Notes under the pieces: generated by a model
Database searches by the model: none
The model's input: the letters and a program-made list of their open reading frames with translations, nothing else
What the model was told of the DNA's origin: nothing
Program-made: the position numbers and the translations under genes
Shown: positions 1-64,000 of the stretch, in pieces
Layout: each line of letters starts with the position of its first letter
How positions within the stretch are numbered: the first letter of the stretch is position 1
Source: Trichocoleus sp.
GTDB taxonomy: Bacteria; Cyanobacteriota; Cyanobacteriia; Elainellales; Elainellaceae
Direction of reading: 5' to 3'
Assembly (NCBI GenBank): GCA_036702865.1
Contig: DATNQD010000039.1
Span: 1 to 64,000 of the forward strand
DNA length: 64,000 nucleotides

Positions 1-186
1 CAGACACTCCCTCGCGGGAGCAACCTTGCCTTAAGCTAGTGGTTATCGTCACTCGGAACTTTTGGGTTCATTTGGACGTTGGTTCCACCACAGGGGACTT
101 TCACCCCATTAGATCACGCCCATGCTGGGCGTACACAATCCGGTCGGAGCGGACTGCCGAAAGCTCTTGGTGTAGATGCAAACGTT

Positions 187-219
187 ACTAACAGCCGCTC
201 AACTGGAGCGTTAGGTTGC
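187..219 (+). other. attC-like integron recombination core
   Basis: A small hairpin, GCTC-AACTG-GAGC (197-209), is followed directly by GTTAGGT (210-216). That matches the GTTRRRY core of integron attC sites, and the arrangement resembles the right half of a gene-cassette attC. GTTAGGTTG occurs again at 270-278. The matching left half (RYYYAAC) is not clear upstream, so this may be a degenerate or partial site. A cassette-sized ORF begins 68 bp downstream, as expected for a cassette array. No integron integrase is in the window. Confidence 0.35.
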
Positions 220-286
220 TTGAGTCACGAATGGGAACGGCAGATTGAAATTGGTGGCAGGGATTCAATGTTAGGTTGTCGTGCTT

Positions 287-682
287 ATGACTCAATTCTC
301 GGATTTCAGAGCAGACATTGAAGAAGCAGTGAAAGCATTGAGTCTCTCTACCGATACTTTCAAGCTGGTGAGTCTTCACGAATACCAATCGATCTTGGTG
401 TCCATCCTTGAGCGATTTACAATGCTCGGCAAAAAAGGGTTGAACGCCTCTTGGTGGTGGGGAGCACTCAAAGAACCTCACGCCTCAATTCATGTTGCCT
501 ATCCTCCCAGCGTTCTACAAAAACTTGTACCACCTCAAGAGAGGGTTTGGTTTGTTGCTGAAGACTGGAGAAGAACGAAACGAAACGGCAACTTCTGGCT
601 TTATGAGGGGCTATGTGCATGTGGGGGAAAGCCACCGGGGCTACCTCGGCACAGGCACAATCGATTTTGCAACGCTATTTGA
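287..682 (+). pseudogene. truncated cassette-type hypothetical ORF
   Basis: A small acidic/aromatic protein starting at ATG 287 (GTG 281 is also possible). The first ~108 residues read as a genuine soluble protein with a WWWGAL segment and a C-terminal VWFVAEDW...GNFWLYEG stretch. This resembles small uncharacterised cytosolic proteins that end in an 'FIAEDW' motif. After about position 610 the reading frame runs out of frame over the 3' end of a sugar epimerase gene and becomes meaningless (CACGGKPPGLP...). The gene therefore appears to have lost its 3' end at a recombination junction. Function unknown. Confidence 0.45.
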
Positions 683-883
683 TGCCTTGGCTGAGATTAA
701 TTACCAGGGTACGATACGATCACCTTTGAAAGCTTCTCATCAGCGGTTATTGCCCCCAATCTTTCCACAACGCTAGACATTTGGCGTAACCTTTGGAGTG
801 ATGAGATGGATCTGGCTCGCCATGCCCGTCAGTTTATTGATGAGGGGGTACGGAAGGCATCGCGATCGCTGGCTGAAGCTTGA
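605..883 (+). pseudogene. 3' remnant of sugar isomerase/epimerase (TIM barrel)
   Basis: Conceptual translation gives GYVHVGESHRGYLGTGTIDF, then a frameshift, then TFESFSSAVIAPNLSTTLDI and a C-terminal helix ending at TGA 881-883. This is the last quarter of a D-tagatose/psicose-3-epimerase-like or xylose-isomerase-like TIM-barrel protein. The shift coincides with a tandem duplication of ACGAT (711-715 and 716-720); removing one copy restores the frame. The 5' three quarters are missing and replaced by the ORF at 287. The neighbouring xylulokinase suggests a former sugar-isomerase/kinase operon. Confidence 0.7.
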
Positions 884-1000
884 TCTGTGGTTATTTCTTT
901 AGCTCTTGTACAATCCATATAGTGCCGGAGGACAAATACCATTTGCCCCTACCATTTCAGTTGAACTCTGCTTCAAACTTACGCGACTTTTAGAATTGCT

Positions 1001-2479
1001 ATGTTGCTGGGAATTGATTTAGGTACGGGTTCTGTTAAAGCGTTGCTATTAGATGCAGATGGAACCGTGGTGGCTGAGGCATCTCATCCCTATCCGGTAA
1101 AATCTCCGAAACCAGGCTGGGCAGAGACAGATCCGGAAGCATGGTGGACTGCTGTGGCGATCGTGGTGCGGCAGGTTGTGGCGAACTCATCCCATCCAGT
1201 TGAGGCGCTCGGGCTTTCGGGTCAGATGCATGGGGTGGTGCTAACGGACAAAGCGGGTCAACCTTTGCGTCCAGCCATCCTTTGGGCAGACACGCGATCG
1301 GGCGATGTGCTCGATGCTTATCGGCAGCTTCCGAGCGATTTGCTGGCGCGTCTTGCCAACCCCATTACAGCCGGGATGGCTGGGCCAACGCTGGTATGGC
1401 TACGGCAGGAAGAACTCGATATTTATACTGCTGCCCATTGGGTGTTGCAACCCAAAGATTGGCTGCGGCTACGATTGACTGGGACAGTAGCGGCAGAACC
1501 CTCAGATGCCTCTGGAACTTTGCTGTATGATGTGCGATCGGATCAGTGGGCGTTTGAGGTGATGGAAGCTTTGCACTTGCGAACAGACTGGTTGCCAGAT
1601 CTCATTCCGTCCAGTCACATTGCTGGACACCTGACGAATCAAGCTGCTCATCATCTGGGATTGGAGGCTGGACTGCCCGTAGTCGCTGGGGCTGCTGATA
1701 CCGCATCGGCTATTCTAGGCAGCGGTCTACTCCAACCCGGATCGGTACAGCTCACCGTTGGTTCAGGAGCCCAGATCATTACACCGCTAACTCAACCAAA
1801 AGTTGATGCTTCTCTTCGTACCCATCTTTATCGCGCTGCTTTACCTGGGCAATGGTATCAACTAGCCGCGATCCAGAATGCCGGACTGGCTCTGGAATGG
1901 GTTCGGGGAATTCTTGGCTTGAGTTGGTCAGAAGTTTATGAGGCATCCGGCTCTGTTCCTCTTGGCTGCGAAGGTTTAACGTTTCTACCTTATTTAACGG
2001 GGGAGCGTACCCCTCATCTAGATCCACAAGCACGGGGTACCTGGGTTGGACTGGGATTGCACCACACCCGAGCTCATTTAATGTGGGCTGCCCTGGAAGG
2101 AGTTGCCTTTGCAATTAAACAGGGGTTGGAGGCACTCACAACTGACGATATGCCTCTTCCGAACCTTCGTTTAGCAGGCGGTGGCACTCTAGAGCCAGCC
2201 TGGAGGCAATTACTAGCAACGGTGCTACGGGTGCCGCTGTACAGCATTACGCTACCGGCAGCTTCAGCGCAAGGGGCTGCGCTCTTGGCAGGCTTGGGCA
2301 TTGGGGTCTATAGAGATGAACAGGCGATTCCCCAAGTCAGGATTACAGAAATTCCAACCCTTCCAGAAGACTTTACTCCTGAATTAGATGCCGCCTGGAA
2401 GCGCTTTCAAACGCTTTACCCAACCTTACGCCAGTGGCGGATATCCAACAGTCCTTCTCGTGAAGATTCCTTTTCCTGA
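1001..2479 (+). CDS. xylB: xylulokinase (FGGY family)
   Basis: A 492-residue FGGY-family carbohydrate kinase, which phosphorylates D-xylulose with ATP to feed the pentose phosphate pathway. The N-terminal phosphate-binding motif LGIDLGTGSVKALLLD is intact. LSGQMHGVV and the ILWADTR substrate-pocket segment follow near residues 69-95. The C-terminal ATPase half has GAADTASAILGSG and the second adenosine motif LAGGGTLEPAWRQLLA. Length matches xylulokinases. It lies 117 bp after the broken epimerase and probably once formed a unit with it. A ribulokinase or other FGGY kinase is less likely given the QMHG motif. Confidence 0.88.
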   Translation: MLLGIDLGTGSVKALLLDADGTVVAEASHPYPVKSPKPGWAETDPEAWWTAVAIVVRQVVANSSHPVEALGLSGQMHGVVLTDKAGQPLRPAILWADTRSGDVLDAYRQLPSDLLARLANPITAGMAGPTLVWLRQEELDIYTAAHWVLQPKDWLRLRLTGTVAAEPSDASGTLLYDVRSDQWAFEVMEALHLRTDWLPDLIPSSHIAGHLTNQAAHHLGLEAGLPVVAGAADTASAILGSGLLQPGSVQLTVGSGAQIITPLTQPKVDASLRTHLYRAALPGQWYQLAAIQNAGLALEWVRGILGLSWSEVYEASGSVPLGCEGLTFLPYLTGERTPHLDPQARGTWVGLGLHHTRAHLMWAALEGVAFAIKQGLEALTTDDMPLPNLRLAGGGTLEPAWRQLLATVLRVPLYSITLPAASAQGAALLAGLGIGVYRDEQAIPQVRITEIPTLPEDFTPELDAAWKRFQTLYPTLRQWRISNSPSREDSFS

Positions 2480-2552
2480 CCACCCTCCAACGAAACCGTC
2501 AGAATTGAATACTTAAATTGAGTGCAGATCTAATACTCTTTAAATTGAGGCT

Positions 2553-2668
2553 GTCAGAACTGAATATCCATCCCTTCCTATTGAGAATTTCACTTCAGCT
2601 TTTCCGCTGAAACCCTTATTCTTGCGTTCAACTTATTGAGAATCAAGCTTTGAATACTCAGTTCTGAC
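2553..2668. repeat. 11-bp inverted repeat, possible MITE-like remnant
   Basis: The 323-bp gap after xylB holds no gene. GTCAGAACTGA at 2553-2563 is perfectly inverted as TCAGTTCTGAC at 2658-2668. A near copy, GTCAGAATTGAATA, lies at 2498-2511 beside GTCAGAACTGAATA at 2553-2566. The layout suggests a short non-coding mobile element or a long hairpin, but no target duplication is evident. Confidence 0.4.
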
Positions 2669-2755
2669 ACTTTCAACAAAGCGAGAGAAGCCCCCTTTTG
2701 AAGTGGCTGACGAAGAATCAAGGGTTTCGGATTGTTACGATCGATAGAATGCGGG

Positions 2756-2784
2756 TTTCAGCCTTCGATCGCCTGTACTATAAT
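2756..2784 (+). promoter_or_regulatory. promoter of host hup gene
   Basis: A perfect -10 hexamer TATAAT (2779-2784) lies 28 bp before the HU start. It is preceded by a 17-bp spacer and a weak TTTCAG -35. The same elements, with the same CCTTCGATCG spacer start and the same downstream leader, occur before the second HU gene at 44 kb. Confidence 0.7.
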
Positions 2785-2812
2785 CCCGGTAAGGATTTAG
2801 AAGTTGAGGCTT

Positions 2813-3106
2813 ATGAACAAAGGTGAATTAGTAGACAAGGTTGCAGACAAGGCAAACGTCACCAAAAAACAGGCGGATGCTGTTCTGACTGCCGCGATCG
2901 ATTCCATCATGGAAGCTGTTGCTGGTGGCGATAAAGTAACGCTGGTTGGCTTTGGGTCGTTTGAGCCACGCGAACGCAAAGAGCGGGAAGGTCGCAATCC
3001 AAAGACAGGTGAAGCAATGACGATTCCTGAGACAAAAGTACCTGCGTTCAGTGCCGGGAAGCTGTTCAAGGAGTTGGTTTCAGGCAACGAATCTACCGCT
3101 GCCTAA
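2813..3106 (+). CDS. hup: HU family DNA-binding protein (copy 1)
   Basis: A 97-residue HU, the homodimeric nucleoid protein that bends DNA. It has the N-terminal MNKGELVDKVADKANVTKKQ helix pair, the VTLVGFGSFEPRER signature and the GRNPKTGEAMTIPETKVPAF arm ending in FSAGKLFKELV. ATG 2813 is chosen because it aligns with HU N termini; an in-frame TTG lies 9 nt upstream. It has its own promoter and terminator, so it is monocistronic. It is nearly identical to the HU at 43.7-44.0 kb, with six substitutions across 97 residues. This copy is probably the host gene. Confidence 0.93.
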   Translation: MNKGELVDKVADKANVTKKQADAVLTAAIDSIMEAVAGGDKVTLVGFGSFEPRERKEREGRNPKTGEAMTIPETKVPAFSAGKLFKELVSGNESTAA

Positions 3107-3136
3107 TTGTCTAATTCTCTTCTCTGATACCATGCT

Positions 3137-3163
3137 GCGCCTCTGTTTGGGGGCGTTTTTTGT
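3137..3163 (+). terminator. terminator of hup copy 1
   Basis: A GC-rich hairpin (GCGCC...GGGGGCG) ends in TTTTTT, 31 bp after the HU stop codon. Confidence 0.7.
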
Positions 3164-3368
3164 GTCAATTTTATGTCAAAAGGTGCGATCGTCTTTAGTT
3201 CAGCAACCCAACTGAAGACAGGACGATCGTTTCTCTAACTCAAGGCTATTTTGAGTTGAGGGAGGACTGTTCAATAACTGGCTGATTCTAAGCTAAACGT
3301 GCTTTGTCTGAACCTCATAATCAATGTATCTATTGATACTTCAAGAATCAAAAAGCTAGGAGAACTTC

Positions 3369-4611
3369 GTGTTCAGAAGGCGATCGAATCGGCTCTTCGT
3401 TCTACTTGTTTGTGTGCTTTTTGCTGTACAAGGTTCAGGAGAAGGGGTCACAGTCCTGTACCCAAAGACACGTGTTTCTCTCAATGATGGACAGGCAGGA
3501 GAAAAGCTTGGTTTTGATGTAGCAGGGGATGGTGATACGTTCATTGCGAGTACCTCTCCTTACATAAGTACAGACAAAACAAAAACAGCAGCAGTCTATG
3601 TCTACGTTCGTACTAAAGGTAATCAGTGGTTACAACAAGCTAAGTTAATCCCCAGTCAGAAAGACGCGATGATGCTCTGGGAAGTATTGATATCAGTAAA
3701 AACACTATTGTTGTAACTGAACCCGATTTCGGGAACGTTTACATCTTTACTCGCAAAGGTAATGCTTGGGTTCAACAAGCAAAACTTTCTTCCCCCGCAG
3801 AGTCAGGGATCAGTTTTGGTCAAACCGTAGCAATCGATGGAGACACATTGGTCGTCGGGGAGGAAGGAGCAGTCCATGTGTATGTTAGGCAATCAGGAAC
3901 GGCAACTTGGTCGTATCAAGCAAAACTCACTGCTCCTGGAGATTATAAAGAGTATTTTTCATTCGGTCATACGGTTGATATTTATCAGGACACGATTGTC
4001 ATTGGAATTGGAAAGTACGATGGGGGAAGTGCCAGTGTTTTCGTTCGTCGCCCTGGGACAACTAGTTGGTTACAGCAAGCCGAACTCATACCTCAAAGAG
4101 AAAAAAGGTAGCGGGTGCTGGTGGCTCAGTCTCAATCGATGCAAATAGGATTATAGTTGGTGCCTACGGAGATAAGTTAGGCTCTGAGTCTGTCCCCACA
4201 GGTGCAGTTTATATCTTTGAGCGCAGTTCAAATGGAAATACTTGGACTCAAACGGCTCGATTAGTACCACAAGGAGCACGTAAAGGATGGATGGCTCCAT
4301 ATGGGTTTGGCATAGAAGTGGCGGTAGAGGGGGATGCCATTGCAGTTTTAGCAAAAGATTACAGCAGTCTGTTTTCAGGAGTAGAAGCGCCTGTATACCT
4401 CTTTAGGCAGAGCGAGAACGGGCAATGGATGCAGCAGTTAAAAGTATTGCCGAGTACTGATTTTCCTGATGAAAATGGTTTCTTTTCCGTTGCAGTTTGG
4501 GACAGCAGGATGGTAGCTGGTGAGATCTTTGCCAAGAACGAGCAAGGAGTAGTTGGAGGCGCAGTTCATATCCTAGATGTCCCTGCTGAAAACATACAGT
4601 CGCTTCATTAA
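3369..4611 (+). pseudogene. secreted FG-GAP repeat (beta-propeller) protein, frameshifted twice
   Basis: GTG start at 3369 with AGGAG six bases upstream, then a signal peptide (LFVLLVCVLFAVQG). Repeated blades follow in the style 'GDTLVVG...VYVR...W.QQAKL', the FG-GAP type found in extracellular beta-propellers. The frame changes near 3665 (about one base lost before GATGATGCT) and again in an A6 run near 4100. The three pieces together give one continuous protein of about 410 residues, ending after AVHILDV. It is probably a recent pseudogene; sequencing error at the A-run is an alternative. Confidence 0.75.
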
Positions 4612-4878
4612 CTGCCGATCTATTCAAGAAAACTGTAGCGACCTATATTGCGATCATTCATTGCCATTTCATCTTAGTCTGACATCATCATCTACAAAAT
4701 TTACAACGAGAAACAGAGGTATAAAAGAGCCGTTTTGTTATTTTTTCTAATTACACTTTCATTAACTATTGCCTATAATTCTTTGCTTCATCCAAAGAAA
4801 TTGTGGTTAAGCATTTGGAAAGTAATTGGAAAATTGAACGATCGGTTCTAGGAGTAATGCTAAATCTGGAGAGCAGAA

Positions 4879-5325
4879 CTAGAGCTTAATCACTCCAGAT
4901 CCTTCGATGTGAATGCCGTTCACAATGATGGTGTTGGTGAAAATAACCTGGCTTGCCCGCAAGATCTCGCCATCTTCGCTCAGGTTGAAATGGCGCAACC
5001 ATTGGTCAAGGCATTGATTCTTGGAGCAGAACAACGCGATCGTATACCAGGCTTCATAGAAGTGGCAGAAGTTTCTCTTCCTTTGAAAAAGTGGATCGTC
5101 GGGGAACAGAAAATTGTATTCCTTAAACGACTTGCGGCTGTCGTAAACCTGTCCCCAAATTGCCTTCTGGGTAAAGTTCGATCGACAAAGATGATTAATA
5201 GCCCGAACAACGCTTTTTTTTTCAATCCATTCCTCTTCAATCTCAAACCCCAACTCTTGCATGACTTCTGCAAACGGCTCGGGGTGATGTTTCATTGCCA
5301 TAAGCCAGGGATGAAGGTACTGCAT
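4879..5325 (-). CDS. hypothetical protein
   Basis: About 148 residues from the ATG at 5325 (MQYLHPWLMAMKHHPEPF...). An upstream in-frame start at 5376 gives 165 residues but begins with low-complexity sequence. Soluble, rich in aromatic residues and histidine, with no membrane segment and no family I recognise. It is the last gene of a minus-strand group with the genes at 5379 and 5518. Confidence 0.6.
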   Translation of the reverse strand: MQYLHPWLMAMKHHPEPFAEVMQELGFEIEEEWIEKKSVVRAINHLCRSNFTQKAIWGQVYDSRKSFKEYNFLFPDDPLFQRKRNFCHFYEAWYTIALFCSKNQCLDQWLRHFNLSEDGEILRASQVIFTNTIIVNGIHIEGSGVIKL

Positions 5326-5378
5326 ACGGTTCGTCTCTCTGTTGTCTCGGTGATTCGGTAGGGATAGAGTTTGCAACC

Positions 5379-5531
5379 CTAGAACGGAGTGCAGACATCT
5401 TCCCAGTGCAGTTGTTGCATTTTATCAGCCTCAGCGACCTGTACACCCCATGGGAAAATCGCTATCACGATCGCCCTAGCATAGCCATTCAGATAGTAAC
5501 CAACCCAGTCGCCAGTCTTAAGGTTCAACAT
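5379..5531 (-). CDS. small SH3-like protein (50 aa)
   Basis: A short gene starting MLNLKTGDWVGYYLNGYARA and ending in HWEDVCTPF. Its ATG (5529-5531) lies inside the last codons of the upstream gene, so it is probably translationally coupled. The pattern of short beta strands (GDWVGYYL, AIVIAIF, GVQVAE) suggests a small SH3-like barrel. Function unknown; the overlap and plausible protein composition support it as real. Confidence 0.55.
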   Translation of the reverse strand: MLNLKTGDWVGYYLNGYARAIVIAIFPWGVQVAEADKMQQLHWEDVCTPF

Positions 5532-5832
5532 CCTGCACTCCTTCCAAAAACTCAATCTGTTTTAGGGCAACCGATCGAAGTCGCTCCAGTCGTACAATCT
5601 CGTAGCGCCGCATTGCCTGACGCACCGGATCAGCATTGCCTGATTCTTTGTCCCGCATTCCTGCTTCAGTGAAACAGTTGATTAGCTTCAGATAATAGAA
5701 CTGCTTTGCGTCGAGCCAATTGATTTCGCAGCGGCTCAGGCGCGATCGAACAATAGCTTGCTGTTCTGGCGTTGGCTCTGCCAGTTCTGTGGCTGTTGGT
5801 TCATATGCAAGTAGGTCAAGCTGGTCAGTCAT
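5518..5832 (-). CDS. hypothetical protein
   Basis: 104 residues, starting MTDQLDLLAYEPTATEL, largely helical. A central WLDAKQFYYLKLINCF segment precedes a basic helix (RQAMRRYEIVRLERLRSVAL). First gene of a three-gene minus-strand operon. I do not recognise the family. The start lies 47 bp from the hairpin that contains a tRNA-Gly half. Confidence 0.6.
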   Translation of the reverse strand: MTDQLDLLAYEPTATELAEPTPEQQAIVRSRLSRCEINWLDAKQFYYLKLINCFTEAGMRDKESGNADPVRQAMRRYEIVRLERLRSVALKQIEFLEGVQDVEP

Positions 5833-5878
5833 GGCGATCGGATTTTAGGGTTAAGGAAAACTGCTATCGCTATCACCT

Positions 5879-5954
5879 GGGCAGTTCATACCTGCGGGTG
5901 TAATTCAGTGGTAGAACGCGACCTACAACCCCTACCACCGAGCGAGGAACTGCC
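5879..5954. other. hairpin carrying the 5' half of a tRNA-Gly
   Basis: Positions 5894-5923 read as the acceptor strand, D arm and start of the anticodon stem of a bacterial tRNA-Gly (GCGGGTGTAATTCAGTGGTA then GAACGCGACC). The anticodon and T arm are absent. The segment sits inside a nested inverted repeat: GGCAGTTC (5880-5887) with GAACTGCC (5947-5954), and GTGGTAG (908-914 of this kilobase) with CTACCAC (932-938). It cannot be a working tRNA. It could be an attachment-site scar, a tRNA-derived regulatory hairpin in the operon leader, or a rearranged pseudogene. Confidence 0.5.
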
Positions 5955-6393
5955 AAGAGAATATGCATGGCGCTGATTCCTCTTTTAGTGTGGACAGAGG
6001 TCAATGAGAAGTTTAACTCCTTGTCAAGCTTTCTTTATGTAAACTGCCGACTTTCTTGGGGAAGCTCCATGTTTTTTTGAGCAATCAAAACTAGACAGTT
6101 GACAGTGCATTCTCCTCATTCCCCAACTATTAGGCGTGTATCCCAATAACCTTGCGCCGTCTGAGACAGCATAAATTCACGGAAGCAATTCTAAGCTAAA
6201 ACCCACTCGATCGCTGAAACTTGCCAGAATTAAAGTCGATGTAAGCTCGATGGCTAAATAGATTCATAGCGTTTGAATCCATAATGCCGTTCGAGCGGAT
6301 CAACAAGCGGATCAAAGGGAGAGCAGGGTCTGAGTTCGAGGCTATCTGCGACTGCTCAACGATGGCGTTAGCGTGCCTTAACTGCCGATCTGC
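5955..6393. other. intergenic region without recognisable gene
   Basis: About 440 bp between divergently placed units. I see no convincing protein, RNA or repeat in it. A short open frame at 6284 overlaps the 3' end of the next gene and looks accidental. Confidence 0.4.
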
Positions 6394-7239
6394 TTACCTG
6401 GGCAAACGTGCTGGAAGAACAGATAGGGTGGCAATGACCAAAAACAATAACGCTGTTCCAGTCTCCAGCATGGCAACGAATTGAATCTTGGTTGTGCAGT
6501 ACCAATCTTTCTGCCAAAGAATAACGCCAAACTTGAGCAGAGCCACACTGAAAGCAATGGCGGTGAAGGGTAATAACCAGCCGATCGCCCAAAGACCAAC
6601 CACCAGGAGAGATGCGATCGTGTGGTATACCAAGCTGGGCGTGATTGGATGCTGTTTATTTTTGCGAAACTTTACAGTGAAGATGGCGCTGGAGAAAAAC
6701 AAACCATTTAAAAGCCACAATCCAATTGCTGATGTTGTCAGGGTTCCGGTTGTGATGATGTATGCCAGAGGCGCAGACAAACATACAGCAAAGAACGTGA
6801 TTAATTCGTTTAAAACTGATTTTTGTTCGCGATGGAATACAGAAATTGCGTCTATCAAAAATGCAGCGATCGCTCCCAGGTAAATCCAGAGGAGGGGAGA
6901 CAAAAGGTTTTCTTGCTGCCAGTACAGGTAGAGGGCAATTGCGGCTGCAACGCCAGAGTATACGCCACCCCAGATCAGCAATCGCGGTTTTGGGCTACGC
7001 CGTTGCTTGAGTTGCACCACCAGCGGGTGTTCTGCCTGAAAGCCACAAAAAGCGCAAATCAATGCCAATGTTGTTGCCCATGTCCAGTCAAGCGCCAAAG
7101 CAGCACCCGATATAAATGACACCAGCAACATAATATAAACTCCATGCTCTGGAGAAAGGGTTGGGCGATACCAAGCTTGTGAGTTTGGTTTTTGAGGGGA
7201 TGGGTTTGTAATTGTTGGGATCAGTGGGGATGGGGTCAT
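6394..7239 (-). CDS. YwiC-like integral membrane protein
   Basis: 281 residues with about eight hydrophobic segments. After a polar, proline-rich N terminus comes 'LSPEHGVYIMLLVSFISG', the PKEHGAY-like signature of the YwiC family, often encoded beside denitrification or nitrosative-stress genes. The biochemical role of the family is not established. It is divergent from ric, with the shared operator-like repeat 7326-7341 between them, 87 bp from this start. Confidence 0.72.
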   Translation of the reverse strand: MTPSPLIPTITNPSPQKPNSQAWYRPTLSPEHGVYIMLLVSFISGAALALDWTWATTLALICAFCGFQAEHPLVVQLKQRRSPKPRLLIWGGVYSGVAAAIALYLYWQQENLLSPLLWIYLGAIAAFLIDAISVFHREQKSVLNELITFFAVCLSAPLAYIITTGTLTTSAIGLWLLNGLFFSSAIFTVKFRKNKQHPITPSLVYHTIASLLVVGLWAIGWLLPFTAIAFSVALLKFGVILWQKDWYCTTKIQFVAMLETGTALLFLVIATLSVLPARLPR

Positions 7240-7325
7240 ATTGCTCTAGAGAACATGGTTTGGATCGCATCTTCGGCAGCAAAGCAGGAGTTATTTCTAC
7301 TGTGCCAGATTCAATTCAGGAGTTG

Positions 7326-7341
7326 TATGAGGTAGCTCATA
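7326..7341. promoter_or_regulatory. operator-like inverted repeat between ywiC-like and ric genes
   Basis: Perfect 6-4-6 inverted repeat TATGAG-GTAG-CTCATA. The related TATGAT-CTAC-CTCATA (whose complement is TATGAG-GTAG-ATCATA) lies before the methyltransferase gene. The geometry is that of a Crp/Fnr-family site, and a Crp/Fnr gene lies between the two sites. Binding by that protein is inferred. Confidence 0.6.
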
Positions 7342-7456
7342 GAAACAACAGGGTGGGTTTGGCAGAGTAGAGATGAAGTGAATGCTGGCTTTGAATTGGA
7401 AGATTCTCAGCGACCTTGACAAGTCCCAGCCATTCGTAAAACGGAGTTCAAAAGCA

Positions 7457-8173
7457 ATGACTATCTTTCAGCTTGATAACACAGTAGGCTCTATTGTGCG
7501 TAATCACCCTGCCCTATCTCGCCTCTTCGAGCAAGCCAAAGTAGATTATTGCTGTGGTGGACAAAAGACTTTAGACGAAGCCTGTCGTCAACGTGGGATT
7601 GATCCTCAGCGTTTCCTTGCCCAGTTAGAAGATTACGCAGCCTCAGAAACTACTCCAGAAGTTAGTATCGCAGAACTCTCCCTAACTGAATTAGCCGATC
7701 ACATTGAGCGAATTCACCATGCCTATCTGCATGAGGAGCTTCCCCGGCTAGAGAAAATGGTGACGAAAGTTGCGGCGGTACATGGAGAGAAAGAATCTCG
7801 CCTTGCCCAGATCAGAGACACTTTTCTAGCACTGTCGGCAGAACTGACCACACACTTGATGAAGGAAGAGCAAGTTTTGTTTCCCATGATTCGGCAGTTG
7901 GAGGCGAGCAATACCCTACCCAATTTTCACTGCGGTACTGTGGTCAATCCCATCACTCGCATGATTGTTGAACACGATGGGGCTGGCATTGCACTCGCAC
8001 AATTGCGTCAACTGACTGACGATTTTACCCCTCCAGAGTGGGCATGTAATACTTATCGTGCCCTGTTTGATGCACTGCTTACTTTTGAACAAGATATGCA
8101 CCAACACGTTCACAAAGAAAATAATGTTTTGTTTCCTCAAGCAGTTTTACTTGAACAACAAAAAGCGAATTAA
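7457..8173 (+). CDS. ric: iron-sulfur cluster repair di-iron protein (RIC/YtfE/ScdA)
   Basis: 238 residues from ATG 7457 (MTIFQLDNTVGSIVRNHPAL); an earlier in-frame ATG would add 25 unrelated residues. The N-terminal ScdA domain carries YCCGGQKTLDEAC. The C-terminal hemerythrin-like domain supplies iron-binding histidines and glutamates in HIERIHHAYLHEELPRLE, HLMKEEQVLFP, MIVEHDGAG and HQHVHKENNVLFP. The family repairs Fe-S clusters damaged by nitric oxide or oxidants. The neighbouring Crp/Fnr regulator, methyltransferase and YwiC-like protein fit a nitrosative-stress role. Confidence 0.9.
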   Translation: MTIFQLDNTVGSIVRNHPALSRLFEQAKVDYCCGGQKTLDEACRQRGIDPQRFLAQLEDYAASETTPEVSIAELSLTELADHIERIHHAYLHEELPRLEKMVTKVAAVHGEKESRLAQIRDTFLALSAELTTHLMKEEQVLFPMIRQLEASNTLPNFHCGTVVNPITRMIVEHDGAGIALAQLRQLTDDFTPPEWACNTYRALFDALLTFEQDMHQHVHKENNVLFPQAVLLEQQKAN

Positions 8174-8330
8174 TTTAAGTCTCTGAATAGAAATGCGATC
8201 GCACTCTTCTGTCTTATTGAGTTGGAAGGGTACGGTTGCGTTCCGACGAAGTACTGCACCCAGATTGTATCGAGCCTCTAGAATTGAAGGACGTAAAGAA
8301 GAACTAATTTTTTAATGAAAACCGATATTC

Positions 8331-9083
8331 ATGAAAGCAACTGTTGAGCAATTGGCATCTATTTCGGTCTTTACTCAGCTACAGTCAGACCAACTCGCGA
8401 GTCTACAGCCCCATACGACTGTTCGGACTTACCAAATAGGTGAAATTGTCTCTCATGAAGGCGATCGCTTGCCTTCCCGTCTGTATGCGCTGATTAATGG
8501 TTTGTTGCGAGTTTCTAAAACTGCCACCAGTGGAAAGGAGACGATTCTTCGCACTCTTGCAAATGGAGATATCTTCGCGGCTCCTGCTCTCTTTGGCAAT
8601 GGCATTTCACCCGCTACAGTCATCGCTGAAAGTAAAGCTCAAGTGCTGATGGTCGATCGCGAAGCCTTGCTAGCCGTAATTCAAGCAAATCCAGAAATTG
8701 CCCTGAAGATGATGGCAGTCTTTAACCAGCGGCTTCAACAGCTTCATGAAATGGTACATGGCTTAGTTTCAGAACGAGCGATCGTTCGTTTGGCACGGTT
8801 CATTCAATATGCTGCTGGTGAACCCAACTCTCAAGTGAGTGAGCAGGGAGCCTGCCTCCGCCAACAGCTTTCCTATTATGAGATTGCTCGCAGTATTGGC
8901 ATTACCTATGAAGAATGCGTCCGTTTGTTTAAGCAGCTTCATTCCGTGATTGCTTACAGCAGAGGTGGAAAAATCACGATTCTTGACTGGGCAGGGTTAG
9001 ATGCGATCGCCCACGGAACAGTTGAACCAGATGCGATCGCTAAACAGGCTGAAGCATCCGCATTAAACGGCAAGAAACATTGA
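8331..9083 (+). CDS. Crp/Fnr family transcription regulator
   Basis: 250 residues. An N-terminal cyclic-nucleotide-binding-type beta barrel (about 20-110, GDRLPSRLYALINGLLRVSK and ANGDIFAAPALFGN) is followed by a long dimerisation helix. The C-terminal winged helix contains YYEIARSIGITYEECVRLFK. The N-terminal cysteines of Fnr are absent, so a [4Fe-4S] oxygen sensor is unlikely; heme- or NO-sensing Dnr/NnrR-type action is possible. It lies 157 bp after ric on the same strand and between two copies of an inverted repeat it may bind. Confidence 0.85.
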   Translation: MKATVEQLASISVFTQLQSDQLASLQPHTTVRTYQIGEIVSHEGDRLPSRLYALINGLLRVSKTATSGKETILRTLANGDIFAAPALFGNGISPATVIAESKAQVLMVDREALLAVIQANPEIALKMMAVFNQRLQQLHEMVHGLVSERAIVRLARFIQYAAGEPNSQVSEQGACLRQQLSYYEIARSIGITYEECVRLFKQLHSVIAYSRGGKITILDWAGLDAIAHGTVEPDAIAKQAEASALNGKKH

Positions 9084-9112
9084 GAAGCGATACCGTCCTG
9101 TCCATCTCCTTA

Positions 9113-9889
9113 TTATTTCCGTTCCGCACACAAAACGATATAGCCTAAATCCTGCTGATATTGCTTAAAGACGCGCCGAACTGCCAATAGCCGATTCCGT
9201 ACCCTAGCTTGAGTCAGAACATTCCAGAAGAATTTAATCGCATCCTTTAATCCTTCATCTTGAATGATTCGAGTTGGGTTGAGTAGTCCCATTTCGCCTG
9301 TTTGACGGTGCAGAACTTGCAATCTAGCTGCTTCGCAAGTATGAATCCAGTTAGTTTCAGACAACGGGGTAGAATTCGCTCGAAGTGTTGCGGCTAGGGC
9401 GCGGTGGATCTCCTCTTCCCGATCGTTTGCGAGTAGTTCATGGGAGAGGAACTTGCCGCCAGGTTTGAGGCGATCGTGTACTCCATTCAGAATTTTGATT
9501 TTGGCAGGCAACGATTGCATTGTCAGAATTGCCTCTGCCAAAACGTAGTCAAATTGTCCAGAAATTTGCTCTAGATGGAAAACATCACCCTCAATCACCT
9601 GGACTTGTTCTTCCAACCCAGCAGCTTTGATATTGGCACGAGCACGGGCAACACTTTCAGGATTTTTCTCCACTCCTACAACCCGCACTCCGTAACGCTT
9701 TGCCAGGGCAATTGCACTATGACCAAAGCTAGCAGCAAGTTCTAAAACTGTCTCTCCGGGCTGGAATTCAGCCCATTGAAATAATTGCTCAGTTGCAGAT
9801 TTACCGCCTGGACGCAAGATTTTCTTCCCAGCTGCTGCCATCACCTGATGTCCAGTTGCGGTCTCAAAATTGATGGTTGATTGCATCAT
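9113..9889 (-). CDS. class I SAM-dependent methyltransferase
   Basis: About 258 residues from MMQSTINFETATGH; an upstream in-frame start at 9913 would add eight residues. Rossmann motif I is VLELAASFGHSAIAL (about 48-62). It is followed by the acidic strand VVGVEKNPESVARA, then VIEGDVFHL and the post-motif DYVLAEAILTMQ. The substrate is not evident. Convergent with the Crp/Fnr gene and preceded by the second inverted-repeat operator, it probably belongs to the same stress regulon. Confidence 0.82.
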   Translation of the reverse strand: MMQSTINFETATGHQVMAAAGKKILRPGGKSATEQLFQWAEFQPGETVLELAASFGHSAIALAKRYGVRVVGVEKNPESVARARANIKAAGLEEQVQVIEGDVFHLEQISGQFDYVLAEAILTMQSLPAKIKILNGVHDRLKPGGKFLSHELLANDREEEIHRALAATLRANSTPLSETNWIHTCEAARLQVLHRQTGEMGLLNPTRIIQDEGLKDAIKFFWNVLTQARVRNRLLAVRRVFKQYQQDLGYIVLCAERK

Positions 9890-9944
9890 GGATTTGCCCT
9901 TTAATGCTGACACCTCTACTCTGCCAGAACGCCGATCGGGGAAA

Positions 9945-9960
9945 TATGATCTACCTCATA
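9945..9960. promoter_or_regulatory. operator-like inverted repeat before methyltransferase
   Basis: TATGAT-CTAC-CTCATA lies 56 bp upstream of the methyltransferase start. It matches the site at 7326 in 15 of 16 positions when read on the opposite strand. Probable target of the Crp/Fnr protein encoded at 8.3-9.1 kb. Confidence 0.58.
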
Positions 9961-10032
9961 CCGCAGTGACACAGACCTTGCCGATCGATGCTGATCTCGC
10001 GTTAGTTAGCGTTTACCATCTAAAATTCTGAG

Positions 10033-10187
10033 TAGATGAAGACTCTAGAGGAGATTTTGCATCACCTGCTTTTGGCTTTAGTCGCAGCTTTGAAACGGCT
10101 GAGATTCAAGCATTTTGTCTCTACGGGACTGGCGCGGCTCGAACGCCTTATCCAAAGCTGGAAGCCTTTATCAGACAGCAGTTTTAG
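10033..10187 (+). pseudogene. possible gene 3' remnant
   Basis: An open frame without a start codon reads GDFASPAFGFSRSFETAEIQ and ends LEAFIRQQF. The composition is protein-like but I recognise no family. It lies at the junction between the host-like flank and the phage module and could be the tail of a gene cut by insertion. Weak evidence. Confidence 0.22.
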
Positions 10188-10246
10188 ATGCTAGTAAAGC
10201 TAATGTCGTAAATTTGCCTTAATTTTCTATCAATAGCTCCCGTCAG

Positions 10247-10525
10247 TTAGCCCCTAACCTGGATCATAAAACTGGCTTGTGTTTGCCCAACTCCAGCCAC
10301 CCACCAAACGACATCACCAACCATCGCGCCTGAATTGGAGAGAAATTTTCCAGAAATGATTCTCCCTTTGGGCGTTTTTATTGTGTGTGTTCCACCTGAA
10401 AACCCCTGGTAGTAGCCCCATCCACACTGTTGGTTCTGTTGGGCAAAGAGTTTCTCGTCGAGTTGGGAAAGGGTTCTGTTGCGCGATTGGTTATGGTTGT
10501 TGCGCCCAATGTTTACAATGCTCAT
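10247..10525 (-). CDS. small phage tail-end protein, unknown
   Basis: 92 residues. A polar N terminus precedes a Gly/Ser/Trp-rich part with 'THTIKTPKGRIISGKFLS' and a C-terminal beta-rich segment. Its start codon overlaps the stop codon of the upstream 517-residue gene (TAATG), so the two are coupled. It is the last gene of the structural cassette. Function unknown. Confidence 0.6.
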   Translation of the reverse strand: MSIVNIGRNNHNQSRNRTLSQLDEKLFAQQNQQCGWGYYQGFSGGTHTIKTPKGRIISGKFLSNSGAMVGDVVWWVAGVGQTQASFMIQVRG

Positions 10526-12078
10526 TAGTCCACCATGCCCCCGGCAAAGCCCACAACAATTGCACTCTCTTGATAGTTTGCCCCAGAGTTGATGGCAAAT
10601 CCCTGGAGTTGAGGGATGAATATCTGTTCTTCCTCCGCCGAGGTGGTCAGGTCGATCGTGCAGCTGCTGCCCTCGGACTGGAAGGGATAGATTTGTAGGC
10701 TCAAGTTCAGCCCCTCGTCTGCCATGAGTTTGGCGATCGTCACAATTTGTTCTAGGGGGATTGGATATTCCAGCTTGGGCGATTCGCGAATTTGGAACAG
10801 TTGCTGCTGGTCAGGGTCGAGATTGATCCACGGACTGTCCAAATACTGCGAGATGCAGATGTGAGAGTCGGGTCCCACGACAAAATCATCCGGCAAAGAG
10901 TTTGCCAATGACTTGCGCCAACTCTCCGAAAGCTGGACTTCAGTAACCTCTTCTCCCAGGACTTGGAAGTGCTTTAGCGTGGCGTTTGGAAGTTTGAAAT
11001 CAGCATGGCTCTTACCATCGGGACTGATGGAAACTCTTGCCCAAACAGATTGCCCAATGCCACCAGAGTAGTCAGTGGTAAAAACTTTGATGGGACTGCC
11101 GTTCGATCGCCCAATCCAAAACTGAGTTTCGTAGACTGGCACCAGCTCAGTGTAGGCATCTTGGGCAGGGTAGATCAGTTCAGGAGGTTGGTAGGGACGA
11201 ACCAAGATGTCTTCCAGCAGTTCCCATTCCAAATTTTCGGGAGTGGTATTCACAGGTGCATTAGGGCTGGAATACTCTCGGAAGTAAATCTGAGGGAGGG
11301 GTGGATTTTCCCCTTCAAGGATGTACCTGCCCACAATCACGTCAGCGCCAACAGCCTCAACAGTATCGGGTGTGATTTGGTCGTAGAGGAAGTTGATGTT
11401 TGTGTAGTTGTCTTCCCACGGTCCACGCAAAAAGAGTTCGTCGGTATTTGGGGGAGTCGCTAACCAATCCTCAAATCCCGAATAAACCCAAAGCCCAACA
11501 TCCCGTTGATACGATCGGGCGAAGAAGTATCGTGGGGTTGCAGCTGCGTCCCATCCGGTAGGCTTGTCAGTTAGCGCCGATGCCCAATAGAGTTTATATC
11601 GAAGCTCTGGAATTGGCTCAGAGTATATGTCTGGAGTGGCAGGATGGAATACCTCATCGATGCGTTTGAGTGCTTTCTTGCGAATCAGCACTGAAATTTG
11701 TGGCTCTGGTTCCCCTGGCGTAAAGGAAGGTCTGGGGTTGGGGCGAGTGTGTGGCTTGTAGTTTGCTGCAATCCGTTGGGTGTCGAGGTCTTTGTATAGG
11801 ATGAGTGGATCACCCCCCATCAAACCGCCATCTGAGAGGAATGCGTCGATCGCAAATATGCCCAAGACAGTCTTAGCCCAGTGCCGTCCATTTCGGTAGC
11901 CTTCGTATGTGCCTGGCAGGATCTGCCAATCTTGGTTTAGGGAAAGTCGATCGCCAACCTGCCCCACCTGATTAAATCTGGATTGAGCGTGTTTTGCTCG
12001 AGCAAGCTCCAACAGGTCGGCTTTGTTCTTCTTCCAGATGACCAGCGGAGTGTTCCAAATGTAGTCATCAACATTCAT
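10525..12078 (-). CDS. phage tail/virion-associated protein, unknown
   Basis: 517 residues, rich in aromatic residues and proline, with no membrane segment. The N-terminal half contains YRNGRHWAKTVLGIF and repeated short beta strands; the C-terminal part has QQLFQIRESPKLEYPIPL. Its place after the tail-tip genes suggests a host-contact or baseplate accessory protein. I recognise no specific family and it could be a cyanophage-specific virion component. Confidence 0.6.
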   Translation of the reverse strand: MNVDDYIWNTPLVIWKKNKADLLELARAKHAQSRFNQVGQVGDRLSLNQDWQILPGTYEGYRNGRHWAKTVLGIFAIDAFLSDGGLMGGDPLILYKDLDTQRIAANYKPHTRPNPRPSFTPGEPEPQISVLIRKKALKRIDEVFHPATPDIYSEPIPELRYKLYWASALTDKPTGWDAAATPRYFFARSYQRDVGLWVYSGFEDWLATPPNTDELFLRGPWEDNYTNINFLYDQITPDTVEAVGADVIVGRYILEGENPPLPQIYFREYSSPNAPVNTTPENLEWELLEDILVRPYQPPELIYPAQDAYTELVPVYETQFWIGRSNGSPIKVFTTDYSGGIGQSVWARVSISPDGKSHADFKLPNATLKHFQVLGEEVTEVQLSESWRKSLANSLPDDFVVGPDSHICISQYLDSPWINLDPDQQQLFQIRESPKLEYPIPLEQIVTIAKLMADEGLNLSLQIYPFQSEGSSCTIDLTTSAEEEQIFIPQLQGFAINSGANYQESAIVVGFAGGMVD

Positions 12079-12083
12079 TAGCC

Positions 12084-12731
12084 TTAGCCCAAAGAACGAA
12101 AACGAGCAAAGAAGGGATAGGGTTGACCCGCCGAAACTGTGGTCAATGCCAACTCATTAGAGCTATTGGCAAGTCTCCCATTGGCATAAATGAACCGCAG
12201 GGAACCAACCCCAATATCCTGAATGTCAACCTTGTCCGTTCGTGCCTGGTCGTTGAAGAATTCCAAATAGTTCGCATCCACCACACCCAGGTAATAGCGT
12301 TTGATCAGCATTCCCGTTGGTTGAGTTGCGCCAACCACAAACCCGAAATCACCATTGACACATCCGTGGAGTGGCACATTAGCGCGATCGGTGATTGGGT
12401 CTACAGTGCATGGTTTGTTGGAGTTTGCTCCTCTGCCCTGCCATGCTGCTACGAAGTTGAGTTGCCATCCAGCTCCAGCAGGTGCTTCGATAAATTGCCC
12501 ACTTTGGTCGGCAACTGCATAGCCCAATTCGTTGTTCCAGGTCATCGTAGATGTCGTGAAGGCTTGTGATTGATAGCCTCCAGCGGTCTGGATTGCTTCA
12601 CCAGCAAGAATAATTGCTGGATCAGTTAGGGGTGTAACAGGGTCATCCAGCAGGCAGGCGATAACGCGAATGTTACCAAATGCTAGAGCAGTGTTGCCAA
12701 CGAGTTCCATCCATTCTTTCGATGCAGTCAT
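12084..12731 (-). CDS. phage tail protein, unknown
   Basis: About 215 residues from MTASKEWMELVGNTALAFGN. In-frame starts further upstream lie inside the preceding gene. Predominantly beta strands with Gly/Asn-rich loops (WQGRGANSNKPC), as in tail-tip or receptor-contact proteins. It follows the tail hub gene and precedes the 517-residue gene in one operon. No family recognised. Confidence 0.6.
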   Translation of the reverse strand: MTASKEWMELVGNTALAFGNIRVIACLLDDPVTPLTDPAIILAGEAIQTAGGYQSQAFTTSTMTWNNELGYAVADQSGQFIEAPAGAGWQLNFVAAWQGRGANSNKPCTVDPITDRANVPLHGCVNGDFGFVVGATQPTGMLIKRYYLGVVDANYLEFFNDQARTDKVDIQDIGVGSLRFIYANGRLANSSNELALTTVSAGQPYPFFARFRSLG

Positions 12732-12741
12732 ATCAATCTCC

Positions 12742-15700
12742 TTAGAAATAAACAACCTTGAGTTCATCGACATCCATCCCAACTACAGTTGAAGTGCCGA
12801 CAAATAAATCAGTGTCTTCAAGTGGGAAATAGCTTCCAGACATGGCACTGTCAACCCATTCACCAACCTGCATTGAAACCACATGAGTGTCAGGGAAGTA
12901 TTCCAGGGCAACGGAATACCACGTATTAATCTCAATTTCGGAGTAGTTGATTGTGCAAGCAGTGGTGGTTGAAGTTGAGTTGCGAATGCCAAACCTGAAT
13001 TGACTTGTGCTTACAGTAAAGAACCACTGGGTAACAATTCCCCCACTGCCACCAGGAATAGTTCCAAGTGAGCGCAGAATATTCGATGCAGAGGTTGGAA
13101 GTTCCGTAAACCTAATCTGGCAGGTAATCTTCCAGTGAGCATCGGCAAAAATAACAGCACCCGGATCTGTTCTTAATCCTGAACTTCGCGTGTCGAGATG
13201 GAGAGCATTGCCACCCTCAAAACCATCGGTTAATGATGGAGAACCAATAGGAAGGTTGAAGGTCAATCCTGCAATCTCATCTGTCCATGTTGCATCCTCA
13301 AACTTCCAGTAGTAGCTAGGGGATGGATCAGTGTCAGGAGGTTCAGGGAAAGTAAATGCAAATGAGTTCTCGATCGTGATGTAGAAGATTGGGGTCGGAG
13401 TAATCTCAAATCCTGACTCAATCGTCAGTGGCACAAATGCCCGGATATCAAAGCCAGTCTCGATCGTGGTTGTAAATTCCAGTGGGGTAAGAGTTTTGAT
13501 TGGTAACGGCAGTTCTTGCCATTCAAATGAGTTTTCTGCCCCAAATACTAATTGGTGAAGAATGCCAACTGAAGGGATATAGGATTGGGTGGAATATTCA
13601 TCAGGAGAAACAGCAGTTAGGGGTTGAGGATCGGGATCTGCTGCAAGTAGGACAGGGAGAGGATCGTAGGGGTAGGTATCAGGAAGCTTAAATCTCCCAA
13701 TCAGGTTGCAAGTCGCAATTGCAATCGCTTCATCTGAGGCAAATGTCCAGGTAACAGAGTCCACGATGCCCATGTAGAGTGAGCCATAGTAATCCCCGTC
13801 AATTCGGGAGAATGGTGCATAGCTAAACCACTCGTCACGAAAAGGGGTAACAATCTCAAATTGCTTGTGTCTTTGCCCGTAGAGCATGGCAAATTTATCC
13901 GCAAGCTTTTGGGCTTGTTCTTGTGATTCAAGTCCATCAACTCTAATTTCTAGATTGCGGTCTGAACTGCCGGAATTGCCCCCATCGTATTGGATTTGAG
14001 CAGTTGCGCTAATCTCTGTTGAGTCAATTCTAATTGTTTTGTTTTTGCGCTTTGCTTTAGCGGGTTTGCGTTCTGCTTGAGGAGGTTGGATGTTTCCGGT
14101 GGTTGAGTCGCTAGATTCATCTTTGGTAACAGCAAGGCTAAGGAATCGCGCAATTCCACCACTTCTGACCTGACCCGCCTGCATTTCAAACTCATTCTTT
14201 GCCCACTGACGATAGGAATTCTTGCGATAGGATTCTTCCTGAATACTGGAGATTCTTAAATTCTTTTCATTGGTTAGCCGATGCTTTTGCCAGTCGTTCG
14301 CAGCTCCAGCAATCTGCCCTAGTGGTCTACGGGTAACTTTAGCAATCTTACGAACTTGGTCGTCAGAATCTTCCGAACTGACAGCATTTGAACCACCAAT
14401 AAAGCCCTTGGGAACTAAGTCTTCTTGACATGAGTAGGTGTAGTCGACTTGCCAAAACTCTGAGGGTGTTAGACCTGCAAAGTTATAGAATCTGCGTCTT
14501 CCAGGAGCAGCAAAAAGAGGAATTGTCTTTTTGTAGTAGTCAAAAAGCAGGCTACCCGCTGTTTCGTAGCTCTCAAATGTTTTCCGGAGCAAGCGACCAC
14601 CTTCACCCGCTTCGTAGTAAGAGGTTTCTTTGCTGTAGAAACTTGGGATTAACCGAAAGGCATCGATCGGTATGTGTGTTACGCCAGGAGGTAGGGATTT
14701 TTCGTAAATATCGTAGAGCTCCTGGGGAACGCACAGCCCTCGTGCCTTCTGCTCTTCAACCTCTTTGATAAAAACTGAATCTCCGCGCCAACCCCAAGAT
14801 TCAGTGCGAGTTCCAGCAAGTGTTTTATCACTCGTACCATCTGGGTGGATTTGATTGCCAGATAAATACCGAGTCGATGTAGCTCTGCCACTTCTGGGAT
14901 CAGTTTTGAGGTTGCTAATGCCCCCACCATCGTAGAATCCCCCATCGTCCCCATCATCGCCACTGTCACCGTTCCCCCCAGAACCACCTCCTGATCCAGG
15001 TCCACCACTGCCGTCATCGGAATCATCTGCTGCATCCGCGATCGAACCAACAACTGTTATGGAGTCCAGAGGTTGCATCTCGCCTTGGACAAACCGAAAG
15101 CTTCCGGCATCATCCCTACCAATTTTGTGGAGGAATAGACGTTTCTTTGGGTTGGTGGAGATAGGGGCAGTGGCAATCTTACCTGAGCCGTTCTGGTAGG
15201 TGGCTTGAGCCAACGGCAATGCCAGTTCTGAAACTACCCGGATCGCAGGTTTGTTATTGGTTTGGTAGCTATTAAGTTTGGAGTTAGAAAGTGAGCTACC
15301 TAATGATTCAGAGGCTACACCGACAGGCAAAGTTTTTTGAAAAGCAACTGCCCTGCTAAAGCTTGAACCGGTTCCTAAAGATTCCCCAGTCAGAGTTTGT
15401 GATTTGGATTTGGTTTGAGAGTTGTAAGTCCCCCAGTCTGCCAATTCCAAACTCACAGACCAATTGCCGGGATATGGAGGCTGAGGGACAGAGAGAAGGT
15501 AGAAGTAGCCTCTGGGGTGGGGTCGATAGTTGCCAGCACCAACGCTAACCCAAATAATCACATGATTGCCCTTAGCCCAACGTGATGGGTTTTCCCAGCT
15601 AGAGAAGCGATCGTCGAAATGATCCAGGTCTAGCGATACGGTTGCAGTTGTTGAGATGATGCCATCATCTGACATGGAGTTCTCGGTAATCGAGACAAAA

Positions 15701-15813
15701 CCGCCGCTGCCACCACTGCACCAGTCGGTTACTTCAAACCCTGTGGTAGTGTCCTCTCCCGGTCTGCATACCCAAACTCTAAGGCGACGGGCAACCGCAT
15801 CAACGATAGACAT
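12742..15813 (-). CDS. tail tip/hub protein with C-terminal LamG-like domain
   Basis: 1023 residues. The N-terminal ~200 residues (WSGYFYLLSVPQ-type beta strands, WAKGNHVIIWVSVG) resemble phage tail-hub proteins. A linker of Gly, Asp and Ser follows at about 254-296. The C-terminal ~190 residues from YYWKFEDATWTDEIAGL read as a concanavalin/LamG-like jelly roll (FEGGNALHLDTRSSGLR, WYSVALEY), which usually binds carbohydrate. It lies two genes after the tape measure, overlapping its upstream neighbour's stop by one base. A role in host recognition is inferred. Confidence 0.66.
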   Translation of the reverse strand: MSIVDAVARRLRVWVCRPGEDTTTGFEVTDWCSGGSGGFVSITENSMSDDGIISTTATVSLDLDHFDDRFSSWENPSRWAKGNHVIIWVSVGAGNYRPHPRGYFYLLSVPQPPYPGNWSVSLELADWGTYNSQTKSKSQTLTGESLGTGSSFSRAVAFQKTLPVGVASESLGSSLSNSKLNSYQTNNKPAIRVVSELALPLAQATYQNGSGKIATAPISTNPKKRLFLHKIGRDDAGSFRFVQGEMQPLDSITVVGSIADAADDSDDGSGGPGSGGGSGGNGDSGDDGDDGGFYDGGGISNLKTDPRSGRATSTRYLSGNQIHPDGTSDKTLAGTRTESWGWRGDSVFIKEVEEQKARGLCVPQELYDIYEKSLPPGVTHIPIDAFRLIPSFYSKETSYYEAGEGGRLLRKTFESYETAGSLLFDYYKKTIPLFAAPGRRRFYNFAGLTPSEFWQVDYTYSCQEDLVPKGFIGGSNAVSSEDSDDQVRKIAKVTRRPLGQIAGAANDWQKHRLTNEKNLRISSIQEESYRKNSYRQWAKNEFEMQAGQVRSGGIARFLSLAVTKDESSDSTTGNIQPPQAERKPAKAKRKNKTIRIDSTEISATAQIQYDGGNSGSSDRNLEIRVDGLESQEQAQKLADKFAMLYGQRHKQFEIVTPFRDEWFSYAPFSRIDGDYYGSLYMGIVDSVTWTFASDEAIAIATCNLIGRFKLPDTYPYDPLPVLLAADPDPQPLTAVSPDEYSTQSYIPSVGILHQLVFGAENSFEWQELPLPIKTLTPLEFTTTIETGFDIRAFVPLTIESGFEITPTPIFYITIENSFAFTFPEPPDTDPSPSYYWKFEDATWTDEIAGLTFNLPIGSPSLTDGFEGGNALHLDTRSSGLRTDPGAVIFADAHWKITCQIRFTELPTSASNILRSLGTIPGGSGGIVTQWFFTVSTSQFRFGIRNSTSTTTACTINYSEIEINTWYSVALEYFPDTHVVSMQVGEWVDSAMSGSYFPLEDTDLFVGTSTVVGMDVDELKVVYF

Positions 15814-16304
15814 TAGGGTGATGTCCTCCCCGATTCGTAGAGGGTGAAAGAAGCTGCTCTTTTCTTGCCCTTGTTGAAATAAACAGGTTGTTTGTCCATC
15901 CAGCAGAGGAAAGTTGCAAAGTAGTCGGCGTAGGCAACCCCGAGCCCTGCATAGGTTTCAATCACATCGGTATTGGGTACAGCTCCCCGGCTACGCGGGA
16001 GGAGTTCACGGAATGGGCGAGTTTGATCCATGACCAGAATATGGGCAGGTTGCTTATTGCTCCGTTGGTGTTCATGCCAGATCCAAATCAAATCGAGATC
16101 TCGCTCCTGGGCTGGAGTGATGTAGGCATTGACGTTGAAGGAGCAGGGGATCTTGTAGATCGGTCCAGATTCTGAGATAGCCCCAGTTGCCTGATATTTA
16201 ATGCTCTTTTGGGCAGCCATATCGGCATCAATGCGCGGATAAGCATCATCGGCAAACTTGTCGAATGACACTGAGATTCCGGCGATAGAAATGGTTAGGG
16301 GCAT
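15813..16304 (-). CDS. phage tail protein (distal-tail position)
   Basis: 163 residues: SIAGISVSFDKFADDAYPRI at the start, a middle beta segment with IPCSFNVNAYITPAQERDLD, and LCWMDKQPVYFNKGKKRA near the end. The place between tape measure and tail hub is that of a distal tail protein. The conserved GGGAACTCT motif lies 25 nt upstream of the ATG. Specific function inferred from order only. Confidence 0.6.
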   Translation of the reverse strand: MPLTISIAGISVSFDKFADDAYPRIDADMAAQKSIKYQATGAISESGPIYKIPCSFNVNAYITPAQERDLDLIWIWHEHQRSNKQPAHILVMDQTRPFRELLPRSRGAVPNTDVIETYAGLGVAYADYFATFLCWMDKQPVYFNKGKKRAASFTLYESGRTSP

Positions 16305-16328
16305 AGGGGTTCGATCGAATCTGCGGTA

Positions 16329-16337
16329 GAGTTCCCC
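16329..16337 (-). promoter_or_regulatory. GGGAACTCT motif before distal-tail gene
   Basis: On the minus strand GGGGAACTCTACCGCAG, 25 nt before the start codon. One of five copies sharing GGGAACTCT-N4-CAG; see findings. Confidence 0.55.
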
Positions 16338-16464
16338 AGTTGTCCCAGCTTGGGTTCCTTAAAGACTTCCCAGAGCGTGGATTGACACCACTTAAAGAGC
16401 TGTTTACTGTGAAGACATGGGGCTGGTCATTCTAGTCCTGTCTCCTAAATTGGAGTAAAGGTGT

Positions 16465-16538
16465 GTCTCGTCTGGGACTCGAACCCAGAGCCTGGAACTT
16501 AGTAGGGACCTGCTCTGTCCGTTTGAGCTACGAGGGCA
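16465..16538 (-). tRNA. tRNA-like sequence, degenerate
   Basis: The minus strand shows a D arm (TAGCTC...GAGC) and an anticodon loop that could read CTACTAA. The T arm is convincing: CTGGG-TTCGAGT-CCCAG. The acceptor strands pair poorly (CTCG with CGAG plus an internal mismatch) and the anticodon stem has two mismatches, so the isotype is uncertain. A hairpin (AAGGCGACC...GGTTGCCTT) lies just before it. It is probably a phage tRNA decaying into a pseudogene. It occupies most of the 325-bp gap between the tape-measure and distal-tail genes. Confidence 0.45.
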
Positions 16539-16629
16539 CAACACATATACAGCAAGGCAACCTTTTCTTTGGACGGGGGGGTCGCCTTGTTATTTCGTCG
16601 GCAGCAAAACCTGAAGTGCAGATCAGGTT

Positions 16630-19600
16630 TTACCAACCCCTCGATCGAAGCTGGTTTTTGCTGATGTCGTTATGCGCCTTAGTTGCCGCCTGCATGTCCT
16701 CAGCACTGCCCACATAAATATTGGGGCGATTGAGTCCCTGCTTAAAGACTGCGGTTAGAATATCGAGCTTGCTTGACAGATCTTTATTACCAGCCGCGAT
16801 CGTGCTGATCGCCTGCGAGGACTGCTGTGATTGTCCTCCAGCTTGGATGTCGCTCATTGGCGATTTCAGATTGAGCGAGGGAGACTTGCTGCTTCGACTG
16901 AGATCGCTAATACCAGAAGCGTTGATTCGATAGCTCATCACGCGCCCATCTGCCCCAATGTACTGACTTCTAGGGTCGAAATTGGCGTACTGCGCCTTGA
17001 GCCGATCGAGCTGGGTCGTGTGGTCAGCCGCGCTTCGCAATGGCTTATCTCGATCGGGTGAGTAGTCACGATCGGCGGGCCCGTCATAATCTGCCCCTTG
17101 AAAGCCAGTGGTTGAGTAGTTGTGGTACTCCACGCCACTGTGGTTTGGGTCTGTGGTTACCTGCTCATTCGATGCAGGCTTATCAGATGAACTGCTGCTC
17201 GAACTTGAAGACGTCGATCGCGCCTGTTGCCGTTGTGCTTCTGCCTCAACCTGCTGCTGTGCCTGCTTCTCGCGTGAAATCTGTTGCTGGGCGGCGAGGT
17301 TCTGTCGCGCTAATTGATTGAGCTGATCTTGCTGTGCAATGCTCTGATTAACTGCCTCAACCTGCTGCTTCCGCAGGTCAAGCACCTGCTGTAAGGCTGA
17401 AATTTCCTGAGCAGAAGCATTCCGGGCTTCAGCTTGCTTTAGTGCCGCCTCTGCCTCAAGTACATTAATTCTTGATTGAATTTGTTCTTTCTCCAACTCA
17501 ATCGCCTTGATCTTCTCCTGCAGATCAAGCTGCTGCCTCTGAGTTTCAAGCTGCTGCTCAAGCTGGTTTCCTTGCAGGTCAAGTGATTGCTGCTTGAGGC
17601 GTTCAACCTCATTCTGATTTCCACTTGCTTCGGCAATGGCGATTTGAGTATTTAAACGCTCTGCCGCTAACGTGTTCAGTGACTCCTGTAAATCCGATTG
17701 TGCCGTTAACAAATCGGATTGAGACTGATATGAATTTTTCTGTAAATCCAGTAGTTCAGAGGTGGTCTTAATCTTGGATTCTAGTGCCGAATATTGGTCC
17801 TCAATTGCCTTCACCGCAGCATCACGCGCTGTCTGCTGTGCCTGGATCTCTTTATCCAATCGATCGAGGTTCAGTTGCCCCAACTCCTGAATTAAAGCCT
17901 TCTCTTTATCCGCTGCCTCCTGAGCTGAAATAGTTCCGGCTGCTCTAGCATCTCGGATTTGGGCTAATTCATTTTGTTTAGCAGCGATCGTCTGATTAGC
18001 TGATTCAAGTTGAATTTGCTCAATCTGCTGAGCTGCTTCCTTCTCCCCTAGAACGCCTGACAGTTGTGCCTGTTTAACTGCAGCAATGCGGGTGTTCTGG
18101 CTGTTGGCGATCGCAGTTTCAGCTTCCTTCGTCGCATTCTCAATGTCATTTAATGCCTGCTTTCGGGCTGCAACTTCAGCATCAATTTGTTGGATTTTGA
18201 GCTGTTGTAGATCGGCTCCCAGTGTTGCAAGTCGCTTATTTGCCTCTTCTTCGTCTAAGACCCCTTGTGCCCTGAGCTGCTTAACTCCTGCTATCTCCTG
18301 TTGTTTTTGCTCAATCTGACTGCCGATCGTCTCCCGTTGAATTGCGGCAATCTGTTCAGCCGCTTCCTTCTCCCCTAGAACGCCTGCTGCCTGGGCTGCT
18401 TTAACGGCAATGATGCGATCGTTTTGGGCAGAGGTAATGGCGTTTTTCTGAGCTTCAGCCGATTGCTCAAAGTCTTTAATCTTGTCCTGATTGGCGTCTT
18501 TTTGTGCCTGTAACTCCTCATCAATCTTTTGCAGGTTTAGCTGACTGAGCTTGTCCTGAATTTCAGACTCCTGCTGAGCTGCATCCTCTTTGCTAATCAC
18601 GCCCTGCTGGAGCAGCTGCTGAACCTGCTTTAATCGGCTCTGTTGCTGAGTAATCTCCTGATTGGTTGAACTCTGTTGAACTGCCGCAATTTGTTTCGCC
18701 GCTTCCTCTTCAGAAATTTTGCCTTCTAACTGTCGCTGCTTAATTGCTTGAATTCTGGCATTCTCCGATCGCTGGGTTGCTGCTTCTGCCTCCTGATTGG
18801 CTTTCTGGAGGTCCGAAATTTGCTGATCATTTGCCTGCTGCTTGGCAGTGGTGACGTTCTGCGCTGATTTAATTCGAGTCTGAGCTGTCTCTAACTCCAA
18901 CTGCTGAAGTTGAGTCTGTAGCTCCTTCTCCTGGTCCGCTGAAAGTGTGGCGCTGTTTGGGTCGATCGCCTTCAGTTTGGCGTTGCGCTCCAACTCTGTT
19001 TTGATTTTGGCAATGCTGTCCTGATTGAGCTTCAACTTCTGCTGCAAATAAGCCTGCTCTGCATCAAGTGACTGCTGCCGGGCCTGTTCTTCGGTGATTT
19101 GCCCTTTTGCTAATGCTTCAGTAATCTGTATCTGCTTATCGCTGTAGCTCGATTCGATCTCCTGATTCGATTTTTTATAACTGGTGGCGATCGTCTCGTT
19201 GGTGGTGACAGCTTTATTGGCTAAACCATCCAGCGCCGTTTTCTCCTGCTCGATCGCTGCTATCTGGTTCTCATAGCCTGCTTTTAGGGATTTGTAGGTA
19301 TCCATGCCCAACTTTCCTGGGTCAAGGTTCTGCAAATTCTGCTTTGCCTGAGCCAGTGAATTATTGAGGGCGGATTGATAAGCCAGAACCTCTTTCTGAG
19401 CTTTGGATCGATCGGCTAGGAGGGCATTCTCTTCAGCCCGAATTGCCGCAACTGCTTTAGCATCCTTTGGATCAAGCCCTAGTTTGCGCTGCTCAATTTG
19501 TTTCAACTGAGCATCAATTTGCTTTAGTCCATTAATCGCATTATTTGGGTCAACTCGGAATTCGGCTGATTTTTGGGTAATACCTTGGACGCGATCGGAG

Positions 19601-21783
19601 AAGTCTTGCAAGGCTGCAAGCTGGTCATTTGCCTGCTTTTCACCGTTAGTGGAAAGCTTTGGAATCAAAGAACCAACTGCGTTGCCTACTGCACCAATTC
19701 CACCTGATGCCAGTCCCAACATTGCCTTGATTGGTGCAGGCAGGTTGTCATACTCTTTGCGAACCTTATTAATCTGCTCAATAATGACATCCACCCAATC
19801 TGCAGCAGGGGGTTTAGCTGGCACAAGCTTATTGAGGTCAGGTGCATTGCCTGCTGCTTCTGCCAGGTCTGCGATCGATTTGTCTAGGGATTGAATTGAG
19901 GCGCGGGCGTCGGTGGCTCCGTCTTTGATCCTGTCTACAATTCTGTAGAAGACTAATGTGGCTACATAAGCAAGAGCAATTTGGGCAGCAAACACCCCAA
20001 CTGTTTTTACTGTTGAGGCAAGCTGCGATTGAAAAAGCTTGATGTTTTCTGCTGACTTAAAGAAGGCAGCAGCGGCATCATAGGCAGCAAAAGCGGCTCT
20101 ACCCACTGCTGCAACTAAGATTGCGTCGATCGACGTACTAAGCAGCTCTTCATTATCCGCAGCAAACTGGAGAGCCGCAGCAAATGTATTGAGTGCAGGC
20201 GTCCCTACTTCTACCCAAGTTTTACCCATCGCAATCTGGAGATTGCCCAACGCATTTTCAAAGCGATTGGTGGCTGCTTCAGCCGAGTTCATTGCCTTGA
20301 CAACGCCCGATTCTGTAAAGACCTTTAGCTGTTGAGCAAACCCAGCCAAGAAAGACTTAGAGTCAACCGTTCCAGTCGAGATCAGTCCTTTCAGTTCGGA
20401 TGTTGTAACTCCCAATGCTGCCGCCGCTGCCTGGAATGTGCCTGGAACCCGCTCAGCAATCTGGTTTAGCTCTTCAAGCTGCACATTCCCAGAGCTTAAA
20501 ATTTGCTGCAATGCCAGGAAAACGCCCTGTGTGTCGGCAGCGTTCAGTCCCATAACGGAAGCAGACTGAGAGACACCTGCAAAGATATCCTTTGTCTCCG
20601 ATGCCGTCAGGTTTGCCATCGATGCAGCAGTGGAAAATTGCACAAATCCCGCAGCAGTTGCATCAAAGTTCAAACCTAAGTCGTTTGTGGTTTTAGACAG
20701 GTAGGCAAGATCCTCGCGCGCTCCCCCTGCTGACTTAGAAACGACTTGCAATTGATTGTTGAGAGTTTGAGCGGATTTGGCAGCGTTGAAGTTCTGCTCT
20801 AAATCACCAAAAAATCCATCAACAATTTCAGAAGCATCTTGCCAAATACTGAACAACTGAGCTGCTTCAGCAAGTCCTTCAATAGCACGTTTAGCCGATT
20901 CTGCTGCTGATAACTGCCTTTCGAGTTTGTCATCAAACTCCGAAACCGCTTCACCTGCTTGCCTGATACTCTGTCCCGCTTCTTCTGCCGCACCAGCAAT
21001 GCGATCGGCTCCAGAAGCAGCAGCAGTGGCAGCATCTTCAATCTTTTGTAAGTCGGCAATATATTCACCTAGCCAACTTTGCCCCATTTTGAACTCAATG
21101 CCCATATCTTTCGCAGCTTTGCGAACTTGGGCAAATTCAGGGCTAAGCTGGGCAAGGGTTTCTAGTAAGGCATCGATCGAGTTGTCGATCAGCTCAACAA
21201 CGGTCTGGAGAATATTGCCTGCAAATTGGGCATTTTTGGCGATCGAGCGGAAGAAGTCTCCGACCAGGTTGATGTTGGCGGCAAACTGGTCAAGAACTGA
21301 GTCGATCGACTCAAAACCTGCCTCAATGCCTTTCAGGATAGGCTGAGCCAGTTTTGCGGCATTCATGCCAGCCGTCAAAATTTGGAATGCACCCTCTAGT
21401 TGGGAAAGCCCAGTTTTGTTGAGCGCTTCGCTCTGAAAGCCTGCCAAGATTGGGTTTTCAAACAGGTCATTGCCTAAAAATTGGGCAATTTGCCCCAGTT
21501 GCAATAGAGCAATGTCACCCAGATCTTGAAATGAATTAGTGAGGTTACGGGTTAGCGACTCGCTGACAGACAACCCATTGTTCATCTCGTCAATGTCGCC
21601 AATCAGCCCGACAATCGTGCCTCTGACAATGCGGAACCCGGCAGCGTTAATTGTGTCGCCGCTGAAGAGATTGGTGATAGCTAATGCTGTTGTTTGCGAC
21701 TCCTGACGGACTTTGCCCAACTCCTGACGAAGTTGAGACGAGTTGGCAGACAAAACAAGATCCAGGGTTCCAGCAGTGGGCAT
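16630..21783 (-). CDS. tail tape measure protein
   Basis: 1717 residues. A tape-measure N-terminal domain at about 335-530 contains LGLNFDATAAGFVQFSTAAS, IAERVPGTFQAAAAALGVT and GNLQIAMGKTWVEVG, typical of siphovirus tape measures. A hydrophobic segment follows near 590-617. Residues ~830-1500 form a long Gln/Glu/Ala coiled coil built from units of about 110 residues. The C terminus is Ser-rich (SSSSSSSSDKP) and then polar. Tape measure length sets tail length. GGGAACTCT lies 28 nt before the ATG. Confidence 0.93.
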   Translation of the reverse strand: MPTAGTLDLVLSANSSQLRQELGKVRQESQTTALAITNLFSGDTINAAGFRIVRGTIVGLIGDIDEMNNGLSVSESLTRNLTNSFQDLGDIALLQLGQIAQFLGNDLFENPILAGFQSEALNKTGLSQLEGAFQILTAGMNAAKLAQPILKGIEAGFESIDSVLDQFAANINLVGDFFRSIAKNAQFAGNILQTVVELIDNSIDALLETLAQLSPEFAQVRKAAKDMGIEFKMGQSWLGEYIADLQKIEDAATAAASGADRIAGAAEEAGQSIRQAGEAVSEFDDKLERQLSAAESAKRAIEGLAEAAQLFSIWQDASEIVDGFFGDLEQNFNAAKSAQTLNNQLQVVSKSAGGAREDLAYLSKTTNDLGLNFDATAAGFVQFSTAASMANLTASETKDIFAGVSQSASVMGLNAADTQGVFLALQQILSSGNVQLEELNQIAERVPGTFQAAAAALGVTTSELKGLISTGTVDSKSFLAGFAQQLKVFTESGVVKAMNSAEAATNRFENALGNLQIAMGKTWVEVGTPALNTFAAALQFAADNEELLSTSIDAILVAAVGRAAFAAYDAAAAFFKSAENIKLFQSQLASTVKTVGVFAAQIALAYVATLVFYRIVDRIKDGATDARASIQSLDKSIADLAEAAGNAPDLNKLVPAKPPAADWVDVIIEQINKVRKEYDNLPAPIKAMLGLASGGIGAVGNAVGSLIPKLSTNGEKQANDQLAALQDFSDRVQGITQKSAEFRVDPNNAINGLKQIDAQLKQIEQRKLGLDPKDAKAVAAIRAEENALLADRSKAQKEVLAYQSALNNSLAQAKQNLQNLDPGKLGMDTYKSLKAGYENQIAAIEQEKTALDGLANKAVTTNETIATSYKKSNQEIESSYSDKQIQITEALAKGQITEEQARQQSLDAEQAYLQQKLKLNQDSIAKIKTELERNAKLKAIDPNSATLSADQEKELQTQLQQLELETAQTRIKSAQNVTTAKQQANDQQISDLQKANQEAEAATQRSENARIQAIKQRQLEGKISEEEAAKQIAAVQQSSTNQEITQQQSRLKQVQQLLQQGVISKEDAAQQESEIQDKLSQLNLQKIDEELQAQKDANQDKIKDFEQSAEAQKNAITSAQNDRIIAVKAAQAAGVLGEKEAAEQIAAIQRETIGSQIEQKQQEIAGVKQLRAQGVLDEEEANKRLATLGADLQQLKIQQIDAEVAARKQALNDIENATKEAETAIANSQNTRIAAVKQAQLSGVLGEKEAAQQIEQIQLESANQTIAAKQNELAQIRDARAAGTISAQEAADKEKALIQELGQLNLDRLDKEIQAQQTARDAAVKAIEDQYSALESKIKTTSELLDLQKNSYQSQSDLLTAQSDLQESLNTLAAERLNTQIAIAEASGNQNEVERLKQQSLDLQGNQLEQQLETQRQQLDLQEKIKAIELEKEQIQSRINVLEAEAALKQAEARNASAQEISALQQVLDLRKQQVEAVNQSIAQQDQLNQLARQNLAAQQQISREKQAQQQVEAEAQRQQARSTSSSSSSSSSDKPASNEQVTTDPNHSGVEYHNYSTTGFQGADYDGPADRDYSPDRDKPLRSAADHTTQLDRLKAQYANFDPRSQYIGADGRVMSYRINASGISDLSRSSKSPSLNLKSPMSDIQAGGQSQQSSQAISTIAAGNKDLSSKLDILTAVFKQGLNRPNIYVGSAEDMQAATKAHNDISKNQLRSRGW
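17280..19300 (-). repeat. internal ~110-residue repeats of the tape measure
   Basis: Coding repeats share 'RI.AVK.AQ..GVLGEKEAA.QI..IQ'. Clear units begin with ENARIQAIKQ, QNDRIIAVKA and QNTRIAAVKQ, spaced about 109-113 residues. They lie inside the coiled coil and probably reflect stepwise lengthening of the tail ruler. Confidence 0.6.
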
Positions 21784-21810
21784 GATTTAAGGCTCGATTG
21801 CGCTGCTGGA

Positions 21811-21819
21811 GAGTTCCCT
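21811..21819 (-). promoter_or_regulatory. GGGAACTCT motif before tape measure gene
   Basis: AGGGAACTCTCCAGCAG on the minus strand, 28 nt before the tape-measure ATG. No Shine-Dalgarno is visible at the usual distance. Confidence 0.55.
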
Positions 21820-21825
21820 TTGTAC

Positions 21826-22203
21826 TTAAATCTGATTTAAGTTGCGCTCATACGCCTTCAAATAAAATCCCTGAATATCGAAATCCTGAGCTGCGATCGT
21901 TGTCCAGGGTCGTCCAGCGATCGTCTTCCCATTGCGAAGCGTGTAGCCTTCGTGAACGGCTGATGCATACTCTGTATTCCAGCTGAAAACCGCCTCTAGG
22001 GGATTCGTGAACACCACCTGCTGAGACGATCGCAGCTGCCCCAGGTCAACAATATCCCGGCTTCCCTTCCATCCATCCCACTGTCGCGGCTCGCTAATGA
22101 CTCGCGTAAACTCACGCCCTAACTGAAACGCAGTTTCCTGAAATGCTCGCTCAGCAGCAGTGTTGATCTCATCAACCTTCAGCGACAGCTTGTAGTTGCT
22201 CAT
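21826..22203 (-). CDS. HK97 gp10-like/minor tail connector protein
   Basis: 125 residues with NTEYASAVHEGYTLRNGKTI and GRPWTTIAAQDF, the 'YA..vH.G...r.G....GRPF' signature of HK97-gp10-like and minor tail proteins that join head and tail. The start overlaps the upstream frame-shifted ORF by four bases. Its place between chaperone and tape measure is slightly unusual, since such genes normally lie before the major tail protein. Confidence 0.6.
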   Translation of the reverse strand: MSNYKLSLKVDEINTAAERAFQETAFQLGREFTRVISEPRQWDGWKGSRDIVDLGQLRSSQQVVFTNPLEAVFSWNTEYASAVHEGYTLRNGKTIAGRPWTTIAAQDFDIQGFYLKAYERNLNQI

Positions 22204-22589
22204 TGGGCAGCCGTCCTAATTAATTTCATATCCACAATCTCGATCGCCCAAGCGGGAATCTTGCGCTCACGAGATAGCTTCAGGAATGTGCGAGCGATCG
22301 CCTGGTCCAGCGCCTCTTTTGCCTGCTGTTGGTAGAGATGCTTTGCATAAGGGTTAAAATCTTCTGGCTCAACATCTGCACCCTTTGTTCCAGCAATGAA
22401 ACTGCCTACCAGAGCGGTCGATGTAGAGTGGCGGCTTGCTGCCTCTAACTCATGTTGTTCTAGGGTGTTCAACGCTTGCTCAATTTCGATTAGCAAGCAA
22501 TCCCCAAACCGCTTTCTACTGAACCGCTTTTCACCCGGATAGGCAAGCTTCAGCTTCCAGTAGATTTCGCTCCAGTCAATTTCTTTTTT
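22200..22589 (-). CDS. tail assembly chaperone, -1 frame extension (gpT-like)
   Basis: The -1 frame stays open from the slippery heptamer to 22200. It encodes KEIDWSEIYWKLKLAYPGEK, then IEIEQALNTLEQHELEAASR and a helical C terminus. It has no good start of its own, since only a TTG lies inside, and protein-like sequence runs back to the slip site. The product would be a fusion of the 22978 gene with this extension, about 259 residues in total, like lambda gpG-T. Such fusions hold tape measure and tail protein during assembly. Confidence 0.8.
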   Translation of the reverse strand, partial: KKEIDWSEIYWKLKLAYPGEKRFSRKRFGDCLLIEIEQALNTLEQHELEAASRHSTSTALVGSFIAGTKGADVEPEDFNPYAKHLYQQQAKEALDQAIARTFLKLSRERKIPAWAIEIVDMKLIRTAAQ

Positions 22590-22978
22590 CCGTTTCCCGC
22601 TGCTTCACTAGTTTGTGGCTCATCAGTTCTCCAGCGACGCTGTTCACCGATAGCAAACATAAACAACCCATCAAGCATTTCCATGTCTGGTTCGATCGTC
22701 TGGGCTTCTCCATCGATCGTTACTTCCCATTCAGAAGCCTCTGTTTTTTCAATCGTCCAGGTTTTATCAATTCGCTTCAAAAGGATTGTCACAATTCGCT
22801 GCTTCAGATAAATATCTGCCTGCAACTCTGTCATGTCTTTGGTTTTCTCGTCCAGTGTTGCAGACATATCTCGCATTGCGATCTCTTCTGAGACTGTCAG
22901 GCATCCACGTTTTGGAATAAGAATGCCAGCAATTAGTTCAGACTCGGGCTGGGTATAGGTCTTAAAGGGAAGTGCCAT
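22550..22978 (-). CDS. tail assembly chaperone (gpG-like)
   Basis: 142 residues. The N terminus MALPFKTYTQPESELIAGIL is followed by a region of acidic helices and a C terminus NGKKKLTGAKSTGS. The frameshift signal GGA-AAA-AAG lies 33 nt before the stop codon. Position between the major tail protein and the tape measure, size and the slip site together identify the chaperone. Confidence 0.8.
   Translation of the reverse strand: MALPFKTYTQPESELIAGILIPKRGCLTVSEEIAMRDMSATLDEKTKDMTELQADIYLKQRIVTILLKRIDKTWTIEKTEASEWEVTIDGEAQTIEPDMEMLDGLFMFAIGEQRRWRTDEPQTSEAAGNGKKKLTGAKSTGS
22583..22589 (-). other. programmed -1 frameshift heptamer A-AAA-AAG
   Basis: The heptamer is in phase with the chaperone frame (first A is a third codon position), the most efficient bacterial slippery sequence. 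The -1 product continues for 127 residues after the slip. Confidence 0.82.
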
Positions 22979-23192
22979 AAATTAAAAGTTTGGTATCGTA
23001 GGCTGGATTGGACAAGGTATCAGGAATTTCTACTGTGGCGTGATGCTGAGCATCTGTCGTGTAAAGCTTGTGCAGCCCTGGTTCGCATTCGTCATGTAAG
23101 ACCAAAATCCCAACCGTCATTTCACCTGCCTCAATCGTGCAATGGCAGGCAAAAACAACGGGATTGGTCAGGGCTGCGATCGGCTCACTCAT
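22962..23192 (-). CDS. small tail-module protein, unknown
   Basis: 76 residues with MSEPIAALTNPVVFACHCTI at the start and beta-rich middle. It overlaps the next gene by 17 bases and follows the major tail gene directly (TAATGAG). Possibly an accessory of the tail tube; no family recognised. Confidence 0.6.
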   Translation of the reverse strand: MSEPIAALTNPVVFACHCTIEAGEMTVGILVLHDECEPGLHKLYTTDAQHHATVEIPDTLSNPAYDTKLLIYGTSL

Positions 23193-23896
23193 TAGGCAAC
23201 AGCAGCATCTAATACAAGATCAGGTTTGCCGTTGAAGGTCAGGCTGATATTTCCGGTAATCACACCATCTGCGCTGATTTCCAATGGCAAGTCAGTGATA
23301 GAAGCCTTGCCTTTGTAGATGCGTCCCTTACTGTAGGCTGCGCTGATTTTGGGCAGCTCCAGCCAGACGTAGGCTTCACGCAGTTCTGTGAAGAGGTGCT
23401 CAGCAGTAGCAAAGCCAGCATCTTGAGGCACCCAGTTTCCAGGTAGCTCAAGGGTTTGCTCGATCGAAGCTGTCAGGCCGGTGGAATAGCCGTCTGAGTC
23501 GAAGTCAACGGCGCTGACTCGATTGCCCGATCGCCCAATATTGGCAGCGGTACGCCCTGCAAGTCGAAGTGGATAGACCGCAACAGAGCCAGTTGCAATG
23601 TCTTCAGGAATCTCGGGGACAGTTAGCGTGGTGTCGCCTGTTTCTGCATCAGCACTTAACTGAACAAGCACTGATTTTCCGGTTGTTGGCGCAACAAATG
23701 CCAGGAAGGACCCAGCCGGAATGAGCACGTCTGCTCCCAATGCCGGGACTGTAATTGTTGCAGAGCCGTTAATGTCTTTAGCGGCTGGAGCTGCGAGCGT
23801 GATTGTAGTTGCTTTGGGTTCGATAGAAGAGCCTTCAGGTAGCATCGCAATGCTGACCTTAGTGCCTCTGCCGATTACGAAAGATGTTTTAGCCAT
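23192..23896 (-). CDS. major tail tube protein
   Basis: About 234 residues from MAKTSFVIGRGTKVSIAMLP. An in-frame TTG lies 15 nt upstream. Sequence is beta-rich with the pattern NRVSAVDFDSDGYSTGL and a C-terminal 'GNISLTFNGKPDLVLDAA'. It is probably the tube subunit, given its place before the chaperone pair and the single-domain beta structure. GGGAACTCT lies 26 nt before the ATG. Confidence 0.72.
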   Translation of the reverse strand: MAKTSFVIGRGTKVSIAMLPEGSSIEPKATTITLAAPAAKDINGSATITVPALGADVLIPAGSFLAFVAPTTGKSVLVQLSADAETGDTTLTVPEIPEDIATGSVAVYPLRLAGRTAANIGRSGNRVSAVDFDSDGYSTGLTASIEQTLELPGNWVPQDAGFATAEHLFTELREAYVWLELPKISAAYSKGRIYKGKASITDLPLEISADGVITGNISLTFNGKPDLVLDAAVA

Positions 23897-23921
23897 CGAT
23901 GGGTCTCTCAAATCTGGCTGA

Positions 23922-23930
23922 GAGTTCCCT
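23922..23930 (-). promoter_or_regulatory. GGGAACTCT motif before major tail gene
   Basis: AGGGAACTCTCAGCCAG on the minus strand, 26 nt from the ATG at 23896. It also lies 48 bp before the plus-strand gene at 23978. Confidence 0.55.
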
Positions 23931-23977
23931 CGGCATAATTTGTCCGGGAATCCTAGACTCAGTTTCCGGTTTCCGCC

Positions 23978-24886
23978 ATGCAGCCAGATTTCACCGAATT
24001 CAATGACGACGATCGCCAGAAGTTAGACAAACATCGCGTCTTACGTCTGTCACAACTGCCTCTGTTTCACGGCACAAACATTGGCTTAATAGATGGCATT
24101 GTGCATATTTCTTGCTTGACGGCAGAAAGCGTCGATCGGCTGTTGGAAGAAAAGATTGATGTGAAGTGGTGGGTCTGGACGGTTGCTGGCTCTCAATGCA
24201 TCATCATGTGGTTTGCAAATCAACAAGTTTGGGGATGGGAACGGGGGACTGAAACTTTCCCAAAGGCTTCTTCTGGAGATGACAATTTGGAACCGTTCGA
24301 GGATGGTCATTTAGAATCATTACTATCCACTGTCATCATTCCAGAGGAATCGGACATGACCGCCGCAACACTCGATCGCCCGCAAGCTCAGTCATCTACA
24401 GCGACTCAAACCCGAACCAAACTAAGCAAGCTGCTGCCAGGCGCGGCTCTGCGACACATTGCAGAAGACATGGAGCAAAGTGTAGATACAATTCGCGCAT
24501 GGGTTCAGGAACACAATTATTTGATTATCCTGTTCGGCGGTGAAGAGGTTATCCCTAATGATGTGGCATTGGAGGCATACGACCACTTCACGCGCATCAT
24601 GCAAGAGAATCGTTTGCGGAAGCGTGGTTTGCTAACGGTTGCAGAACCACCGATTGAAGTGATGCCAGAGACAGCGCCGCAAACCAACGGGAAAGCATCT
24701 GAAGCGGCGATCGAGTCAGTTGAAGCTAAGCTCGAAACTGAGCCTGCTCCGACAAACACCAAGGCTACCCGAAAAACTACAGCAAAAACTGACTCAGACA
24801 AATCTCAGACCAAACCAAAAACTACCAGCACAAGAGCGAAGGGTAGGACTTCTGCTAAAGCAAAACCAGCTAACACGGTTGAGTAG
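23978..24886 (+). CDS. opposite-strand accessory (moron-like) protein with basic tail
   Basis: 302 residues, the only plus-strand gene within the structural cassette. The first ~110 residues contain WWVWTVAGSQCIIMWFANQQ. Residues ~150-190 look like a helix-turn-helix (ALRHIAEDMEQSVDTIRAWV). The C-terminal ~70 residues are a Lys/Thr/Ala-rich, histone-H1-like tail (KATRKTTAKTDSDKSQTK). It may bind DNA. It has its own terminator. Expression from the prophage is likely but the function is unknown. Confidence 0.65.
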   Translation: MQPDFTEFNDDDRQKLDKHRVLRLSQLPLFHGTNIGLIDGIVHISCLTAESVDRLLEEKIDVKWWVWTVAGSQCIIMWFANQQVWGWERGTETFPKASSGDDNLEPFEDGHLESLLSTVIIPEESDMTAATLDRPQAQSSTATQTRTKLSKLLPGAALRHIAEDMEQSVDTIRAWVQEHNYLIILFGGEEVIPNDVALEAYDHFTRIMQENRLRKRGLLTVAEPPIEVMPETAPQTNGKASEAAIESVEAKLETEPAPTNTKATRKTTAKTDSDKSQTKPKTTSTRAKGRTSAKAKPANTVE

Positions 24887-24960
24887 CTTCTGTCAATGTG
24901 ACAGTTCAGCTCAAAACGGCCTGGACTAGATTTGGCATACATAGCCAATTGGTTATGAAA

Positions 24961-25027
24961 TGAAACCCTGATTTTCTCGTAAAGCCAACTGGCACACTCA
25001 CAACGAGACGATCAGGGTTTCAGCTTT
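24961..25027. terminator. two-tier hairpin terminator between convergent genes
   Basis: TGAAACCCTGAT (24961-24972) pairs with ATCAGGGTTTCA (25011-25022), and an inner CTCGT pairs with ACGAG. A short T run follows on the plus strand. It separates the accessory gene from the minus-strand operon. Confidence 0.55.
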
Positions 25028-25069
25028 TAAAATTCGTGCTTAGTTGCTTTATTACGCAAATAATCTGGA

Positions 25070-25492
25070 CTAATTTTCATTCCAGGTCAGCACCGTTTCA
25101 CTAACTACGAAACTCAAAGTCTCAATATTGTCAAGCCCTGCTAGTCGCATCTGCCGATTAACGCGATCGACCTTCAACTCTGCAAACTGACCGATCGTAT
25201 CCATCACTGTATCCAGGTAGCCCAATGCCGTTTTCTCAATGTCCCACTGTTTCAGGGCAATCAGATGAGCAAAGGTTTGCTGATAGCCATCCAGCACATA
25301 TTTAACAGGGATGTCGATCGATGGCTGGATGACGATTTCCAATCCTGAAACTTTGGGTTCTTCTGGATATGGATTTGAACCATCTTCAATCCGAATTGCT
25401 GGAGTGGTTTGTCCGCCGCTGAAAGTGTAGCTGCCCAGTTCGTTGCTAAGTGCTTCTTGCAAGGTGTCCCGAATCTCTTCTGGTGTAATCAT
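25070..25492 (-). CDS. tail terminator/head-closure protein
   Basis: 140 residues. MITPEEIRDTLQEALSNELG and the later 'FAHLIALKQWDIEKTALGYL' resemble the small proteins that close the head or cap the tail before the tube gene. Role inferred mainly from order. The start overlaps its upstream neighbour's stop. Confidence 0.5.
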   Translation of the reverse strand: MITPEEIRDTLQEALSNELGSYTFSGGQTTPAIRIEDGSNPYPEEPKVSGLEIVIQPSIDIPVKYVLDGYQQTFAHLIALKQWDIEKTALGYLDTVMDTIGQFAELKVDRVNRQMRLAGLDNIETLSFVVSETVLTWNEN

Positions 25493-25710
25493 TCCGCTTC
25501 CTCAACATCTTCTAGTGTTAGATCAATAAAGGTCATAGCAATCGGTTTACCTGCTTCGTTAAATTCGACTGCTTCAATTTTCATGGCTTCTTCCCTAGTG
25601 GTTGGAGTGCCATCTGCATCGCGAAAATAGCAGATCGCATAAGCCCCGCCATTCGGCAATGGCTCATCATCGGTTGCATCAATCCGTTCCGCTGTTGGTT
25701 GCTCGGTCAT
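25489..25710 (-). CDS. small structural-module protein
   Basis: 73 residues, acidic, with PNGGAYAICYFRDADGTPTT and MTFIDLTLEDVEEAE. It overlaps the 2159-residue gene at its start and the next gene at its end. Function unknown. Confidence 0.5.
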   Translation of the reverse strand: MTEQPTAERIDATDDEPLPNGGAYAICYFRDADGTPTTREEAMKIEAVEFNEAGKPIAMTFIDLTLEDVEEAE

Positions 25711-28700
25711 GCTCCCTCGCTATCTGCTCAATATCTTTCATGATTCTGCGCTGCTGTGCCTCTAAGCGGTCAACCGCAATTCCTCGCTTCTGTCCTCGTT
25801 CTCTGGCTTCACGGCGTTTCTGAATTTCAAGGTTCACTTCCGCCAACTCGTCCTTCAGAGTTTGCAAACGCCGTTGCCGCTGTTGATAATCCTGCGCTAC
25901 CTGTTGGCGTTGCTGCTGTCTCGCTTCCTCTTCCTCTGTTGCCTGAACTTTGGCCGCAACCTGCTTAATCTTCAATAAATCTGCTATCGTCTCGCGCGCC
26001 TGGTCTAGCTCAGCCTTAATGTCTGCTGCTGTCCGTGCCTTGCCGTTGACTTCGTAGATTGTCGGTTCTGAGCGATCGCGCTCAATCCGCTTCTGCAAAG
26101 CATCAAGCACTGCCAGTGAATCTTCAATCTCACGAGCAATGGCGGTACGAGTTTGGGTTGTTTCAGTGGTGAACGCTTCTCTGGCCCTGCGATAGAGTTC
26201 AGCTTGGTCGATGATGGAGCGCGGATCAACGCCTTCCTCATTTAATAGGAGCTGCACAAAGTTGCGGTTGAACTCTTCCAGCTCCGTCACCAGTTGGTTG
26301 CCATAGCGCATCACATCAACTGCTTTAATTTGGGATGGGTCTTTCAAAAGTTGCGCCAATTGCCGATCGCTCAACCTACCCTCGTCTGCTAAAGCATCAC
26401 GAATTTGCTGCCATTGCTGAAGCTGCTGCTGTGCCTGTTCTAGGGTTTGCTGTTTGACTTGATCCGGATATTGCAGTCGTTGTTCAATCAGGTTTGCTCC
26501 GCCTTTAACCTGTGCAACAAGTGTTGTAATTTTCTCTGCCAACCTCTCAAGTCGTTCTGTGCGGCTCTTTCCTGGCTCTCTCGCCAACACGATCGCCAAG
26601 TCATCTGGCAAGTCAGATTCCCAATTCCGGCGATCGACGAGCCATGCCACAGAGCCAGGTTGAAGTGTGGTCAAAATCTGGAGACGATCGCTCATCTCCT
26701 TCAACCTGTCCTCAACGATTGCCTGTACGTTATTAATCGCGTTCTGCTTCTGGCTGTTGTAGTTATCGGTAATCTGCTGAGTTTGCTGCGATTGTGCGGC
26801 AAGTCTATCTGTGAACTGTTGCCTTACTTCTCGATATTGCTCAACCTGTTGAGGTAGCTTACCTTGAGCCACGCGGGTTGACTTGATGACGTTGTATCTG
26901 GCTCTCTGGTCATCGCTCAGATCATCTAGCTTGGCAGGCAAGCGAGACAGTCGAGCTTGTAGGTCTGTAAGCTTGCTTCGACTGCTTTTGACTCTTGACT
27001 CTAGATTCCCAAGACTTTCTGCCAGTGCCTCAATTTGCTGGATGCGTGGCTGTAATGCCTGACGGTGAAGGTCTGCAACGCTAACGCCTCCCTGTTGAGC
27101 ATTAATGGCAGCTCGCAGTCTCAACAGTTCTCGCAATGCCTGCGATCGTTCTGGAGATTGGGGCAAGCCTGCTAATTCCTGCTCTGCCTGGGATGCTGAT
27201 TGCTGTAACTGGTTTACAGCCTCGGTAATTTTCTGCCCCTGGCTCGACAATTTCAGTGATTCCTTGCGAGTTGCTAGATCAGCCAGCGTTTGCTGCAGTT
27301 CACTCAGGTTTGCCCGCACTTTGGCAGCAGTGGTACCAATCTTCTCCAGGTCTTTCAGCTCTCGATCGACTGCCTTCAGTTGCCGATTGGTTTCCTTAAT
27401 TCGGGCTGGAACCTCTGAGAAATAAGGCTTATTAAATGGATTTAGCAGTTGCGCTGACCGCTGCTCGAGTTCCTCAACTTGTCCCTCTATGCGGTTGATT
27501 GTTTCCTCTTGTGCCCGGCTGCGGCTGATACCATCCTCTGCTTGAACCACAATCTTGGGTTGGTTGATTCGCCCGATCGCCTGCTGAATCTTCTTCGGGC
27601 TGCGTTGCTGCTGGGCAATAGTTTCTGCCTGCTCTCGCTGCTGCTTGCTCTGCTCTGTCAGGTCAAAGTTTCGGTTCCTGAGATTGCTAATGATTTCTGG
27701 GCTGCGTGTATCTGGTTCGCGTGGGGGGAGTGGCTCTTCAGGGTGTCTGTAATTGAGCATCCGAGCAATGATTTCATAACGGGCTCGGTTGAATTTCTTA
27801 AGACGTTTTGAATCAACAAAAAACTGAGCCACACTATCTGCAAAATCGGCAGCAGGTGAATCAAACCCATAAGTTGTGATCGGCCTGCCTTCCTCCATTG
27901 CTTTTGCATAGAGCGAGCCTTTAGGCGGGTCGAGCTGCCCCCACTGCTGATATGCATAGAGGTAAGCCATCTGGCGCAATGTGTCTTCCACCTTGCCTCT
28001 GCCACCGTGGAGGGTAACGCTCGCATCTTCAAAATTAATCGTTGCCGGAACGGGGCCGACCGGCAGCTTCAAACGCTTGCGCCAGAACTCCTCAGAAGGA
28101 GATCTCTCTTTAACGATCGCAATATTCTTAGTCGCTTGGAGCAGGTTATCTGGCAGATCCAGATCAACCAGTTTACGGATTAAATCTAAGCTTGATGAAT
28201 TGGGTTTAAGCTCTGGAACGCTCCAGTTTAGACCCATAAAATTGAATGTTTGCCGTCCCGACTCCTTGCTGATAGCCGCCTTAATGTCTGGAACGATCGA
28301 TTGGCTAAATTCTGTAGAGTCGCTCGCATCAAAGATCTTTGCCTGACTGTTATCAAATAAGATGGTTTCTCCATCTACGGAAATCGCATCATAACCCTGA
28401 TTTTTTAAGAACTGCCTGCGCTTATCATCCAAATCGGGGTTACGTTTTCTCGGTACTTTCGTCTTTGCAACTGCTTCCCGATTCAATTTGAAATATTCAA
28501 TGTATGCATCAAAATCATCAAACAGCTTTGGATTCTTGATATCAACATACATCTTCAAATAAACAGGGTTGCCTGTGCGCTGCGTCAGAGTTGCAAAGTA
28601 TCGCGCCTCTTCTATGTCGTTTGTTACATAGAAGCCCTTGCCATACATACCAACCTTGGTGCGATCGGGGTCAACGCCGTTTAGTAGAATATCTTTTGCG

Positions 28701-31700
28701 CCTGCCTCAGTTGTCGCATGGTAGAAGTAATCGGTCTCAGATGGAAATTCTCCATTCTCGTCTAATGCCTCATACGCCTGCTTCTTAGTAGACAGCCCCC
28801 GCAGTGGCTTTGTGCTCGGCTCAATTTGTGCGATCGTCTGCAGCTCATCTAAAACTGCTTTGCGATAAGCCTCCAGCTTGCCAAAGGGCGGAAGGTCTGA
28901 TGTAGCAATCTCCTGGAGTCGATCGCGGATCTGTTGCTCTGCCCCCCGACTAAAGCGGCGCTGCATCGATCGCATCCGCTCATACAGTTGTCGCTGTGTT
29001 TGCTTCAGCATGATTTCCTGCTGGCTCACCGGAATTTTGATGTCAGTCCCGGCTGGCAGTTGCAACGGTGGAACTTCACCCCGTAACAGTCCTTTGATCT
29101 GGCTCTCAACTCCCGGCAGCATCAACAGCTCCTGATAGCCCTCCAGCAGTAAGGGCTCAGGAATTCCTTTGAGCAGTTTGGGGTCAAGTCTACCTGTGAG
29201 CAGTCCCAATGGTCCTTTGATTGCAGGCAGGGCCAGTAGCTCTTTCACTCCGGGCAGCAGCTTTGGATCAGGGATGCCTGCCAGCAGTCCCTTGATCTGG
29301 CTCTCAACTCCCGGCAGAGCCAGCAGTTCTTTCACTCCGGGCAAGAGGTTGGGCTGTGGAACGCCTCGCAACAGTCCGGCAATCTGTTCTCTTGCAGCAG
29401 GCAGCGCCAGCAACTCTGGCACTCCTTCAAGTAGCTTTGGATCAACTCCTCCAGGAAGTTGTAGATTCTCTTTTCTAGCTGCAAGAATTTTTTGCTTAAT
29501 ACCCTCTGGCAGCTTGTCGAGTTCATCAACTCCGAGTAGCTGTAGCTGCGGGATGTATTCAACGAAGTCGTAGTCTTTCAGGTCTGGCTCTTGCGATCGT
29601 CGCTTCGGTGGCTGGAAGTCAGGCGATCGAACATCAAGCCAGTCATTTAGTTCTCGATAAAAGCTCTCGCTATTCAAGTAGCCATCGAGCCAGTGAGCAT
29701 CAACATCCTGCAAGATTCGTGCATTTTTGAGCGGAAAATTTAGGTAGGGGTCGCCCTTTCCAATCAAGGTGCGGTGCTCGTCTGCCGATAAATTGGTGAA
29801 GCCAAAATTCGGAGTTGCAACCTCTAAAACTTTGGCTGGAACTCCCATCTTCTTAAGGATTTCAGCCGCCTCTGATGCAACCATTCCACCCCCGGAATAG
29901 CCGATCAAGTTGATGGGTTTTCCATGTGCTTTGTAATAGGCATAGGCTTGGGCTGCCATACGCACGGAAGACATATTTCGCCCTTTGACAAAGTATGTCT
30001 CTGCTGTGATCCGCCAACTCTCCAGCAAGTGGCGAATTGGTTCTTTCCTTAAATCAATGTCAGTGTCAAATTCTGGTGTTGGTGTTCCAATCACCAGATG
30101 GTTTTCCATAAATTCCTGAAAGATGTCGGCATACTCAGCGGATACCTGCCCCTTTTGCCCTGCAAAACCGCCTGCAATAAACGTTACATAGTCCGTCTCG
30201 TCATCGGGCGCGAAGTCTTTTGCCATGCGATCGTATTCTTTCGCCATCTCTCGCGCCATCTGTGCAGACTTCGCAAAACCCTCTTTATACTTGCCTTGTG
30301 GCGTATATTGGTCGCGCCATTCATCCCAACGATCGGCTTCTCGCTTCAGCCAATCTTCTTCAGCAGGAGTCGAGACACTGCGAGGGCTTTTATCGCTCAA
30401 CCAGGCTGCCAGCTCCTCTTTGAAGTCGTCTGACTCCATGTAGTCTTTGTGCCAATGCTCTTTGACACCGCTGACGGTGACGCGATTTTGGACTGGCAAC
30501 GTGCCCACAATGTCACCATCACCCACGAAGCCGCGCATCTCCGATCGTCCCAGGTCGGTGAAGCCAAAGTGTGGTGTGCCGATCGCTGCCGTTCGCACTG
30601 GAACACCCATTAACTTGAGAATTTCTTGCGCTTCACTAGCGACAAAGCCGCCCGCCGAATAGCCCACCAGATTTACAGGCTTTCCGGTCTTCCGGTAATA
30701 AGCTGCTGCCGTTGCCGCCATCTTCACCGCGTCCGGGTTTCTGCCCTCAACGATCGCCCGATTAATTAATCCTCCCCAGTTGGTTGAAATATGACCCACC
30801 GGATCTTCTGTAATCGACTTGGCGCGATCGGTGTCTGGAATCTCAAACCCAATTACTTTATGTCCTTTATCTTGTAGAAATTCTTTGTACAGCTCAGCGT
30901 GTTTTAGTCCTGATTTGCCCTGGCTGCCTCCGAATCCACCAGCGGCGAGCGTAATAAACTCGTCATCATCAGCAATATCTTCTAGATCCAGATCGGCAAT
31001 CATCGCTTCAGCCATGCGAGCTGAGTCTTTAAATCCAGCCCGATAGCGCTGACGAGCGAGGTAATACGTCCCGACTCCAACCCCGACAAGCGCCGCGCCC
31101 ACCAGCAGCGTCTTGAGCAGCTCATCGCGTTGGCGATCGTCTTCAGCCTGTTGCTGTTGCCCTCTTAGGAGTAGCGTTGCGGCTAGTAGTCCACCAGCCC
31201 ATTCCTGCCCTTTGCGCTCAACCTCTTTGTTGATGAAGCCATTTGTTGCTGTCCAGAGAGGGACTGCTGCAACAATACCTGCTGCCCTTTCAAATGACGT
31301 TGCCCCTGTCTCAAGGGTTTTACCCGTTTTATTAAAATCTGCCAGGGCAGTAGCAGCAAAGGCTTTTGTCCAGTCGTTCTTGCCCTGTTCCTCATGCTCT
31401 GGACTCCAAGGCATTGAAAAGCAACGGCAGCGCGGGTGCAGCGGTGGCTTTGACTCACCTAACTTGTAGACCTGCATATTGCGAGCCAAGCAGGTTGGAC
31501 AGGTCCGATCGTCTGCCGTAGCAATTAGCTGAAAGTATTCATAGCCATAGTCTTTGAATGTTTGTTGCGCCGCGCCGTTGTTGGCATTTAAAACCTCAGT
31601 TCTGGCGATCGCCTCTGCCCTGCCCTTGGCTACTCCTAACTGCTGTCGCAGTTGGCTTGCCACCCGCATTGCACCCCAGCCCTGAATGATGCCCTGGGTA

Positions 31701-32158
31701 ATGATAGTGCTGGCATTCTCTCGAAACTTCTGATCATGCTTCTTCAGCCGATCGATCGATTCTCTTGCTGCAATTGCTGCTGCTTCAATTGGGACAGTCG
31801 CGGTTGCCTTGACAAAATCATCGCCCTGCTGCAACTTCACCAGTTCTTCAGCCAGGGTCGAGCCTTCCTGAGAGGCAGTCTGTAAAAGCTTTTCGTAGCG
31901 ATCGGTTAGTTCTTTCTCTCGCTCTGGATTAATGAGGATGAGCTGATCCTTGATTTGCCCCAGCAGTAGGACCGATCGCTGAGTACCCAGTAGTCCCGGC
32001 TTTGCATCTGCCGAATATTGAGGGTAGTTCCGCAGCAGGTCTTTCTCAAGCCGCAGATAAGAATTATCAAGCGATTTGTTCAATCGCTCAACCTCGCTAT
32101 CCTCCAATCTTCGGAGAGTGCGATCGGTTCGTTCCAGTAGTCGCAGGGCATCTTCCAT
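25679..32158 (-). CDS. 2159-residue polyvalent head protein: MuF, two lipase-like domains, ART-like domain, coiled coil
   Basis: Residues ~140-255: MuF/SPP1-gp7-type domain (AIARTEVLNANN, ATADDRTCPTC, HPRCRC), usual in minor head proteins packed with DNA. Residues ~400-590 and ~655-845 form a pair of alpha/beta-hydrolase domains with nucleophile elbows GYSAGG (Ser 501) and GYSGGG (Ser 755). Conserved GDGDIVG/GKGDPYL and EHWH/DAHW segments probably supply Asp and His. Residues ~900-1035 hold five Leu/Pro-rich repeats (LLPGVKELLALPG). Residues ~1141-1275 resemble an ADP-ribosyltransferase (FYHATTEAGAKDILLNG, GMYGKGFYVT). About 1280-1500 may be a degenerate zincin, and the rest is coiled coil. 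Probably a virion protein delivered with DNA; the activities are inferred. Confidence 0.75.
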   Translation of the reverse strand: MEDALRLLERTDRTLRRLEDSEVERLNKSLDNSYLRLEKDLLRNYPQYSADAKPGLLGTQRSVLLLGQIKDQLILINPEREKELTDRYEKLLQTASQEGSTLAEELVKLQQGDDFVKATATVPIEAAAIAARESIDRLKKHDQKFRENASTIITQGIIQGWGAMRVASQLRQQLGVAKGRAEAIARTEVLNANNGAAQQTFKDYGYEYFQLIATADDRTCPTCLARNMQVYKLGESKPPLHPRCRCFSMPWSPEHEEQGKNDWTKAFAATALADFNKTGKTLETGATSFERAAGIVAAVPLWTATNGFINKEVERKGQEWAGGLLAATLLLRGQQQQAEDDRQRDELLKTLLVGAALVGVGVGTYYLARQRYRAGFKDSARMAEAMIADLDLEDIADDDEFITLAAGGFGGSQGKSGLKHAELYKEFLQDKGHKVIGFEIPDTDRAKSITEDPVGHISTNWGGLINRAIVEGRNPDAVKMAATAAAYYRKTGKPVNLVGYSAGGFVASEAQEILKLMGVPVRTAAIGTPHFGFTDLGRSEMRGFVGDGDIVGTLPVQNRVTVSGVKEHWHKDYMESDDFKEELAAWLSDKSPRSVSTPAEEDWLKREADRWDEWRDQYTPQGKYKEGFAKSAQMAREMAKEYDRMAKDFAPDDETDYVTFIAGGFAGQKGQVSAEYADIFQEFMENHLVIGTPTPEFDTDIDLRKEPIRHLLESWRITAETYFVKGRNMSSVRMAAQAYAYYKAHGKPINLIGYSGGGMVASEAAEILKKMGVPAKVLEVATPNFGFTNLSADEHRTLIGKGDPYLNFPLKNARILQDVDAHWLDGYLNSESFYRELNDWLDVRSPDFQPPKRRSQEPDLKDYDFVEYIPQLQLLGVDELDKLPEGIKQKILAARKENLQLPGGVDPKLLEGVPELLALPAAREQIAGLLRGVPQPNLLPGVKELLALPGVESQIKGLLAGIPDPKLLPGVKELLALPAIKGPLGLLTGRLDPKLLKGIPEPLLLEGYQELLMLPGVESQIKGLLRGEVPPLQLPAGTDIKIPVSQQEIMLKQTQRQLYERMRSMQRRFSRGAEQQIRDRLQEIATSDLPPFGKLEAYRKAVLDELQTIAQIEPSTKPLRGLSTKKQAYEALDENGEFPSETDYFYHATTEAGAKDILLNGVDPDRTKVGMYGKGFYVTNDIEEARYFATLTQRTGNPVYLKMYVDIKNPKLFDDFDAYIEYFKLNREAVAKTKVPRKRNPDLDDKRRQFLKNQGYDAISVDGETILFDNSQAKIFDASDSTEFSQSIVPDIKAAISKESGRQTFNFMGLNWSVPELKPNSSSLDLIRKLVDLDLPDNLLQATKNIAIVKERSPSEEFWRKRLKLPVGPVPATINFEDASVTLHGGRGKVEDTLRQMAYLYAYQQWGQLDPPKGSLYAKAMEEGRPITTYGFDSPAADFADSVAQFFVDSKRLKKFNRARYEIIARMLNYRHPEEPLPPREPDTRSPEIISNLRNRNFDLTEQSKQQREQAETIAQQQRSPKKIQQAIGRINQPKIVVQAEDGISRSRAQEETINRIEGQVEELEQRSAQLLNPFNKPYFSEVPARIKETNRQLKAVDRELKDLEKIGTTAAKVRANLSELQQTLADLATRKESLKLSSQGQKITEAVNQLQQSASQAEQELAGLPQSPERSQALRELLRLRAAINAQQGGVSVADLHRQALQPRIQQIEALAESLGNLESRVKSSRSKLTDLQARLSRLPAKLDDLSDDQRARYNVIKSTRVAQGKLPQQVEQYREVRQQFTDRLAAQSQQTQQITDNYNSQKQNAINNVQAIVEDRLKEMSDRLQILTTLQPGSVAWLVDRRNWESDLPDDLAIVLAREPGKSRTERLERLAEKITTLVAQVKGGANLIEQRLQYPDQVKQQTLEQAQQQLQQWQQIRDALADEGRLSDRQLAQLLKDPSQIKAVDVMRYGNQLVTELEEFNRNFVQLLLNEEGVDPRSIIDQAELYRRAREAFTTETTQTRTAIAREIEDSLAVLDALQKRIERDRSEPTIYEVNGKARTAADIKAELDQARETIADLLKIKQVAAKVQATEEEEARQQQRQQVAQDYQQRQRRLQTLKDELAEVNLEIQKRREARERGQKRGIAVDRLEAQQRRIMKDIEQIAREHDRATNSGTD

Positions 32159-32207
32159 GCCCTCAGAATTCCCGAAGCCCGATCTGCGGTTCAGCTTTGG
32201 GCGATCG

Positions 32208-32516
32208 TCAAACTTGAGGCTTACCTGCCCATCGATCGAACTGACCCAACTGCACGTAGATCCAGCCCCGGAAGTTCGTAAGCAGCAACGCTTCGGACGG
32301 GCTTAGGCTTTCCGGTTGAACCAGGATAGTTTCCATCGTTGACTGAACCGCACTCTCTCCGGAATTCCGAGCTTCGAGGGAGGCATAGCCATCGAGTCGA
32401 ACTGAGACGAGCATTGAGCCATCGATCGGTGTTGTGTCGATCGTGATGTTGCCGACTCGCCAGTAGCCTGTATCGGTTGATAGCCCCGCAAATGCCACAA
32501 CATCTTGAATTGCCAT
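32208..32516 (-). CDS. small head-tail module protein
   Basis: 102 residues, beta-rich (TGYWRVGNITIDTTPIDGSM), with ILVQPESLSPSEALLLTNF in the second half. Between the fibre-like gene and the giant head protein. No family recognised. Confidence 0.55.
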   Translation of the reverse strand: MAIQDVVAFAGLSTDTGYWRVGNITIDTTPIDGSMLVSVRLDGYASLEARNSGESAVQSTMETILVQPESLSPSEALLLTNFRGWIYVQLGQFDRWAGKPQV

Positions 32517-32518
32517 AG

Positions 32519-34369
32519 TTATCCAATTACCTCTGTAAGTTCAACCCTTGCAACCCAATAGACCGTCTTGGATGCTTCCCCCTGGACTCTGATTCGCAGT
32601 GATCCGTTGGTCGTATCAGCGTCAACAAGCACATCCCATGCAGCAGAGTCTTTAGCCAGAAGTGTTGTTGTGGTTGTGCCAACCAGTGCGGTCGATGCCG
32701 CTGTAGCGTTCCTGTCGATTACCCCGCGAACAATCCAAGCCGCAGACTCGTTATCAGCGTCAGTTCGTCGCGCAGCGATCGTGATTGAGAAGGCGATCGT
32801 CGAATCATTTTGCAGGACAATTCGCTGATCTCCAATAGCTGAGGCTTTAAGGATTTCAGTTAGAGTTGCATCTGTGGTTGATCCACGTAGAACTAATGCA
32901 GAGGTTTGGGCATCTCCAGCCGCCGCGATCTGCCCAGAGGCGTGAACTTGCTCTCCCGATCGACGGGAAACAGATTGATAGCCTGTGGCAATGGAAGCAA
33001 CTGCTATTGAGTTGCAGTTGTTTGTGTGCCCGATCGCAACAGAGGAGACACCCGCTGCTGTGTTGTTCTGTCCTACTACAAAAGAGTAGTTACCAGATGC
33101 GACCTGTGTTGCAGACGATCGAAGGGACTGAAGATCTACTGCTCCTGTGCCTCTTGCGTTGCCACTGACCGAGCCAGACCCAACCCCAGTTGTCTGTATT
33201 GTGCCGGATATCAAAGCAGTGCCGATCGTGGCATTGATCATGTTGACCGATCCGGTCGATCGGACAATCTGTAAAGGCTGATCAATGAACGTGCCTGCAT
33301 CATCGTAGCGGTTAATGCCAAAGTTCGAGCCAGCGTTTGACCCGGTCTCTGCTGCATTCCCCTTAACGACCCTCCAGCGATCGACTGCCCCTGTTTGAAA
33401 GATAATTGGCGCAACCACTCCTGCCGCAGTATTGACCGTTAGCAAAGGATTGGAGTTAGTTAGTGCATAAGTGCCGCTGGCATCAGGTTGGGCGATTACT
33501 CTATCTGCGGTTGGGGATGAGGTGACGGTAGTTTTGTAATTCCCCAGAAAAATCAGCGACTTAGTTGAGTTGAGGGCATCACCAACAGAAAAGGTATTTT
33601 TGTTTGTGCCCATCGAACGAGTAATCACCGTCCTTGGATCAACTAGCAGAACCCCGTTAGAGGCATGGCTTTTCAGGACAATTCCAACCCTCTGAGTTTC
33701 ATTTGGCAAAGCTGGGGCAGTCGCCTGAAATGTGCCGGGAACCATTCCTAAGAGTGCAACGCTACCTTCAGCAATTCCAGAAGATGCAGTATCAATTCCT
33801 TCTAGCTTGCCTGTGGTCAAAATAATGCCGACAGAGTTGTTGGCGATATCAAAAGCACAAGCACCGATCGCAGGCACAGTAAGCGCAGTGGCTTGATATG
33901 CTGCACAAGCTTTGCCCACCGTTGGAATAATGCCAGTACCAGCAAAAGACCCTGTGATGTAAACGATCGTCCCTTTTGTTAATATGCCTCCTGAGCTATT
34001 GCGAACAAATCGGTAGGAATCACTCCCAATCCTGAATTGAAACCCGTTTGCGATTAAATAATTTAATGCAGGAAAGCCGCTCTCGTCTGCTGCATACAGC
34101 TTGATTTGATCTGCCAATGGAGCAGTAACAGAAGTTTTCTCAGGCAGGGTGATAGTTGAACGATCGGCATAAGCTCCCGATGCGCTGGCAAAGTAATAAC
34201 CTTCCATTCCAGCAGGAACCGAACTATATCCAGTTCCTTGCAAGCTTGGGTGGATCGTCCCTGTGCCGGATGTTGCAACAATTTTGTCAGCGTCAGCTAC
34301 ACCGCTAGAAGATGCGATCGCAACCAAACGCTGAAAAATATTGTTAACAAAGCTGAAATAGGTTGCCAT
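32519..34369 (-). CDS. fibre-like protein with YadA-type head repeats
   Basis: 616 residues, very low in Cys/Trp and rich in Thr, Ser, Ala and Gly. An N-terminal part starts MATYFSFVNNIFQRLVAIAS. Near residues 425-470 are repeats 'SFVVGQNNTAAGVSSVAIGH' and 'SIAVASIATGYQSVS', the 14-residue pattern of trimeric autotransporter heads and phage fibres. The C terminus is a beta domain. Probably a trimeric fibre or head decoration. Lying in the head cluster rather than at the tail tip is unusual. Confidence 0.6.
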   Translation of the reverse strand: MATYFSFVNNIFQRLVAIASSSGVADADKIVATSGTGTIHPSLQGTGYSSVPAGMEGYYFASASGAYADRSTITLPEKTSVTAPLADQIKLYAADESGFPALNYLIANGFQFRIGSDSYRFVRNSSGGILTKGTIVYITGSFAGTGIIPTVGKACAAYQATALTVPAIGACAFDIANNSVGIILTTGKLEGIDTASSGIAEGSVALLGMVPGTFQATAPALPNETQRVGIVLKSHASNGVLLVDPRTVITRSMGTNKNTFSVGDALNSTKSLIFLGNYKTTVTSSPTADRVIAQPDASGTYALTNSNPLLTVNTAAGVVAPIIFQTGAVDRWRVVKGNAAETGSNAGSNFGINRYDDAGTFIDQPLQIVRSTGSVNMINATIGTALISGTIQTTGVGSGSVSGNARGTGAVDLQSLRSSATQVASGNYSFVVGQNNTAAGVSSVAIGHTNNCNSIAVASIATGYQSVSRRSGEQVHASGQIAAAGDAQTSALVLRGSTTDATLTEILKASAIGDQRIVLQNDSTIAFSITIAARRTDADNESAAWIVRGVIDRNATAASTALVGTTTTTLLAKDSAAWDVLVDADTTNGSLRIRVQGEASKTVYWVARVELTEVIG

Positions 34370-34851
34370 TACAATCCGATCGGTTGCCCGATAGATAGGT
34401 CAAAAATGGTTGTGCTCAGTGCCTTACCAATGCGAATCACATACTGCCCTGATGTGGTGGGAGCTGTGACTGTCATCTGCCCTGCTGTTGTCGCGGAAAG
34501 GTAGTAAACTGCGCCTGCGGTTAATCCGCCTGTGCCGCCTGTCACTGCATCCCACTGGGTTGTAGTTGCTGTAATTTGTCCGTCTGTCTGAATCGAAGCA
34601 GAGCCAGCAGCAGCAACCGAAACATCCTTGACAATGCCGAGAATGTCCATTGTGCCTAGTGCGTTTGCTTGAGCCTTTTTAACGGTGTTAGCCGCCGAAA
34701 CATAAACCGGAGCGCCAATGACGATCGAGGAGCTTTCGCCATTGGTCATGCTGACCTGATCGACTTCTGCCAGCGTTGCGTCAAGGGTGTCAGTTGAGGA
34801 GATCTGCTGAGGCAGACCATTAATCATGACGAGGGGTTTGCGAAGTGCCAT
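34369..34851 (-). CDS. DUF2190-like head protein
   Basis: About 160 residues from MALRKPLVMINGLPQQISST. Contains APVYVSAANTVKKAQANALG, GGLTAGAVYYLSATTAGQMT and IRIGKALSTTIFDLSIGQPI, a small beta-barrel of the kind found in capsid-associated proteins. The same pattern occurs in the C-terminal half of the neighbouring gene. An upstream ATG would place the start inside that gene. Confidence 0.6.
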   Translation of the reverse strand: MALRKPLVMINGLPQQISSTDTLDATLAEVDQVSMTNGESSSIVIGAPVYVSAANTVKKAQANALGTMDILGIVKDVSVAAAGSASIQTDGQITATTTQWDAVTGGTGGLTAGAVYYLSATTAGQMTVTAPTTSGQYVIRIGKALSTTIFDLSIGQPIGL

Positions 34852-34855
34852 GGGT

Positions 34856-35686
34856 TTAAAGCAGGATAGGTGTTTGTATTTCGATCGAAAGCTTTGTTGT
34901 AGATAGGGCAGTGCCAACCAGGACAACTAGCTGCCCTTCGGTGGTTGGGGCGATCGGCGTGAGCTTGCCGGGTATGGGAGACAAGAAATAATGCTGTCCC
35001 GGTGTCAGGGTTGAGCTGCCAATAACTGCTGTCCAGTTCGATAACTCCAGCACAGAATCAGGGCTGTGACTGACGCTCAAAGAGGCACTAGCTGAAGAAA
35101 CAGCGAGTCCGCAAACATATGCTGTGGCGATCGAGGAAGCTGAAGCCAGATCGACGTGTCCGTTCGACTTGACGTAGAGCGGCTGCCCTACAACGACCGT
35201 TGCATCCGTTTCTGCCGATTGATAATCCGTGCCGCTGCCCGAATCTGGGGTGGGAGTTGGTGGGGCAGGAGTCCATGTCTCTCCGTTCACTGCAAACGAA
35301 GAAACTACAAACCATCCCCGAATTTCATCCCCTGTCGATTCTTCATATCCCCAAGGCGATCGCGAGACTGGTTCAATCAAGAACTGCCCTGCCTTACCGT
35401 CCCAGATCGCTTCGCATTCAGAAGCAGGTGTGCAAACGGAGGGCAGTTCTAGGGGATTGGCTTGCCCGGAATCTACAACGAACCCTTCCAGATAAATTGC
35501 TGTACCGTCCACACCTGGTCGGCTTGTGGTTTCAGGAGGTTTGGCTTTGTCCAGCATCGCCGTCACTTGAACGATCGCATCAGTCGGACGCAGGTTGCCT
35601 CTACTGTCTGGAGTCAATGCACCAGCGCCGGCGACTTTGAACTTTAAAGTGGCATTAACGAAATCAGCAAAAGGTGAGTCACTCAT
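34856..35686 (-). CDS. head protein with DUF2190-like C-terminal domain
   Basis: 276 residues. An N-terminal domain (FADFVNATLKFKVAGAGALT) is followed by a Pro/Thr linker (PAPPTPTPDSGSGTDY). The C-terminal ~100 residues (GQPLYVKSNGHVDLASASSI, LTPGQHYFLSPIPGKLTPIA, ALSTTKLSIEI) closely match the next protein. Domain duplication is evident. Probable virion component. Confidence 0.55.
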   Translation of the reverse strand: MSDSPFADFVNATLKFKVAGAGALTPDSRGNLRPTDAIVQVTAMLDKAKPPETTSRPGVDGTAIYLEGFVVDSGQANPLELPSVCTPASECEAIWDGKAGQFLIEPVSRSPWGYEESTGDEIRGWFVVSSFAVNGETWTPAPPTPTPDSGSGTDYQSAETDATVVVGQPLYVKSNGHVDLASASSIATAYVCGLAVSSASASLSVSHSPDSVLELSNWTAVIGSSTLTPGQHYFLSPIPGKLTPIAPTTEGQLVVLVGTALSTTKLSIEIQTPILL

Positions 35687-36057
35687 GGCAGAGGTCGGGT
35701 TGCTTGAGTTTGAGTGCTAAACCGCTGGGTGGACTTACTGACTGCGATCGCCTCAAACCCATCTGGAATTGTGAGCTGCTTCGCCTGGTCATAGCCAAGC
35801 TGAAGCTTTAGGAGAGAAGCGATCGGGGTAGTAAGCCCAGTGAACTTCACTCCTTTCGCTTCACTGATTTGCTGCTTCGATTGGTTCTGCTCAAGGTAGA
35901 GGGCGGCTACCAGAAACGGACGATAGTGAGTTGTCTCACTAGAATCCTTGCCTGCTGATAGCTCTAGCAGTTCTGTCAGGTAAGCATCATCTGCCGAAGT
36001 TGCCTTCGATCGCTCTTTGCAGCGTGCCAATGAAGCAGCCAGGTCAGTGTAGGTCAT
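35683..36057 (-). CDS. head-tail connector-like protein
   Basis: 124 residues, helical (YTDLAASLARCKERSKATSA, HYRPFLVAALYLEQNQSKQQ). The pattern and position after the major capsid gene fit the small helical connector family (gp6/gp15-like). Overlaps its neighbours by four bases on each side. Confidence 0.5.
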   Translation of the reverse strand: MTYTDLAASLARCKERSKATSADDAYLTELLELSAGKDSSETTHYRPFLVAALYLEQNQSKQQISEAKGVKFTGLTTPIASLLKLQLGYDQAKQLTIPDGFEAIAVSKSTQRFSTQTQATRPLP

Positions 36058-36239
36058 GGACTCTTTTGCCGTTTAGCAGGTTTTGGGGCAGTGGTCGGTA
36101 GGGGTGGCAGTGGCTCGGTTGGTTCATCAGCCGATGATTCCAGTCCCAAGGCGATCGCTAGACCATCAGGAATCTGACGATCGCCTGCCTGATACAACTT
36201 CCCCCGCCAACTGATATCTCGTTCCAGGTGAGCGTTCAT
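36054..36239 (-). CDS. small head protein
   Basis: 61 residues, with ERDISWRGKLYQAGDRQIPD and a Pro-rich C terminus (PLPPLPTTAPKPAKRQ). Three bases after the major capsid gene. The first part resembles small head-completion proteins. Function unknown. Confidence 0.5.
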   Translation of the reverse strand: MNAHLERDISWRGKLYQAGDRQIPDGLAIALGLESSADEPTEPLPPLPTTAPKPAKRQKSP

Positions 36240-36242
36240 GGC

Positions 36243-37388
36243 TTAGGGCGTGGGTTCAGGGATTTCAAGAACTGCGATCGCTTCAGGGTGAAGGATTACG
36301 GGCAAGCCCATCTGAATAGCCTCTGCATAGAAGCCACCGGGATAGAGATTGCGCTCTTCCACGTTGGTCACCCGACCAGGCTGGAACTTGCCAGCGGGTG
36401 TGCCAATGCCGAAATAGCCCAGCGTGTTTTGCAGTTCCAATACGCCGCGATCGCCCAAATCAACAGGTTGAGTTCTGCCAGTTGAGCAGATAAATACCAA
36501 CTTGTTGTCAGGGACAAACAGCTTCTCGCCATTAGCGCGAGTATGGTAGGTCTTGCGGTACATCTCGATCGGTGGGATGCCTTCTTCATTGAGATAGGCA
36601 TTGATTTGAGCCTGAGTTGCCCGCCCAGGCTGAGCTTCGATTTGTCCAGCAGTGGAAATGGTGATGCGGCTGGTTCTCTCCCGAACAACTGGGTTCTTGC
36701 CCAGTACAGAAGGAATTTTGCGCCCACCTGTCAGGATGCGGTTGACCTTGTAGCCCTTCTTATCAAGCAGATCAACAACAGCAAAGATGTCTTCAAACGG
36801 GTCATAGCTGGTGTCAGTTTCATACCAGCCAGTGGGGTTGGCTACTGTACCAGAAGGAACGGTCGATCGATGTCCAGCAGGGTCAGGATATTCAACGGTT
36901 TCACTGTAACCATTGCTTCCCATACGAATGACTTCAGCATCAATGATGGCATCCCAGCGATACTTCTCATTTAGGTCGAGGTGTGGACGTAGGATGTGAT
37001 AGTCCATCCATCGCATAGCAGCCATAATTGCTTCGCGGCTTGCTTTACGGTTCAGCAGCTTCATCAGGTTGCTGTAGTCTTGAGCCGTCACCTGGTCTGC
37101 TTGGTCTGTCTTGCCCAGCTCCACGTTGAAGGTGCCGATCAATTCGCCAGAGCTGTTGAGCTGAGCAGGCGAATAGTAAGAACCAGCGTTGGCAACGAAA
37201 CTCCGATATTTAATCTGAGTTTCCTTGTACATATTCTCATCCTGGTTCTGCTCAGCCAGCAGCCGTGCCCCTTCATAAGGTTCTTCGGTTGTACCAAACT
37301 GAGCAGCCGGGTTGTTCATCAATTCATCTAAATCACCAGACTCTTCAATCTCGTCCAGCAACTCAGTGAGGGTTGCAATATCAGTCAT
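36243..37388 (-). CDS. major capsid protein (lambda gpE-like)
   Basis: 381 residues. It has the layout of the lambda gpE-type HK97 fold. KYRSFVANAGSYYSPAQLNS, RWMDYHILRPHLDLNEKYRW, VVDLLDKKGYKVNRILTGGR, NKLVFICSTG and the final VTNVEERNLYPGGFYAEAIQ are typical. A long acidic N terminus (LLDEIEESGDLDELMNN) may act in assembly. It follows scaffold and decoration genes in the usual order. Confidence 0.85.
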   Translation of the reverse strand: MTDIATLTELLDEIEESGDLDELMNNPAAQFGTTEEPYEGARLLAEQNQDENMYKETQIKYRSFVANAGSYYSPAQLNSSGELIGTFNVELGKTDQADQVTAQDYSNLMKLLNRKASREAIMAAMRWMDYHILRPHLDLNEKYRWDAIIDAEVIRMGSNGYSETVEYPDPAGHRSTVPSGTVANPTGWYETDTSYDPFEDIFAVVDLLDKKGYKVNRILTGGRKIPSVLGKNPVVRERTSRITISTAGQIEAQPGRATQAQINAYLNEEGIPPIEMYRKTYHTRANGEKLFVPDNKLVFICSTGRTQPVDLGDRGVLELQNTLGYFGIGTPAGKFQPGRVTNVEERNLYPGGFYAEAIQMGLPVILHPEAIAVLEIPEPTP

Positions 37389-37435
37389 TTTCTTAATTCC
37401 TTAATTCTGATTGCTTCAGCTAGAGTTGCTAGTGG

Positions 37436-38068
37436 TTAGACCGTGGTGTTGCCGCGAACGGTCTGATAGAGCGATCGCACCTTTGCTTTCAGGTCAGTGC
37501 TGAGGCTAGACCAGTTGGGAAGCAGATGATCGCGAACGAGCGTGTTGTGACGAAGCAAATCACATTCGGGGTTGATCATTGCGTCAACGGTGTCGAATGC
37601 CAGCAGATAAATTTCGTCGTCCGTTGCTTCAGCAACACCGAAGTTGGTGCCAGCATCGCGCTCGGTATAGGTTCTGCCCACAAGCGTTCCAGCCTTCACA
37701 AGTTTTTTGCCGCAGATGCCACCAAAGGTTGCTGTCTCACTGCCTTCCAAATCTGCTGCTAGAGTGCCAACCATCGTGGTTGCTCCCTTCTTGGCTTTAG
37801 CAGAAAGGGTGAAAAACTCACCAGCGCCGAAGTTCAGAATGTATCCAGCTGGGATGTCATGCTTCAGTCCAGTAGTGAGCGTTAGGGTTTTGTTGGACCC
37901 TGCCACAACCGCGCCGACCGCTAACGTAACGGTGAACGAATCAGAATAATTGAACTGGTCAGCGTCGAGGCGAGCGCCGCCAGGAATCAGATTTTGAGGA
38001 CCGATCGCTTCTGCTGCCCAATTCGGCTGCATAAAGCTTTCGTCCATCTTCCATTCCATCTTTGCCAT
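37436..38068 (-). CDS. capsid decoration/stabilisation protein
   Basis: 210 residues. A beta-rich middle (SFTVTLAVGAVVAGSNKTLT, IPAGYILNFGAGEFFTLSAK) is flanked by an aromatic N terminus and a helical end (LRHNTLVRDHLLPNWSSL). Placed between scaffold and major capsid, as head-decoration proteins are. Assignment from position and architecture. Confidence 0.6.
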   Translation of the reverse strand: MAKMEWKMDESFMQPNWAAEAIGPQNLIPGGARLDADQFNYSDSFTVTLAVGAVVAGSNKTLTLTTGLKHDIPAGYILNFGAGEFFTLSAKAKKGATTMVGTLAADLEGSETATFGGICGKKLVKAGTLVGRTYTERDAGTNFGVAEATDDEIYLLAFDTVDAMINPECDLLRHNTLVRDHLLPNWSSLSTDLKAKVRSLYQTVRGNTTV

Positions 38069-38112
38069 GATTGTTTAGAGATAAATTGACAGAGGGCGCT
38101 CGCCAGGAGCAA

Positions 38113-38784
38113 TTATTTGTCGGTCTTTCCCACCAATTGATCAGCCGTCTTGCCGTAAACGCTGTCGAGATATGACCTGGAAGGGCGATCGTCTTTGCCA
38201 GCTCCACCATTCGGTGAACCGCTAGGCAGCTTAGGCGGAGATTTCTCTTGCTTCTGCTGAGTTGGAAATAGTGCTGGGACAAAGCCTTTTAGCTCTTCAT
38301 CAGCTTCAACAAACTCACGCAACGACTTGTCACCGAGCTTTACAGCATCGCCGTCGATCGTCATCTCGCTCACCTTGTCGCCCAGCAGCCGCTTCAGCAC
38401 CTTTGCATCAGCACCAACTTTGGCAGCAACTTCGCTCAACTTTGTGACAGATTCGAGGTCTTTAACTTTGCTCTCTGCTGTAGTCGCACGAGTTTCTAGC
38501 TCAGTAACTTTCGTCTGAGCCGTTTTGGAGCTATCAACTAATTCCTTAACTTTGGGTTCCAGGGCTGATTCCAGATCATCACCTGTTACTCCAACCAGCT
38601 TGGCGATCGCCTCAACGACTGCTTGCAATGCTCGTGCCTTGCTGCCGTTTTTGCGACTCTCGCCGATGGTGTCGTAGGATTTCTCTTCTAACTTGGAAAC
38701 GTGCCCTTCGATCGATGAAACCAGTTCATCAATGTTGTCAGCGTCAAGCTTTTTGAGGGCAGCGATCGCGGCTTTAAAGTCCAT
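38113..38784 (-). CDS. capsid scaffolding protein
   Basis: 223 residues, highly charged and mostly coiled coil (LVSSIEGHVSKLEEKSYDTI, TKVTELETRATTAESKVKDL), with a Pro/Gly-rich C-terminal tail. Typical of GP20-type scaffolds just before capsid genes. GGGAACTCT lies 28 nt before the start. Confidence 0.78.
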   Translation of the reverse strand: MDFKAAIAALKKLDADNIDELVSSIEGHVSKLEEKSYDTIGESRKNGSKARALQAVVEAIAKLVGVTGDDLESALEPKVKELVDSSKTAQTKVTELETRATTAESKVKDLESVTKLSEVAAKVGADAKVLKRLLGDKVSEMTIDGDAVKLGDKSLREFVEADEELKGFVPALFPTQQKQEKSPPKLPSGSPNGGAGKDDRPSRSYLDSVYGKTADQLVGKTDK

Positions 38785-38811
38785 TGTGGGAATGCCATTA
38801 ATTCTGTGGCA

Positions 38812-38820
38812 GAGTTCCCA
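38812..38820 (-). promoter_or_regulatory. GGGAACTCT motif before scaffold gene
   Basis: TGGGAACTCTGCCACAG on the minus strand, 28 nt before the scaffold ATG and directly before the stop codon region of the upstream gene. Confidence 0.55.
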
Positions 38821-39657
38821 CTATTCGCCAAACGTCAGGACATCAACGTAATAAGGATTGCCGTCACTATCAACTCCAGCTAAAGCTTGAGATTGCCTGA
38901 GAAAGCCTGTGTCTTGTATCTCCTTCTTTTCCCAGTCTTCGCACTCATCTCCATCTGGTCCATAGGGATACATTGCACAGACTAGAAGATTGGTGCCCTG
39001 CTCTCCATTGTGCGATCGTCCATAAAAGTGTTTGCATCCCTGGCAAGCTTTAGGACTGGAGGGTGGAACCATGTGACTTCTATGGAGGCTGAACGTCGAG
39101 CTGTGCCTGGCAATTCGCTGATGCTCAACTTCAGAAACTCGTAGAATGTATCGGCAGTAATTTTCGCCACGCTCAACCATGCCGCTTGTTACAGGCACTC
39201 GTAGCCTTACTATCCACTCGCAAGGGCAGTCGTAGCCTGCTTGCATGTGAGACTCTAAAACCTCACCTAGTACAGGGATTCCATCAACAAACAGTCGATC
39301 GCCAACAATCTCCACTGATCTGTAAAACAGCAACTCAACGACTGCTGCGATTCTATCTTCAGCAAAAGTCTCTAAGGATGTGACCGCCACCTGAATTTGA
39401 TGGCTGCCTGACTCCAGATAGAATTCATGGTTTCCAAAGTCGATCGTCCAGGTCTGTTCTAGGGGAAGCTCTACTAGCGATCGATTGGAATGCATGGCAA
39501 TCCTGCCTGATAACCGATAATCGAACAAGCTTAACTCTAATTCTTCAATTGACACTCCAGCCTTGCTGAAAACTTGCAAACCGTGGGCAATCGCTTCACG
39601 TGCCTCCCAATTCTTCACAAATTTTCCACCTGCAATTCTGCCGTAGGTTTGCGCCAT
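38821..39657 (-). CDS. phage-module hypothetical with C-terminal Cys cluster
   Basis: 278 residues. The first part is a mixed alpha/beta domain (IDFGNHEFYLESGSHQIQVA). The C-terminal part has CQGCKHFYG then LLVCAMYPYGPDGDECEDWE, a likely metal-binding module common in uncharacterised cyanobacterial proteins. It lies between portal and scaffold, where a protease or minor head protein is expected; neither signature is visible. Confidence 0.55.
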   Translation of the reverse strand: MAQTYGRIAGGKFVKNWEAREAIAHGLQVFSKAGVSIEELELSLFDYRLSGRIAMHSNRSLVELPLEQTWTIDFGNHEFYLESGSHQIQVAVTSLETFAEDRIAAVVELLFYRSVEIVGDRLFVDGIPVLGEVLESHMQAGYDCPCEWIVRLRVPVTSGMVERGENYCRYILRVSEVEHQRIARHSSTFSLHRSHMVPPSSPKACQGCKHFYGRSHNGEQGTNLLVCAMYPYGPDGDECEDWEKKEIQDTGFLRQSQALAGVDSDGNPYYVDVLTFGE

Positions 39658-39670
39658 AGCCCAGCCAAAC

Positions 39671-39871
39671 TCATGCTGTCACTTTAATCCAGAAATCCAC
39701 CTTTGCGTCAGGGTTTGACCCTGCCAACTGAAACACGATCGCCAGCAACTCACTGGTTGTCATCTCTGCATCATCTTCCCGCTGAATCACCACTGAGCAG
39801 CCAGGAATCGGAAAGTTACGCTGCTGCGGGGTCTGTTGTTCGGGTTGCTGATTTGTTGTTTCCGGTTCCAT
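39671..39871 (-). CDS. small head-module protein
   Basis: 66 residues: Gln/Pro-rich N terminus (TNQQPEQQTPQQRNFPIP) then EMTTSELLAIVFQLAGSNP. Its start overlaps the portal 3' end. Unknown function. Confidence 0.5.
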   Translation of the reverse strand: MEPETTNQQPEQQTPQQRNFPIPGCSVVIQREDDAEMTTSELLAIVFQLAGSNPDAKVDFWIKVTA

Positions 39872-41333
39872 TGTTTAACTCCTCATCTCCGTTATCACCA
39901 GGCGATCGCTTCGGTGGCGCTGACTCCTTCGATAGTTCTTCGTCAATCAGCGCCAGCTCTGCATCCACATCATCCACGCTGCCCAGTTTGGCGATCGCCG
40001 TTGCCTTGCTCATTAGCCCTGCCTGGAATTCCTTAACCACCGCATCTTTCTCTTCAGCAGACAGCTTGCCAGTGGTGATCCGCAGCTGCACCACAACCTC
40101 TAAATCGGTGTAACCCAAGATTCGCAGCACAATGTTCAGGATGTTGGCGATCGCGCTCTCCACCTTCCGCTTCCAGCCTTGCAGAAATAATTCAAAGCCC
40201 TGGCGCATCTGGATACGTGACTCACCCGACAGCCCAGCATCACCTGTGTCTAGCAGATGACCTTGTTTAAACGCGAGATAGAGCAAAATGCGATCGATCT
40301 CAATCGAGTCTTTAAACGTGCTGACTGCCACCGGCTCTGACTCGTGAACTGAAGGCGTGGTGTAGGTAGGGTTCATCGGATCACCCGTTGGCACACCGTA
40401 AACATAGCGATCGATTCCGGGTCCTCGTTCTAGGGGTTCGGTACTGGGAACGAATCGTTGCCCACCTGGTGCGGTTGGATCATCCACCCATTCGCCAGGT
40501 GCTTGAGCATTCAAAAACACGCTCTCACGAAAGCCCGATAACTCATTGTTTCTGAGCTTCATCGTCAGCGCATGGTTGATGCTGTTCTGCAATTTTTTGA
40601 TGGATGGCGTGAGCAAGCTGGGTCCCTGAATCTGCTGGATTGTCCATCTGCCATCTGCGTCGATTTCCAGGGGCTCACCCTCTTGATCTTCACCATCAGT
40701 TACGGTGACAACGACCTGCCCTTGCTCGTTGATCTGTTGCGTCTCTTTCTTGTTGGTGCCGTAGGTGTAGGCGATCGACTCAATAAAACCGTCATCATCG
40801 CGATCGACCTTGACTGAACCAACTTTGGGCGAGTGTAGGTGGATGTGGTGAATGGGGTCAGCATCATTCTCATATTTGCGCGGCTGCCATAAACGCAGAT
40901 TGCCTTCGCCCGTCACGCCTAGAGACAGAACACATTCACTCCAGGGGTCAGCTTGACGAAAATTTGTGGTTGCAGGGTCAGCGGCGATCGATTGCTGGTT
41001 CACCCAATCAAGCCAGCGTTGCAGCTCAACCTCTGCTTCTGCTGCCTTGACTCGCTTGCCTTTGGAGTCTTTAAGCGACCAGGTGAAGGGCTGGGAAATG
41101 AGTCCATCTTTCCAGTTATCAACACACTCAGAGATGATGTTGGCTGACTGAAAGACACGCTCAAGTTGCGCCAATTTTTCGGCAGCATTTGGGACAGTGG
41201 GAGGAATTGTGGGCCCTACCCAGCTCGACCAATGGTCACCCAGGTAATAATTGAGATTCTCTTGAGCCTGTTTCTGAAAGTTGGGTTGCATGTGGGAATG
41301 GGCGATCGCTCTATCCGTCAGAATTCCTACCAA
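39816..41333 (-). CDS. phage portal protein
   Basis: 505 residues from TTG 41333, which overlaps the terminase stop (TTGGTAG); ATG 41291 (MQPNFQKQAQENLNYYLGDH) is a good alternative. Typical portal features are ENLNYYLGDHWSSWVGP, the long central beta domain, and SFRESVFLN-type wing residues. A late helix KDSIEIDRILLYLAFKQGHL is followed by SGESRIQMRQGFELFLQGWK, a gp6/SPP1-like pattern. It forms the dodecameric DNA gate. Polar disordered C terminus. Confidence 0.82.
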   Translation of the reverse strand: MVGILTDRAIAHSHMQPNFQKQAQENLNYYLGDHWSSWVGPTIPPTVPNAAEKLAQLERVFQSANIISECVDNWKDGLISQPFTWSLKDSKGKRVKAAEAEVELQRWLDWVNQQSIAADPATTNFRQADPWSECVLSLGVTGEGNLRLWQPRKYENDADPIHHIHLHSPKVGSVKVDRDDDGFIESIAYTYGTNKKETQQINEQGQVVVTVTDGEDQEGEPLEIDADGRWTIQQIQGPSLLTPSIKKLQNSINHALTMKLRNNELSGFRESVFLNAQAPGEWVDDPTAPGGQRFVPSTEPLERGPGIDRYVYGVPTGDPMNPTYTTPSVHESEPVAVSTFKDSIEIDRILLYLAFKQGHLLDTGDAGLSGESRIQMRQGFELFLQGWKRKVESAIANILNIVLRILGYTDLEVVVQLRITTGKLSAEEKDAVVKEFQAGLMSKATAIAKLGSVDDVDAELALIDEELSKESAPPKRSPGDNGDEELNNGTGNNKSATRTTDPAAA

Positions 41334-42700
41334 TTGCGTTGAGATACAGGCATAGGACGACGACGGTTAGGTGCTGGCTGAATCAATGGACCAAGGGCAT
41401 ATCTAACTGCATCCCAACAGTGATTATGGGCATCCACAACGATCGACGAAATATCGCCACTTAAACGATCGACCTTGTAGGAATACAATCGCGCTTCTTC
41501 TGCGGTGCGCTTGCAACGTGGGTGAATCACAATCTTCTGATAACTTTGCAAATGGGCAATGCCATCTTCGACAGAGCCAGCCCACTTTTTCACGCCTACC
41601 AGTTGTGGAATAGGGGGACAGCCTTTGTCCTGATTGCTTGCTGGACGGCCTCTGCGAACATGACTGATTGATTCAGGACGTGAATTATCTGCTCGCACTG
41701 GATAGCGATCGATGTCAGGAACGTCGGCAATCCACAGCGCAGCAGTATCATCTAGCTCAAGGTGATGAGCATAGCTTTCATGCTCAACATAGAGACGCCG
41801 TTGGTAAATCCACACCCGCACAGCCGTTGTAGGGTCGCTGCCAAATCCCCAGTCAGCTCCATGATACGGACCGTCCCAATCTCCGCCAGGCTCGAACTCA
41901 TCCACAACCCATTTGCCATTGAGAATTTGAGCGTCTGATTTCTCCCACAGTCCGCCCTCCCAAATGTGTTCGTGCGCGTCTGGGTCAGTCGCTAAGAGCG
42001 ATCGCCGTTCTTCATCCAAAACCTTTGTAAAATGTGGGTTGCGATTCCAATTAACCTTTTCAACGTAGGCGGTTTTCCGTTTCTTTTCGACCAGCTCAAC
42101 CCAAACTTTGTCAGTCTTGTTCAATGGGTTAAATGTCACCCAGACTTCACTGCCCTCTTCCCGAATTGTTGGGATAAGCACATCCCATGATTCAGCCGAA
42201 ATCGTTTGCCCTTCTTCAATCCAGAGGTGGGTGATACCTGCCATTGATTTGATTGATTGGATATTGCGGCGGACGCCCTTAAAAATAAATGCGCTGCCGT
42301 TAGCACCCAAAATAGTTGCATCTTGGACTTGGTAAAACTTCTCCAAGTTGAGAGCTGAAATCCGTTCCTTTAAAAGAGCGTGAACTGATTCCTTAATCGA
42401 TACCTGGAATTCGCGAGCGCAAAGCACTCGAATTCTGCGAATCAGTCCAGTAATGAGCAGGGCATCAGCAGCGGCATACGACTTTCCAGAGCCACGGCCA
42501 CCCCACAGACATTTGTAGCGAACTGGAAGCAGTAACGGTTGTGCCCAGTCGGTCAGCCCTAGCGAGAGTGTTGCTGCGAGTTCACGACGATCGTTTGCCT
42601 CTCCCAGAAACATTGCAGCACTGGCGATCGCCTCATCAACTAATGTTTCGCTATACGAAAAATCAGGATGCTCATCCCAAACGAATTCCAAGCCATCCAT
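41327..42700 (-). CDS. terminase large subunit (PBSX family)
   Basis: 457 residues. The ATPase domain has Walker A GGRGSGKS (67-74), Walker B THLWIEEG (about 157-164) and a coupling motif VWVTFNPLN. The RNase-H-like nuclease begins at YHGADWGFGSDPT (Asp 283, Asp 289) and ends with DAHNHCWDAVRYAL. It pumps and cuts phage DNA at the portal. The start overlaps the small-subunit gene by 29 bases. Confidence 0.93.
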   Translation of the reverse strand: MDGLEFVWDEHPDFSYSETLVDEAIASAAMFLGEANDRRELAATLSLGLTDWAQPLLLPVRYKCLWGGRGSGKSYAAADALLITGLIRRIRVLCAREFQVSIKESVHALLKERISALNLEKFYQVQDATILGANGSAFIFKGVRRNIQSIKSMAGITHLWIEEGQTISAESWDVLIPTIREEGSEVWVTFNPLNKTDKVWVELVEKKRKTAYVEKVNWNRNPHFTKVLDEERRSLLATDPDAHEHIWEGGLWEKSDAQILNGKWVVDEFEPGGDWDGPYHGADWGFGSDPTTAVRVWIYQRRLYVEHESYAHHLELDDTAALWIADVPDIDRYPVRADNSRPESISHVRRGRPASNQDKGCPPIPQLVGVKKWAGSVEDGIAHLQSYQKIVIHPRCKRTAEEARLYSYKVDRLSGDISSIVVDAHNHCWDAVRYALGPLIQPAPNRRRPMPVSQRNW

Positions 42701-43355
42701 TTTTGATTTTGTCTAGCGTGGGTTGGTCGTCGATATTAGCCTGAACCACTCGCGCCATTTCGGTCATGACTCGCATTAGATCAGGACGGCTGATAGCATT
42801 GGCATTCCGCAGCTTTTCAATGCGCTCTACAATCTTGGTAATCTCGCTCACGACGCGGTAAGCATCAGAGATATCCAGCACTTGAGTCGGCTTGTGCTCT
42901 TGAGCCGCAATGAATGAGTTAACGAACTTCCGGGCACCTTCCAGCATCTTTTCTCGAAACTCTGGTAGCTCTTCATCACCCAGCAGCTCTTCGTAATCAT
43001 CGATCGCCCGCATACAATCAGCGGCGCTGCCTTTAATTGCCTGGAAGTAGTGATGCCATGCCACCAGAGCCTCAATGAACTCGTCATAGCGCTCAATGAA
43101 GTCTTGAAATAATGCTCTCGCTGCTGCCAGTTCAGGAAAGATGTTGAGCGGGTCTGGATCAGCTTCGTGCTCTTCAATCAGCGATCGTAGCTGCTCACGT
43201 TTGACCTTGGAATAACGACCGTGAATTGCGGGTCTACCCCCACCTGCACCATGCATCCGACAGACGGAAAAGCCTGTTACTGCTGGATTACAGCAGCGTT
43301 CTCCAGTTTGCTTAGAAGTGGCAGTACATTGTTGTTGGCGATCGTTGAGTGGCAC
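42672..43355 (-). CDS. terminase small subunit-like protein
   Basis: 227 residues from GTG 43355. The N-terminal zinc-binding motif is CTATSKQTGERCCNPA...VCRMHGAGGG, seen before large terminase genes in several phages. The rest is helical (FQDFIERYDEFIEALVAWHH), with a coiled C-terminal part ending in DLMRVMTEMARVVQ. Immediately upstream of the large subunit; recognition of packaging DNA is inferred. Confidence 0.75.
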   Translation of the reverse strand: MPLNDRQQQCTATSKQTGERCCNPAVTGFSVCRMHGAGGGRPAIHGRYSKVKREQLRSLIEEHEADPDPLNIFPELAAARALFQDFIERYDEFIEALVAWHHYFQAIKGSAADCMRAIDDYEELLGDEELPEFREKMLEGARKFVNSFIAAQEHKPTQVLDISDAYRVVSEITKIVERIEKLRNANAISRPDLMRVMTEMARVVQANIDDQPTLDKIKNGWLGIRLG

Positions 43356-43468
43356 TTGTATGGGGTTTCTAGCGAAACGCTGCTTGTATAGGGTTTCCGC
43401 TAGGGTTCCCGGTTGCGATCGTCACAATAGTTTCGGGCATTCTAGACCCGGTGTTCAGATCTCCAGTT

Positions 43469-43669
43469 ATGTCCTTTGATTTACAGCTTCAAAACCAGCA
43501 ACTACTCGCGGATATCGATCGGCTCCACATTGGCGATGCCGAGTCCATGGAGGGCAATCGAGCGATTCTACAGCGACTGCATCAGGCAGAGGGACTGGAA
43601 GGATGGAGTGACACGGCAACGAAGCCAATAAAAAACACCCCTAGAACAGGGGCGCGGCAGGACAATTGA
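43469..43669 (+). CDS. small hypothetical protein
   Basis: 66 residues from MSFDLQLQNQQLLADIDRLH. Divergent from the terminase genes. The last codons run through the terminator of the opposite HU gene, which casts some doubt on the 3' end. Unknown function. Confidence 0.4.
   Translation: MSFDLQLQNQQLLADIDRLHIGDAESMEGNRAILQRLHQAEGLEGWSDTATKPIKNTPRTGARQDN
43629..43653 (-). terminator. terminator of element HU gene
   Basis: On the minus strand CCCCT-GTTCT-AGGGG followed by TGTTTTTT, 31 bp after the HU stop codon. Confidence 0.7.
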
Positions 43670-43683
43670 CATGGAGAGGAAAA

Positions 43684-43977
43684 TTAGGCAGCGATCGAGT
43701 CGTTTCCTGAAACCAGTTCCTTGAACAGCTTCCCAGCGCTGAACGCAGGCACTTTTGTCTCAGGAATCGTCATTGCTTCACCTGTCTTTGGATTACGACC
43801 TTCCCGCTCTTTGCGCTCGCGTGGCTCGAAGGAGCCGAAGCCTACCAGCGTCACCTTATCGCCACTGGCGACAGCTTCCATGATGGAGTCGATCGCGGCA
43901 GTCAGAACAGCATCAGCCTGCTTCTTCGTGACATCTGCCTTCTCTGCAATTTTGTCTACCAGTTCGCCTTTGTTCAT
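43684..43977 (-). CDS. hup: HU family DNA-binding protein (copy 2, element-borne)
   Basis: 97 residues, 91 identical to the HU at 2.8 kb; differences include V10I, D12E, N15D, G38S and two near the C terminus. All HU signatures are intact (VTLVGFGSFEPRER, NPKTGEAMTIPETK). Synonymous changes are spread over the gene, so the copies are not a very recent duplication. It may compact the element's DNA or help integration, as HU/IHF do for many phages. Confidence 0.92.
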   Translation of the reverse strand: MNKGELVDKIAEKADVTKKQADAVLTAAIDSIMEAVASGDKVTLVGFGSFEPRERKEREGRNPKTGEAMTIPETKVPAFSAGKLFKELVSGNDSIAA

Positions 43978-44005
43978 AAGCCTCAACTTCTAAATCCTTA
44001 TCGGG

Positions 44006-44033
44006 ATTATAGCGATTCGATCGAAGGCTGAAA
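44006..44033 (-). promoter_or_regulatory. promoter of element HU gene
   Basis: Minus-strand TTTCAG, 16-bp spacer, TATAAT, then the same leader as the host HU gene. Homology with the host promoter continues upstream (TAGAATGC-GGTTTCAG) after a gap of about 30 bp. Confidence 0.68.
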
Positions 44034-44174
44034 CTATTGCTCCGTCGTTCTTAATATTCTGAAACCTGCATTCTACCGTTATGCATAGATTATTTTCTTT
44101 TAGGTAGAGAATCTAGACAATTGTCTTGACTCCTAAGATTTGCTTCAAAGCTTAAGAAAGCATTAGAAATACAT

Positions 44175-44192
44175 CACTTGATATATCAAGTG
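44175..44192. promoter_or_regulatory. 18-bp perfect palindrome, probable XRE operator
   Basis: CACTTGATATATCAAGTG, 37 bp before the XRE gene start. Likely bound by that regulator as a dimer. Confidence 0.6.
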
Positions 44193-44229
44193 CAGCTAGT
44201 TTAAATGAACTATTGCAGTCATTGAAGAT

Positions 44230-44442
44230 ATGCTGCGTGCAGAACAACCAGCAATTGGAAAAACTATTCTCGAACTGCGGCAGCAGATGGGTCTGACGCA
44301 AGGCGATTTTGCAGCAAAGATTGGGGTTTCCTGGCTAACCGTGAATCGCTGGGAAAATGGTCGGAACAAGCCGTCAGCAATAGCTTTAAGGCAGATAGAG
44401 AAATTATTGAAAAAGAAGGGCAATCGCAATCCTCAGGAATAG
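44230..44442 (+). CDS. XRE-family helix-turn-helix regulator
   Basis: 70 residues, a single HTH_3 domain: LRQQMGLTQGDFAAKIGVSW then LTVNRWENGRNKPSAIALRQ. The size suits an antitoxin or autoregulator. It lies 34 bp before the HEPN-like gene on the same strand and follows a perfect palindrome, so it probably regulates that pair. Confidence 0.82.
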   Translation: MLRAEQPAIGKTILELRQQMGLTQGDFAAKIGVSWLTVNRWENGRNKPSAIALRQIEKLLKKKGNRNPQE

Positions 44443-44476
44443 AAGCGATCGCCCTGACTTGTATTAACTAACTAGC

Positions 44477-45322
44477 ATGAGTATACGACGCAAGATTTTG
44501 AACCACTATAAACGCTGGAACATACAGGTTGATGAGCAAAAAGCTTTTGGAAAATTTAAAAACCGCGTACTTAACTGTGTTGGCTTAATTCTTAAAGAGC
44601 CATACCGAAGCAAGTGTGCTCCTTACTTTGCCGATTTGTATGGCAGTCGATATGAATTGAATTCAATAGAAACTACACTGCGAGAGCTTAATAACTCTTT
44701 TGCAACCTCATGTATAGGACAAGCTATTGCCCAAGCTGAAAACCTCCCAGAATTGGCAACGGCATTGCAGTTCATGTTTATGACACTTGAGCAAAACGGA
44801 CCACATCTTTTAGGTCCCATTGCTGCAAGCATCCAAACTGCCATCGACATTTCTCCTTTCATAGACCTCAAAATAGTTAAGCAAGGAAACTCAGTTATTT
44901 TTTATCCATCTGGAGCGAAGCTGATGGATGAAGGTGTAGTTAACGATGTTTTAGAGTGGCTTGAAGGATATCCAAAAGTATCAAAGCACTTTCAGCAAGC
45001 ACTTGAGATCTATTGGAAAAAGGACAAGAGTAAATACAGAAACCTCCTGGACAATCTACGTCTAGCGATCGAGCTGCTTCTTAAAGATGTGCTGAATAAC
45101 AAAAAACCTCTGGAAAAGCAAAAAGAAGATCTTCTTAAATGGCTTGCTGGTAAGGGGATTCACAAACAGATAATTAACTCCTATGAGAAACTTCTTTTTG
45201 GCACATATGTCCAGTATCAGAACGATGCTGTAAAACACAACGAAGCATTTAGCGAGGATGAGGTTGAGTTCATCATTTACTTGACTGGCACCTTTATGCG
45301 CCTAGTACTTCAACTTGCGTAG
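44477..45322 (+). CDS. HEPN/abortive-infection-like protein
   Basis: 281 residues, AT-rich compared with its neighbours. N-terminal helices (RWNIQVDEQKAFGKFKNRVL) lead to a central alpha/beta part. The C-terminal ~110 residues (LDNLRLAIELLLKDVL, YVQYQNDAVKHNEAFSEDEV and a final hydrophobic helix) resemble Abi-C-terminal/HEPN helical domains of abortive-infection and toxin proteins. Coupled to an XRE regulator and beside the integrase: a typical cargo or exclusion-gene spot. Assignment is from pattern recognition only. Confidence 0.5.
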   Translation: MSIRRKILNHYKRWNIQVDEQKAFGKFKNRVLNCVGLILKEPYRSKCAPYFADLYGSRYELNSIETTLRELNNSFATSCIGQAIAQAENLPELATALQFMFMTLEQNGPHLLGPIAASIQTAIDISPFIDLKIVKQGNSVIFYPSGAKLMDEGVVNDVLEWLEGYPKVSKHFQQALEIYWKKDKSKYRNLLDNLRLAIELLLKDVLNNKKPLEKQKEDLLKWLAGKGIHKQIINSYEKLLFGTYVQYQNDAVKHNEAFSEDEVEFIIYLTGTFMRLVLQLA

Positions 45323-45323
45323 C

Positions 45324-46184
45324 TCACAGAGCTAAGAATCCGCCAGAACTTTCATTAGGGTGGACATGTAAATACTTACTAGTCGTTGCCACGCTGCTAT
45401 GTCGGAGCGTCTGCTGCACCAATGCGATCGATGCACCCCGATCAAGCGCATGAGAGGCGTGGCAGTGCCTTAGCCAGTGACAGCTTGCTTCCAGTCCAGC
45501 CCGATGAGCAGCCCGTTTCACGATGCGCCATGCTTGCGAGCGGTGAAGCTGCTGCCTGGTGGTGGAAGGAAACACAAACGAATCTGGAATGCGATCGCCC
45601 TCTAATGTCTGCAACTCCTGCCAGACGATCGAAGGCAGCAACACAACTCCAGTCTTGCCACCTTTGCCGAATACCGTGATTTGCCCAGTGCCGTTTCGAG
45701 GTTGTAGATCTCGCCACCGCAACTCACACAGTTCCGAGATTCGCAACGCTCCAGCATAGAGCAGCCGTAACATGACGCGATGTTGGGGATGGGGCTCTAG
45801 AGTGAGCATTTGCCGCACCTGGTCTTCAGTCAGAATGCGCTCAGCCAATGTATTCTTGACCTTTGGAGCTTTAATTGGTGCAGCAACGTTCCATTGCACA
45901 TAGCCGATTCTGTGAGCAAAGCTGAACAAAGACTTAATTGTATTCGTAGCGCGTGCTTGACTTGCTGGAGCCAGGTGAGCGATCGTCTCCAGGTAGGCTT
46001 GCAAATCTCCCAGTTTCACCTGGCTCAATGGCATATTGACAGACTTGATGAACCTTCCAGCTTCGTAGCGGTAAGCATCTTGGGTTGTTCGTGCCTTTCC
46101 ATGCAGCCATAGTGCAATCAGTTGATCATCACTCGCAGCTTGAGCAGGTTGCATGCTTGCATGCTTGTGTACAAGGTTAGACAT
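45324..46184 (-). CDS. int: tyrosine recombinase/integrase
   Basis: 286 residues. An N-terminal SAM-like core-binding domain spans about 20-105. The catalytic domain carries all expected residues: Arg 148 (GALRISELCELRW), Lys 174 (VFGKGGKTG), His 236 and Arg 239 (CHWLRHCHASHAL), His 262 (LRHSSVATTSKY) and Tyr 271. Length and absence of an arm-binding domain make it XerC/D-like. It converges on the HEPN-like gene, one base apart. It probably integrates and excises the element. Confidence 0.9.
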   Translation of the reverse strand: MSNLVHKHASMQPAQAASDDQLIALWLHGKARTTQDAYRYEAGRFIKSVNMPLSQVKLGDLQAYLETIAHLAPASQARATNTIKSLFSFAHRIGYVQWNVAAPIKAPKVKNTLAERILTEDQVRQMLTLEPHPQHRVMLRLLYAGALRISELCELRWRDLQPRNGTGQITVFGKGGKTGVVLLPSIVWQELQTLEGDRIPDSFVFPSTTRQQLHRSQAWRIVKRAAHRAGLEASCHWLRHCHASHALDRGASIALVQQTLRHSSVATTSKYLHVHPNESSGGFLAL

Positions 46185-46348
46185 TTGAATTATAAACTCG
46201 TCAAATCTAGAGTTCCTGATGTGTAACTAAATGGCTCTTATGTTGCAGGCATACTCATATCCGTAAGCTGATAGGAAAGAGGGTACTTTAAAGCGGATTT
46301 GCTGTTCATTTGTCAGACTGAAAGTAAGCCGATTTCCGCTGCAATTCA

Positions 46349-46480
46349 ATGGCTAAATACTTACACCGCTGCCAAGGATGCGATCGACAATTTGAGACCT
46401 CAGATGAAAAACAATGGGTCTGCCCTCGATGCCAGGTAGAGCCTACAACTAAGCTTCCTAAGAAGAAGCGTAGTAAATAG
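46349..46480 (+). CDS. small zinc-ribbon protein (43 aa)
   Basis: ATG 46349 to TAG 46480. CQGCDRQFETSDEKQWVCPR then C form CxxC...CxxC knuckles, followed by a basic tail (KLPKKKRSK). It could bind DNA or RNA polymerase. Its good composition and the following terminator-like hairpin support a real gene. Confidence 0.6.
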   Translation: MAKYLHRCQGCDRQFETSDEKQWVCPRCQVEPTTKLPKKKRSK

Positions 46481-46571
46481 CACAAATAGCAGCTGATTGC
46501 CTCATTTTTTATACGGCTCCCTTGGGGAAAGAAAAGCACCGATCGAGTACAAACGTAGAGGTTAAAAAAGT

Positions 46572-46607
46572 GGCTTCTATCCAAAGTGGTAGAAGCCGCA
46601 GTTTTTG
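46572..46607 (+). terminator. hairpin terminator before sigma gene
   Basis: GGCTTCTA (46572-46579) pairs with TAGAAGCC (46590-46597), followed by GCAGTTTTT. It ends 14 bp before the sigma-factor start and may end the zinc-ribbon transcript or act as an attenuator. Confidence 0.55.
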
Positions 46608-46619
46608 TTTAAATGTTTT

Positions 46620-47354
46620 ATGAACCGCTCAGAACAGATTTGGGCGTATTACCACAAGCTAAATGAGGGATGCGCTCCAAAGGACCTCATTCACTTGCGA
46701 AACCAAATCGCACAAACCAACGATCGCCTGGCAATCAAAGCTGCTCGCAAAATGCAGCAGAGATGCAACTTGCCCTTAGAAGATTGCATTCAGCTCTCTC
46801 GCATGGGGATGCTGAAAGCGATTCCAAAATTTGATCCGACCAAAGGCGTCGCCTTCAGCAGCTTCATTGTTCCCTATTGTGAAGGAGAAGTGAAGCATTT
46901 TTTGAGAGACCATAAGCACCTGGTTAAGTCGCCGCGTCGCTGGCAAGAAAAGTCAGATGAAGCCAGATGCATTCAACTCAAAATGGCAAATCATGGCAAT
47001 CGGCTCATTACCTTAGATGAAATCGCTACAAAAGGGATGGGGCTGCCGAAAGACCATTGGGAGACGATTGCTCATGCGACGCAGCATAAGCCTTGCGCCA
47101 CGTTGGATGATGCTTTGCAGGTTGCAGCTCCTGAATCAATGCCCTTGGAAGAGCGAGAAGAGCGAGAGGCAATTCAGGAAGCTGTTCTAGGGGCATTAGG
47201 TAAACTGCCGAAGCTGACGCAGCAATGCCTGATTGAAAAGTTCTGGGGTGATCTGCCAGATATCGTGATTGCCAAGCGCCATCACATGACCCCTGTACAA
47301 CTGCAAACCCTTTTTACTAACGCCCTACAGGAATTGAGAACTGTACCATGCTGA
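46620..47354 (+). CDS. sigma-70 family factor, SigF/SigB-like (group 3)
   Basis: 244 residues from ATG 46620. Region 2 is DCIQLSRMGMLKAIPKFDPT followed by GVAFSSFIVPYCEGEVKHFL, RDH and SPRRWQE, the core- and -10-binding signature of SigB/F/G factors. Region 4 (LPKLTQQCLIEKFWGDLPDI and following) ends the protein. It is intact in length and overlaps the next gene by seven bases. A sigma factor in a phage element could switch transcription to its late genes; see the motif finding. Confidence 0.75.
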   Translation: MNRSEQIWAYYHKLNEGCAPKDLIHLRNQIAQTNDRLAIKAARKMQQRCNLPLEDCIQLSRMGMLKAIPKFDPTKGVAFSSFIVPYCEGEVKHFLRDHKHLVKSPRRWQEKSDEARCIQLKMANHGNRLITLDEIATKGMGLPKDHWETIAHATQHKPCATLDDALQVAAPESMPLEEREEREAIQEAVLGALGKLPKLTQQCLIEKFWGDLPDIVIAKRHHMTPVQLQTLFTNALQELRTVPC

Positions 47355-48067
47355 CGATCGACATCCTGACCGGACCTGAAACTGAACAACTCCAGCAGCA
47401 AGAATCCCGCATTGAGCAAGGCTTAAAGGCTTTCTTCTGGGAAGTGGGCGATGCACTCAGCACTATTCAGACCCAGCGTTTGTATCGTGCTCAGTTTGAC
47501 ACTTTTGAAGATTATTGCCGTGAGCGCTGGCAGTTCAGCAGCGACTATGCCTACAAATTAATCCGTGGTGCCGAGACGATCGCCACGCTCAAGTCTGCTG
47601 ATGTTAGCAATCTACCCACCACCGAATCACAGACCCGCGAACTGACAAAGCTAAGTAACCCAGAGCAGCAGATTGAGGCATGGGTTGAGGCTTCGCAGAA
47701 TGCTCCTGCTGGTAAACCAAACGCAACTCAGGTGAAGCAGGCAGTTCAGCAGGTTCAGAAGCGATCGATGGTCACGCCTGGCAGCCGGGTAAAGGTAACG
47801 GATGGTGAACATCAGGGCAAAGAACTGGAGGTTGCTAAGACTGAGAATTCGGGTGCAGTTGTCTATTGCAAATTAGACTCAGGTGAGAGCTATCCTTTTC
47901 TCGCTGGCGAAGTTGAGACAGTGGAAGTGGCTCCAGCTCCAGCGCCTAAGCCCAAGATTGACCACAAGAAAGAGAGTCAGGATTTAAAGACGCTGCTACA
48001 TCGCTGCTTACCCTACCTGCCAGTGGAACTACAAATTGAAGTAGAAGCAGCGATCGGGAATATTTAA
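47348..48067 (+). CDS. phage/plasmid-type protein with Gam/DUF3102-like start
   Basis: 239 residues. First half: GLKAFFWEVGDALSTIQTQR, then FEDYCRERWQFSSDYAYKLI, a pattern common in phage and plasmid proteins near regulatory genes. The second half has a KOW/SH3-like stretch (SRVKVTDGEHQGKELEVAKT) and a helical end (LKTLLHRCLPYLPVELQIEV). Probably DNA-associated. It is coupled to the sigma gene. Confidence 0.55.
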   Translation: MLTIDILTGPETEQLQQQESRIEQGLKAFFWEVGDALSTIQTQRLYRAQFDTFEDYCRERWQFSSDYAYKLIRGAETIATLKSADVSNLPTTESQTRELTKLSNPEQQIEAWVEASQNAPAGKPNATQVKQAVQQVQKRSMVTPGSRVKVTDGEHQGKELEVAKTENSGAVVYCKLDSGESYPFLAGEVETVEVAPAPAPKPKIDHKKESQDLKTLLHRCLPYLPVELQIEVEAAIGNI

Positions 48068-48095
48068 GGCAACTCCTCACTGATGAATCACCGTT

Positions 48096-48120
48096 GCTCA
48101 GGTTTCTGCCTGAGCTTTTT
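48096..48120. terminator. hairpin terminator
   Basis: GCTCAGG-TTTCTG-CCTGAGC then TTTTT on the plus strand, 29 bp after the stop codon of the 47348 gene. It also contains the stop codon of the small minus-strand gene. Confidence 0.75.
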
Positions 48121-48253
48121 CGCTTTCTAGCGGCACAATCACCTGAAGCACGATCGCCCTCCCTTGGATGAGCAGAGTTTGTCCCTCGCTGATGCAGGTG
48201 ACATGATGCCGATCGCACAGAGCAAACAGCTCTTTCAAAAAACTCTCAGGCAT
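48098..48253 (-). CDS. small hypothetical protein (51 aa)
   Basis: MPESFLKELFALCDRHHVTC at the start, TLLIQGRAIVLQVIVPLESE near the end. Its ATG overlaps the stop codon of the 48956 gene (AATGCCTGA), so translation is coupled. Third gene of a minus-strand operon. Unknown function. Confidence 0.6.
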   Translation of the reverse strand: MPESFLKELFALCDRHHVTCISEGQTLLIQGRAIVLQVIVPLESEKAQAET

Positions 48254-48956
48254 TGCCCTTCCCTCGCCGCAGCGTTTTTGCTTTTAGGACCTGTAAGCGG
48301 TGGGTTGGATCAATACCCCCGTCATAGCTTTGACATAAACCTTCCAGCCAAGGTGCCCAATCGATCGAACTGACTGCTGCTCGCCAGGTCATGTGATACT
48401 TCAGCTCTCGGAATCGATCGTTGGCCAGCTGGTCAATAATTTGGCGGTTATAGCGACGGATGTATTTATCTCCGGCGTATACTCCCGCGATTCCTTGAAA
48501 ATCACCAGCAAGCAAATGCACACCATGAATGCGACGGCTTTTGAAGTGCCTGCCTTTTGCATCGGTGCCGGAGTATTCGCTGACAAATCCTGAGATCCAG
48601 TAATGAGATGCAAGGTATTGCGTCTGGGTCTGGATCTGCGTCGCAAGGGTTTGAGCCAGGGCGCTGTGACGAGCTTGCACGTAAACCAAGGGATCAACAA
48701 TTCGGCGCTCGGAGAGGTCAACTCGGAGTTGGCTGAGGTTGATGGCACAAATCCAAAAGGAAAGTCGTTCATGATGACGTTCTATCTTCCATAAGTCGAT
48801 GCAGCCTGGAATTGAAGTGTCTTGCAGGCGGAAGACAGAAACGGAGTCACTGTGATATTCCTGCAAGATTTCCAGATGTGATGGCAATGCCAAATCGATG
48901 CCCAGCATTTGCTTGAGCCATCGAAGAAGTTCTTTGAGCCAACTCTGAATCTCCAC
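48246..48956 (-). CDS. hypothetical protein
   Basis: 236 residues, rich in His, Tyr and Arg. ELLRWLKQMLGIDLALPSHL starts it; the middle has RFWICAINLSQLRV-like strands, GVHLLAGDFQGIAGVYAGDK and a basic end. No nuclease motif is certain. Second gene of a three-gene minus-strand operon headed by the GGGAACTCT motif. Confidence 0.6.
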   Translation of the reverse strand: MEIQSWLKELLRWLKQMLGIDLALPSHLEILQEYHSDSVSVFRLQDTSIPGCIDLWKIERHHERLSFWICAINLSQLRVDLSERRIVDPLVYVQARHSALAQTLATQIQTQTQYLASHYWISGFVSEYSGTDAKGRHFKSRRIHGVHLLAGDFQGIAGVYAGDKYIRRYNRQIIDQLANDRFRELKYHMTWRAAVSSIDWAPWLEGLCQSYDGGIDPTHRLQVLKAKTLRRGKGNA

Positions 48957-48959
48957 ATT

Positions 48960-49250
48960 TCAACCCAGCCGCTTGTCGGCAAGCCACTTATAAATTTCTT
49001 CTGTAGGCGCTTTCCTGATACCCCATGCCAGAGCAGCGATCGCTGTGGTTCGTCCTACCGCTTGTTCAAAGGTGTAGTCCGGCTGAAATGCTTCTTTGAC
49101 CATGACTCCAGCAGGGAGCATCATCAGGGCATAGAGCAACAGCTCAAACGGGTCGAGATGAATTCGTCTGCCTTGCCCAAACTCCAGCGTTAAGCCGTCC
49201 GTCTTTCGGTTGGGGCAGGCGATCGGGCATTCGGGCGGTTGGTCAGGCAT
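48960..49250 (-). CDS. small hypothetical protein with one possible membrane segment
   Basis: 96 residues. CPIACPNRKTDGLTLEF precedes a hydrophobic stretch LDPFELLLYALMMLPAGVMV and TTAIAALAWGIRKAP. First gene of the operon 49250-48098. No family recognised. Confidence 0.55.
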   Translation of the reverse strand: MPDQPPECPIACPNRKTDGLTLEFGQGRRIHLDPFELLLYALMMLPAGVMVKEAFQPDYTFEQAVGRTTAIAALAWGIRKAPTEEIYKWLADKRLG

Positions 49251-49277
49251 ACAAAAAATTGGGGTTCTCTGCTGCGA

Positions 49278-49286
49278 GAGTTCCCT
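49278..49286 (-). promoter_or_regulatory. GGGAACTCT motif before 49250 operon
   Basis: AGGGAACTCTCGCAGCAG on the minus strand, 28 nt before the ATG. It is the only copy outside the structural cassette. The rest of the 358-bp gap up to 49608 holds an open minus-strand frame (49323-49560) ending in CTSHGNSIATYIAAHFH, which might be a gene but lacks a good start. Confidence 0.5.
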
Positions 49287-49608
49287 GACGGAAAAAGTGG
49301 AAGAGTGATCGGTTGATGGATCTTAGTGGAAGTGGGCAGCAATATAGGTTGCGATCGAATTTCCATGACTAGTGCAAACCAAGCACACTGCTAGGAATGG
49401 CAAAACCATAGTATGGCGGGTTCTGGAAATGTCCAAAACTGACTTAACTTTTCGATGTAGCAGATCCTCGTCCAATTCAACTCGATGAGTCCAGCCGGCG
49501 ATCAGCACTCTCCTAATTTGTCCTGATGAACTTGGCTCAATCAGAGCAACGCGATGTAAAAGCGGCAAAAACTCAACGTAGACTAGTATTACGCTCAGTG
49601 AGGTCGCG

Positions 49609-50322
49609 ATGCCGCTCGAAAACCGCCTGCTCCAAGCCATGCCGCAAGCACTCTCCGAAAAGCTTGCGCCTGCCCTGAAAACCGTTTCGCTGCAACTGGG
49701 CGATCGCCTACATGAGCCTGGTGAAGAGATTCGTGAACTCTATTTTCCTCTAGACTGCGTGCTGTCGATTACGCTGATGATGAGCGATGGCACAACGGCT
49801 GAAACGGGACTGATCGGTAACCGGGAAGTGATTGGGGTCAACGCCTTTATGGGGGGTAGAGAAACAACCCAAACCACCTATATTGTGCAACATGCAGGCA
49901 GTGCCATGAAGATCGATGCGTCAATCCTGCTCAAAGAGTTTGACGTTAATAAAGACCTACGCGATGTGATGCTGCGCTACACTCAAGCCTTTATTGCCCA
50001 AATCTCACAAACCACTGCCTGCAACAGCCTCCATAAGCTAGACCAACGATTGGCTCGTTGGCTCCTGGAAGTGCATGACCGCGTGGGAAGAGATGAGTTA
50101 GCTCTGACCCAGGAGTTCATATCCCACATGCTAGGTGTGCGTCGAGCTGGTGTGACTCAAACCGCTCAAAAGCTTCAGGGAAAAGGGCTGATTCGCTACA
50201 ATCGGGGGCGGGTTCATATTCTGAATCGTTCTGAGCTAGAAGCTTGTGCTTGTGAGTGTTTCCACATGCTTAAACAAGAATACGATCGCCTGCTAGGAAC
50301 CATTCATGGAATTACTCCGTGA
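49609..50322 (+). CDS. Crp/Fnr family transcription regulator
   Basis: 237 residues. The cyclic-nucleotide-binding fold lies at about 20-130 (EIRELYFPLDCVLSITLMMS, AETGLIGNREVIGV). The C-terminal winged helix contains ELALTQEFISHMLGVRRAGV and TQTAQKLQGKGLIRYNRGRV. It resembles cyanobacterial Crp/Fnr proteins of unknown signal. Monocistronic; whether it controls host or element genes is unknown. Confidence 0.82.
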   Translation: MPLENRLLQAMPQALSEKLAPALKTVSLQLGDRLHEPGEEIRELYFPLDCVLSITLMMSDGTTAETGLIGNREVIGVNAFMGGRETTQTTYIVQHAGSAMKIDASILLKEFDVNKDLRDVMLRYTQAFIAQISQTTACNSLHKLDQRLARWLLEVHDRVGRDELALTQEFISHMLGVRRAGVTQTAQKLQGKGLIRYNRGRVHILNRSELEACACECFHMLKQEYDRLLGTIHGITP

Positions 50323-50545
50323 ATGGCTCTCATTTTTCAGGCAAAACAAGGAGCAGCAGCGATTGATTCACCCGCATCATTTTTTCAAAACCAATCGTGA
50401 GCTTGAACACAACCATCCAAGATTTTCCGAGGTGCGAAATCGTACCAAACTCTGCCTTTGCTGAAACTATCATGAAATAAGGCTTAGAGGTAATAGCCAG
50501 TAACCGTTTAGCTCATCTGACATTTCGTAATTCTTCTGCAAAACG

Positions 50546-50959
50546 ATGCAACAGCAAACGGCATTGCCTACTATTTTCGTCCTTGAACCAGACGATGAGG
50601 TGCGACCAGTTCTGACACAGAATCTCAAAAACTGGGGCTATCAAGTCGTCATGGCATGCAATGAATCAGACGCAATGCAACGTGTCCAAAAGCATAGACG
50701 CTTCAATCTCATTTTGCTCAACCAATTCAGGCAGTCTATTGAGGAGTCAAGGGCGATCGGGCAACTCATCCGCAAAGCGGCAGGACTTGATGGACATACA
50801 TCCATTGTCATCATGGCAGAACAGTATGGGGCAGATCTGGAAGGACAAGATATTCAAGTTGGGGAAGGGGAGTGTGTCACTTACTTGGAGGACGGGGAAC
50901 AGCTTAAACGACTCCTCTATCGGCTCTGTCCAGGTTGTTCAAATAGCTTGCCCAATTAG
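50546..50959 (+). CDS. receiver-like protein with altered phosphoacceptor
   Basis: 137 residues with a CheY-like fold: TIFVLEPDDEVRPVLTQNLK at the start and DAMQRVQKHRRFNLILLNQF where the phospho-Asp should be. Asn replaces Asp (LLNQ), so phosphorylation is unlikely. The C-terminal half has SIVIMAEQYGADLEGQDIQV. No output domain. Probably a protein-interaction switch. Confidence 0.65.
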   Translation: MQQQTALPTIFVLEPDDEVRPVLTQNLKNWGYQVVMACNESDAMQRVQKHRRFNLILLNQFRQSIEESRAIGQLIRKAAGLDGHTSIVIMAEQYGADLEGQDIQVGEGECVTYLEDGEQLKRLLYRLCPGCSNSLPN

Positions 50960-51056
50960 CAGCCAGGCAAGGTGTATTGCAGTAGCAGCTTTACCGATCG
51001 ATCGCCTCTCACCACAGACGATCGGTTAATGTTACCCGGTGGGAGCGGGGCAGCAA

Positions 51057-51404
51057 TTACGCTGCGATCGACGTTTCCAGTTGTGCCAAACTCAATCTAA
51101 ATTCCAGCTTGGCGACAGAGAACTGACTGCGGAGCAGCTCTGCTTCAATCTGCAGTTTAACGAGCGCATCTTGAGCATGTTGGAGTTCGAGCAATGTGCC
51201 CTGATACTCTTCATCTGCCTGCAATTCAGCCTTCCTAGATTTGCGCTGTGACTCGTTTTTAAGCTCAGCGTCAAAGGCGACAGCGCACTCAATCTCTCGA
51301 TCGAAGGTCTGCAAAATGTCTTTCAGTTTGCGAACCTTTTGCTCCTGGTTGAGAACAGTCAGTTGCTTGTCTGCAATGTGTTGTGGAAATTCGGAAAGTT
51401 GCAT
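51057..51404 (-). CDS. coiled-coil protein, unknown
   Basis: About 115 residues from ATG 51404. Almost entirely helical and charged (KQLTVLNQEQKVRKLKDILQ, KNESQRKSRKAELQADEEYQ). Such small coiled-coil proteins are frequent near phage early genes, but I cannot assign it. Third of three minus-strand genes (52033, 51627, 51404). Confidence 0.55.
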   Translation of the reverse strand: MQLSEFPQHIADKQLTVLNQEQKVRKLKDILQTFDREIECAVAFDAELKNESQRKSRKAELQADEEYQGTLLELQHAQDALVKLQIEAELLRSQFSVAKLEFRLSLAQLETSIAA

Positions 51405-51444
51405 GATGTTTACCAATAAAAGAAGGACTGGATTGAAGCGAGCA

Positions 51445-51627
51445 TTAGCGATTCCAATGCACAGTTTGCAAGTTGAAACCGGGATATCGTCGAACGACTT
51501 CTTGAGCTAGTAAACAGTTGTCGAATCGTTCTAGACAAAGCGTTGCTGCGATCGATCCTGTCTCGGGGCTCCAGATCTGAATGTTGGCGATCGCTGCTTT
51601 CGTAGGTGTTGCGCTTGTGATGTCCAT
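51445..51627 (-). CDS. small hypothetical protein
   Basis: 60 residues with IQIWSPETGSIAATLCLERF and VVRRYPGFNLQTVHWNR. Spacing within the minus-strand gene group is even and composition protein-like. Unknown. Confidence 0.45.
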   Translation of the reverse strand: MDITSATPTKAAIANIQIWSPETGSIAATLCLERFDNCLLAQEVVRRYPGFNLQTVHWNR

Positions 51628-51718
51628 TACCGTCCTGAACCTCTGTTGTCGTTGTTAAGGTGCATAAGCTTGTCCTGATGGTTGGGTTAGGAAGGGGAGA
51701 CGGCTCCCCAGGGTTGGC

Positions 51719-52033
51719 TTATGCAGCAGCGACGATCGGTTGAACAGCTTCGATCGGTTGCAGTTTGTTCAGTTGGCGATCGAATTCGGAGCGGTTGAAA
51801 GCGTTCTCGCGGCGACCTTCGACCAGGTGAAACATGCCGTCATCTACCAGCGATTCGATGCTTGACTCAAGCCACTTCACGATGGCTTGCTGCAAATCAC
51901 GAGTGTCATACGCTGCTCCAGACTCGATCGCGTAGTGGGCTTGCAGCTGCATTACGAGGTCTGCGATCGAGTTGTGGGTGGATTGGCTGATGTAGATGTC
52001 GGTGGAAGGGATTTGGGAATTTTGGTTTAGCAT
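51719..52033 (-). CDS. hypothetical early protein
   Basis: 104 residues. MLNQNSQIPSTDIYISQSTH then helical parts LQAIVKWLESSIESLVDDGM and NRSEFDRQLNKLQPIE. Divergent from the XRE gene at 52296, with repeated TAGCACT boxes between them, so it is probably under its control. Confidence 0.6.
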   Translation of the reverse strand: MLNQNSQIPSTDIYISQSTHNSIADLVMQLQAHYAIESGAAYDTRDLQQAIVKWLESSIESLVDDGMFHLVEGRRENAFNRSEFDRQLNKLQPIEAVQPIVAAA

Positions 52034-52144
52034 TGAGTTACCTCATATTTTTGTGGGTTCCCGCCTCTTCAGTCCGTCTGCCAAGTTGGTCCTGAAGGAG
52101 CGGGATTGTTTTAGGTTTGGCAATCGCCTTACCTGAATTAAATA

Positions 52145-52361
52145 TAGCACTCAACGCTATGGATTTAATTCAGAAATCACGAATTTAGCATTATTATCTT
52201 GTATAAGATTCTAGTGCTACATAAATAACTTTTATATCTATCTATATAGCACTTATAGTTATACTTAAGGCGTTGCATCCGATAGGTGGTAGGTTATGGC
52301 TGAAGTGCTAGAAAAGGTTCCTAGTGTGGCGCGTATTAGCTGGAAGTTAAGGCAAGTGCTA
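52145..52361. promoter_or_regulatory. cluster of five TAGCACT/AGTGCTA boxes
   Basis: TAGCACT at 52145-52151 and 52247-52253; its complement AGTGCTA at 52213-52219, 52304-52310 and 52355-52361. The last two lie inside the XRE coding region. The surrounding intergenic DNA is very AT-rich. Such a cluster would be expected for the operator region of an immunity-type repressor. Confidence 0.6.
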
Positions 52362-52562
52362 GCCGATCGAAAGATCACAAACCAGGCTTTATCAGAAGTC
52401 ACCGGCAGCCATCCCACAACGATTTCTCGCTTGAAGTCGAAAGACACTATCCCTGCAATTGGGAATGACGAGATTGAGAAAATTCGGCGGGCGATCGAGG
52501 AGATTAGCGGCAGACCTTGCTTAATGGCTGAACTGGTTCAGGTGGATGAGGGTGTCGATTAG
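52296..52562 (+). CDS. XRE/Cro-type regulator
   Basis: 88 residues: LRQVLADRKITNQALSEVTG and SHPTTISRLKSKDTIPAIGN form a helix-turn-helix, followed by EIEKIRRAIEEISGRP. The size and divergent layout with early-gene candidates suggest a Cro/repressor for the minus-strand genes 52033-51057. Confidence 0.78.
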   Translation: MAEVLEKVPSVARISWKLRQVLADRKITNQALSEVTGSHPTTISRLKSKDTIPAIGNDEIEKIRRAIEEISGRPCLMAELVQVDEGVD

Positions 52563-52599
52563 CCTTCACCATGAGTATTGACGTAGCACAAATAAAATG

Positions 52600-52643
52600 A
52601 AGCCCCCAAAATCGCAGCAGAGGACAAGCGATTTTGGGGGCTT
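52600..52643. terminator. bidirectional terminator, 16-bp perfect stem
   Basis: AAGCCCCCAAAATCGC (52600-52615) pairs perfectly with GCGATTTTGGGGGCTT (52628-52643). It lies between the convergent XRE gene and the 53337 gene and can serve both. Confidence 0.78.
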
Positions 52644-52659
52644 AAGTTAGGTACTGGTT

Positions 52660-53337
52660 TTAGGATAGGGCAGGCGGTTGAACTGCCTCGACATCAAGAT
52701 TTTTGCCCACCTGATATAACACGCCACTGTCATCCTGGATCAGCCGATATTGATAAGTGAATTTCCGCCAGTTCGATCGGGTTGGAACGTCCACCCCTAG
52801 CCAGCTTGTCTCGATTATCGATCTAGGGTTATTCGGCTCCAGCTGTTGAGTTGATCGGTTCAAGTCTTCCAGGTCTGGCAGATGCCAATATTCTCGCCGC
52901 TGACGGTTGATGGCTTGCTCAACCGTCGCACCTGAAATTAAGACCTGACAGGACTCTGACATTGCGATCTGCTGCTGCGATTGTAGATCCGAACTGAGCT
53001 TGACCAGCACCCACTTCTCATCGGGATGCTCTAGAAAATTTTCCAATTCGCGGACGATTGGTAGAGACAGCCGCATCTGTGCGACTCGAATACCGGGCAG
53101 TAGAACAGAGTTAAACATCATGCCCCCTGGATTTGCCATTGATGCCAATACTCTAAACGGCTTGCGACAGCCAGGATATCTGACCAGCGTGTGAGGCTTG
53201 TCAAATTCCATCGCCCATCGTGCCAGCATTGCTGTTCTATTGCGGATTGTCTGTCGTGCCGCTTCGTAGCTCGACAAAAACAAAACTACTGCATCTGGCG
53301 TGATTTCCAACCGATCGCTATCCAATTGGAGCTGCAT
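52660..53337 (-). CDS. hypothetical protein
   Basis: About 225 residues from ATG 53337 (MQLQLDSDRLEITPDAVVLF); it overlaps the upstream gene by 20 bases. Mixed alpha/beta with a long helical middle (LPIVRELENFLEHPDEKWVL). The C-terminal beta part (TYQYRLIQDDSGVLYQVGKN) may be a small domain. No family recognised. Confidence 0.55.
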   Translation of the reverse strand: MQLQLDSDRLEITPDAVVLFLSSYEAARQTIRNRTAMLARWAMEFDKPHTLVRYPGCRKPFRVLASMANPGGMMFNSVLLPGIRVAQMRLSLPIVRELENFLEHPDEKWVLVKLSSDLQSQQQIAMSESCQVLISGATVEQAINRQRREYWHLPDLEDLNRSTQQLEPNNPRSIIETSWLGVDVPTRSNWRKFTYQYRLIQDDSGVLYQVGKNLDVEAVQPPALS

Positions 53338-53689
53338 CGCTACTCCTCTGCCCAACTCTGTTTCGCAAGGCTATCAAGACTTCTAATTCCATATCAAGCG
53401 TATGCGCCAGGTCGCAAAGCTCACCGTCGTCAATCCATTCTCCAGATGCCAGACGAGTAAGCAGCGTTTTGGCATCTGGCAGATAGGCGATCGGGCGCTT
53501 CCTGAGAAATGCCACATGATCCGCTAAGGGGCGGGAGCCAAGCCGAAACCCGAACTGAATCACGTCCCCGTCCGTTGTGCCCATCAAATCAGAGATGTCT
53601 TTGATGAATTGCCATTCCGCATCGGTGAACGTGAGCCTACTCTGACGCTGCACTCGTTTCTTGTCTTTGTCCGCCTTCTCTCCTGCCAT
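53318..53689 (-). CDS. small DNA-binding-like hypothetical protein
   Basis: 123 residues. A basic N terminus (KADKDKKRVQRQSRLTFTDA) precedes EWQFIKDISDLMGTTDGDVI, which resembles a ribbon-helix-helix or plasmid CopG-like start. The rest is helical. First gene of a pair with 53337. Confidence 0.5.
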   Translation of the reverse strand: MAGEKADKDKKRVQRQSRLTFTDAEWQFIKDISDLMGTTDGDVIQFGFRLGSRPLADHVAFLRKRPIAYLPDAKTLLTRLASGEWIDDGELCDLAHTLDMELEVLIALRNRVGQRSSDAAPIG

Positions 53690-53868
53690 GCAACCGATCG
53701 CCTTAAACGTCTTAAATTAAGGCTACTTCAAGCCAGCACGATCGAGCTAGAACGTCACAAAATTCCGCTGTTTTGAAGCAAAATCTAGCACTGTGCACCT
53801 TCTAGATGGCTTCGTGTCTTGCCTTTAAAGAGTTTCAGCGATTTGACCAGAAATAACGCCGCAAATCC

Positions 53869-53905
53869 TTCTGAACTTGCACAACGCTTTTTCTGAACTT
53901 GCACA
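53869..53905. repeat. 15-bp direct repeats, 22-bp period
   Basis: TTCTGAACTTGCACA at 53869-53883 and again at 53891-53905: exactly 22 bp apart, about two helical turns. They lie in the 316-bp gap between the divergent 53689 gene and the long operon at 54006, so they may be an operator of that operon or iteron-like sites. TGTGCAA occurs again at about 53935. Confidence 0.6.
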
Positions 53906-54005
53906 GCTTTTCAAGCAAAAAAACCAGAAAAAAATGTGCAACGTACTTGATTAGTCAGCAAATTGACTTACATTAAGTGCATAAGGTGTGCTTGAGATTG
54001 GATCA

Positions 54006-54530
54006 ATGAACATTCAACTTGCCCAAATCAGAGAAGAGCTAACTTCTTTCATGCCAGGGAAAACGCTGTGCAACGAAACTTGGCAGCGATACAAGCGAAT
54101 TGTGGGCGTTGCCGATCGCAAGCGCACCTGTAGCCGAGATCAATGGGTTCTGCTTTGTGCCTGTGTCGCGTTTCGTCGGATGCGTCGAAGCATCACACCG
54201 ATCGCCCTCAAGATTTTTGTCCGCAACAATCAAAATGATCCAATGGCGTTTTTGCCGGGATACATTCCCCAATCCGCGCTGAATGATGTTCCAGATGTGG
54301 CAGTTGGGTTGGAGCTGGCGGAGGCGATCGAGCGGAAGACAAGCTACTGCCCTTCTGAATGGACATTGCGCCGATGGACAGCGCGGCTTGGATACGGCAA
54401 ATGGAGCAGACACAAGGAGTTTTCCGAAGCCCAGATCAAGGCTTACATCAATCTCTACTTTCAAATCCGTTATCAGGAGATTGAGAGAGGGCATCAGAAC
54501 AACTTTGCAAACCGGAGAAATGTAGCATGA
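54006..54530 (+). CDS. FtsK operon gene 1: DNA-binding-like hypothetical
   Basis: About 174 residues from ATG 54006 (MNIQLAQIREELTSFMPGKT). Basic and Cys/Arg-rich, with KRIVGVADRKRTCSRDQWVL, LCACVAFRRMRRSITPIALK and a second basic helical part (SEWTLRRWTARLGYGKWSRH). The pattern suggests two helix-turn-helix-like units. The start of the eleven-gene operon; the stop overlaps the next ATG (ATGA). Confidence 0.6.
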   Translation: MNIQLAQIREELTSFMPGKTLCNETWQRYKRIVGVADRKRTCSRDQWVLLCACVAFRRMRRSITPIALKIFVRNNQNDPMAFLPGYIPQSALNDVPDVAVGLELAEAIERKTSYCPSEWTLRRWTARLGYGKWSRHKEFSEAQIKAYINLYFQIRYQEIERGHQNNFANRRNVA

Positions 54531-55054
54531 CCCCATCTGAAATCGTTGATTCACTTTCGGCACAAGGAGTCGAAGTTAGCGAATCACAGCTTAAAGCTGA
54601 ACTTTCCAAACGGGGCATTGAGCTTAACGAAATCAATGCAGAGACGATCGGTATTCTTGCAGATCACTTCCGCTTGCTGAATGGCGAGTCTTCTGCTCTT
54701 GTAACTCCTGAACTGGAGCAACCCAAAGCAAAGGGTAAAAAAGGAGGTAGCCTAACCCGCAGTCAACGCCAAGGACTTGCTTCGCAGTCTACTTCCCCTA
54801 CTCCTGTTAATCGGGTAGAGCCGATCGAAATTCAGCCACGACTTGACAAACTTAAAAATGGTTCTCGGCAGGTAGGCAGCGATTTAGACGATCTGGTTTC
54901 TACGTTTGAAGCAGGAACCCAGGCTAAGGGCTTGCAGGTTAACAGCAGATTGCAAACTGCCATTAACAATATGTATGCCAGTGCCCTCAGTGTTGAATTT
55001 CCTGACCTAAGTGGGCACAAACAGCAGCTTGCTAACTTATTCGGGCTGGAATAA
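54527..55054 (+). CDS. FtsK operon gene 2: hypothetical with KGL-AIN motif
   Basis: 175 residues. N-terminal helical domain (EIVDSLSAQGVEVSESQLKA, ELSKRGIELNEINAETIGIL), a basic spacer (KAKGKKGGSLTRSQRQG), and a C-terminal coiled part with FEAGTQAKGLQVNSRLQTAI. The last motif recurs in gene 6 of the operon. Probably a cytosolic DNA- or protein-binding partner. Confidence 0.58.
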   Translation: MTPSEIVDSLSAQGVEVSESQLKAELSKRGIELNEINAETIGILADHFRLLNGESSALVTPELEQPKAKGKKGGSLTRSQRQGLASQSTSPTPVNRVEPIEIQPRLDKLKNGSRQVGSDLDDLVSTFEAGTQAKGLQVNSRLQTAINNMYASALSVEFPDLSGHKQQLANLFGLE

Positions 55055-55449
55055 TGAGCAAAATCATTCAACGTCGAACATGGGAGTTACACCCCACCAG
55101 CAAAGACAAAGACGGCAACGCTCGACCAACAATAACGACTGAAGTTGATCTACCTCCTGAACTGCTGGCACTGCTGGAGAAGCCACGAAACCAGCAAATC
55201 AACAATACCTACAACAACAACACTTACAACAATCAAACTCAACCGGAAAGTCAGAACTATCAACCATCTCAATTAAAGCAAAGTGTTTCTCCCTTCCCGT
55301 TTCTGACATTCCTGTTTGGTGCAATCGCTTTTTTTGTTGCCTTTGCATATTTCTCAACCTCTGCTCAGTTGGCATCAGCACAACAACAACTGAATGATGC
55401 AAAGGTGACGATCGGCGCATACGAGAGAGCTATGGGGATGTTGAAATGA
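55054..55449 (+). CDS. FtsK operon gene 3: single-pass membrane protein
   Basis: 131 residues. The polar, Asn/Gln-rich N terminus (NNTYNNNTYNNQTQPESQNY) is followed by a hydrophobic segment (FPFLTFLFGAIAFFVAFAYF) and a helix rich in Gln/Ala. Start overlaps the previous stop (TAATGA). Confidence 0.6.
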   Translation: MSKIIQRRTWELHPTSKDKDGNARPTITTEVDLPPELLALLEKPRNQQINNTYNNNTYNNQTQPESQNYQPSQLKQSVSPFPFLTFLFGAIAFFVAFAYFSTSAQLASAQQQLNDAKVTIGAYERAMGMLK

Positions 55450-55925
55450 GTGCGACAACCGTGATTCAGCAGAACTTAAATGAACGGCAGCAACTCTACT
55501 CTCAGGTTTTGGCAGAGGCGGGCATTGAGCAGCAGTTAGCCGATCGGATGGCGGCAGAATTCGGAGGCAGCGCAAACCCACCACTGCAAGAGGCAGAACT
55601 GCAAGTTCTGACCGATGAGCAAAAAGTAGTTCTAGGAAAAATTCTGGAAGACTACCAAAAACGGCAGGTACAGTCTGAGCCTCAACCTGAATCGAAACCC
55701 GTTGCCTCTTCTGGCTTTCGTGCTTTAGATGAAAAGACACGGAACTGGTCAGAGCAGCCTGTTACTATTCGGCGCGATGGGTTCATCCTAGTCAATCTCG
55801 GATGCTTCATTATCTGCCTGCTGATTGGCTGTCTGGTCGGGCAGGTTGGCGCAGGTAAGCAGCTAGACAAAATGAATGCCAATCTTCGGCAGTGTCAAAT
55901 TCAACTACAGGAATCACTCAAATGA
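55446..55925 (+). CDS. FtsK operon gene 4: membrane-anchored protein
   Basis: 159 residues. Helical N-terminal part (NERQQLYSQVLAEAGIEQQL) with an acidic linker, then one membrane helix (FILVNLGCFIICLLIGCLVG) near the C terminus and a short coiled tail. ATGA overlaps at both ends. Confidence 0.6.
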   Translation: MSATTVIQQNLNERQQLYSQVLAEAGIEQQLADRMAAEFGGSANPPLQEAELQVLTDEQKVVLGKILEDYQKRQVQSEPQPESKPVASSGFRALDEKTRNWSEQPVTIRRDGFILVNLGCFIICLLIGCLVGQVGAGKQLDKMNANLRQCQIQLQESLK

Positions 55926-56344
55926 AAAAGTTAATTGCAGGAGCGATCGGGATTGTTTTCCTTATGCCAACGGCAGCACACGCGACTAATTTATGGGAAG
56001 TTCTCAACGGGTTTGGTCAGCCTGTGAACTACGGGACGGTTCAGCCATCACAATCTGTCTACAACTACAGACCACAACAATCCGCTCCAACATATACAGA
56101 GCGATACTATCGACCTCAGACTTATGCAAGCAATTATGTTGACTGTAATTCGATGGATCAGCTAGGTCGATGGGAAAGGCGTAGATCGTGTCCTCAAAAT
56201 TATCCTCTTAGTCCCAGGCTCCGAAGGTTGAGCTATCCCGACAACGGCAGCACATTTAACTTCGATAGATTTCAGCCAGGAGACAGTCTAGGAAACACTC
56301 TGCTAACTGGCTTATTCCTTGCCCGATGGGGCAGACCTTGGTAA
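55922..56344 (+). CDS. FtsK operon gene 5: secreted Tyr/Arg-rich protein
   Basis: About 140 residues from ATG 55922. Signal peptide MKKLIAGAIGIVFLMPTAAH-A, then a Tyr/Pro/Gln-rich middle (SVYNYRPQQSAPTYTERYYR) and a basic C-terminal part. It is exported, probably to the periplasm or surface, which is unexpected in a phage replication operon. Confidence 0.62.
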   Translation: MKKLIAGAIGIVFLMPTAAHATNLWEVLNGFGQPVNYGTVQPSQSVYNYRPQQSAPTYTERYYRPQTYASNYVDCNSMDQLGRWERRRSCPQNYPLSPRLRRLSYPDNGSTFNFDRFQPGDSLGNTLLTGLFLARWGRPW

Positions 56345-56347
56345 ACC

Positions 56348-57043
56348 ATGACACTTGAACTTCTCAAACAACAACTGAAAGAAACAGAGGAACTTGTAGC
56401 CCTAATTGAATCTGGCTCTGAGCAAAAAGGGCTTGAGATACAGGAGCGAGTCCAGGGAGCGATTAACAAACTGCACTCTCAGACTCAATCTGTGTTTGAG
56501 CAGTTCAAAGCTCAGTTTGTGGGAGTCGATGAACAACGGCAGCAACTCTATCAGGAAATCCAGAAAGCAAACTCGCTTCATCCTGAAACAGCAAAACTGA
56601 TGCAGGTTCGGGCAACGCTCAACAACCCGATCGACCTGAACGCAAAGCTCTGGAAACTGCAAACAGAGCATCCTCTTGACCAGTGGGAGGAGCGCATTAA
56701 ATTAATGCGAGGTGTGATGCTGGCATATCTCAAGCAGACTGGCGTTGAGCTATTGGTTCCCTGCTTGTGGCATCAGACAGCCAAACAAATCACTGATTTG
56801 CAATGGTCTGATCAGCTAATGACCCTGTTTCACAACAACTGGAAAACTTGGCTCAAGTTGCATTGGGCGATTCAGGATAAGCAAGTTTTCAATGAAATGA
56901 GTTACTGGATGTGGGCAGAGAGGCAGCCCACAAAATTGAGTTTTCAGCGTTGGCAAAAACTCAATCAAAAACTCCCTCCAGTGATTCGGACCATGCCTCA
57001 CCTTGATCCGGAGTATACGAGTAGGTATGACCTCTTACAGTAA
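56348..57043 (+). CDS. FtsK operon gene 6: coiled-coil protein with KGL-AIN motif
   Basis: 231 residues. Helical N terminus with LIESGSEQKGLEIQERVQGA, the same motif as in gene 2. Then LNAKLWKLQTEHPLDQWEER and Trp-rich helices (NNWKTWLKLHWAIQDKQVFN, MSYWMWAERQPTKLSFQRWQ). Cytosolic. The shared motif suggests common ancestry or a common partner. Confidence 0.58.
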   Translation: MTLELLKQQLKETEELVALIESGSEQKGLEIQERVQGAINKLHSQTQSVFEQFKAQFVGVDEQRQQLYQEIQKANSLHPETAKLMQVRATLNNPIDLNAKLWKLQTEHPLDQWEERIKLMRGVMLAYLKQTGVELLVPCLWHQTAKQITDLQWSDQLMTLFHNNWKTWLKLHWAIQDKQVFNEMSYWMWAERQPTKLSFQRWQKLNQKLPPVIRTMPHLDPEYTSRYDLLQ

Positions 57044-57500
57044 GAGCTACTTCAGAGAAGGACTAACAGCAATTGTTTTTGTGAGTGTGATCGTCGGGTT
57101 AGGTTATGGCATCTGGCTCAACGCACAACCCCGCCCGCTTTACCTCAACTCTTTCGGTGGACTGCTCCGATCGCTACAACCTCCATCTCCACTAGAAGAG
57201 AAACCAGCTATGCCGTTCCAGCTTCCGCAACTGTTCCAGTCAGAACAAGCGGAAGCACAACAGCAGAACCCGCCTGAACAACAGGTGGATGTAAAACAGG
57301 AACCAGCCGCGATCGAGCAGCAGCAAATAACAGTTGTAGTTGCTGACTGCGAGAGCAGCGCGGAGTACAGGCTAAACCGTTTTGAACAGTGGTACTATTA
57401 CCGCGACTTCTATAACGTGCTTGAACCCTGTCCAGGTTGGGAAACTGAATTCTCAGATGTAACAGGAGCAATTAATAATGGCGATACCGGGACTAGGTAA
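57027..57500 (+). CDS. FtsK operon gene 7: membrane protein with periplasmic part
   Basis: About 157 residues from ATG 57027, overlapping the previous gene by 17 bases. N-terminal membrane helix (LTAIVFVSVIVGLGYGIWLN), then Pro/Gln/Glu-rich linker (QSEQAEAQQQNPPEQQVDVK) and a C-terminal part with two Cys (ADCESSAEY...LEPCPGWETEF) that could form a disulfide outside the membrane. Confidence 0.6.
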   Translation: MTSYSKSYFREGLTAIVFVSVIVGLGYGIWLNAQPRPLYLNSFGGLLRSLQPPSPLEEKPAMPFQLPQLFQSEQAEAQQQNPPEQQVDVKQEPAAIEQQQITVVVADCESSAEYRLNRFEQWYYYRDFYNVLEPCPGWETEFSDVTGAINNGDTGTR

Positions 57501-57981
57501 CGACAATCCCGAACTCAACAAAGGAGGATGGGAAGGCAGGCAAAATGACTCTCGCCCTTCATCTAGCAATGTTGGGTACAAAGGACAATTCACCAAGGGA
57601 CTTGATGGGCTGTACAAGGTTGCAGGTATTTCACCAACAAACCTTGATTACATCTCTCCTGAAAACTTCGGGAAGGCTCAAGCCTACATGGATAACTTGG
57701 AGCTTAAAGGGAAGGACACCATCGAATACTTCAAGAAAATGGTTCCTGAAGCTTCCGCTACGGATCTCAAAGTGCAACAAGCAGCGCATGACGCAGAGAT
57801 CAGGTTGGGCGATCATCGAGTGCTGGCAAGAGAGGCATTCATGAACAAGCGACGGGCAATGGAAGCCAATCGAGGTAAGGAAGCTGCTCAAGACCATGCC
57901 TATCAGCACGATCGGCAGGTTGTTGACGGCTATGTACAGGGACTAGAGCAGGCGATCGATAACGCTGTTGCGCTTGTCTAG
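57478..57981 (+). CDS. FtsK operon gene 8: soluble helical protein
   Basis: 167 residues. Gly/Asn-rich start (GLGNDNPELNKGGWEGRQ) then mainly helical, with FGKAQAYMDNLELKGKDTIE, HDAEIRLGDHRVLAREAFMN and a charged C terminus. Overlaps the previous gene by 23 bases. Unknown. Confidence 0.55.
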   Translation: MAIPGLGNDNPELNKGGWEGRQNDSRPSSSNVGYKGQFTKGLDGLYKVAGISPTNLDYISPENFGKAQAYMDNLELKGKDTIEYFKKMVPEASATDLKVQQAAHDAEIRLGDHRVLAREAFMNKRRAMEANRGKEAAQDHAYQHDRQVVDGYVQGLEQAIDNAVALV

Positions 57982-58014
57982 CTACGTTTGAAACAAATTC
58001 AGGAGAACAGAATA

Positions 58015-58263
58015 ATGTCTCAGCCGGATTATCTCAGTTCAATGTTCAGCTATGGCGAGGAGTTGTTTAAGCCGATTCAAGAACAGAAAAAAAAACACAC
58101 AGAGCAGATAGTAAGGAGGGTGAGGGCGATCGACCAAGACGTAAGAACAGCAGCAGGAAACGCAAGCTCAAGCCCAAGCCTGGAAAAGGCTTATGAGCGT
58201 TCCGAAATGATTGAAAACCTTGCTCAAGATATGAAAAACCGTCCTGACGAGTACCCCATCTAA
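58015..58263 (+). CDS. FtsK operon gene 9: small helical protein
   Basis: 82 residues from ATG 58015 (MSQPDYLSSMFSYGEELFKP). A coiled middle (IQEQKKKHTEQIVRRVRAID) and KAYERSEMIENLAQDMK. 33 bp after gene 8. Unknown. Confidence 0.5.
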   Translation: MSQPDYLSSMFSYGEELFKPIQEQKKKHTEQIVRRVRAIDQDVRTAAGNASSSPSLEKAYERSEMIENLAQDMKNRPDEYPI

Positions 58264-58312
58264 TCTTTTCTTGCAGTGAGCTATGGGGCATTAAGCCCCA
58301 TTTTTTGTAGAT

Positions 58313-58555
58313 ATGAATCCTCAGATCCTCAAGCAAATCTGTCTAGGATTGACAGGCACTCTATTAGGTGTGACAGTCCATCACGCTACAAATTGGCTGT
58401 TCATTAAATACCCTGCCTCATTTATTTTGGGGCATCTGATCAGCATTGCGATCGTACTTTTCGGGCTGTATCTGCTGCGAGATGCAATCCAAGATTTTTT
58501 AGGCATCCAGATCAACTTAATTCCCCGCAGACAACAGGGAGGTAAAACACCATGA
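58313..58555 (+). CDS. FtsK operon gene 10: small two-helix membrane protein
   Basis: 80 residues with two membrane segments (LGLTGTLLGVTVHHATNWLF and ILGHLISIAIVLFGLYLLRD) and a basic end (LIPRRQQGGK). Its stop overlaps the FtsK start. Probably a membrane partner of the motor. Confidence 0.6.
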   Translation: MNPQILKQICLGLTGTLLGVTVHHATNWLFIKYPASFILGHLISIAIVLFGLYLLRDAIQDFLGIQINLIPRRQQGGKTP

Positions 58556-60825
58556 CCTTAGCCCAAAAGGTTTGGGAACGTGACCAATTACGGAAAGAGC
58601 AGCGCACCTTAACAGTCTGGACATTTGCCCTGCTTGGTGGAGCAACCTGCTCTGCTCTGATGTGGGGATTTCCTTTCAATGCACAAACCAAAACTCTGTA
58701 TGGAATGCTGGCAGTTGGTTCCGCTGGCACTGCACTCGCTCTGGCTCATTCATCCTGCCGGATTGCCGAAGAACTCAAACCCGTGGAGGAAGACGTTGCC
58801 GCATACCGCAAGGTGAGCCAAACCACGAATCGCGGTGCAATCGGGCTACGAGCAAAACAAATGCTCAGGGCAATAGCAGCACCCTCACAACCTCAAGTGA
58901 TCCAGCAATTACCCGAATGGTTCGATAAAACTTGTGATGCCGTCGAGCGTGTTTTCAGGCGGGCACAGCTACCCGTTGAGGTTATAGGGATTGAGCAGAC
59001 TGAAACTGAGATTCACTATGTTTTGGAACGTCGATCGAATGAGCCAAGTTTGGCAGTTTTTCTAGTGAAAGGACAAACCCTATCAACAGAATTAATGCTG
59101 GAAGCCGGATTGTGCAAGGCTCAACTAAAAATTCTGCCTTTCAAACTGGTTTTGATTGCGCCAATACAAGAGCCTCAGCTAGTTGAGCAGTCATTCAATC
59201 TGTTGCATCAGTTTTTAATGCAGAATCAACAGAAAACAGTCCGTCAATCTACACAAACTATTGCTGTCCCTCACCGTGAGATAAAAGAGGAGATATCTGC
59301 AGGTTCAGTTGAGCCAACCCATCCAGACACAACAACCATTGGACAAACGATCGCCTCAACTCTGCAAGCCTACGGCATTAATACACAGGTGATTGATGCA
59401 ATTGAAGGCATGGCAATCGATCGCTATTGGGTGCAGCTGCCACCAGGGAAACGAGTTGCAGAAATTGAAAAGCACGCTAATGAATTATGGCTAAACTTGC
59501 AGCTTTCACAATCTCCCATGATCAGCATTGACCGTGGAGCCGTGGCGATCGATGTTCCTCGCAAAGATCGGAAGTTCTGCAAGTTTACTGACTATGTTCA
59601 GTTGGAAGGCAACCGATCGAGCGCGGAAGAACTGGTTGCAGTGATTGGCTTAGATTTGCTCGGTAACGTGGTAGAACTCAACATCGCGTCACCTGACTCC
59701 TGCCAGGTCAGAGGCGGCGGCTGCACAGGTAGCGGAAAATCTGAAGGCATTGCGTCACTGATCCTGAGCTTGGCGCATCGCTACCCACCCGAGGAACTGC
59801 AAATCTACATTGCAGACGGCAAAATGCACACCTACACCGAACTGGAGCGGCTGCCTCATCTAGCGATGCAGATTGCTCGCACTCCAGACGAATTGATAAC
59901 AATGGCAACGATCGTTGCTAATCAAATGGATGAGCGATATGGCAAAACATTCGCTGAGTATGGTTGTGCCGACATCAAGACCTATCGCAAGAAATCAGGC
60001 TTCATTCTGCCTCGCATTTTGTTCATCATCGATGAGTATGGCGACTTCAGAAATCAGTTCATCTCTGCTGCCAGAACAACAGAATTCTCTAGGTTAGAGG
60101 CAACCTGCACTCGCATTGGACAGAAAGGGAGATCTAGCGGCATCCATGAAGGCATTTTTACTCAGAAGCCATCGGTCGAGGTTTTGGATTCAGAACTTCG
60201 ATCTCAGCTTAAAGCAGCACTCGCTTTCAAGATGGAATTTCCCCAGGAATCTGCCTGCATCCTTGGCGATTCCAATATGAAGGCAGACAAGCTATTAGGG
60301 AAAGGTGACGGCATTCTTGCTTATGGCTCTGAGGAAATCCGCTTCCAAGGGTTGTTCTGCGGCATTGAAGACGGACTGCTGCCGGGACTAATCGATCGCT
60401 GCCTGTCCGTCTATCAAGGCTATCCCACGGTTGAAGTGCAAGCCATTCCTGTCCCTGCTCCGCAGGCCTCGGAGAATGACCCCTACAGCTACCGTTACCC
60501 GCCGAACTGGGGTTACATCAGCCAACTCACTAAGCAGATGACCGATGGTTACTGCTGCTTTCCAGGCTGCGCTAATCAAGCAACAGAGACGCATCATGCG
60601 ATGTACGAAGAAGACGGCAAGCCGATCGTCTCCAATCCCGTTCCTGGCAGGCATGTCTATCCCCTTTGCGACATCCATCACGGCAAAGAACATCCACGGG
60701 GGGCGCACAACCCGAAGAACTGGACAAAGGGGACGTGCAAAGAGCCGCTGGAAATTGACTCTCGCAACACTCCTGACTATCACAAGCTGTTAATTGCGGG
60801 CTGGCAGGAAAAGTTGTCACAGTAA
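58552..60825 (+). CDS. FtsK/SpoIIIE-type DNA translocase fused to HNH-nuclease-like domain
   Basis: 757 residues. Two N-terminal membrane helices lie at about 20-65. An alpha-domain-like part precedes the motor (WVQLPPGKRVAEIEKHANEL). The motor has Walker A GGGCTGSGKS (388-397) and Walker B ILFIIDEYGD (Asp 494, Glu 495), with a late RIGQKGRSSGIHEGIFTQ. The C-terminal 667-725 carries YCCFPGCANQATETHHAMYE and PLCDIHHGKEHPRGAHNP, an HNH-type metal-binding pattern absent from chromosomal FtsK. No gamma (KOPS-reading) domain is visible. Likely pumps double-stranded DNA at a membrane pore and may nick it. Related motors serve partition and dsDNA conjugation. Confidence 0.78.
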   Translation: MTLAQKVWERDQLRKEQRTLTVWTFALLGGATCSALMWGFPFNAQTKTLYGMLAVGSAGTALALAHSSCRIAEELKPVEEDVAAYRKVSQTTNRGAIGLRAKQMLRAIAAPSQPQVIQQLPEWFDKTCDAVERVFRRAQLPVEVIGIEQTETEIHYVLERRSNEPSLAVFLVKGQTLSTELMLEAGLCKAQLKILPFKLVLIAPIQEPQLVEQSFNLLHQFLMQNQQKTVRQSTQTIAVPHREIKEEISAGSVEPTHPDTTTIGQTIASTLQAYGINTQVIDAIEGMAIDRYWVQLPPGKRVAEIEKHANELWLNLQLSQSPMISIDRGAVAIDVPRKDRKFCKFTDYVQLEGNRSSAEELVAVIGLDLLGNVVELNIASPDSCQVRGGGCTGSGKSEGIASLILSLAHRYPPEELQIYIADGKMHTYTELERLPHLAMQIARTPDELITMATIVANQMDERYGKTFAEYGCADIKTYRKKSGFILPRILFIIDEYGDFRNQFISAARTTEFSRLEATCTRIGQKGRSSGIHEGIFTQKPSVEVLDSELRSQLKAALAFKMEFPQESACILGDSNMKADKLLGKGDGILAYGSEEIRFQGLFCGIEDGLLPGLIDRCLSVYQGYPTVEVQAIPVPAPQASENDPYSYRYPPNWGYISQLTKQMTDGYCCFPGCANQATETHHAMYEEDGKPIVSNPVPGRHVYPLCDIHHGKEHPRGAHNPKNWTKGTCKEPLEIDSRNTPDYHKLLIAGWQEKLSQ

Positions 60826-60880
60826 GGGAGTCTTAATACTCGCACTGTTCTAGGGGACAGATCATCAGGCAATTCTTTCG

Positions 60881-61762
60881 TTAAGACGGATTGAAAGTGC
60901 CACCGCGTTTATTAGCTTCAACCTTAAATTCATGCTTGCAATGCAAACATTGTGTCTTTGTTTTGCCAAGTCCAACAGACACATCTTTTCCACAGTAAGG
61001 GCAGGCCCCAACTAAGCTAGATGTCCATTCATCGACACCTAGAAGAAATCCTAAAAATACGATGATCGCTGCAAACACTGCTCCGAATAGGGAGAAAAAC
61101 ACAAGAATCAGACCTGTAACGAACGCCGCAGCAGTTCCCAATCCTAAGCGCTCCGAAAACTCCATTCGTTTAAACTTGACTTTTGTAGGCTGTGGATTGG
61201 GGCTTACTTCAGGAATTGGTGCAACGGTAGGGAGTGGCTGATTGGGATTCCATTGATAGGCACATTTCATGCAAGTTAGGTTAATGTCATTTGCTCCAAT
61301 AAACCCACCTGCTAACCCTACAGGACCTAGCAGAACAGCTCCGACGATCGCATTACCTCCACTGAACCCCTTCTTTTGCACCATAATCTGTGTGGACTTG
61401 CAGCGTGGGCAGCGGATTGTTTCTTCTTCCGGCTCACTTTGTTGGACAGAACTAGCCACTGGCGGAGCCAACTGCACTCCTAGCTGAATCTCTTCAATCC
61501 AGCTCGGCATCACTTCGCCTGTCTGCTGTCCACAAATTTTGACAAGCTTAATCCCTTTTGGCTGAAGGCTGGATAAGCCTTTCTGAATGAAGCCAACAAC
61601 AGCCCTTTGATTCGGTGGTGCAACTGATTCAATCAAAAGCTGCAAGCAATTATTTTTAAGCACAGCCTGAGCTGTTAATCCCTTTGGCTGAAACGATTGA
61701 TTGATGAGAGCAGCAATTGCTTGCGGGTCACCTTGCCTGGCGAGCTGCGATAGATCACTCAT
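60881..61762 (-). CDS. membrane protein with two zinc ribbons
   Basis: About 293 residues from ATG 61762 (MSDLSQLARQGDPQAIAALI). The N-terminal domain, with NQSFQPKGLTAQAVLKNNCL, is a small alpha/beta unit frequent in cyanobacterial proteins. Two zinc-ribbon pairs follow: CPRCKST with CMKC, and CPYCGK with CLHCKHEF. Hydrophobic Gly-rich segments lie near the middle and before the second ribbon. It converges on the FtsK gene. Function unknown. Confidence 0.6.
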   Translation of the reverse strand: MSDLSQLARQGDPQAIAALINQSFQPKGLTAQAVLKNNCLQLLIESVAPPNQRAVVGFIQKGLSSLQPKGIKLVKICGQQTGEVMPSWIEEIQLGVQLAPPVASSVQQSEPEEETIRCPRCKSTQIMVQKKGFSGGNAIVGAVLLGPVGLAGGFIGANDINLTCMKCAYQWNPNQPLPTVAPIPEVSPNPQPTKVKFKRMEFSERLGLGTAAAFVTGLILVFFSLFGAVFAAIIVFLGFLLGVDEWTSSLVGACPYCGKDVSVGLGKTKTQCLHCKHEFKVEANKRGGTFNPS

Positions 61763-62008
61763 AACTTCTCCCGTGGAATGGATGAGTTTAAAGTGCCCAG
61801 AAATGAGATGAGCCACCCCGAAACAGCAGCTTTCCACGGGAGCGATCGGAGTGGCTCAACTTGATTCTGCCCAATCCAGCAGGCGATCGCTTTGTTCTAG
61901 GGGATAGTTCACAGTATTGAATTTTGCACAAACGCTATATCAATACAATGAAATGCTGTTTAGCTGATTAGCCGTAATGCTGATTTCTGGCGAGTTACAG
62001 GAATCAGG

Positions 62009-62197
62009 ATGACAGAGAAGCGTAAACCCGGCAGACCTAAAGGCAAGCGGTCAGATCCGGACTATATCCTCTGCTGTGGTCTGGTTAAAAAGAAAACCTT
62101 GAAGCAGGTCAAACACCTGCTGCTCGATCGCGACCTGGAACTCTCACAGCTTATGGAACAACTGTTTCAGGAGTGGATCGATCAAAATTCTCAATAA
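62009..62197 (+). CDS. small AT-hook/RHH-like protein
   Basis: 62 residues. KRKPGRPKGKR is an AT-hook-like start. The second half (KKTLKQVKHLLLDRDLELSQ then LMEQLFQEWI) resembles a ribbon-helix-helix. Probably DNA-binding, as in plasmid or phage control genes. Confidence 0.6.
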   Translation: MTEKRKPGRPKGKRSDPDYILCCGLVKKKTLKQVKHLLLDRDLELSQLMEQLFQEWIDQNSQ

Positions 62198-62339
62198 TGC
62201 ACAAATGAAAAGATAAAACTATCGATCGTGCTCTATCGTTATCGATCAAAGTTCCAATCCTGTAGATCGGTTGTATCACTGCCGAAAGACCTGAGATACC
62301 CTAGCGATAGGGCATCCACCACTCAGGGATGCAGTATTC

Positions 62340-62690
62340 ATGCAGCAAAGTGTTCGACAGTACAAAAATTGGTTGATTTTGATCTCTCAAGTTCAAAGAG
62401 AATGGGGCTTTGTCGTTTGCGCTAAAGAAGGTGAGCCCCTGACAGACCATCATGAATATGAAACCGCAGCACAAGCCAGTATTGCAGCAGAGTCTTTTAT
62501 TGATTGCGTGATGGGCTGTTCTGAACTAAGAGGACTGTTGGACGAATGGTTTGAAGCTGGTTCTATTAGTGCAGACCAGTACGGACAGGCAGAATGTCTG
62601 ATAGTCACGATCGCTAGAGCACAGATTTTGCATCGCTCAACAGTCGTTCAAGCACTGACTCAGCCACCTCCAGAAATTCCGCCCGATTGA
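62340..62690 (+). CDS. hypothetical protein
   Basis: 116 residues, with WLILISQVQREWGFVVCAKE and AQASIAAESFIDCVMGCSEL. Its 3' end overlaps the convergent XRE gene by 77 bases. Unknown. Confidence 0.5.
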   Translation: MQQSVRQYKNWLILISQVQREWGFVVCAKEGEPLTDHHEYETAAQASIAAESFIDCVMGCSELRGLLDEWFEAGSISADQYGQAECLIVTIARAQILHRSTVVQALTQPPPEIPPD

Positions 62691-62985
62691 GCGCTTTAAT
62701 ATCCTGCTTAATTTGCTCTACGCCTTGTAGCGGCTTGATTGGCACTGAATCAAGGTATGACTCTAACTCATTTGGAGTCATACCAATCGCTTTAGCAATT
62801 TTTTCGCGTGTGTCTGGACTTGGATAGCTTATGCCGTCGAGATAGGCGCTCAACGAAGTTGGGTTCAGCCCGATTCGTCGAGCAAGGGCACGACTGGACA
62901 ACCCATGCCTAGCGCGAAATTCGCGCAATAAATCAGACAATCGCCCTTTTTTTTCTTGCGTACTCAAAATTCCAACGTAGAACAC
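62614..62985 (-). CDS. XRE-family repressor
   Basis: 123 residues from GTG 62985; a TTG at 62967 is an alternative start. The helix-turn-helix is LLREFRARHGLSSRALARRI then GLNPTSLSAYLDGISYPSPD. The C-terminal helices (VEQIKQDIKALNRAEFLEVA) probably form the dimer. Divergent from the RHH gene at 63117, with inverted repeats between them. Confidence 0.75.
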   Translation of the reverse strand: MFYVGILSTQEKKGRLSDLLREFRARHGLSSRALARRIGLNPTSLSAYLDGISYPSPDTREKIAKAIGMTPNELESYLDSVPIKPLQGVEQIKQDIKALNRAEFLEVAESVLERLLSDAKSVL

Positions 62986-63005
62986 CCCTGCGATCTAATC
63001 ATGTC

Positions 63006-63053
63006 TGACAACAAGCCTTAATCATGCAAAGTGTTGTCAGGAAATTGTTGACA
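63006..63053. promoter_or_regulatory. TGACAACA inverted repeats, probable XRE operator
   Basis: TGACAACA (63006-63013) and its inverted copy TGTTGTCA (63032-63039), plus TGTTGACA at 63046-63053, in the divergent promoter region of the 62985 repressor. Confidence 0.55.
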
Positions 63054-63093
63054 TTCTGTTGGTAAAAAGTGAACATCAATTTAGCTCAAACGT

Positions 63094-63116
63094 TTAAACA
63101 CTTAAACACTTAAACC
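63094..63116. repeat. tandem TTAAACAC repeats
   Basis: Three tandem copies of the 8-bp unit TTAAACAC, ending at the start codon of the RHH gene. The short direct repeats are typical operator boxes for ribbon-helix-helix autoregulation. Confidence 0.5.
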
Positions 63117-63305
63117 ATGAAAAGAAGGGATTACCCCTTGGTTGGGGTTGAACCGAGGACACACACAGACTTGAAAGTTTATTCAGTCACGACGAAGCAA
63201 CACATGAGCGACATTGCTTCGATCGCAATTCGTGAATGGCTCGATCGCCAAGGAAAGCAGAAATCCCAGGAAGCACAAACCCCATGCATCTCGATCGCTT
63301 CCTAA
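63117..63305 (+). CDS. ribbon-helix-helix protein
   Basis: 62 residues. VGVEPRTHTDLKVYSVTTKQ and HMSDIASIAIREWLDRQ give the beta-strand, helix, helix pattern of Arc/CopG-type regulators. Preceded by tandem TTAAACAC boxes it may bind. Confidence 0.65.
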   Translation: MKRRDYPLVGVEPRTHTDLKVYSVTTKQHMSDIASIAIREWLDRQGKQKSQEAQTPCISIAS

Positions 63306-63377
63306 TGCACAGCAATAAAAATAGCCGCAGTCTTTTCCAGGGACACAACGGCTACCAGTCATTTTCAAAAATTTCCT

Positions 63378-63590
63378 ATGGCACATATCTTAACACGACA
63401 ACTATCCAAAGATAGATCTTCCTCTGGAGAGAGAAAGCTAGACGATCGATTGTTGCACCTGGCACAACTCTCAGGCTTAACCGCTGCTGAGCGGGAACTT
63501 GTGGCGCATTGGGTTGCGCACGGCGTTCCACAAAATCATCGATCAAGCTTTGACTTCATGTGGCGCAAGCATTGTGGAGGTCCGGCATGA
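63378..63590 (+). CDS. small hypothetical protein
   Basis: 70 residues: a basic start (RQLSKDRSSSGERKLDDRLL) and LTAAERELVAHWVAHGVPQN. Coupled to the following gene by ATGA. Unknown. Confidence 0.55.
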   Translation: MAHILTRQLSKDRSSSGERKLDDRLLHLAQLSGLTAAERELVAHWVAHGVPQNHRSSFDFMWRKHCGGPA

Positions 63591-63907
63591 GATACGCCTG
63601 GACACGAACTCTCTACAACGGCTATGAGCCAAACAATCGCATCACTTTCATTGCCGAAAAAGAGCCAGATGGCAAAACCTACACCGCGGCTGGCTTAATC
63701 GGAAATCTGAGTTTTAGAGATGGTCCAGCGTTTTGCTGCATCACCCGAGCCTCTGACGGCTTTCACTGGGAAACTGATCTGCGATCGGGTGTGGCGGAGA
63801 GTTTTGAGGCTGCCTGGTCGAACTTGCAAGCACTGGTCACCCATGCCGACCACTTTGAAGAGTCGGAAATTTTTGAACTACCAGGAGTTGAGGAGGTGTT
63901 TGCATGA
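63587..63907 (+). CDS. hypothetical protein
   Basis: 106 residues from ATG 63587. MRYAWTRTLYNGYEPNNRIT starts a compact alpha/beta protein with FCCITRASDGFHWETDLRSG and an acidic helical end. Coupled at both ends by ATGA. Unknown. Confidence 0.58.
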   Translation: MRYAWTRTLYNGYEPNNRITFIAEKEPDGKTYTAAGLIGNLSFRDGPAFCCITRASDGFHWETDLRSGVAESFEAAWSNLQALVTHADHFEESEIFELPGVEEVFA

Positions 63908-64000
63908 CGACCCCTAGAACCCAGGCAGAAGAGTTTTTGCCTGCCATTGAGGTGGCAATCGAACCAAAGGAGGGACAAGTCATGAGTGAGGCGATCGAAT
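63904..64000 (+). CDS. hypothetical protein, cut by window edge
   Basis: Starts MTTPRTQAEEFLPAIEVAIE and remains open at the window end. Coupled to the previous gene (ATGA). Too short to assign. Confidence 0.5.
   Translation, partial: MTTPRTQAEEFLPAIEVAIEPKEGQVMSEAIE

Follow-up and report, generated by a model that had tools for sequence, protein, structure and literature searches.

An operon of small membrane proteins and an FtsK-type motor with an HNH-like C-terminus in a cyanobacterial prophage

What does a translocase of the FtsK/SpoIIIE kind do at the end of a run of small membrane-protein genes, with an HNH-type module at its own C-terminus? The question is raised by an eleven-gene operon in the window, by which we mean the whole 64,000-nt stretch of Trichocoleus sp. 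DNA that was analysed (contig DATNQD010000039.1, here C39, positions 1 to 64,000). No description of an operon of this kind was found in open-licence PMC text.

The operon and its prophage

Eleven plus-strand open reading frames take up the full stretch from 54006 to 60825. Plus-strand frames of at least 75 aa total 6840 nt within these 6820 nt, whereas 50 base shuffles average 820 nt and never exceed 1890, which bears out the tight packing claimed in an earlier, sequence-only reading. Most junctions overlap, as that reading also held: six of ten do so by at least 4 nt (g1/g2, g3/g4, g4/g5, g6/g7, g7/g8 and g10/g11) and g2/g3 by 1 nt. Gaps occur at g5/g6 (3 nt), g9/g10 (49 nt) and g8/g9 (6 nt to a TTG start, 33 to an ATG). 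Because a terminator-like hairpin lies between g9 and g10, a single eleven-gene transcript is only putative; terminator-like sites in the region number 11, against 8.9 in shuffles. In the list that follows, C80 is an element of the same genome and G059 contains a prophage from another cyanobacterial family; helices and signal are from hydropathy.

51057-51416, minus strand: 119-aa coil-like protein common to the three compared elements, 92% identical to C80 and 31% to G059
52660-53355, minus strand: 231-aa protein, the downstream half of a divergent pair that precedes the operon, with 72% identity to C80 across its N-terminal 71 aa
53318-53689, minus strand: 123-aa protein, first of the divergent pair, 45% identical to C80
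54006-54530, plus strand: g1, 174 aa, opens the operon, 52% identical to its C80 counterpart
54527-55054, plus strand: g2, 175 aa, 53% identical to C80 over 110 aa, C-terminal motif common with g6
55054-55449, plus strand: g3, 131 aa, one membrane helix (83-101)
55446-55925, plus strand: g4, 159 aa, one membrane helix (113-131)
55922-56344, plus strand: g5, about 140 aa, signal-peptide-like N-terminus
56348-57043, plus strand: g6, 231 aa, no membrane helix, N-terminal motif common with g2
57027-57500, plus strand: g7, 157 aa, one N-terminal membrane helix (13-31)
57478-57981, plus strand: g8, 167 aa, no membrane helix
57988-58263, plus strand: g9, up to 91 aa, no membrane helix
58283-58301, plus strand: terminator-like hairpin separating g9 from g10, by consensus match alone
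58313-58555, plus strand: g10, 80 aa, small membrane protein directly ahead of the motor
58552-60825, plus strand: g11, 757-aa motor with FtsK alpha, motor and C-terminal HNH-type module
60466-60822, plus strand: HNH-type module of g11, with zinc-type cysteines, an HH pair at 681-682 and PLCxxHH
60881-61837, minus strand: 318-aa protein beside the operon, 77% identical to C80; by eye its cysteines resemble those of a zinc ribbon

Hydropathy supports a helix in each of the four proteins taken to be membrane-anchored (g3, g4, g7 and g10), and the motif said to be common to two proteins is indeed found at the C-terminus of g2 and the N-terminus of g6 (31% over 61 aa, single-comparison E 3e-7). 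For g5, described as clearly secreted, the signal-like N-terminus stands, and export is probable rather than clear. The DNA-binding character ascribed to g1 found no profile support in Pfam or PHROGs; a DNA-binding role is a guess. A tblastn search of phages with g1 gave no match. Proteins of the size of g8 occur in a like position, a likeness of position only, in C80, in Cylindrospermopsis virus CrV-01T (CrV) and at locus L065, and in all of these, as well as in G059, a small membrane protein lies one or two genes ahead of the motor. Among the flanking genes, the 123-aa protein has no Pfam family match and is possibly a ribbon-helix-helix regulator. The C80 counterpart of its 231-aa partner is in turn 31% identical, over 136 aa, to an equivalently placed G059 protein, and a divergent pair resembling the window's was seen by eye in L127. 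The 318-aa protein aligns with two G059 genes at 41-46% identity over 92-127 aa.

The element hosting the operon is an integrated prophage of 63 kb, a setting that the sequence-only reading could not see. On either side it is bounded by the same 25 nt from the 3' end of a tRNA-Arg gene, a perfect repeat at 10122-10146 and 73120-73144 of C39.

10122-10146, minus strand: left attachment site, 25-nt copy of the tRNA-Arg(CCT) 3' end (blastn-short 25/25 identical, E 1.3e-8)
36243-42700, minus strand: head and packaging genes (PHROGs profiles)
36243-37388, minus strand: capsid (phrog_29, E 2e-16)
39816-41333, minus strand: portal (phrog_64, E 2.3e-7)
41327-42700, minus strand: terminase large subunit, TerL (phrog_3717, E 1.5e-56)
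45324-46184, minus strand: second integrase (phrog_1, E 5.3e-45)
C39 73121-73196, outside the window: intact tRNA-Arg(CCT)

Integrase, att repeats at a tRNA, TerL, portal and capsid identify the whole element as a tailed temperate prophage. The operon had been assigned to a mobile element, which the att repeats and integrase confirm. The further view that it was something other than a phage module finds no support, since the prophage around it also encodes head, tail and terminase proteins and like operons occur in phage genomes and other prophages. A stand-alone plasmid or transfer island is rejected on the phage genes and att repeat. A gene related to the second integrase occupies the same position in the G059 prophage (E 4.7e-9). 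A tRNA-Arg adjoins the right-flank gene in 7 of 20 loci, the prophage's own among them; the left-flank genes were not found in the 20 right-flank-gene loci searched, whose flanks reach at most 1.5 kb.

The motor and its HNH-type module

g11 is an FtsK/SpoIIIE translocase by its alpha and motor domains with Walker A and B. Its Pfam matches above cut-off are PF01580 (E 1.1e-23) and PF17854 (E 1.6e-7), and the FtsK fold profile matches at E 4.7e-54. From the N-terminus, it comprises a weak hydrophobic hairpin (19-66), FtsK alpha (258-336), Walker A at 390, Walker B at 489 and the HNH-type part at about 639-757. The best structural match is cellular FtsK; the next kind of protein that the fold search gives is TcpA, a conjugation coupling protein, which is also among the sequence-profile matches, behind YukB and EccC. 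Of the structure model (mean pLDDT 42.9), only portions of the FtsK alpha and motor domains are usable. Scanning genome and viral collections for close relatives with g11 as the sole query gave nothing useful.

The two membrane helices attributed to this protein correspond to two hydrophobic stretches, which are weak (19-residue means 1.41 and 1.18). In eight of 12 compared motors the first 130 residues contain a pair of such stretches, each with a mean of about 1.2 or higher; the Iningainema, G104 and G017-C241 motors have one clear N-terminal stretch each, and the CrV motor has none in its first 130 residues (best 1.12). The FtsK gamma (wHTH) domain has no Pfam match in g11, and an HNH-type C-terminus stands in its place, just as had been proposed.

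The module itself has profile support, with 8ZP9 (E 1.4e-5; listed as CasD, which we take to be Cas5-HNH) and IscB (E 3.5e-5) as the nearest solved chains. In a ten-row alignment, C30, HH43-44, C68, H72 and H81 are present in 10/10 rows and the second Cys (C35) in at least 9, which gives the zinc Cys, His pair and CxxC/H-H site of an HNH domain. The HNH-like label therefore holds as far as the profile goes; the middle Asn of H-N-H varies at the alignment position where it would presumably lie. The structure model of the module has a pLDDT of 38.7.

In the host genome, a search that scored 40 of 80 first-look candidates gave only two PF01580 matches, one in the window prophage and one in the C80 element, and no other FtsK was found in our searches. 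A chromosomal division FtsK is rejected on these grounds and on the prophage location of g11, and nothing points to the chromosomal division operon that the earlier reading had named as grounds for refutation.

Recurrence in cyanobacteria and their phages

The sequence-only reading had advised looking for the same gene order elsewhere, and operons of the same kind were found in C80, in G059, and in other prophages and phage genomes, some lacking HNH. Fusion of motor and HNH occurs in three loci of two genomes: the window prophage, the C80 element and the G059 prophage. The last is syntenic with the window prophage (TerL E 5.6e-196); a second att copy was not found within 100 kb. In six further loci HNH is a separate gene in or beside the motor operon. 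Two loci came from collection scans: an Iningainema prophage, where HNH follows an in-frame TGA, and an IMG/VR phage contig with a separate HNH gene directly after the motor.

A search of 388 cyanobacterial genomes, scoring 11 candidates per listed genome, gave 12 HNH matches, representing 11 loci (one match being a 32-position tail duplicate) in 10 genomes. Judged by eye, eight of the 11 are part of, or next to, a motor operon with membrane genes. The profile was built from three of the eight; excluding them leaves 5/8 beside a motor operon, or 5/7 with the orthologous pair G201/G057 counted once. The separate HNH proteins of G104 and G011 have a hydrophobic stretch at the C-terminus (1.68 and 1.90), that of G057 comes close to the cut-off (1.54), that of G201 falls under it, and in G068 a C-terminal stretch was seen by eye. 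tblastn with HNH found no match in phages and plasmids, and of two HNH proteins used to scan a viral collection, one met only its own source and the other nothing.

Operons of this kind are also present in CrV-01T and IMG/VR contigs. CrV-01T, three close IMG/VR contigs and the G017:C241 operon have motor and membrane genes without HNH, so cutting may be dispensable for the core function. The G018, G091 and G017-C201 motors have no Pfam match and are identified as such from a P-loop motif and their position; in G018 Walker A is altered. Profile comparison links g11-type FtsK to the C80, L060, L128 and L129 motors (E 8.6e-20, the C80 HNH part being included in the alignment) and only weakly to those of L127 and L133 (probability 22). 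The best motor tree takes three changes and 0% of 200 bootstrap trees have one, the starred branches force only one, and branches are long; repeated swapping of motors is not evident from this tree.

What the operon may do

Read from its letters, the locus combines a prophage setting, an FtsK alpha-beta motor with intact Walker motifs and missing gamma, an HNH-type module, surrounding small membrane proteins and a recurrent motor/HNH pairing, fused or as separate neighbouring genes. We tentatively propose a recurring module of cyanobacterial temperate tailed phages in which a membrane-anchored dsDNA translocase and an HNH-type nuclease would exclude superinfecting DNA, a reading that we hold to be possible at a little under even chances. 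The small membrane proteins and the N-terminal hairpin would keep the motor ring beneath the cytoplasmic membrane, and the motor would draw duplex DNA into the HNH domain for cutting. That a lysogen would in this way intercept rival phage or plasmid DNA on entry is the less certain step, our best guess by likeness to HerA/FtsK capture proposals (PMC10853773) and the SNIPE nuclease (PMC13190303). Several points speak against exclusion: the Asn of H-N-H is variable, the HNH family is rare (10/388 genomes) and fused in three loci only, the CrV-type and G017:C241 operons lack HNH, and the hydrophobic N-terminal stretches are weak in g11 and missing from CrV. Moreover, the M23 peptidase and phage-lysozyme genes in the operon's gene run of the G068 element would fit lysis or envelope crossing better.

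The operons without HNH in CrV-01T and the three close IMG/VR contigs would fit handling of the phage's own DNA, in which the operon would anchor the excised or replicated genome to the membrane, aid entry or segregate copies while HNH trims or resolves DNA. This we consider rather unlikely, although cellular FtsK is the best structural match of g11 and the same elements also encode a Rad52-like protein (G059) and an exonuclease of RNase T type (C39 70598-71338, within the window prophage). As no other host FtsK was found, the phage might bring its own. On the other hand, g11 has no gamma match, no orienting site is known for it, inspection by eye picked out no ParA/ParB pair adjoining the operon, and a fused nuclease would be odd for segregation. 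Takeover of the host in the lytic phase, with motor and nuclease pulling in and cutting host DNA, or membrane genes supporting lysis, seems very improbable. PHROGs files the FtsK-like families matching g11 under 'moron, auxiliary metabolic gene and host takeover', and the G068 gene run could serve lysis, but Pfam and PHROGs profiles pick out no lysis gene in the window operon and relatives manage without HNH.

TraB-like transfer of dsDNA from cell to cell, for instance along a filament, would be a further role, as in actinomycete AICEs. Small membrane genes adjoin TraB, which carries a DNA-reading domain where g11 has HNH. The C80 sister element resembles an AICE in its gene content: an integrase at a tRNA, what looks by eye like a large replication-type protein, an FtsK motor and small membrane genes. 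No phage structural gene was recognised by eye in the portion read. TcpA is among the g11 matches, and FtsK is paired with an M23 peptidase in related operons of Trichormus plasmid C (annotated) and G259 (by eye). We nevertheless judge such transfer improbable: as a phage, the window element already has a means of movement, g11 lacks a gamma match, the Gram-negative envelope is an added barrier, and the lysozyme-like reading of a second Trichormus plasmid C protein has no Pfam support. In the relevant sections of their description, AICEs are defined by an integrase and an FtsK/SpoIIIE protein (PF01580) with RepSA, RepAM or Prim-Pol (PMC3218068). The window element shares the FtsK motor and an integrase at a tRNA, but differs in its HNH and phage structural genes and in having no Rep/Prim-Pol match (PMC3218068); its large protein (1138 aa) matched only AAA_16, under the cut-off, and none of RepSA, RepAM or Prim-Pol.

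Upstream repeats also fail to favour transfer. TTGCACA appeared clustered upstream of the operon, but equal or higher scores occurred in 165/1000 (6-mers) and 249/1000 (7-mers) random windows of C39, against 21/500 and 44/500 base shuffles, and the C80 repeats are not special among random windows of their contig. Repeats were accordingly rejected as evidence, being no denser than in same-contig windows in C39 and C80. Those of G059 stand out among nine comparisons (CGGAAC 3/1000 windows, CGGAA 29/1000, each 0/500 shuffles).

For the exclusion reading, the nearest known kind is the 'HerA/FtsK capture' nuclease systems, anti-invader systems that include DndH and Orc/CDC6-HerA/FtsK operons in the sections of the source devoted to them (PMC10853773). 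An FtsK/HerA dsDNA pump joined to a nuclease is common to them and g11, in which the motor is coupled to a predicted nuclease domain, and varied motors beside a constant nuclease may likewise be common to them and window-type loci (PMC10853773). As described in those sections, however, capture nucleases are of the REase fold, whereas the window operon has HNH, membrane anchors, many small membrane partners and a place in phage genomes (PMC10853773). SNIPE, a membrane nuclease recently shown to cut DNA during injection, resembles the operon in placing a nuclease at the membrane to cut entering DNA; its main text makes no mention of HNH or FtsK, whereas the window has a motor and an operon (PMC13190303). 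If the exclusion reading is right, the module would unite motor-nuclease defence with membrane nuclease cutting during injection (PMC13190303); the known motor-nuclease defence systems are cellular, and the sections describing them do not mention membrane anchoring (PMC10853773). It would also give a role to cyanophage FtsK genes annotated only as cell division proteins, as in CrV-01T, and g1-g11 with the divergent pair form a clear gene set for lysogen genetics. A bolder and unlikely picture is a dedicated DNA-handling machine of the inner membrane, encoded by temperate cyanobacterial phages, in which phage membrane proteins would keep in place a motor ring and its HNH cutter, built in or attached; in filaments it would act as a DNA gate at the membranes between neighbouring cells, passing phage DNA from cell to cell or policing arrivals.

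Membership in a PADLOC-listed system was rejected, as no complete gene set was found and matches were confined to the motor part. Among ten proteins scanned (six of the eleven operon proteins and four others), the motor part of the window protein matched SspH (E 6.9e-31), mad8 (E 6.1e-11) and, weakly, HerA, the first two of which count in favour of the exclusion reading; the C80 motor matched mad8 and, with less strength, Cas3b, the 119-aa coil gave a weak match to PDC-S44, and the remaining seven matched nothing. 8ZP9 and IscB, whose HNH domains are nearest by profile to the g11 module, are RNA-guided effectors with unrelated partners. TcpA of plasmid pCW3 (6O1X) has an FtsK-like motor fold, as g11 does; it acts together with a type IV secretion system and is not known to carry HNH. 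Among phages, the FtsK of CrV-01T is preceded by a run of small and membrane genes as in the window, without HNH, and Mycobacterium phage LittleE encodes an FtsK of 442 aa whose neighbours are annotated as Ku-like, RDF, repressor and hypothetical.

The eleven-gene operon and its prophage

The eleven packed genes described in the sequence-only reading were recovered as eleven plus-strand ORFs (g1 to g11, 54006–60825). The claim that most junctions overlap stood: neighboring genes overlap by at least 4 nt at six of the ten junctions and by 1 nt at one, and the other three have gaps (3, 6 or 33, and 49 nt). Since a terminator-like hairpin lies within the 49-nt gap upstream of g10, a single transcript is only an assumption. 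The proposed features of the small proteins were likewise found: one clear hydrophobic helix in each of the four membrane-anchored proteins (g3, g4, g7 and g10), a signal-like start in g5, which is probably exported, and a motif common to g2 and g6. Profile scans covered ten of the eleven proteins with Pfam and nine with PHROGs, g10 being in neither. Only g11 passed the Pfam cut-off, the remaining scanned proteins giving none or weak matches (for example, g2 with HTH_NDX, 0.022, and g4 with phrog_16943, 0.0075).

The setting of the operon was defined on its contig, C39, and compared with C80, a contig of the same genome carrying a second element. C39 is 116,454 bases long, and the window covers its bases 1–64000; the genome totals 5.93 Mb on 90 contigs and was assigned to a cyanobacterium by gene content and relatives.

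Features on contigs C39 and C80
C39, 73121–73196: tRNA-Arg(CCT) gene
C39, 71878–73005: tyrosine-recombinase-like gene adjoining tRNA-Arg(CCT)
C39, 64870–68286: large protein, by eye a putative replication protein; AAA_16 match below cut-off only
C80, 18702–19793: integrase, beside tRNA-Val (19908–19980)
C80, 1086–1640: gene resembling Rad52 by eye, without a Pfam match

The final 25 nt of the tRNA-Arg region recur without mismatches at 10122–10146. The 63.0-kb span between the two copies holds a terminase, a portal, a major capsid protein, a second integrase and the operon, which rules out a free-standing operon. A comparison with relatives revealed no empty site. The recombinase-like protein beside tRNA-Arg had no match in its own Pfam search; it shares 40% identity with the C80 integrase, for which Phage_integrase matched below the cut-off. 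A search of the same genome found no second match to the window terminase.

Two near-identical genes, HU-like by eye, lie at 2804–3106, left of the prophage, and at 43684–43986, inside it beside the terminase. The prophage also bears a sigma factor (46605–47354; Sigma70_r2, E 2.3e-12), and a similar gene was seen by eye in the element on contig C201 of genome G017. Where the run of phage tail genes leaves a gap, ARAGORN called a minus-strand tRNA-Ser (anticodon ACT; 16463–16536), which may be phage-encoded or spurious.

A search for the same gene order elsewhere, as the earlier reading had suggested, yielded a counterpart operon on C80 and a syntenic prophage in G059, a genome of another cyanobacterial family. 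The C80 g1, g2 and flanking genes are 45–92% identical to those of the window over aligned parts, and the C80 motor is a shorter FtsK (542 aa) with the same HNH module as g11 (48% over 121 aa). The opposite end of the C80 element may be contig C7 of the same genome, where the 3′ end of tRNA-Val recurs as a 24-nt copy (1423–1446) and a search found no intact tRNA. C7 (loci L051 and L122) carries the DISARM genes DrmA, DrmB and DrmMI together with TPR genes.

The G059 prophage is arranged like the one on C39: it runs from tRNA-Ser through an integrase, a large replication-like gene and zinc-ribbon-like genes to the operon, and on to a second integrase, an HU-like gene (at the corresponding place) and the terminase. 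Its FtsK–HNH protein (657 aa) is 34.5% identical to g11 over 565 aa. Upstream of this operon (L032, 10484–10903), six CGGAAC hexamers within 420 bp form a possible operator or recognition site; the count was as high in three of 1000 random windows, this being one of nine comparisons.

The g11 motor and its C-terminal module

The 757-aa g11 protein contains FtsK alpha and FtsK_SpoIIIE domains (Pfam), matches phage FtsK families (PHROGs) and has intact Walker motifs. Cellular FtsK motors rank first among its solved relatives; next come, by sequence, YukB, EccC and TcpA, a conjugation protein, and, by fold, TcpA. The full-length structure model can be relied on only for portions of the alpha and motor domains. 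Of the two membrane helices claimed for g11, a hydrophobic N-terminal hairpin is indeed present, weak in g11 itself and clearer in several sister motors. Two such stretches occur in 8 of the 12 motors compared; in the motor of Cylindrospermopsis virus CrV-01T no N-terminal helix stands out (best mean 1.12).

The C-terminal module had no Pfam match and a weak PHROGs match to HNH (E 0.098). A profile of ten relatives matched solved chains that carry an HNH: 8ZP9 (listed as CasD; E 1.4e-5), IscB (E 3.5e-5) and McrA (E 0.6). The His pair, two cysteines and later histidines are conserved in all ten rows, and nine or more rows also keep a third cysteine; the middle Asn of HNH is not conserved. The suggested HNH-like C terminus agrees with these matches and retained positions, and we take the module to be a putative HNH-type domain.

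In tblastn searches (E 1e-3) the module had no matches among 50,697 phage records or 72,556 plasmid records, and g1 had none in the phage records by tblastn. We recognised no paper describing the g1–g11 operon. Pairing of a motor with a nuclease is already known; a membrane-anchored, phage-borne motor–HNH operon is undescribed as far as our literature search reached.

Association of HNH modules with motor operons

An HNH profile built from three fused proteins gave 12 matches in 10 of 388 cyanobacterial genomes (E 1e-8; 11 candidates scored per genome listed), including one tail copy of 32 positions. The family is rare. Eight of 11 HNH loci are part of, or adjacent to, a motor operon that includes membrane genes (adjacency judged by eye), fused to the motor in C39, C80 and G059 and as separate genes in G104, G018, G091, G068 and G017 (C201). 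The other three (G011 and the orthologous pair G201/G057) lie away from one. Among loci not used for the profile, the association holds in 5 of 8.

Two further cases came from other collections. In an Iningainema prophage the motor is followed by one TGA and then by HNH in frame (L060, 8756–10591); the TGA may separate two genes, mark a pseudogene or come from a sequencing error. In an IMG/VR contig of 105,884 bases (L065) a separate HNH gene directly follows the motor, with a probable terminase nearby by eye.

The FtsK_SpoIIIE match is strong in C39, G059 and G104; C80 and L065 match less strongly, though still above cut-off, and Iningainema falls below the threshold. Pfam found no match for the G018, G091 and G017 (C201) motors and only sub-threshold ResIII, HerA and AAA matches for G068; these four were called motors because they contain the P-loop motif, with Walker A altered in G018. 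Some separate HNH proteins have a hydrophobic end: it is clear in G104 and G011, near the cut-off in G057 and seen by eye in G068, and G201 falls below the cut-off. The best motor tree (n=20) needs three HNH-label changes, and a single origin is also compatible.

A g11-type FtsK profile matched 79 of 388 genomes (E 1e-40), and surroundings were retrieved for 20 matches. Among the matches listed, most FtsK proteins have no hydrophobic helices, and many belong to a chromosomal cluster of three genes, one encoding a P-loop ATPase (AAA/KAP match):

L101, 4843–10432, and similar clusters (L098, L099, L105, L106, L107 and L109): protein of about 280 aa, AAA/KAP-type ATPase of about 670 aa, FtsK of 680–900 aa without hydrophobic helix

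Such clusters occur in many cyanobacteria. We rejected them as instances of the g1–g11 operon; by make-up, identified by reading only, they instead resemble the Orc/CDC6–HerA/FtsK systems of PMC10853773.

Possible roles of the operon

Intact Walker motifs, the hydrophobic hairpin, small membrane partners and the attached nuclease-type domain suggest that duplex DNA would be pulled at the inner membrane face and then cut. We favor incoming DNA, intercepted by the prophage machine, as the likeliest target, because HNH persists beside differing motors, some separate HNH homologs seem membrane-bound and excluding rivals benefits a prophage. This reading has two precedents: HerA/FtsK capture, a proposed motor–nuclease defence (PMC10853773), and the membrane-bound nuclease SNIPE (PMC13190303).

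Alternatively, the motor operon may handle the phage's own DNA, or may serve transfer or lysis. Operons without HNH leave room for these readings: CrV-01T and three close IMG/VR contigs have a comparable run of small proteins, membrane proteins and FtsK, and contig C241 of G017 likewise has a motor-type operon, all lacking the module. HNH is therefore frequent, not obligatory, in such operons. The M23 and lysozyme genes included in the G068 operon leave room for them too, as does a search of the host genome that found no other FtsK match (40 of 80 candidates scored). Interception of incoming DNA remains the reading we favor.

Membrane-gene operons with FtsK and an M23 peptidase also occur on Trichormus plasmid C (L025, 1884–10422; peptidase annotated) and in G259 (L110, 8706–12599; peptidase by eye). 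Both include a membrane protein that is lysozyme-like by eye, with no Pfam match, and they are possibly a plasmid relative of the phage module.
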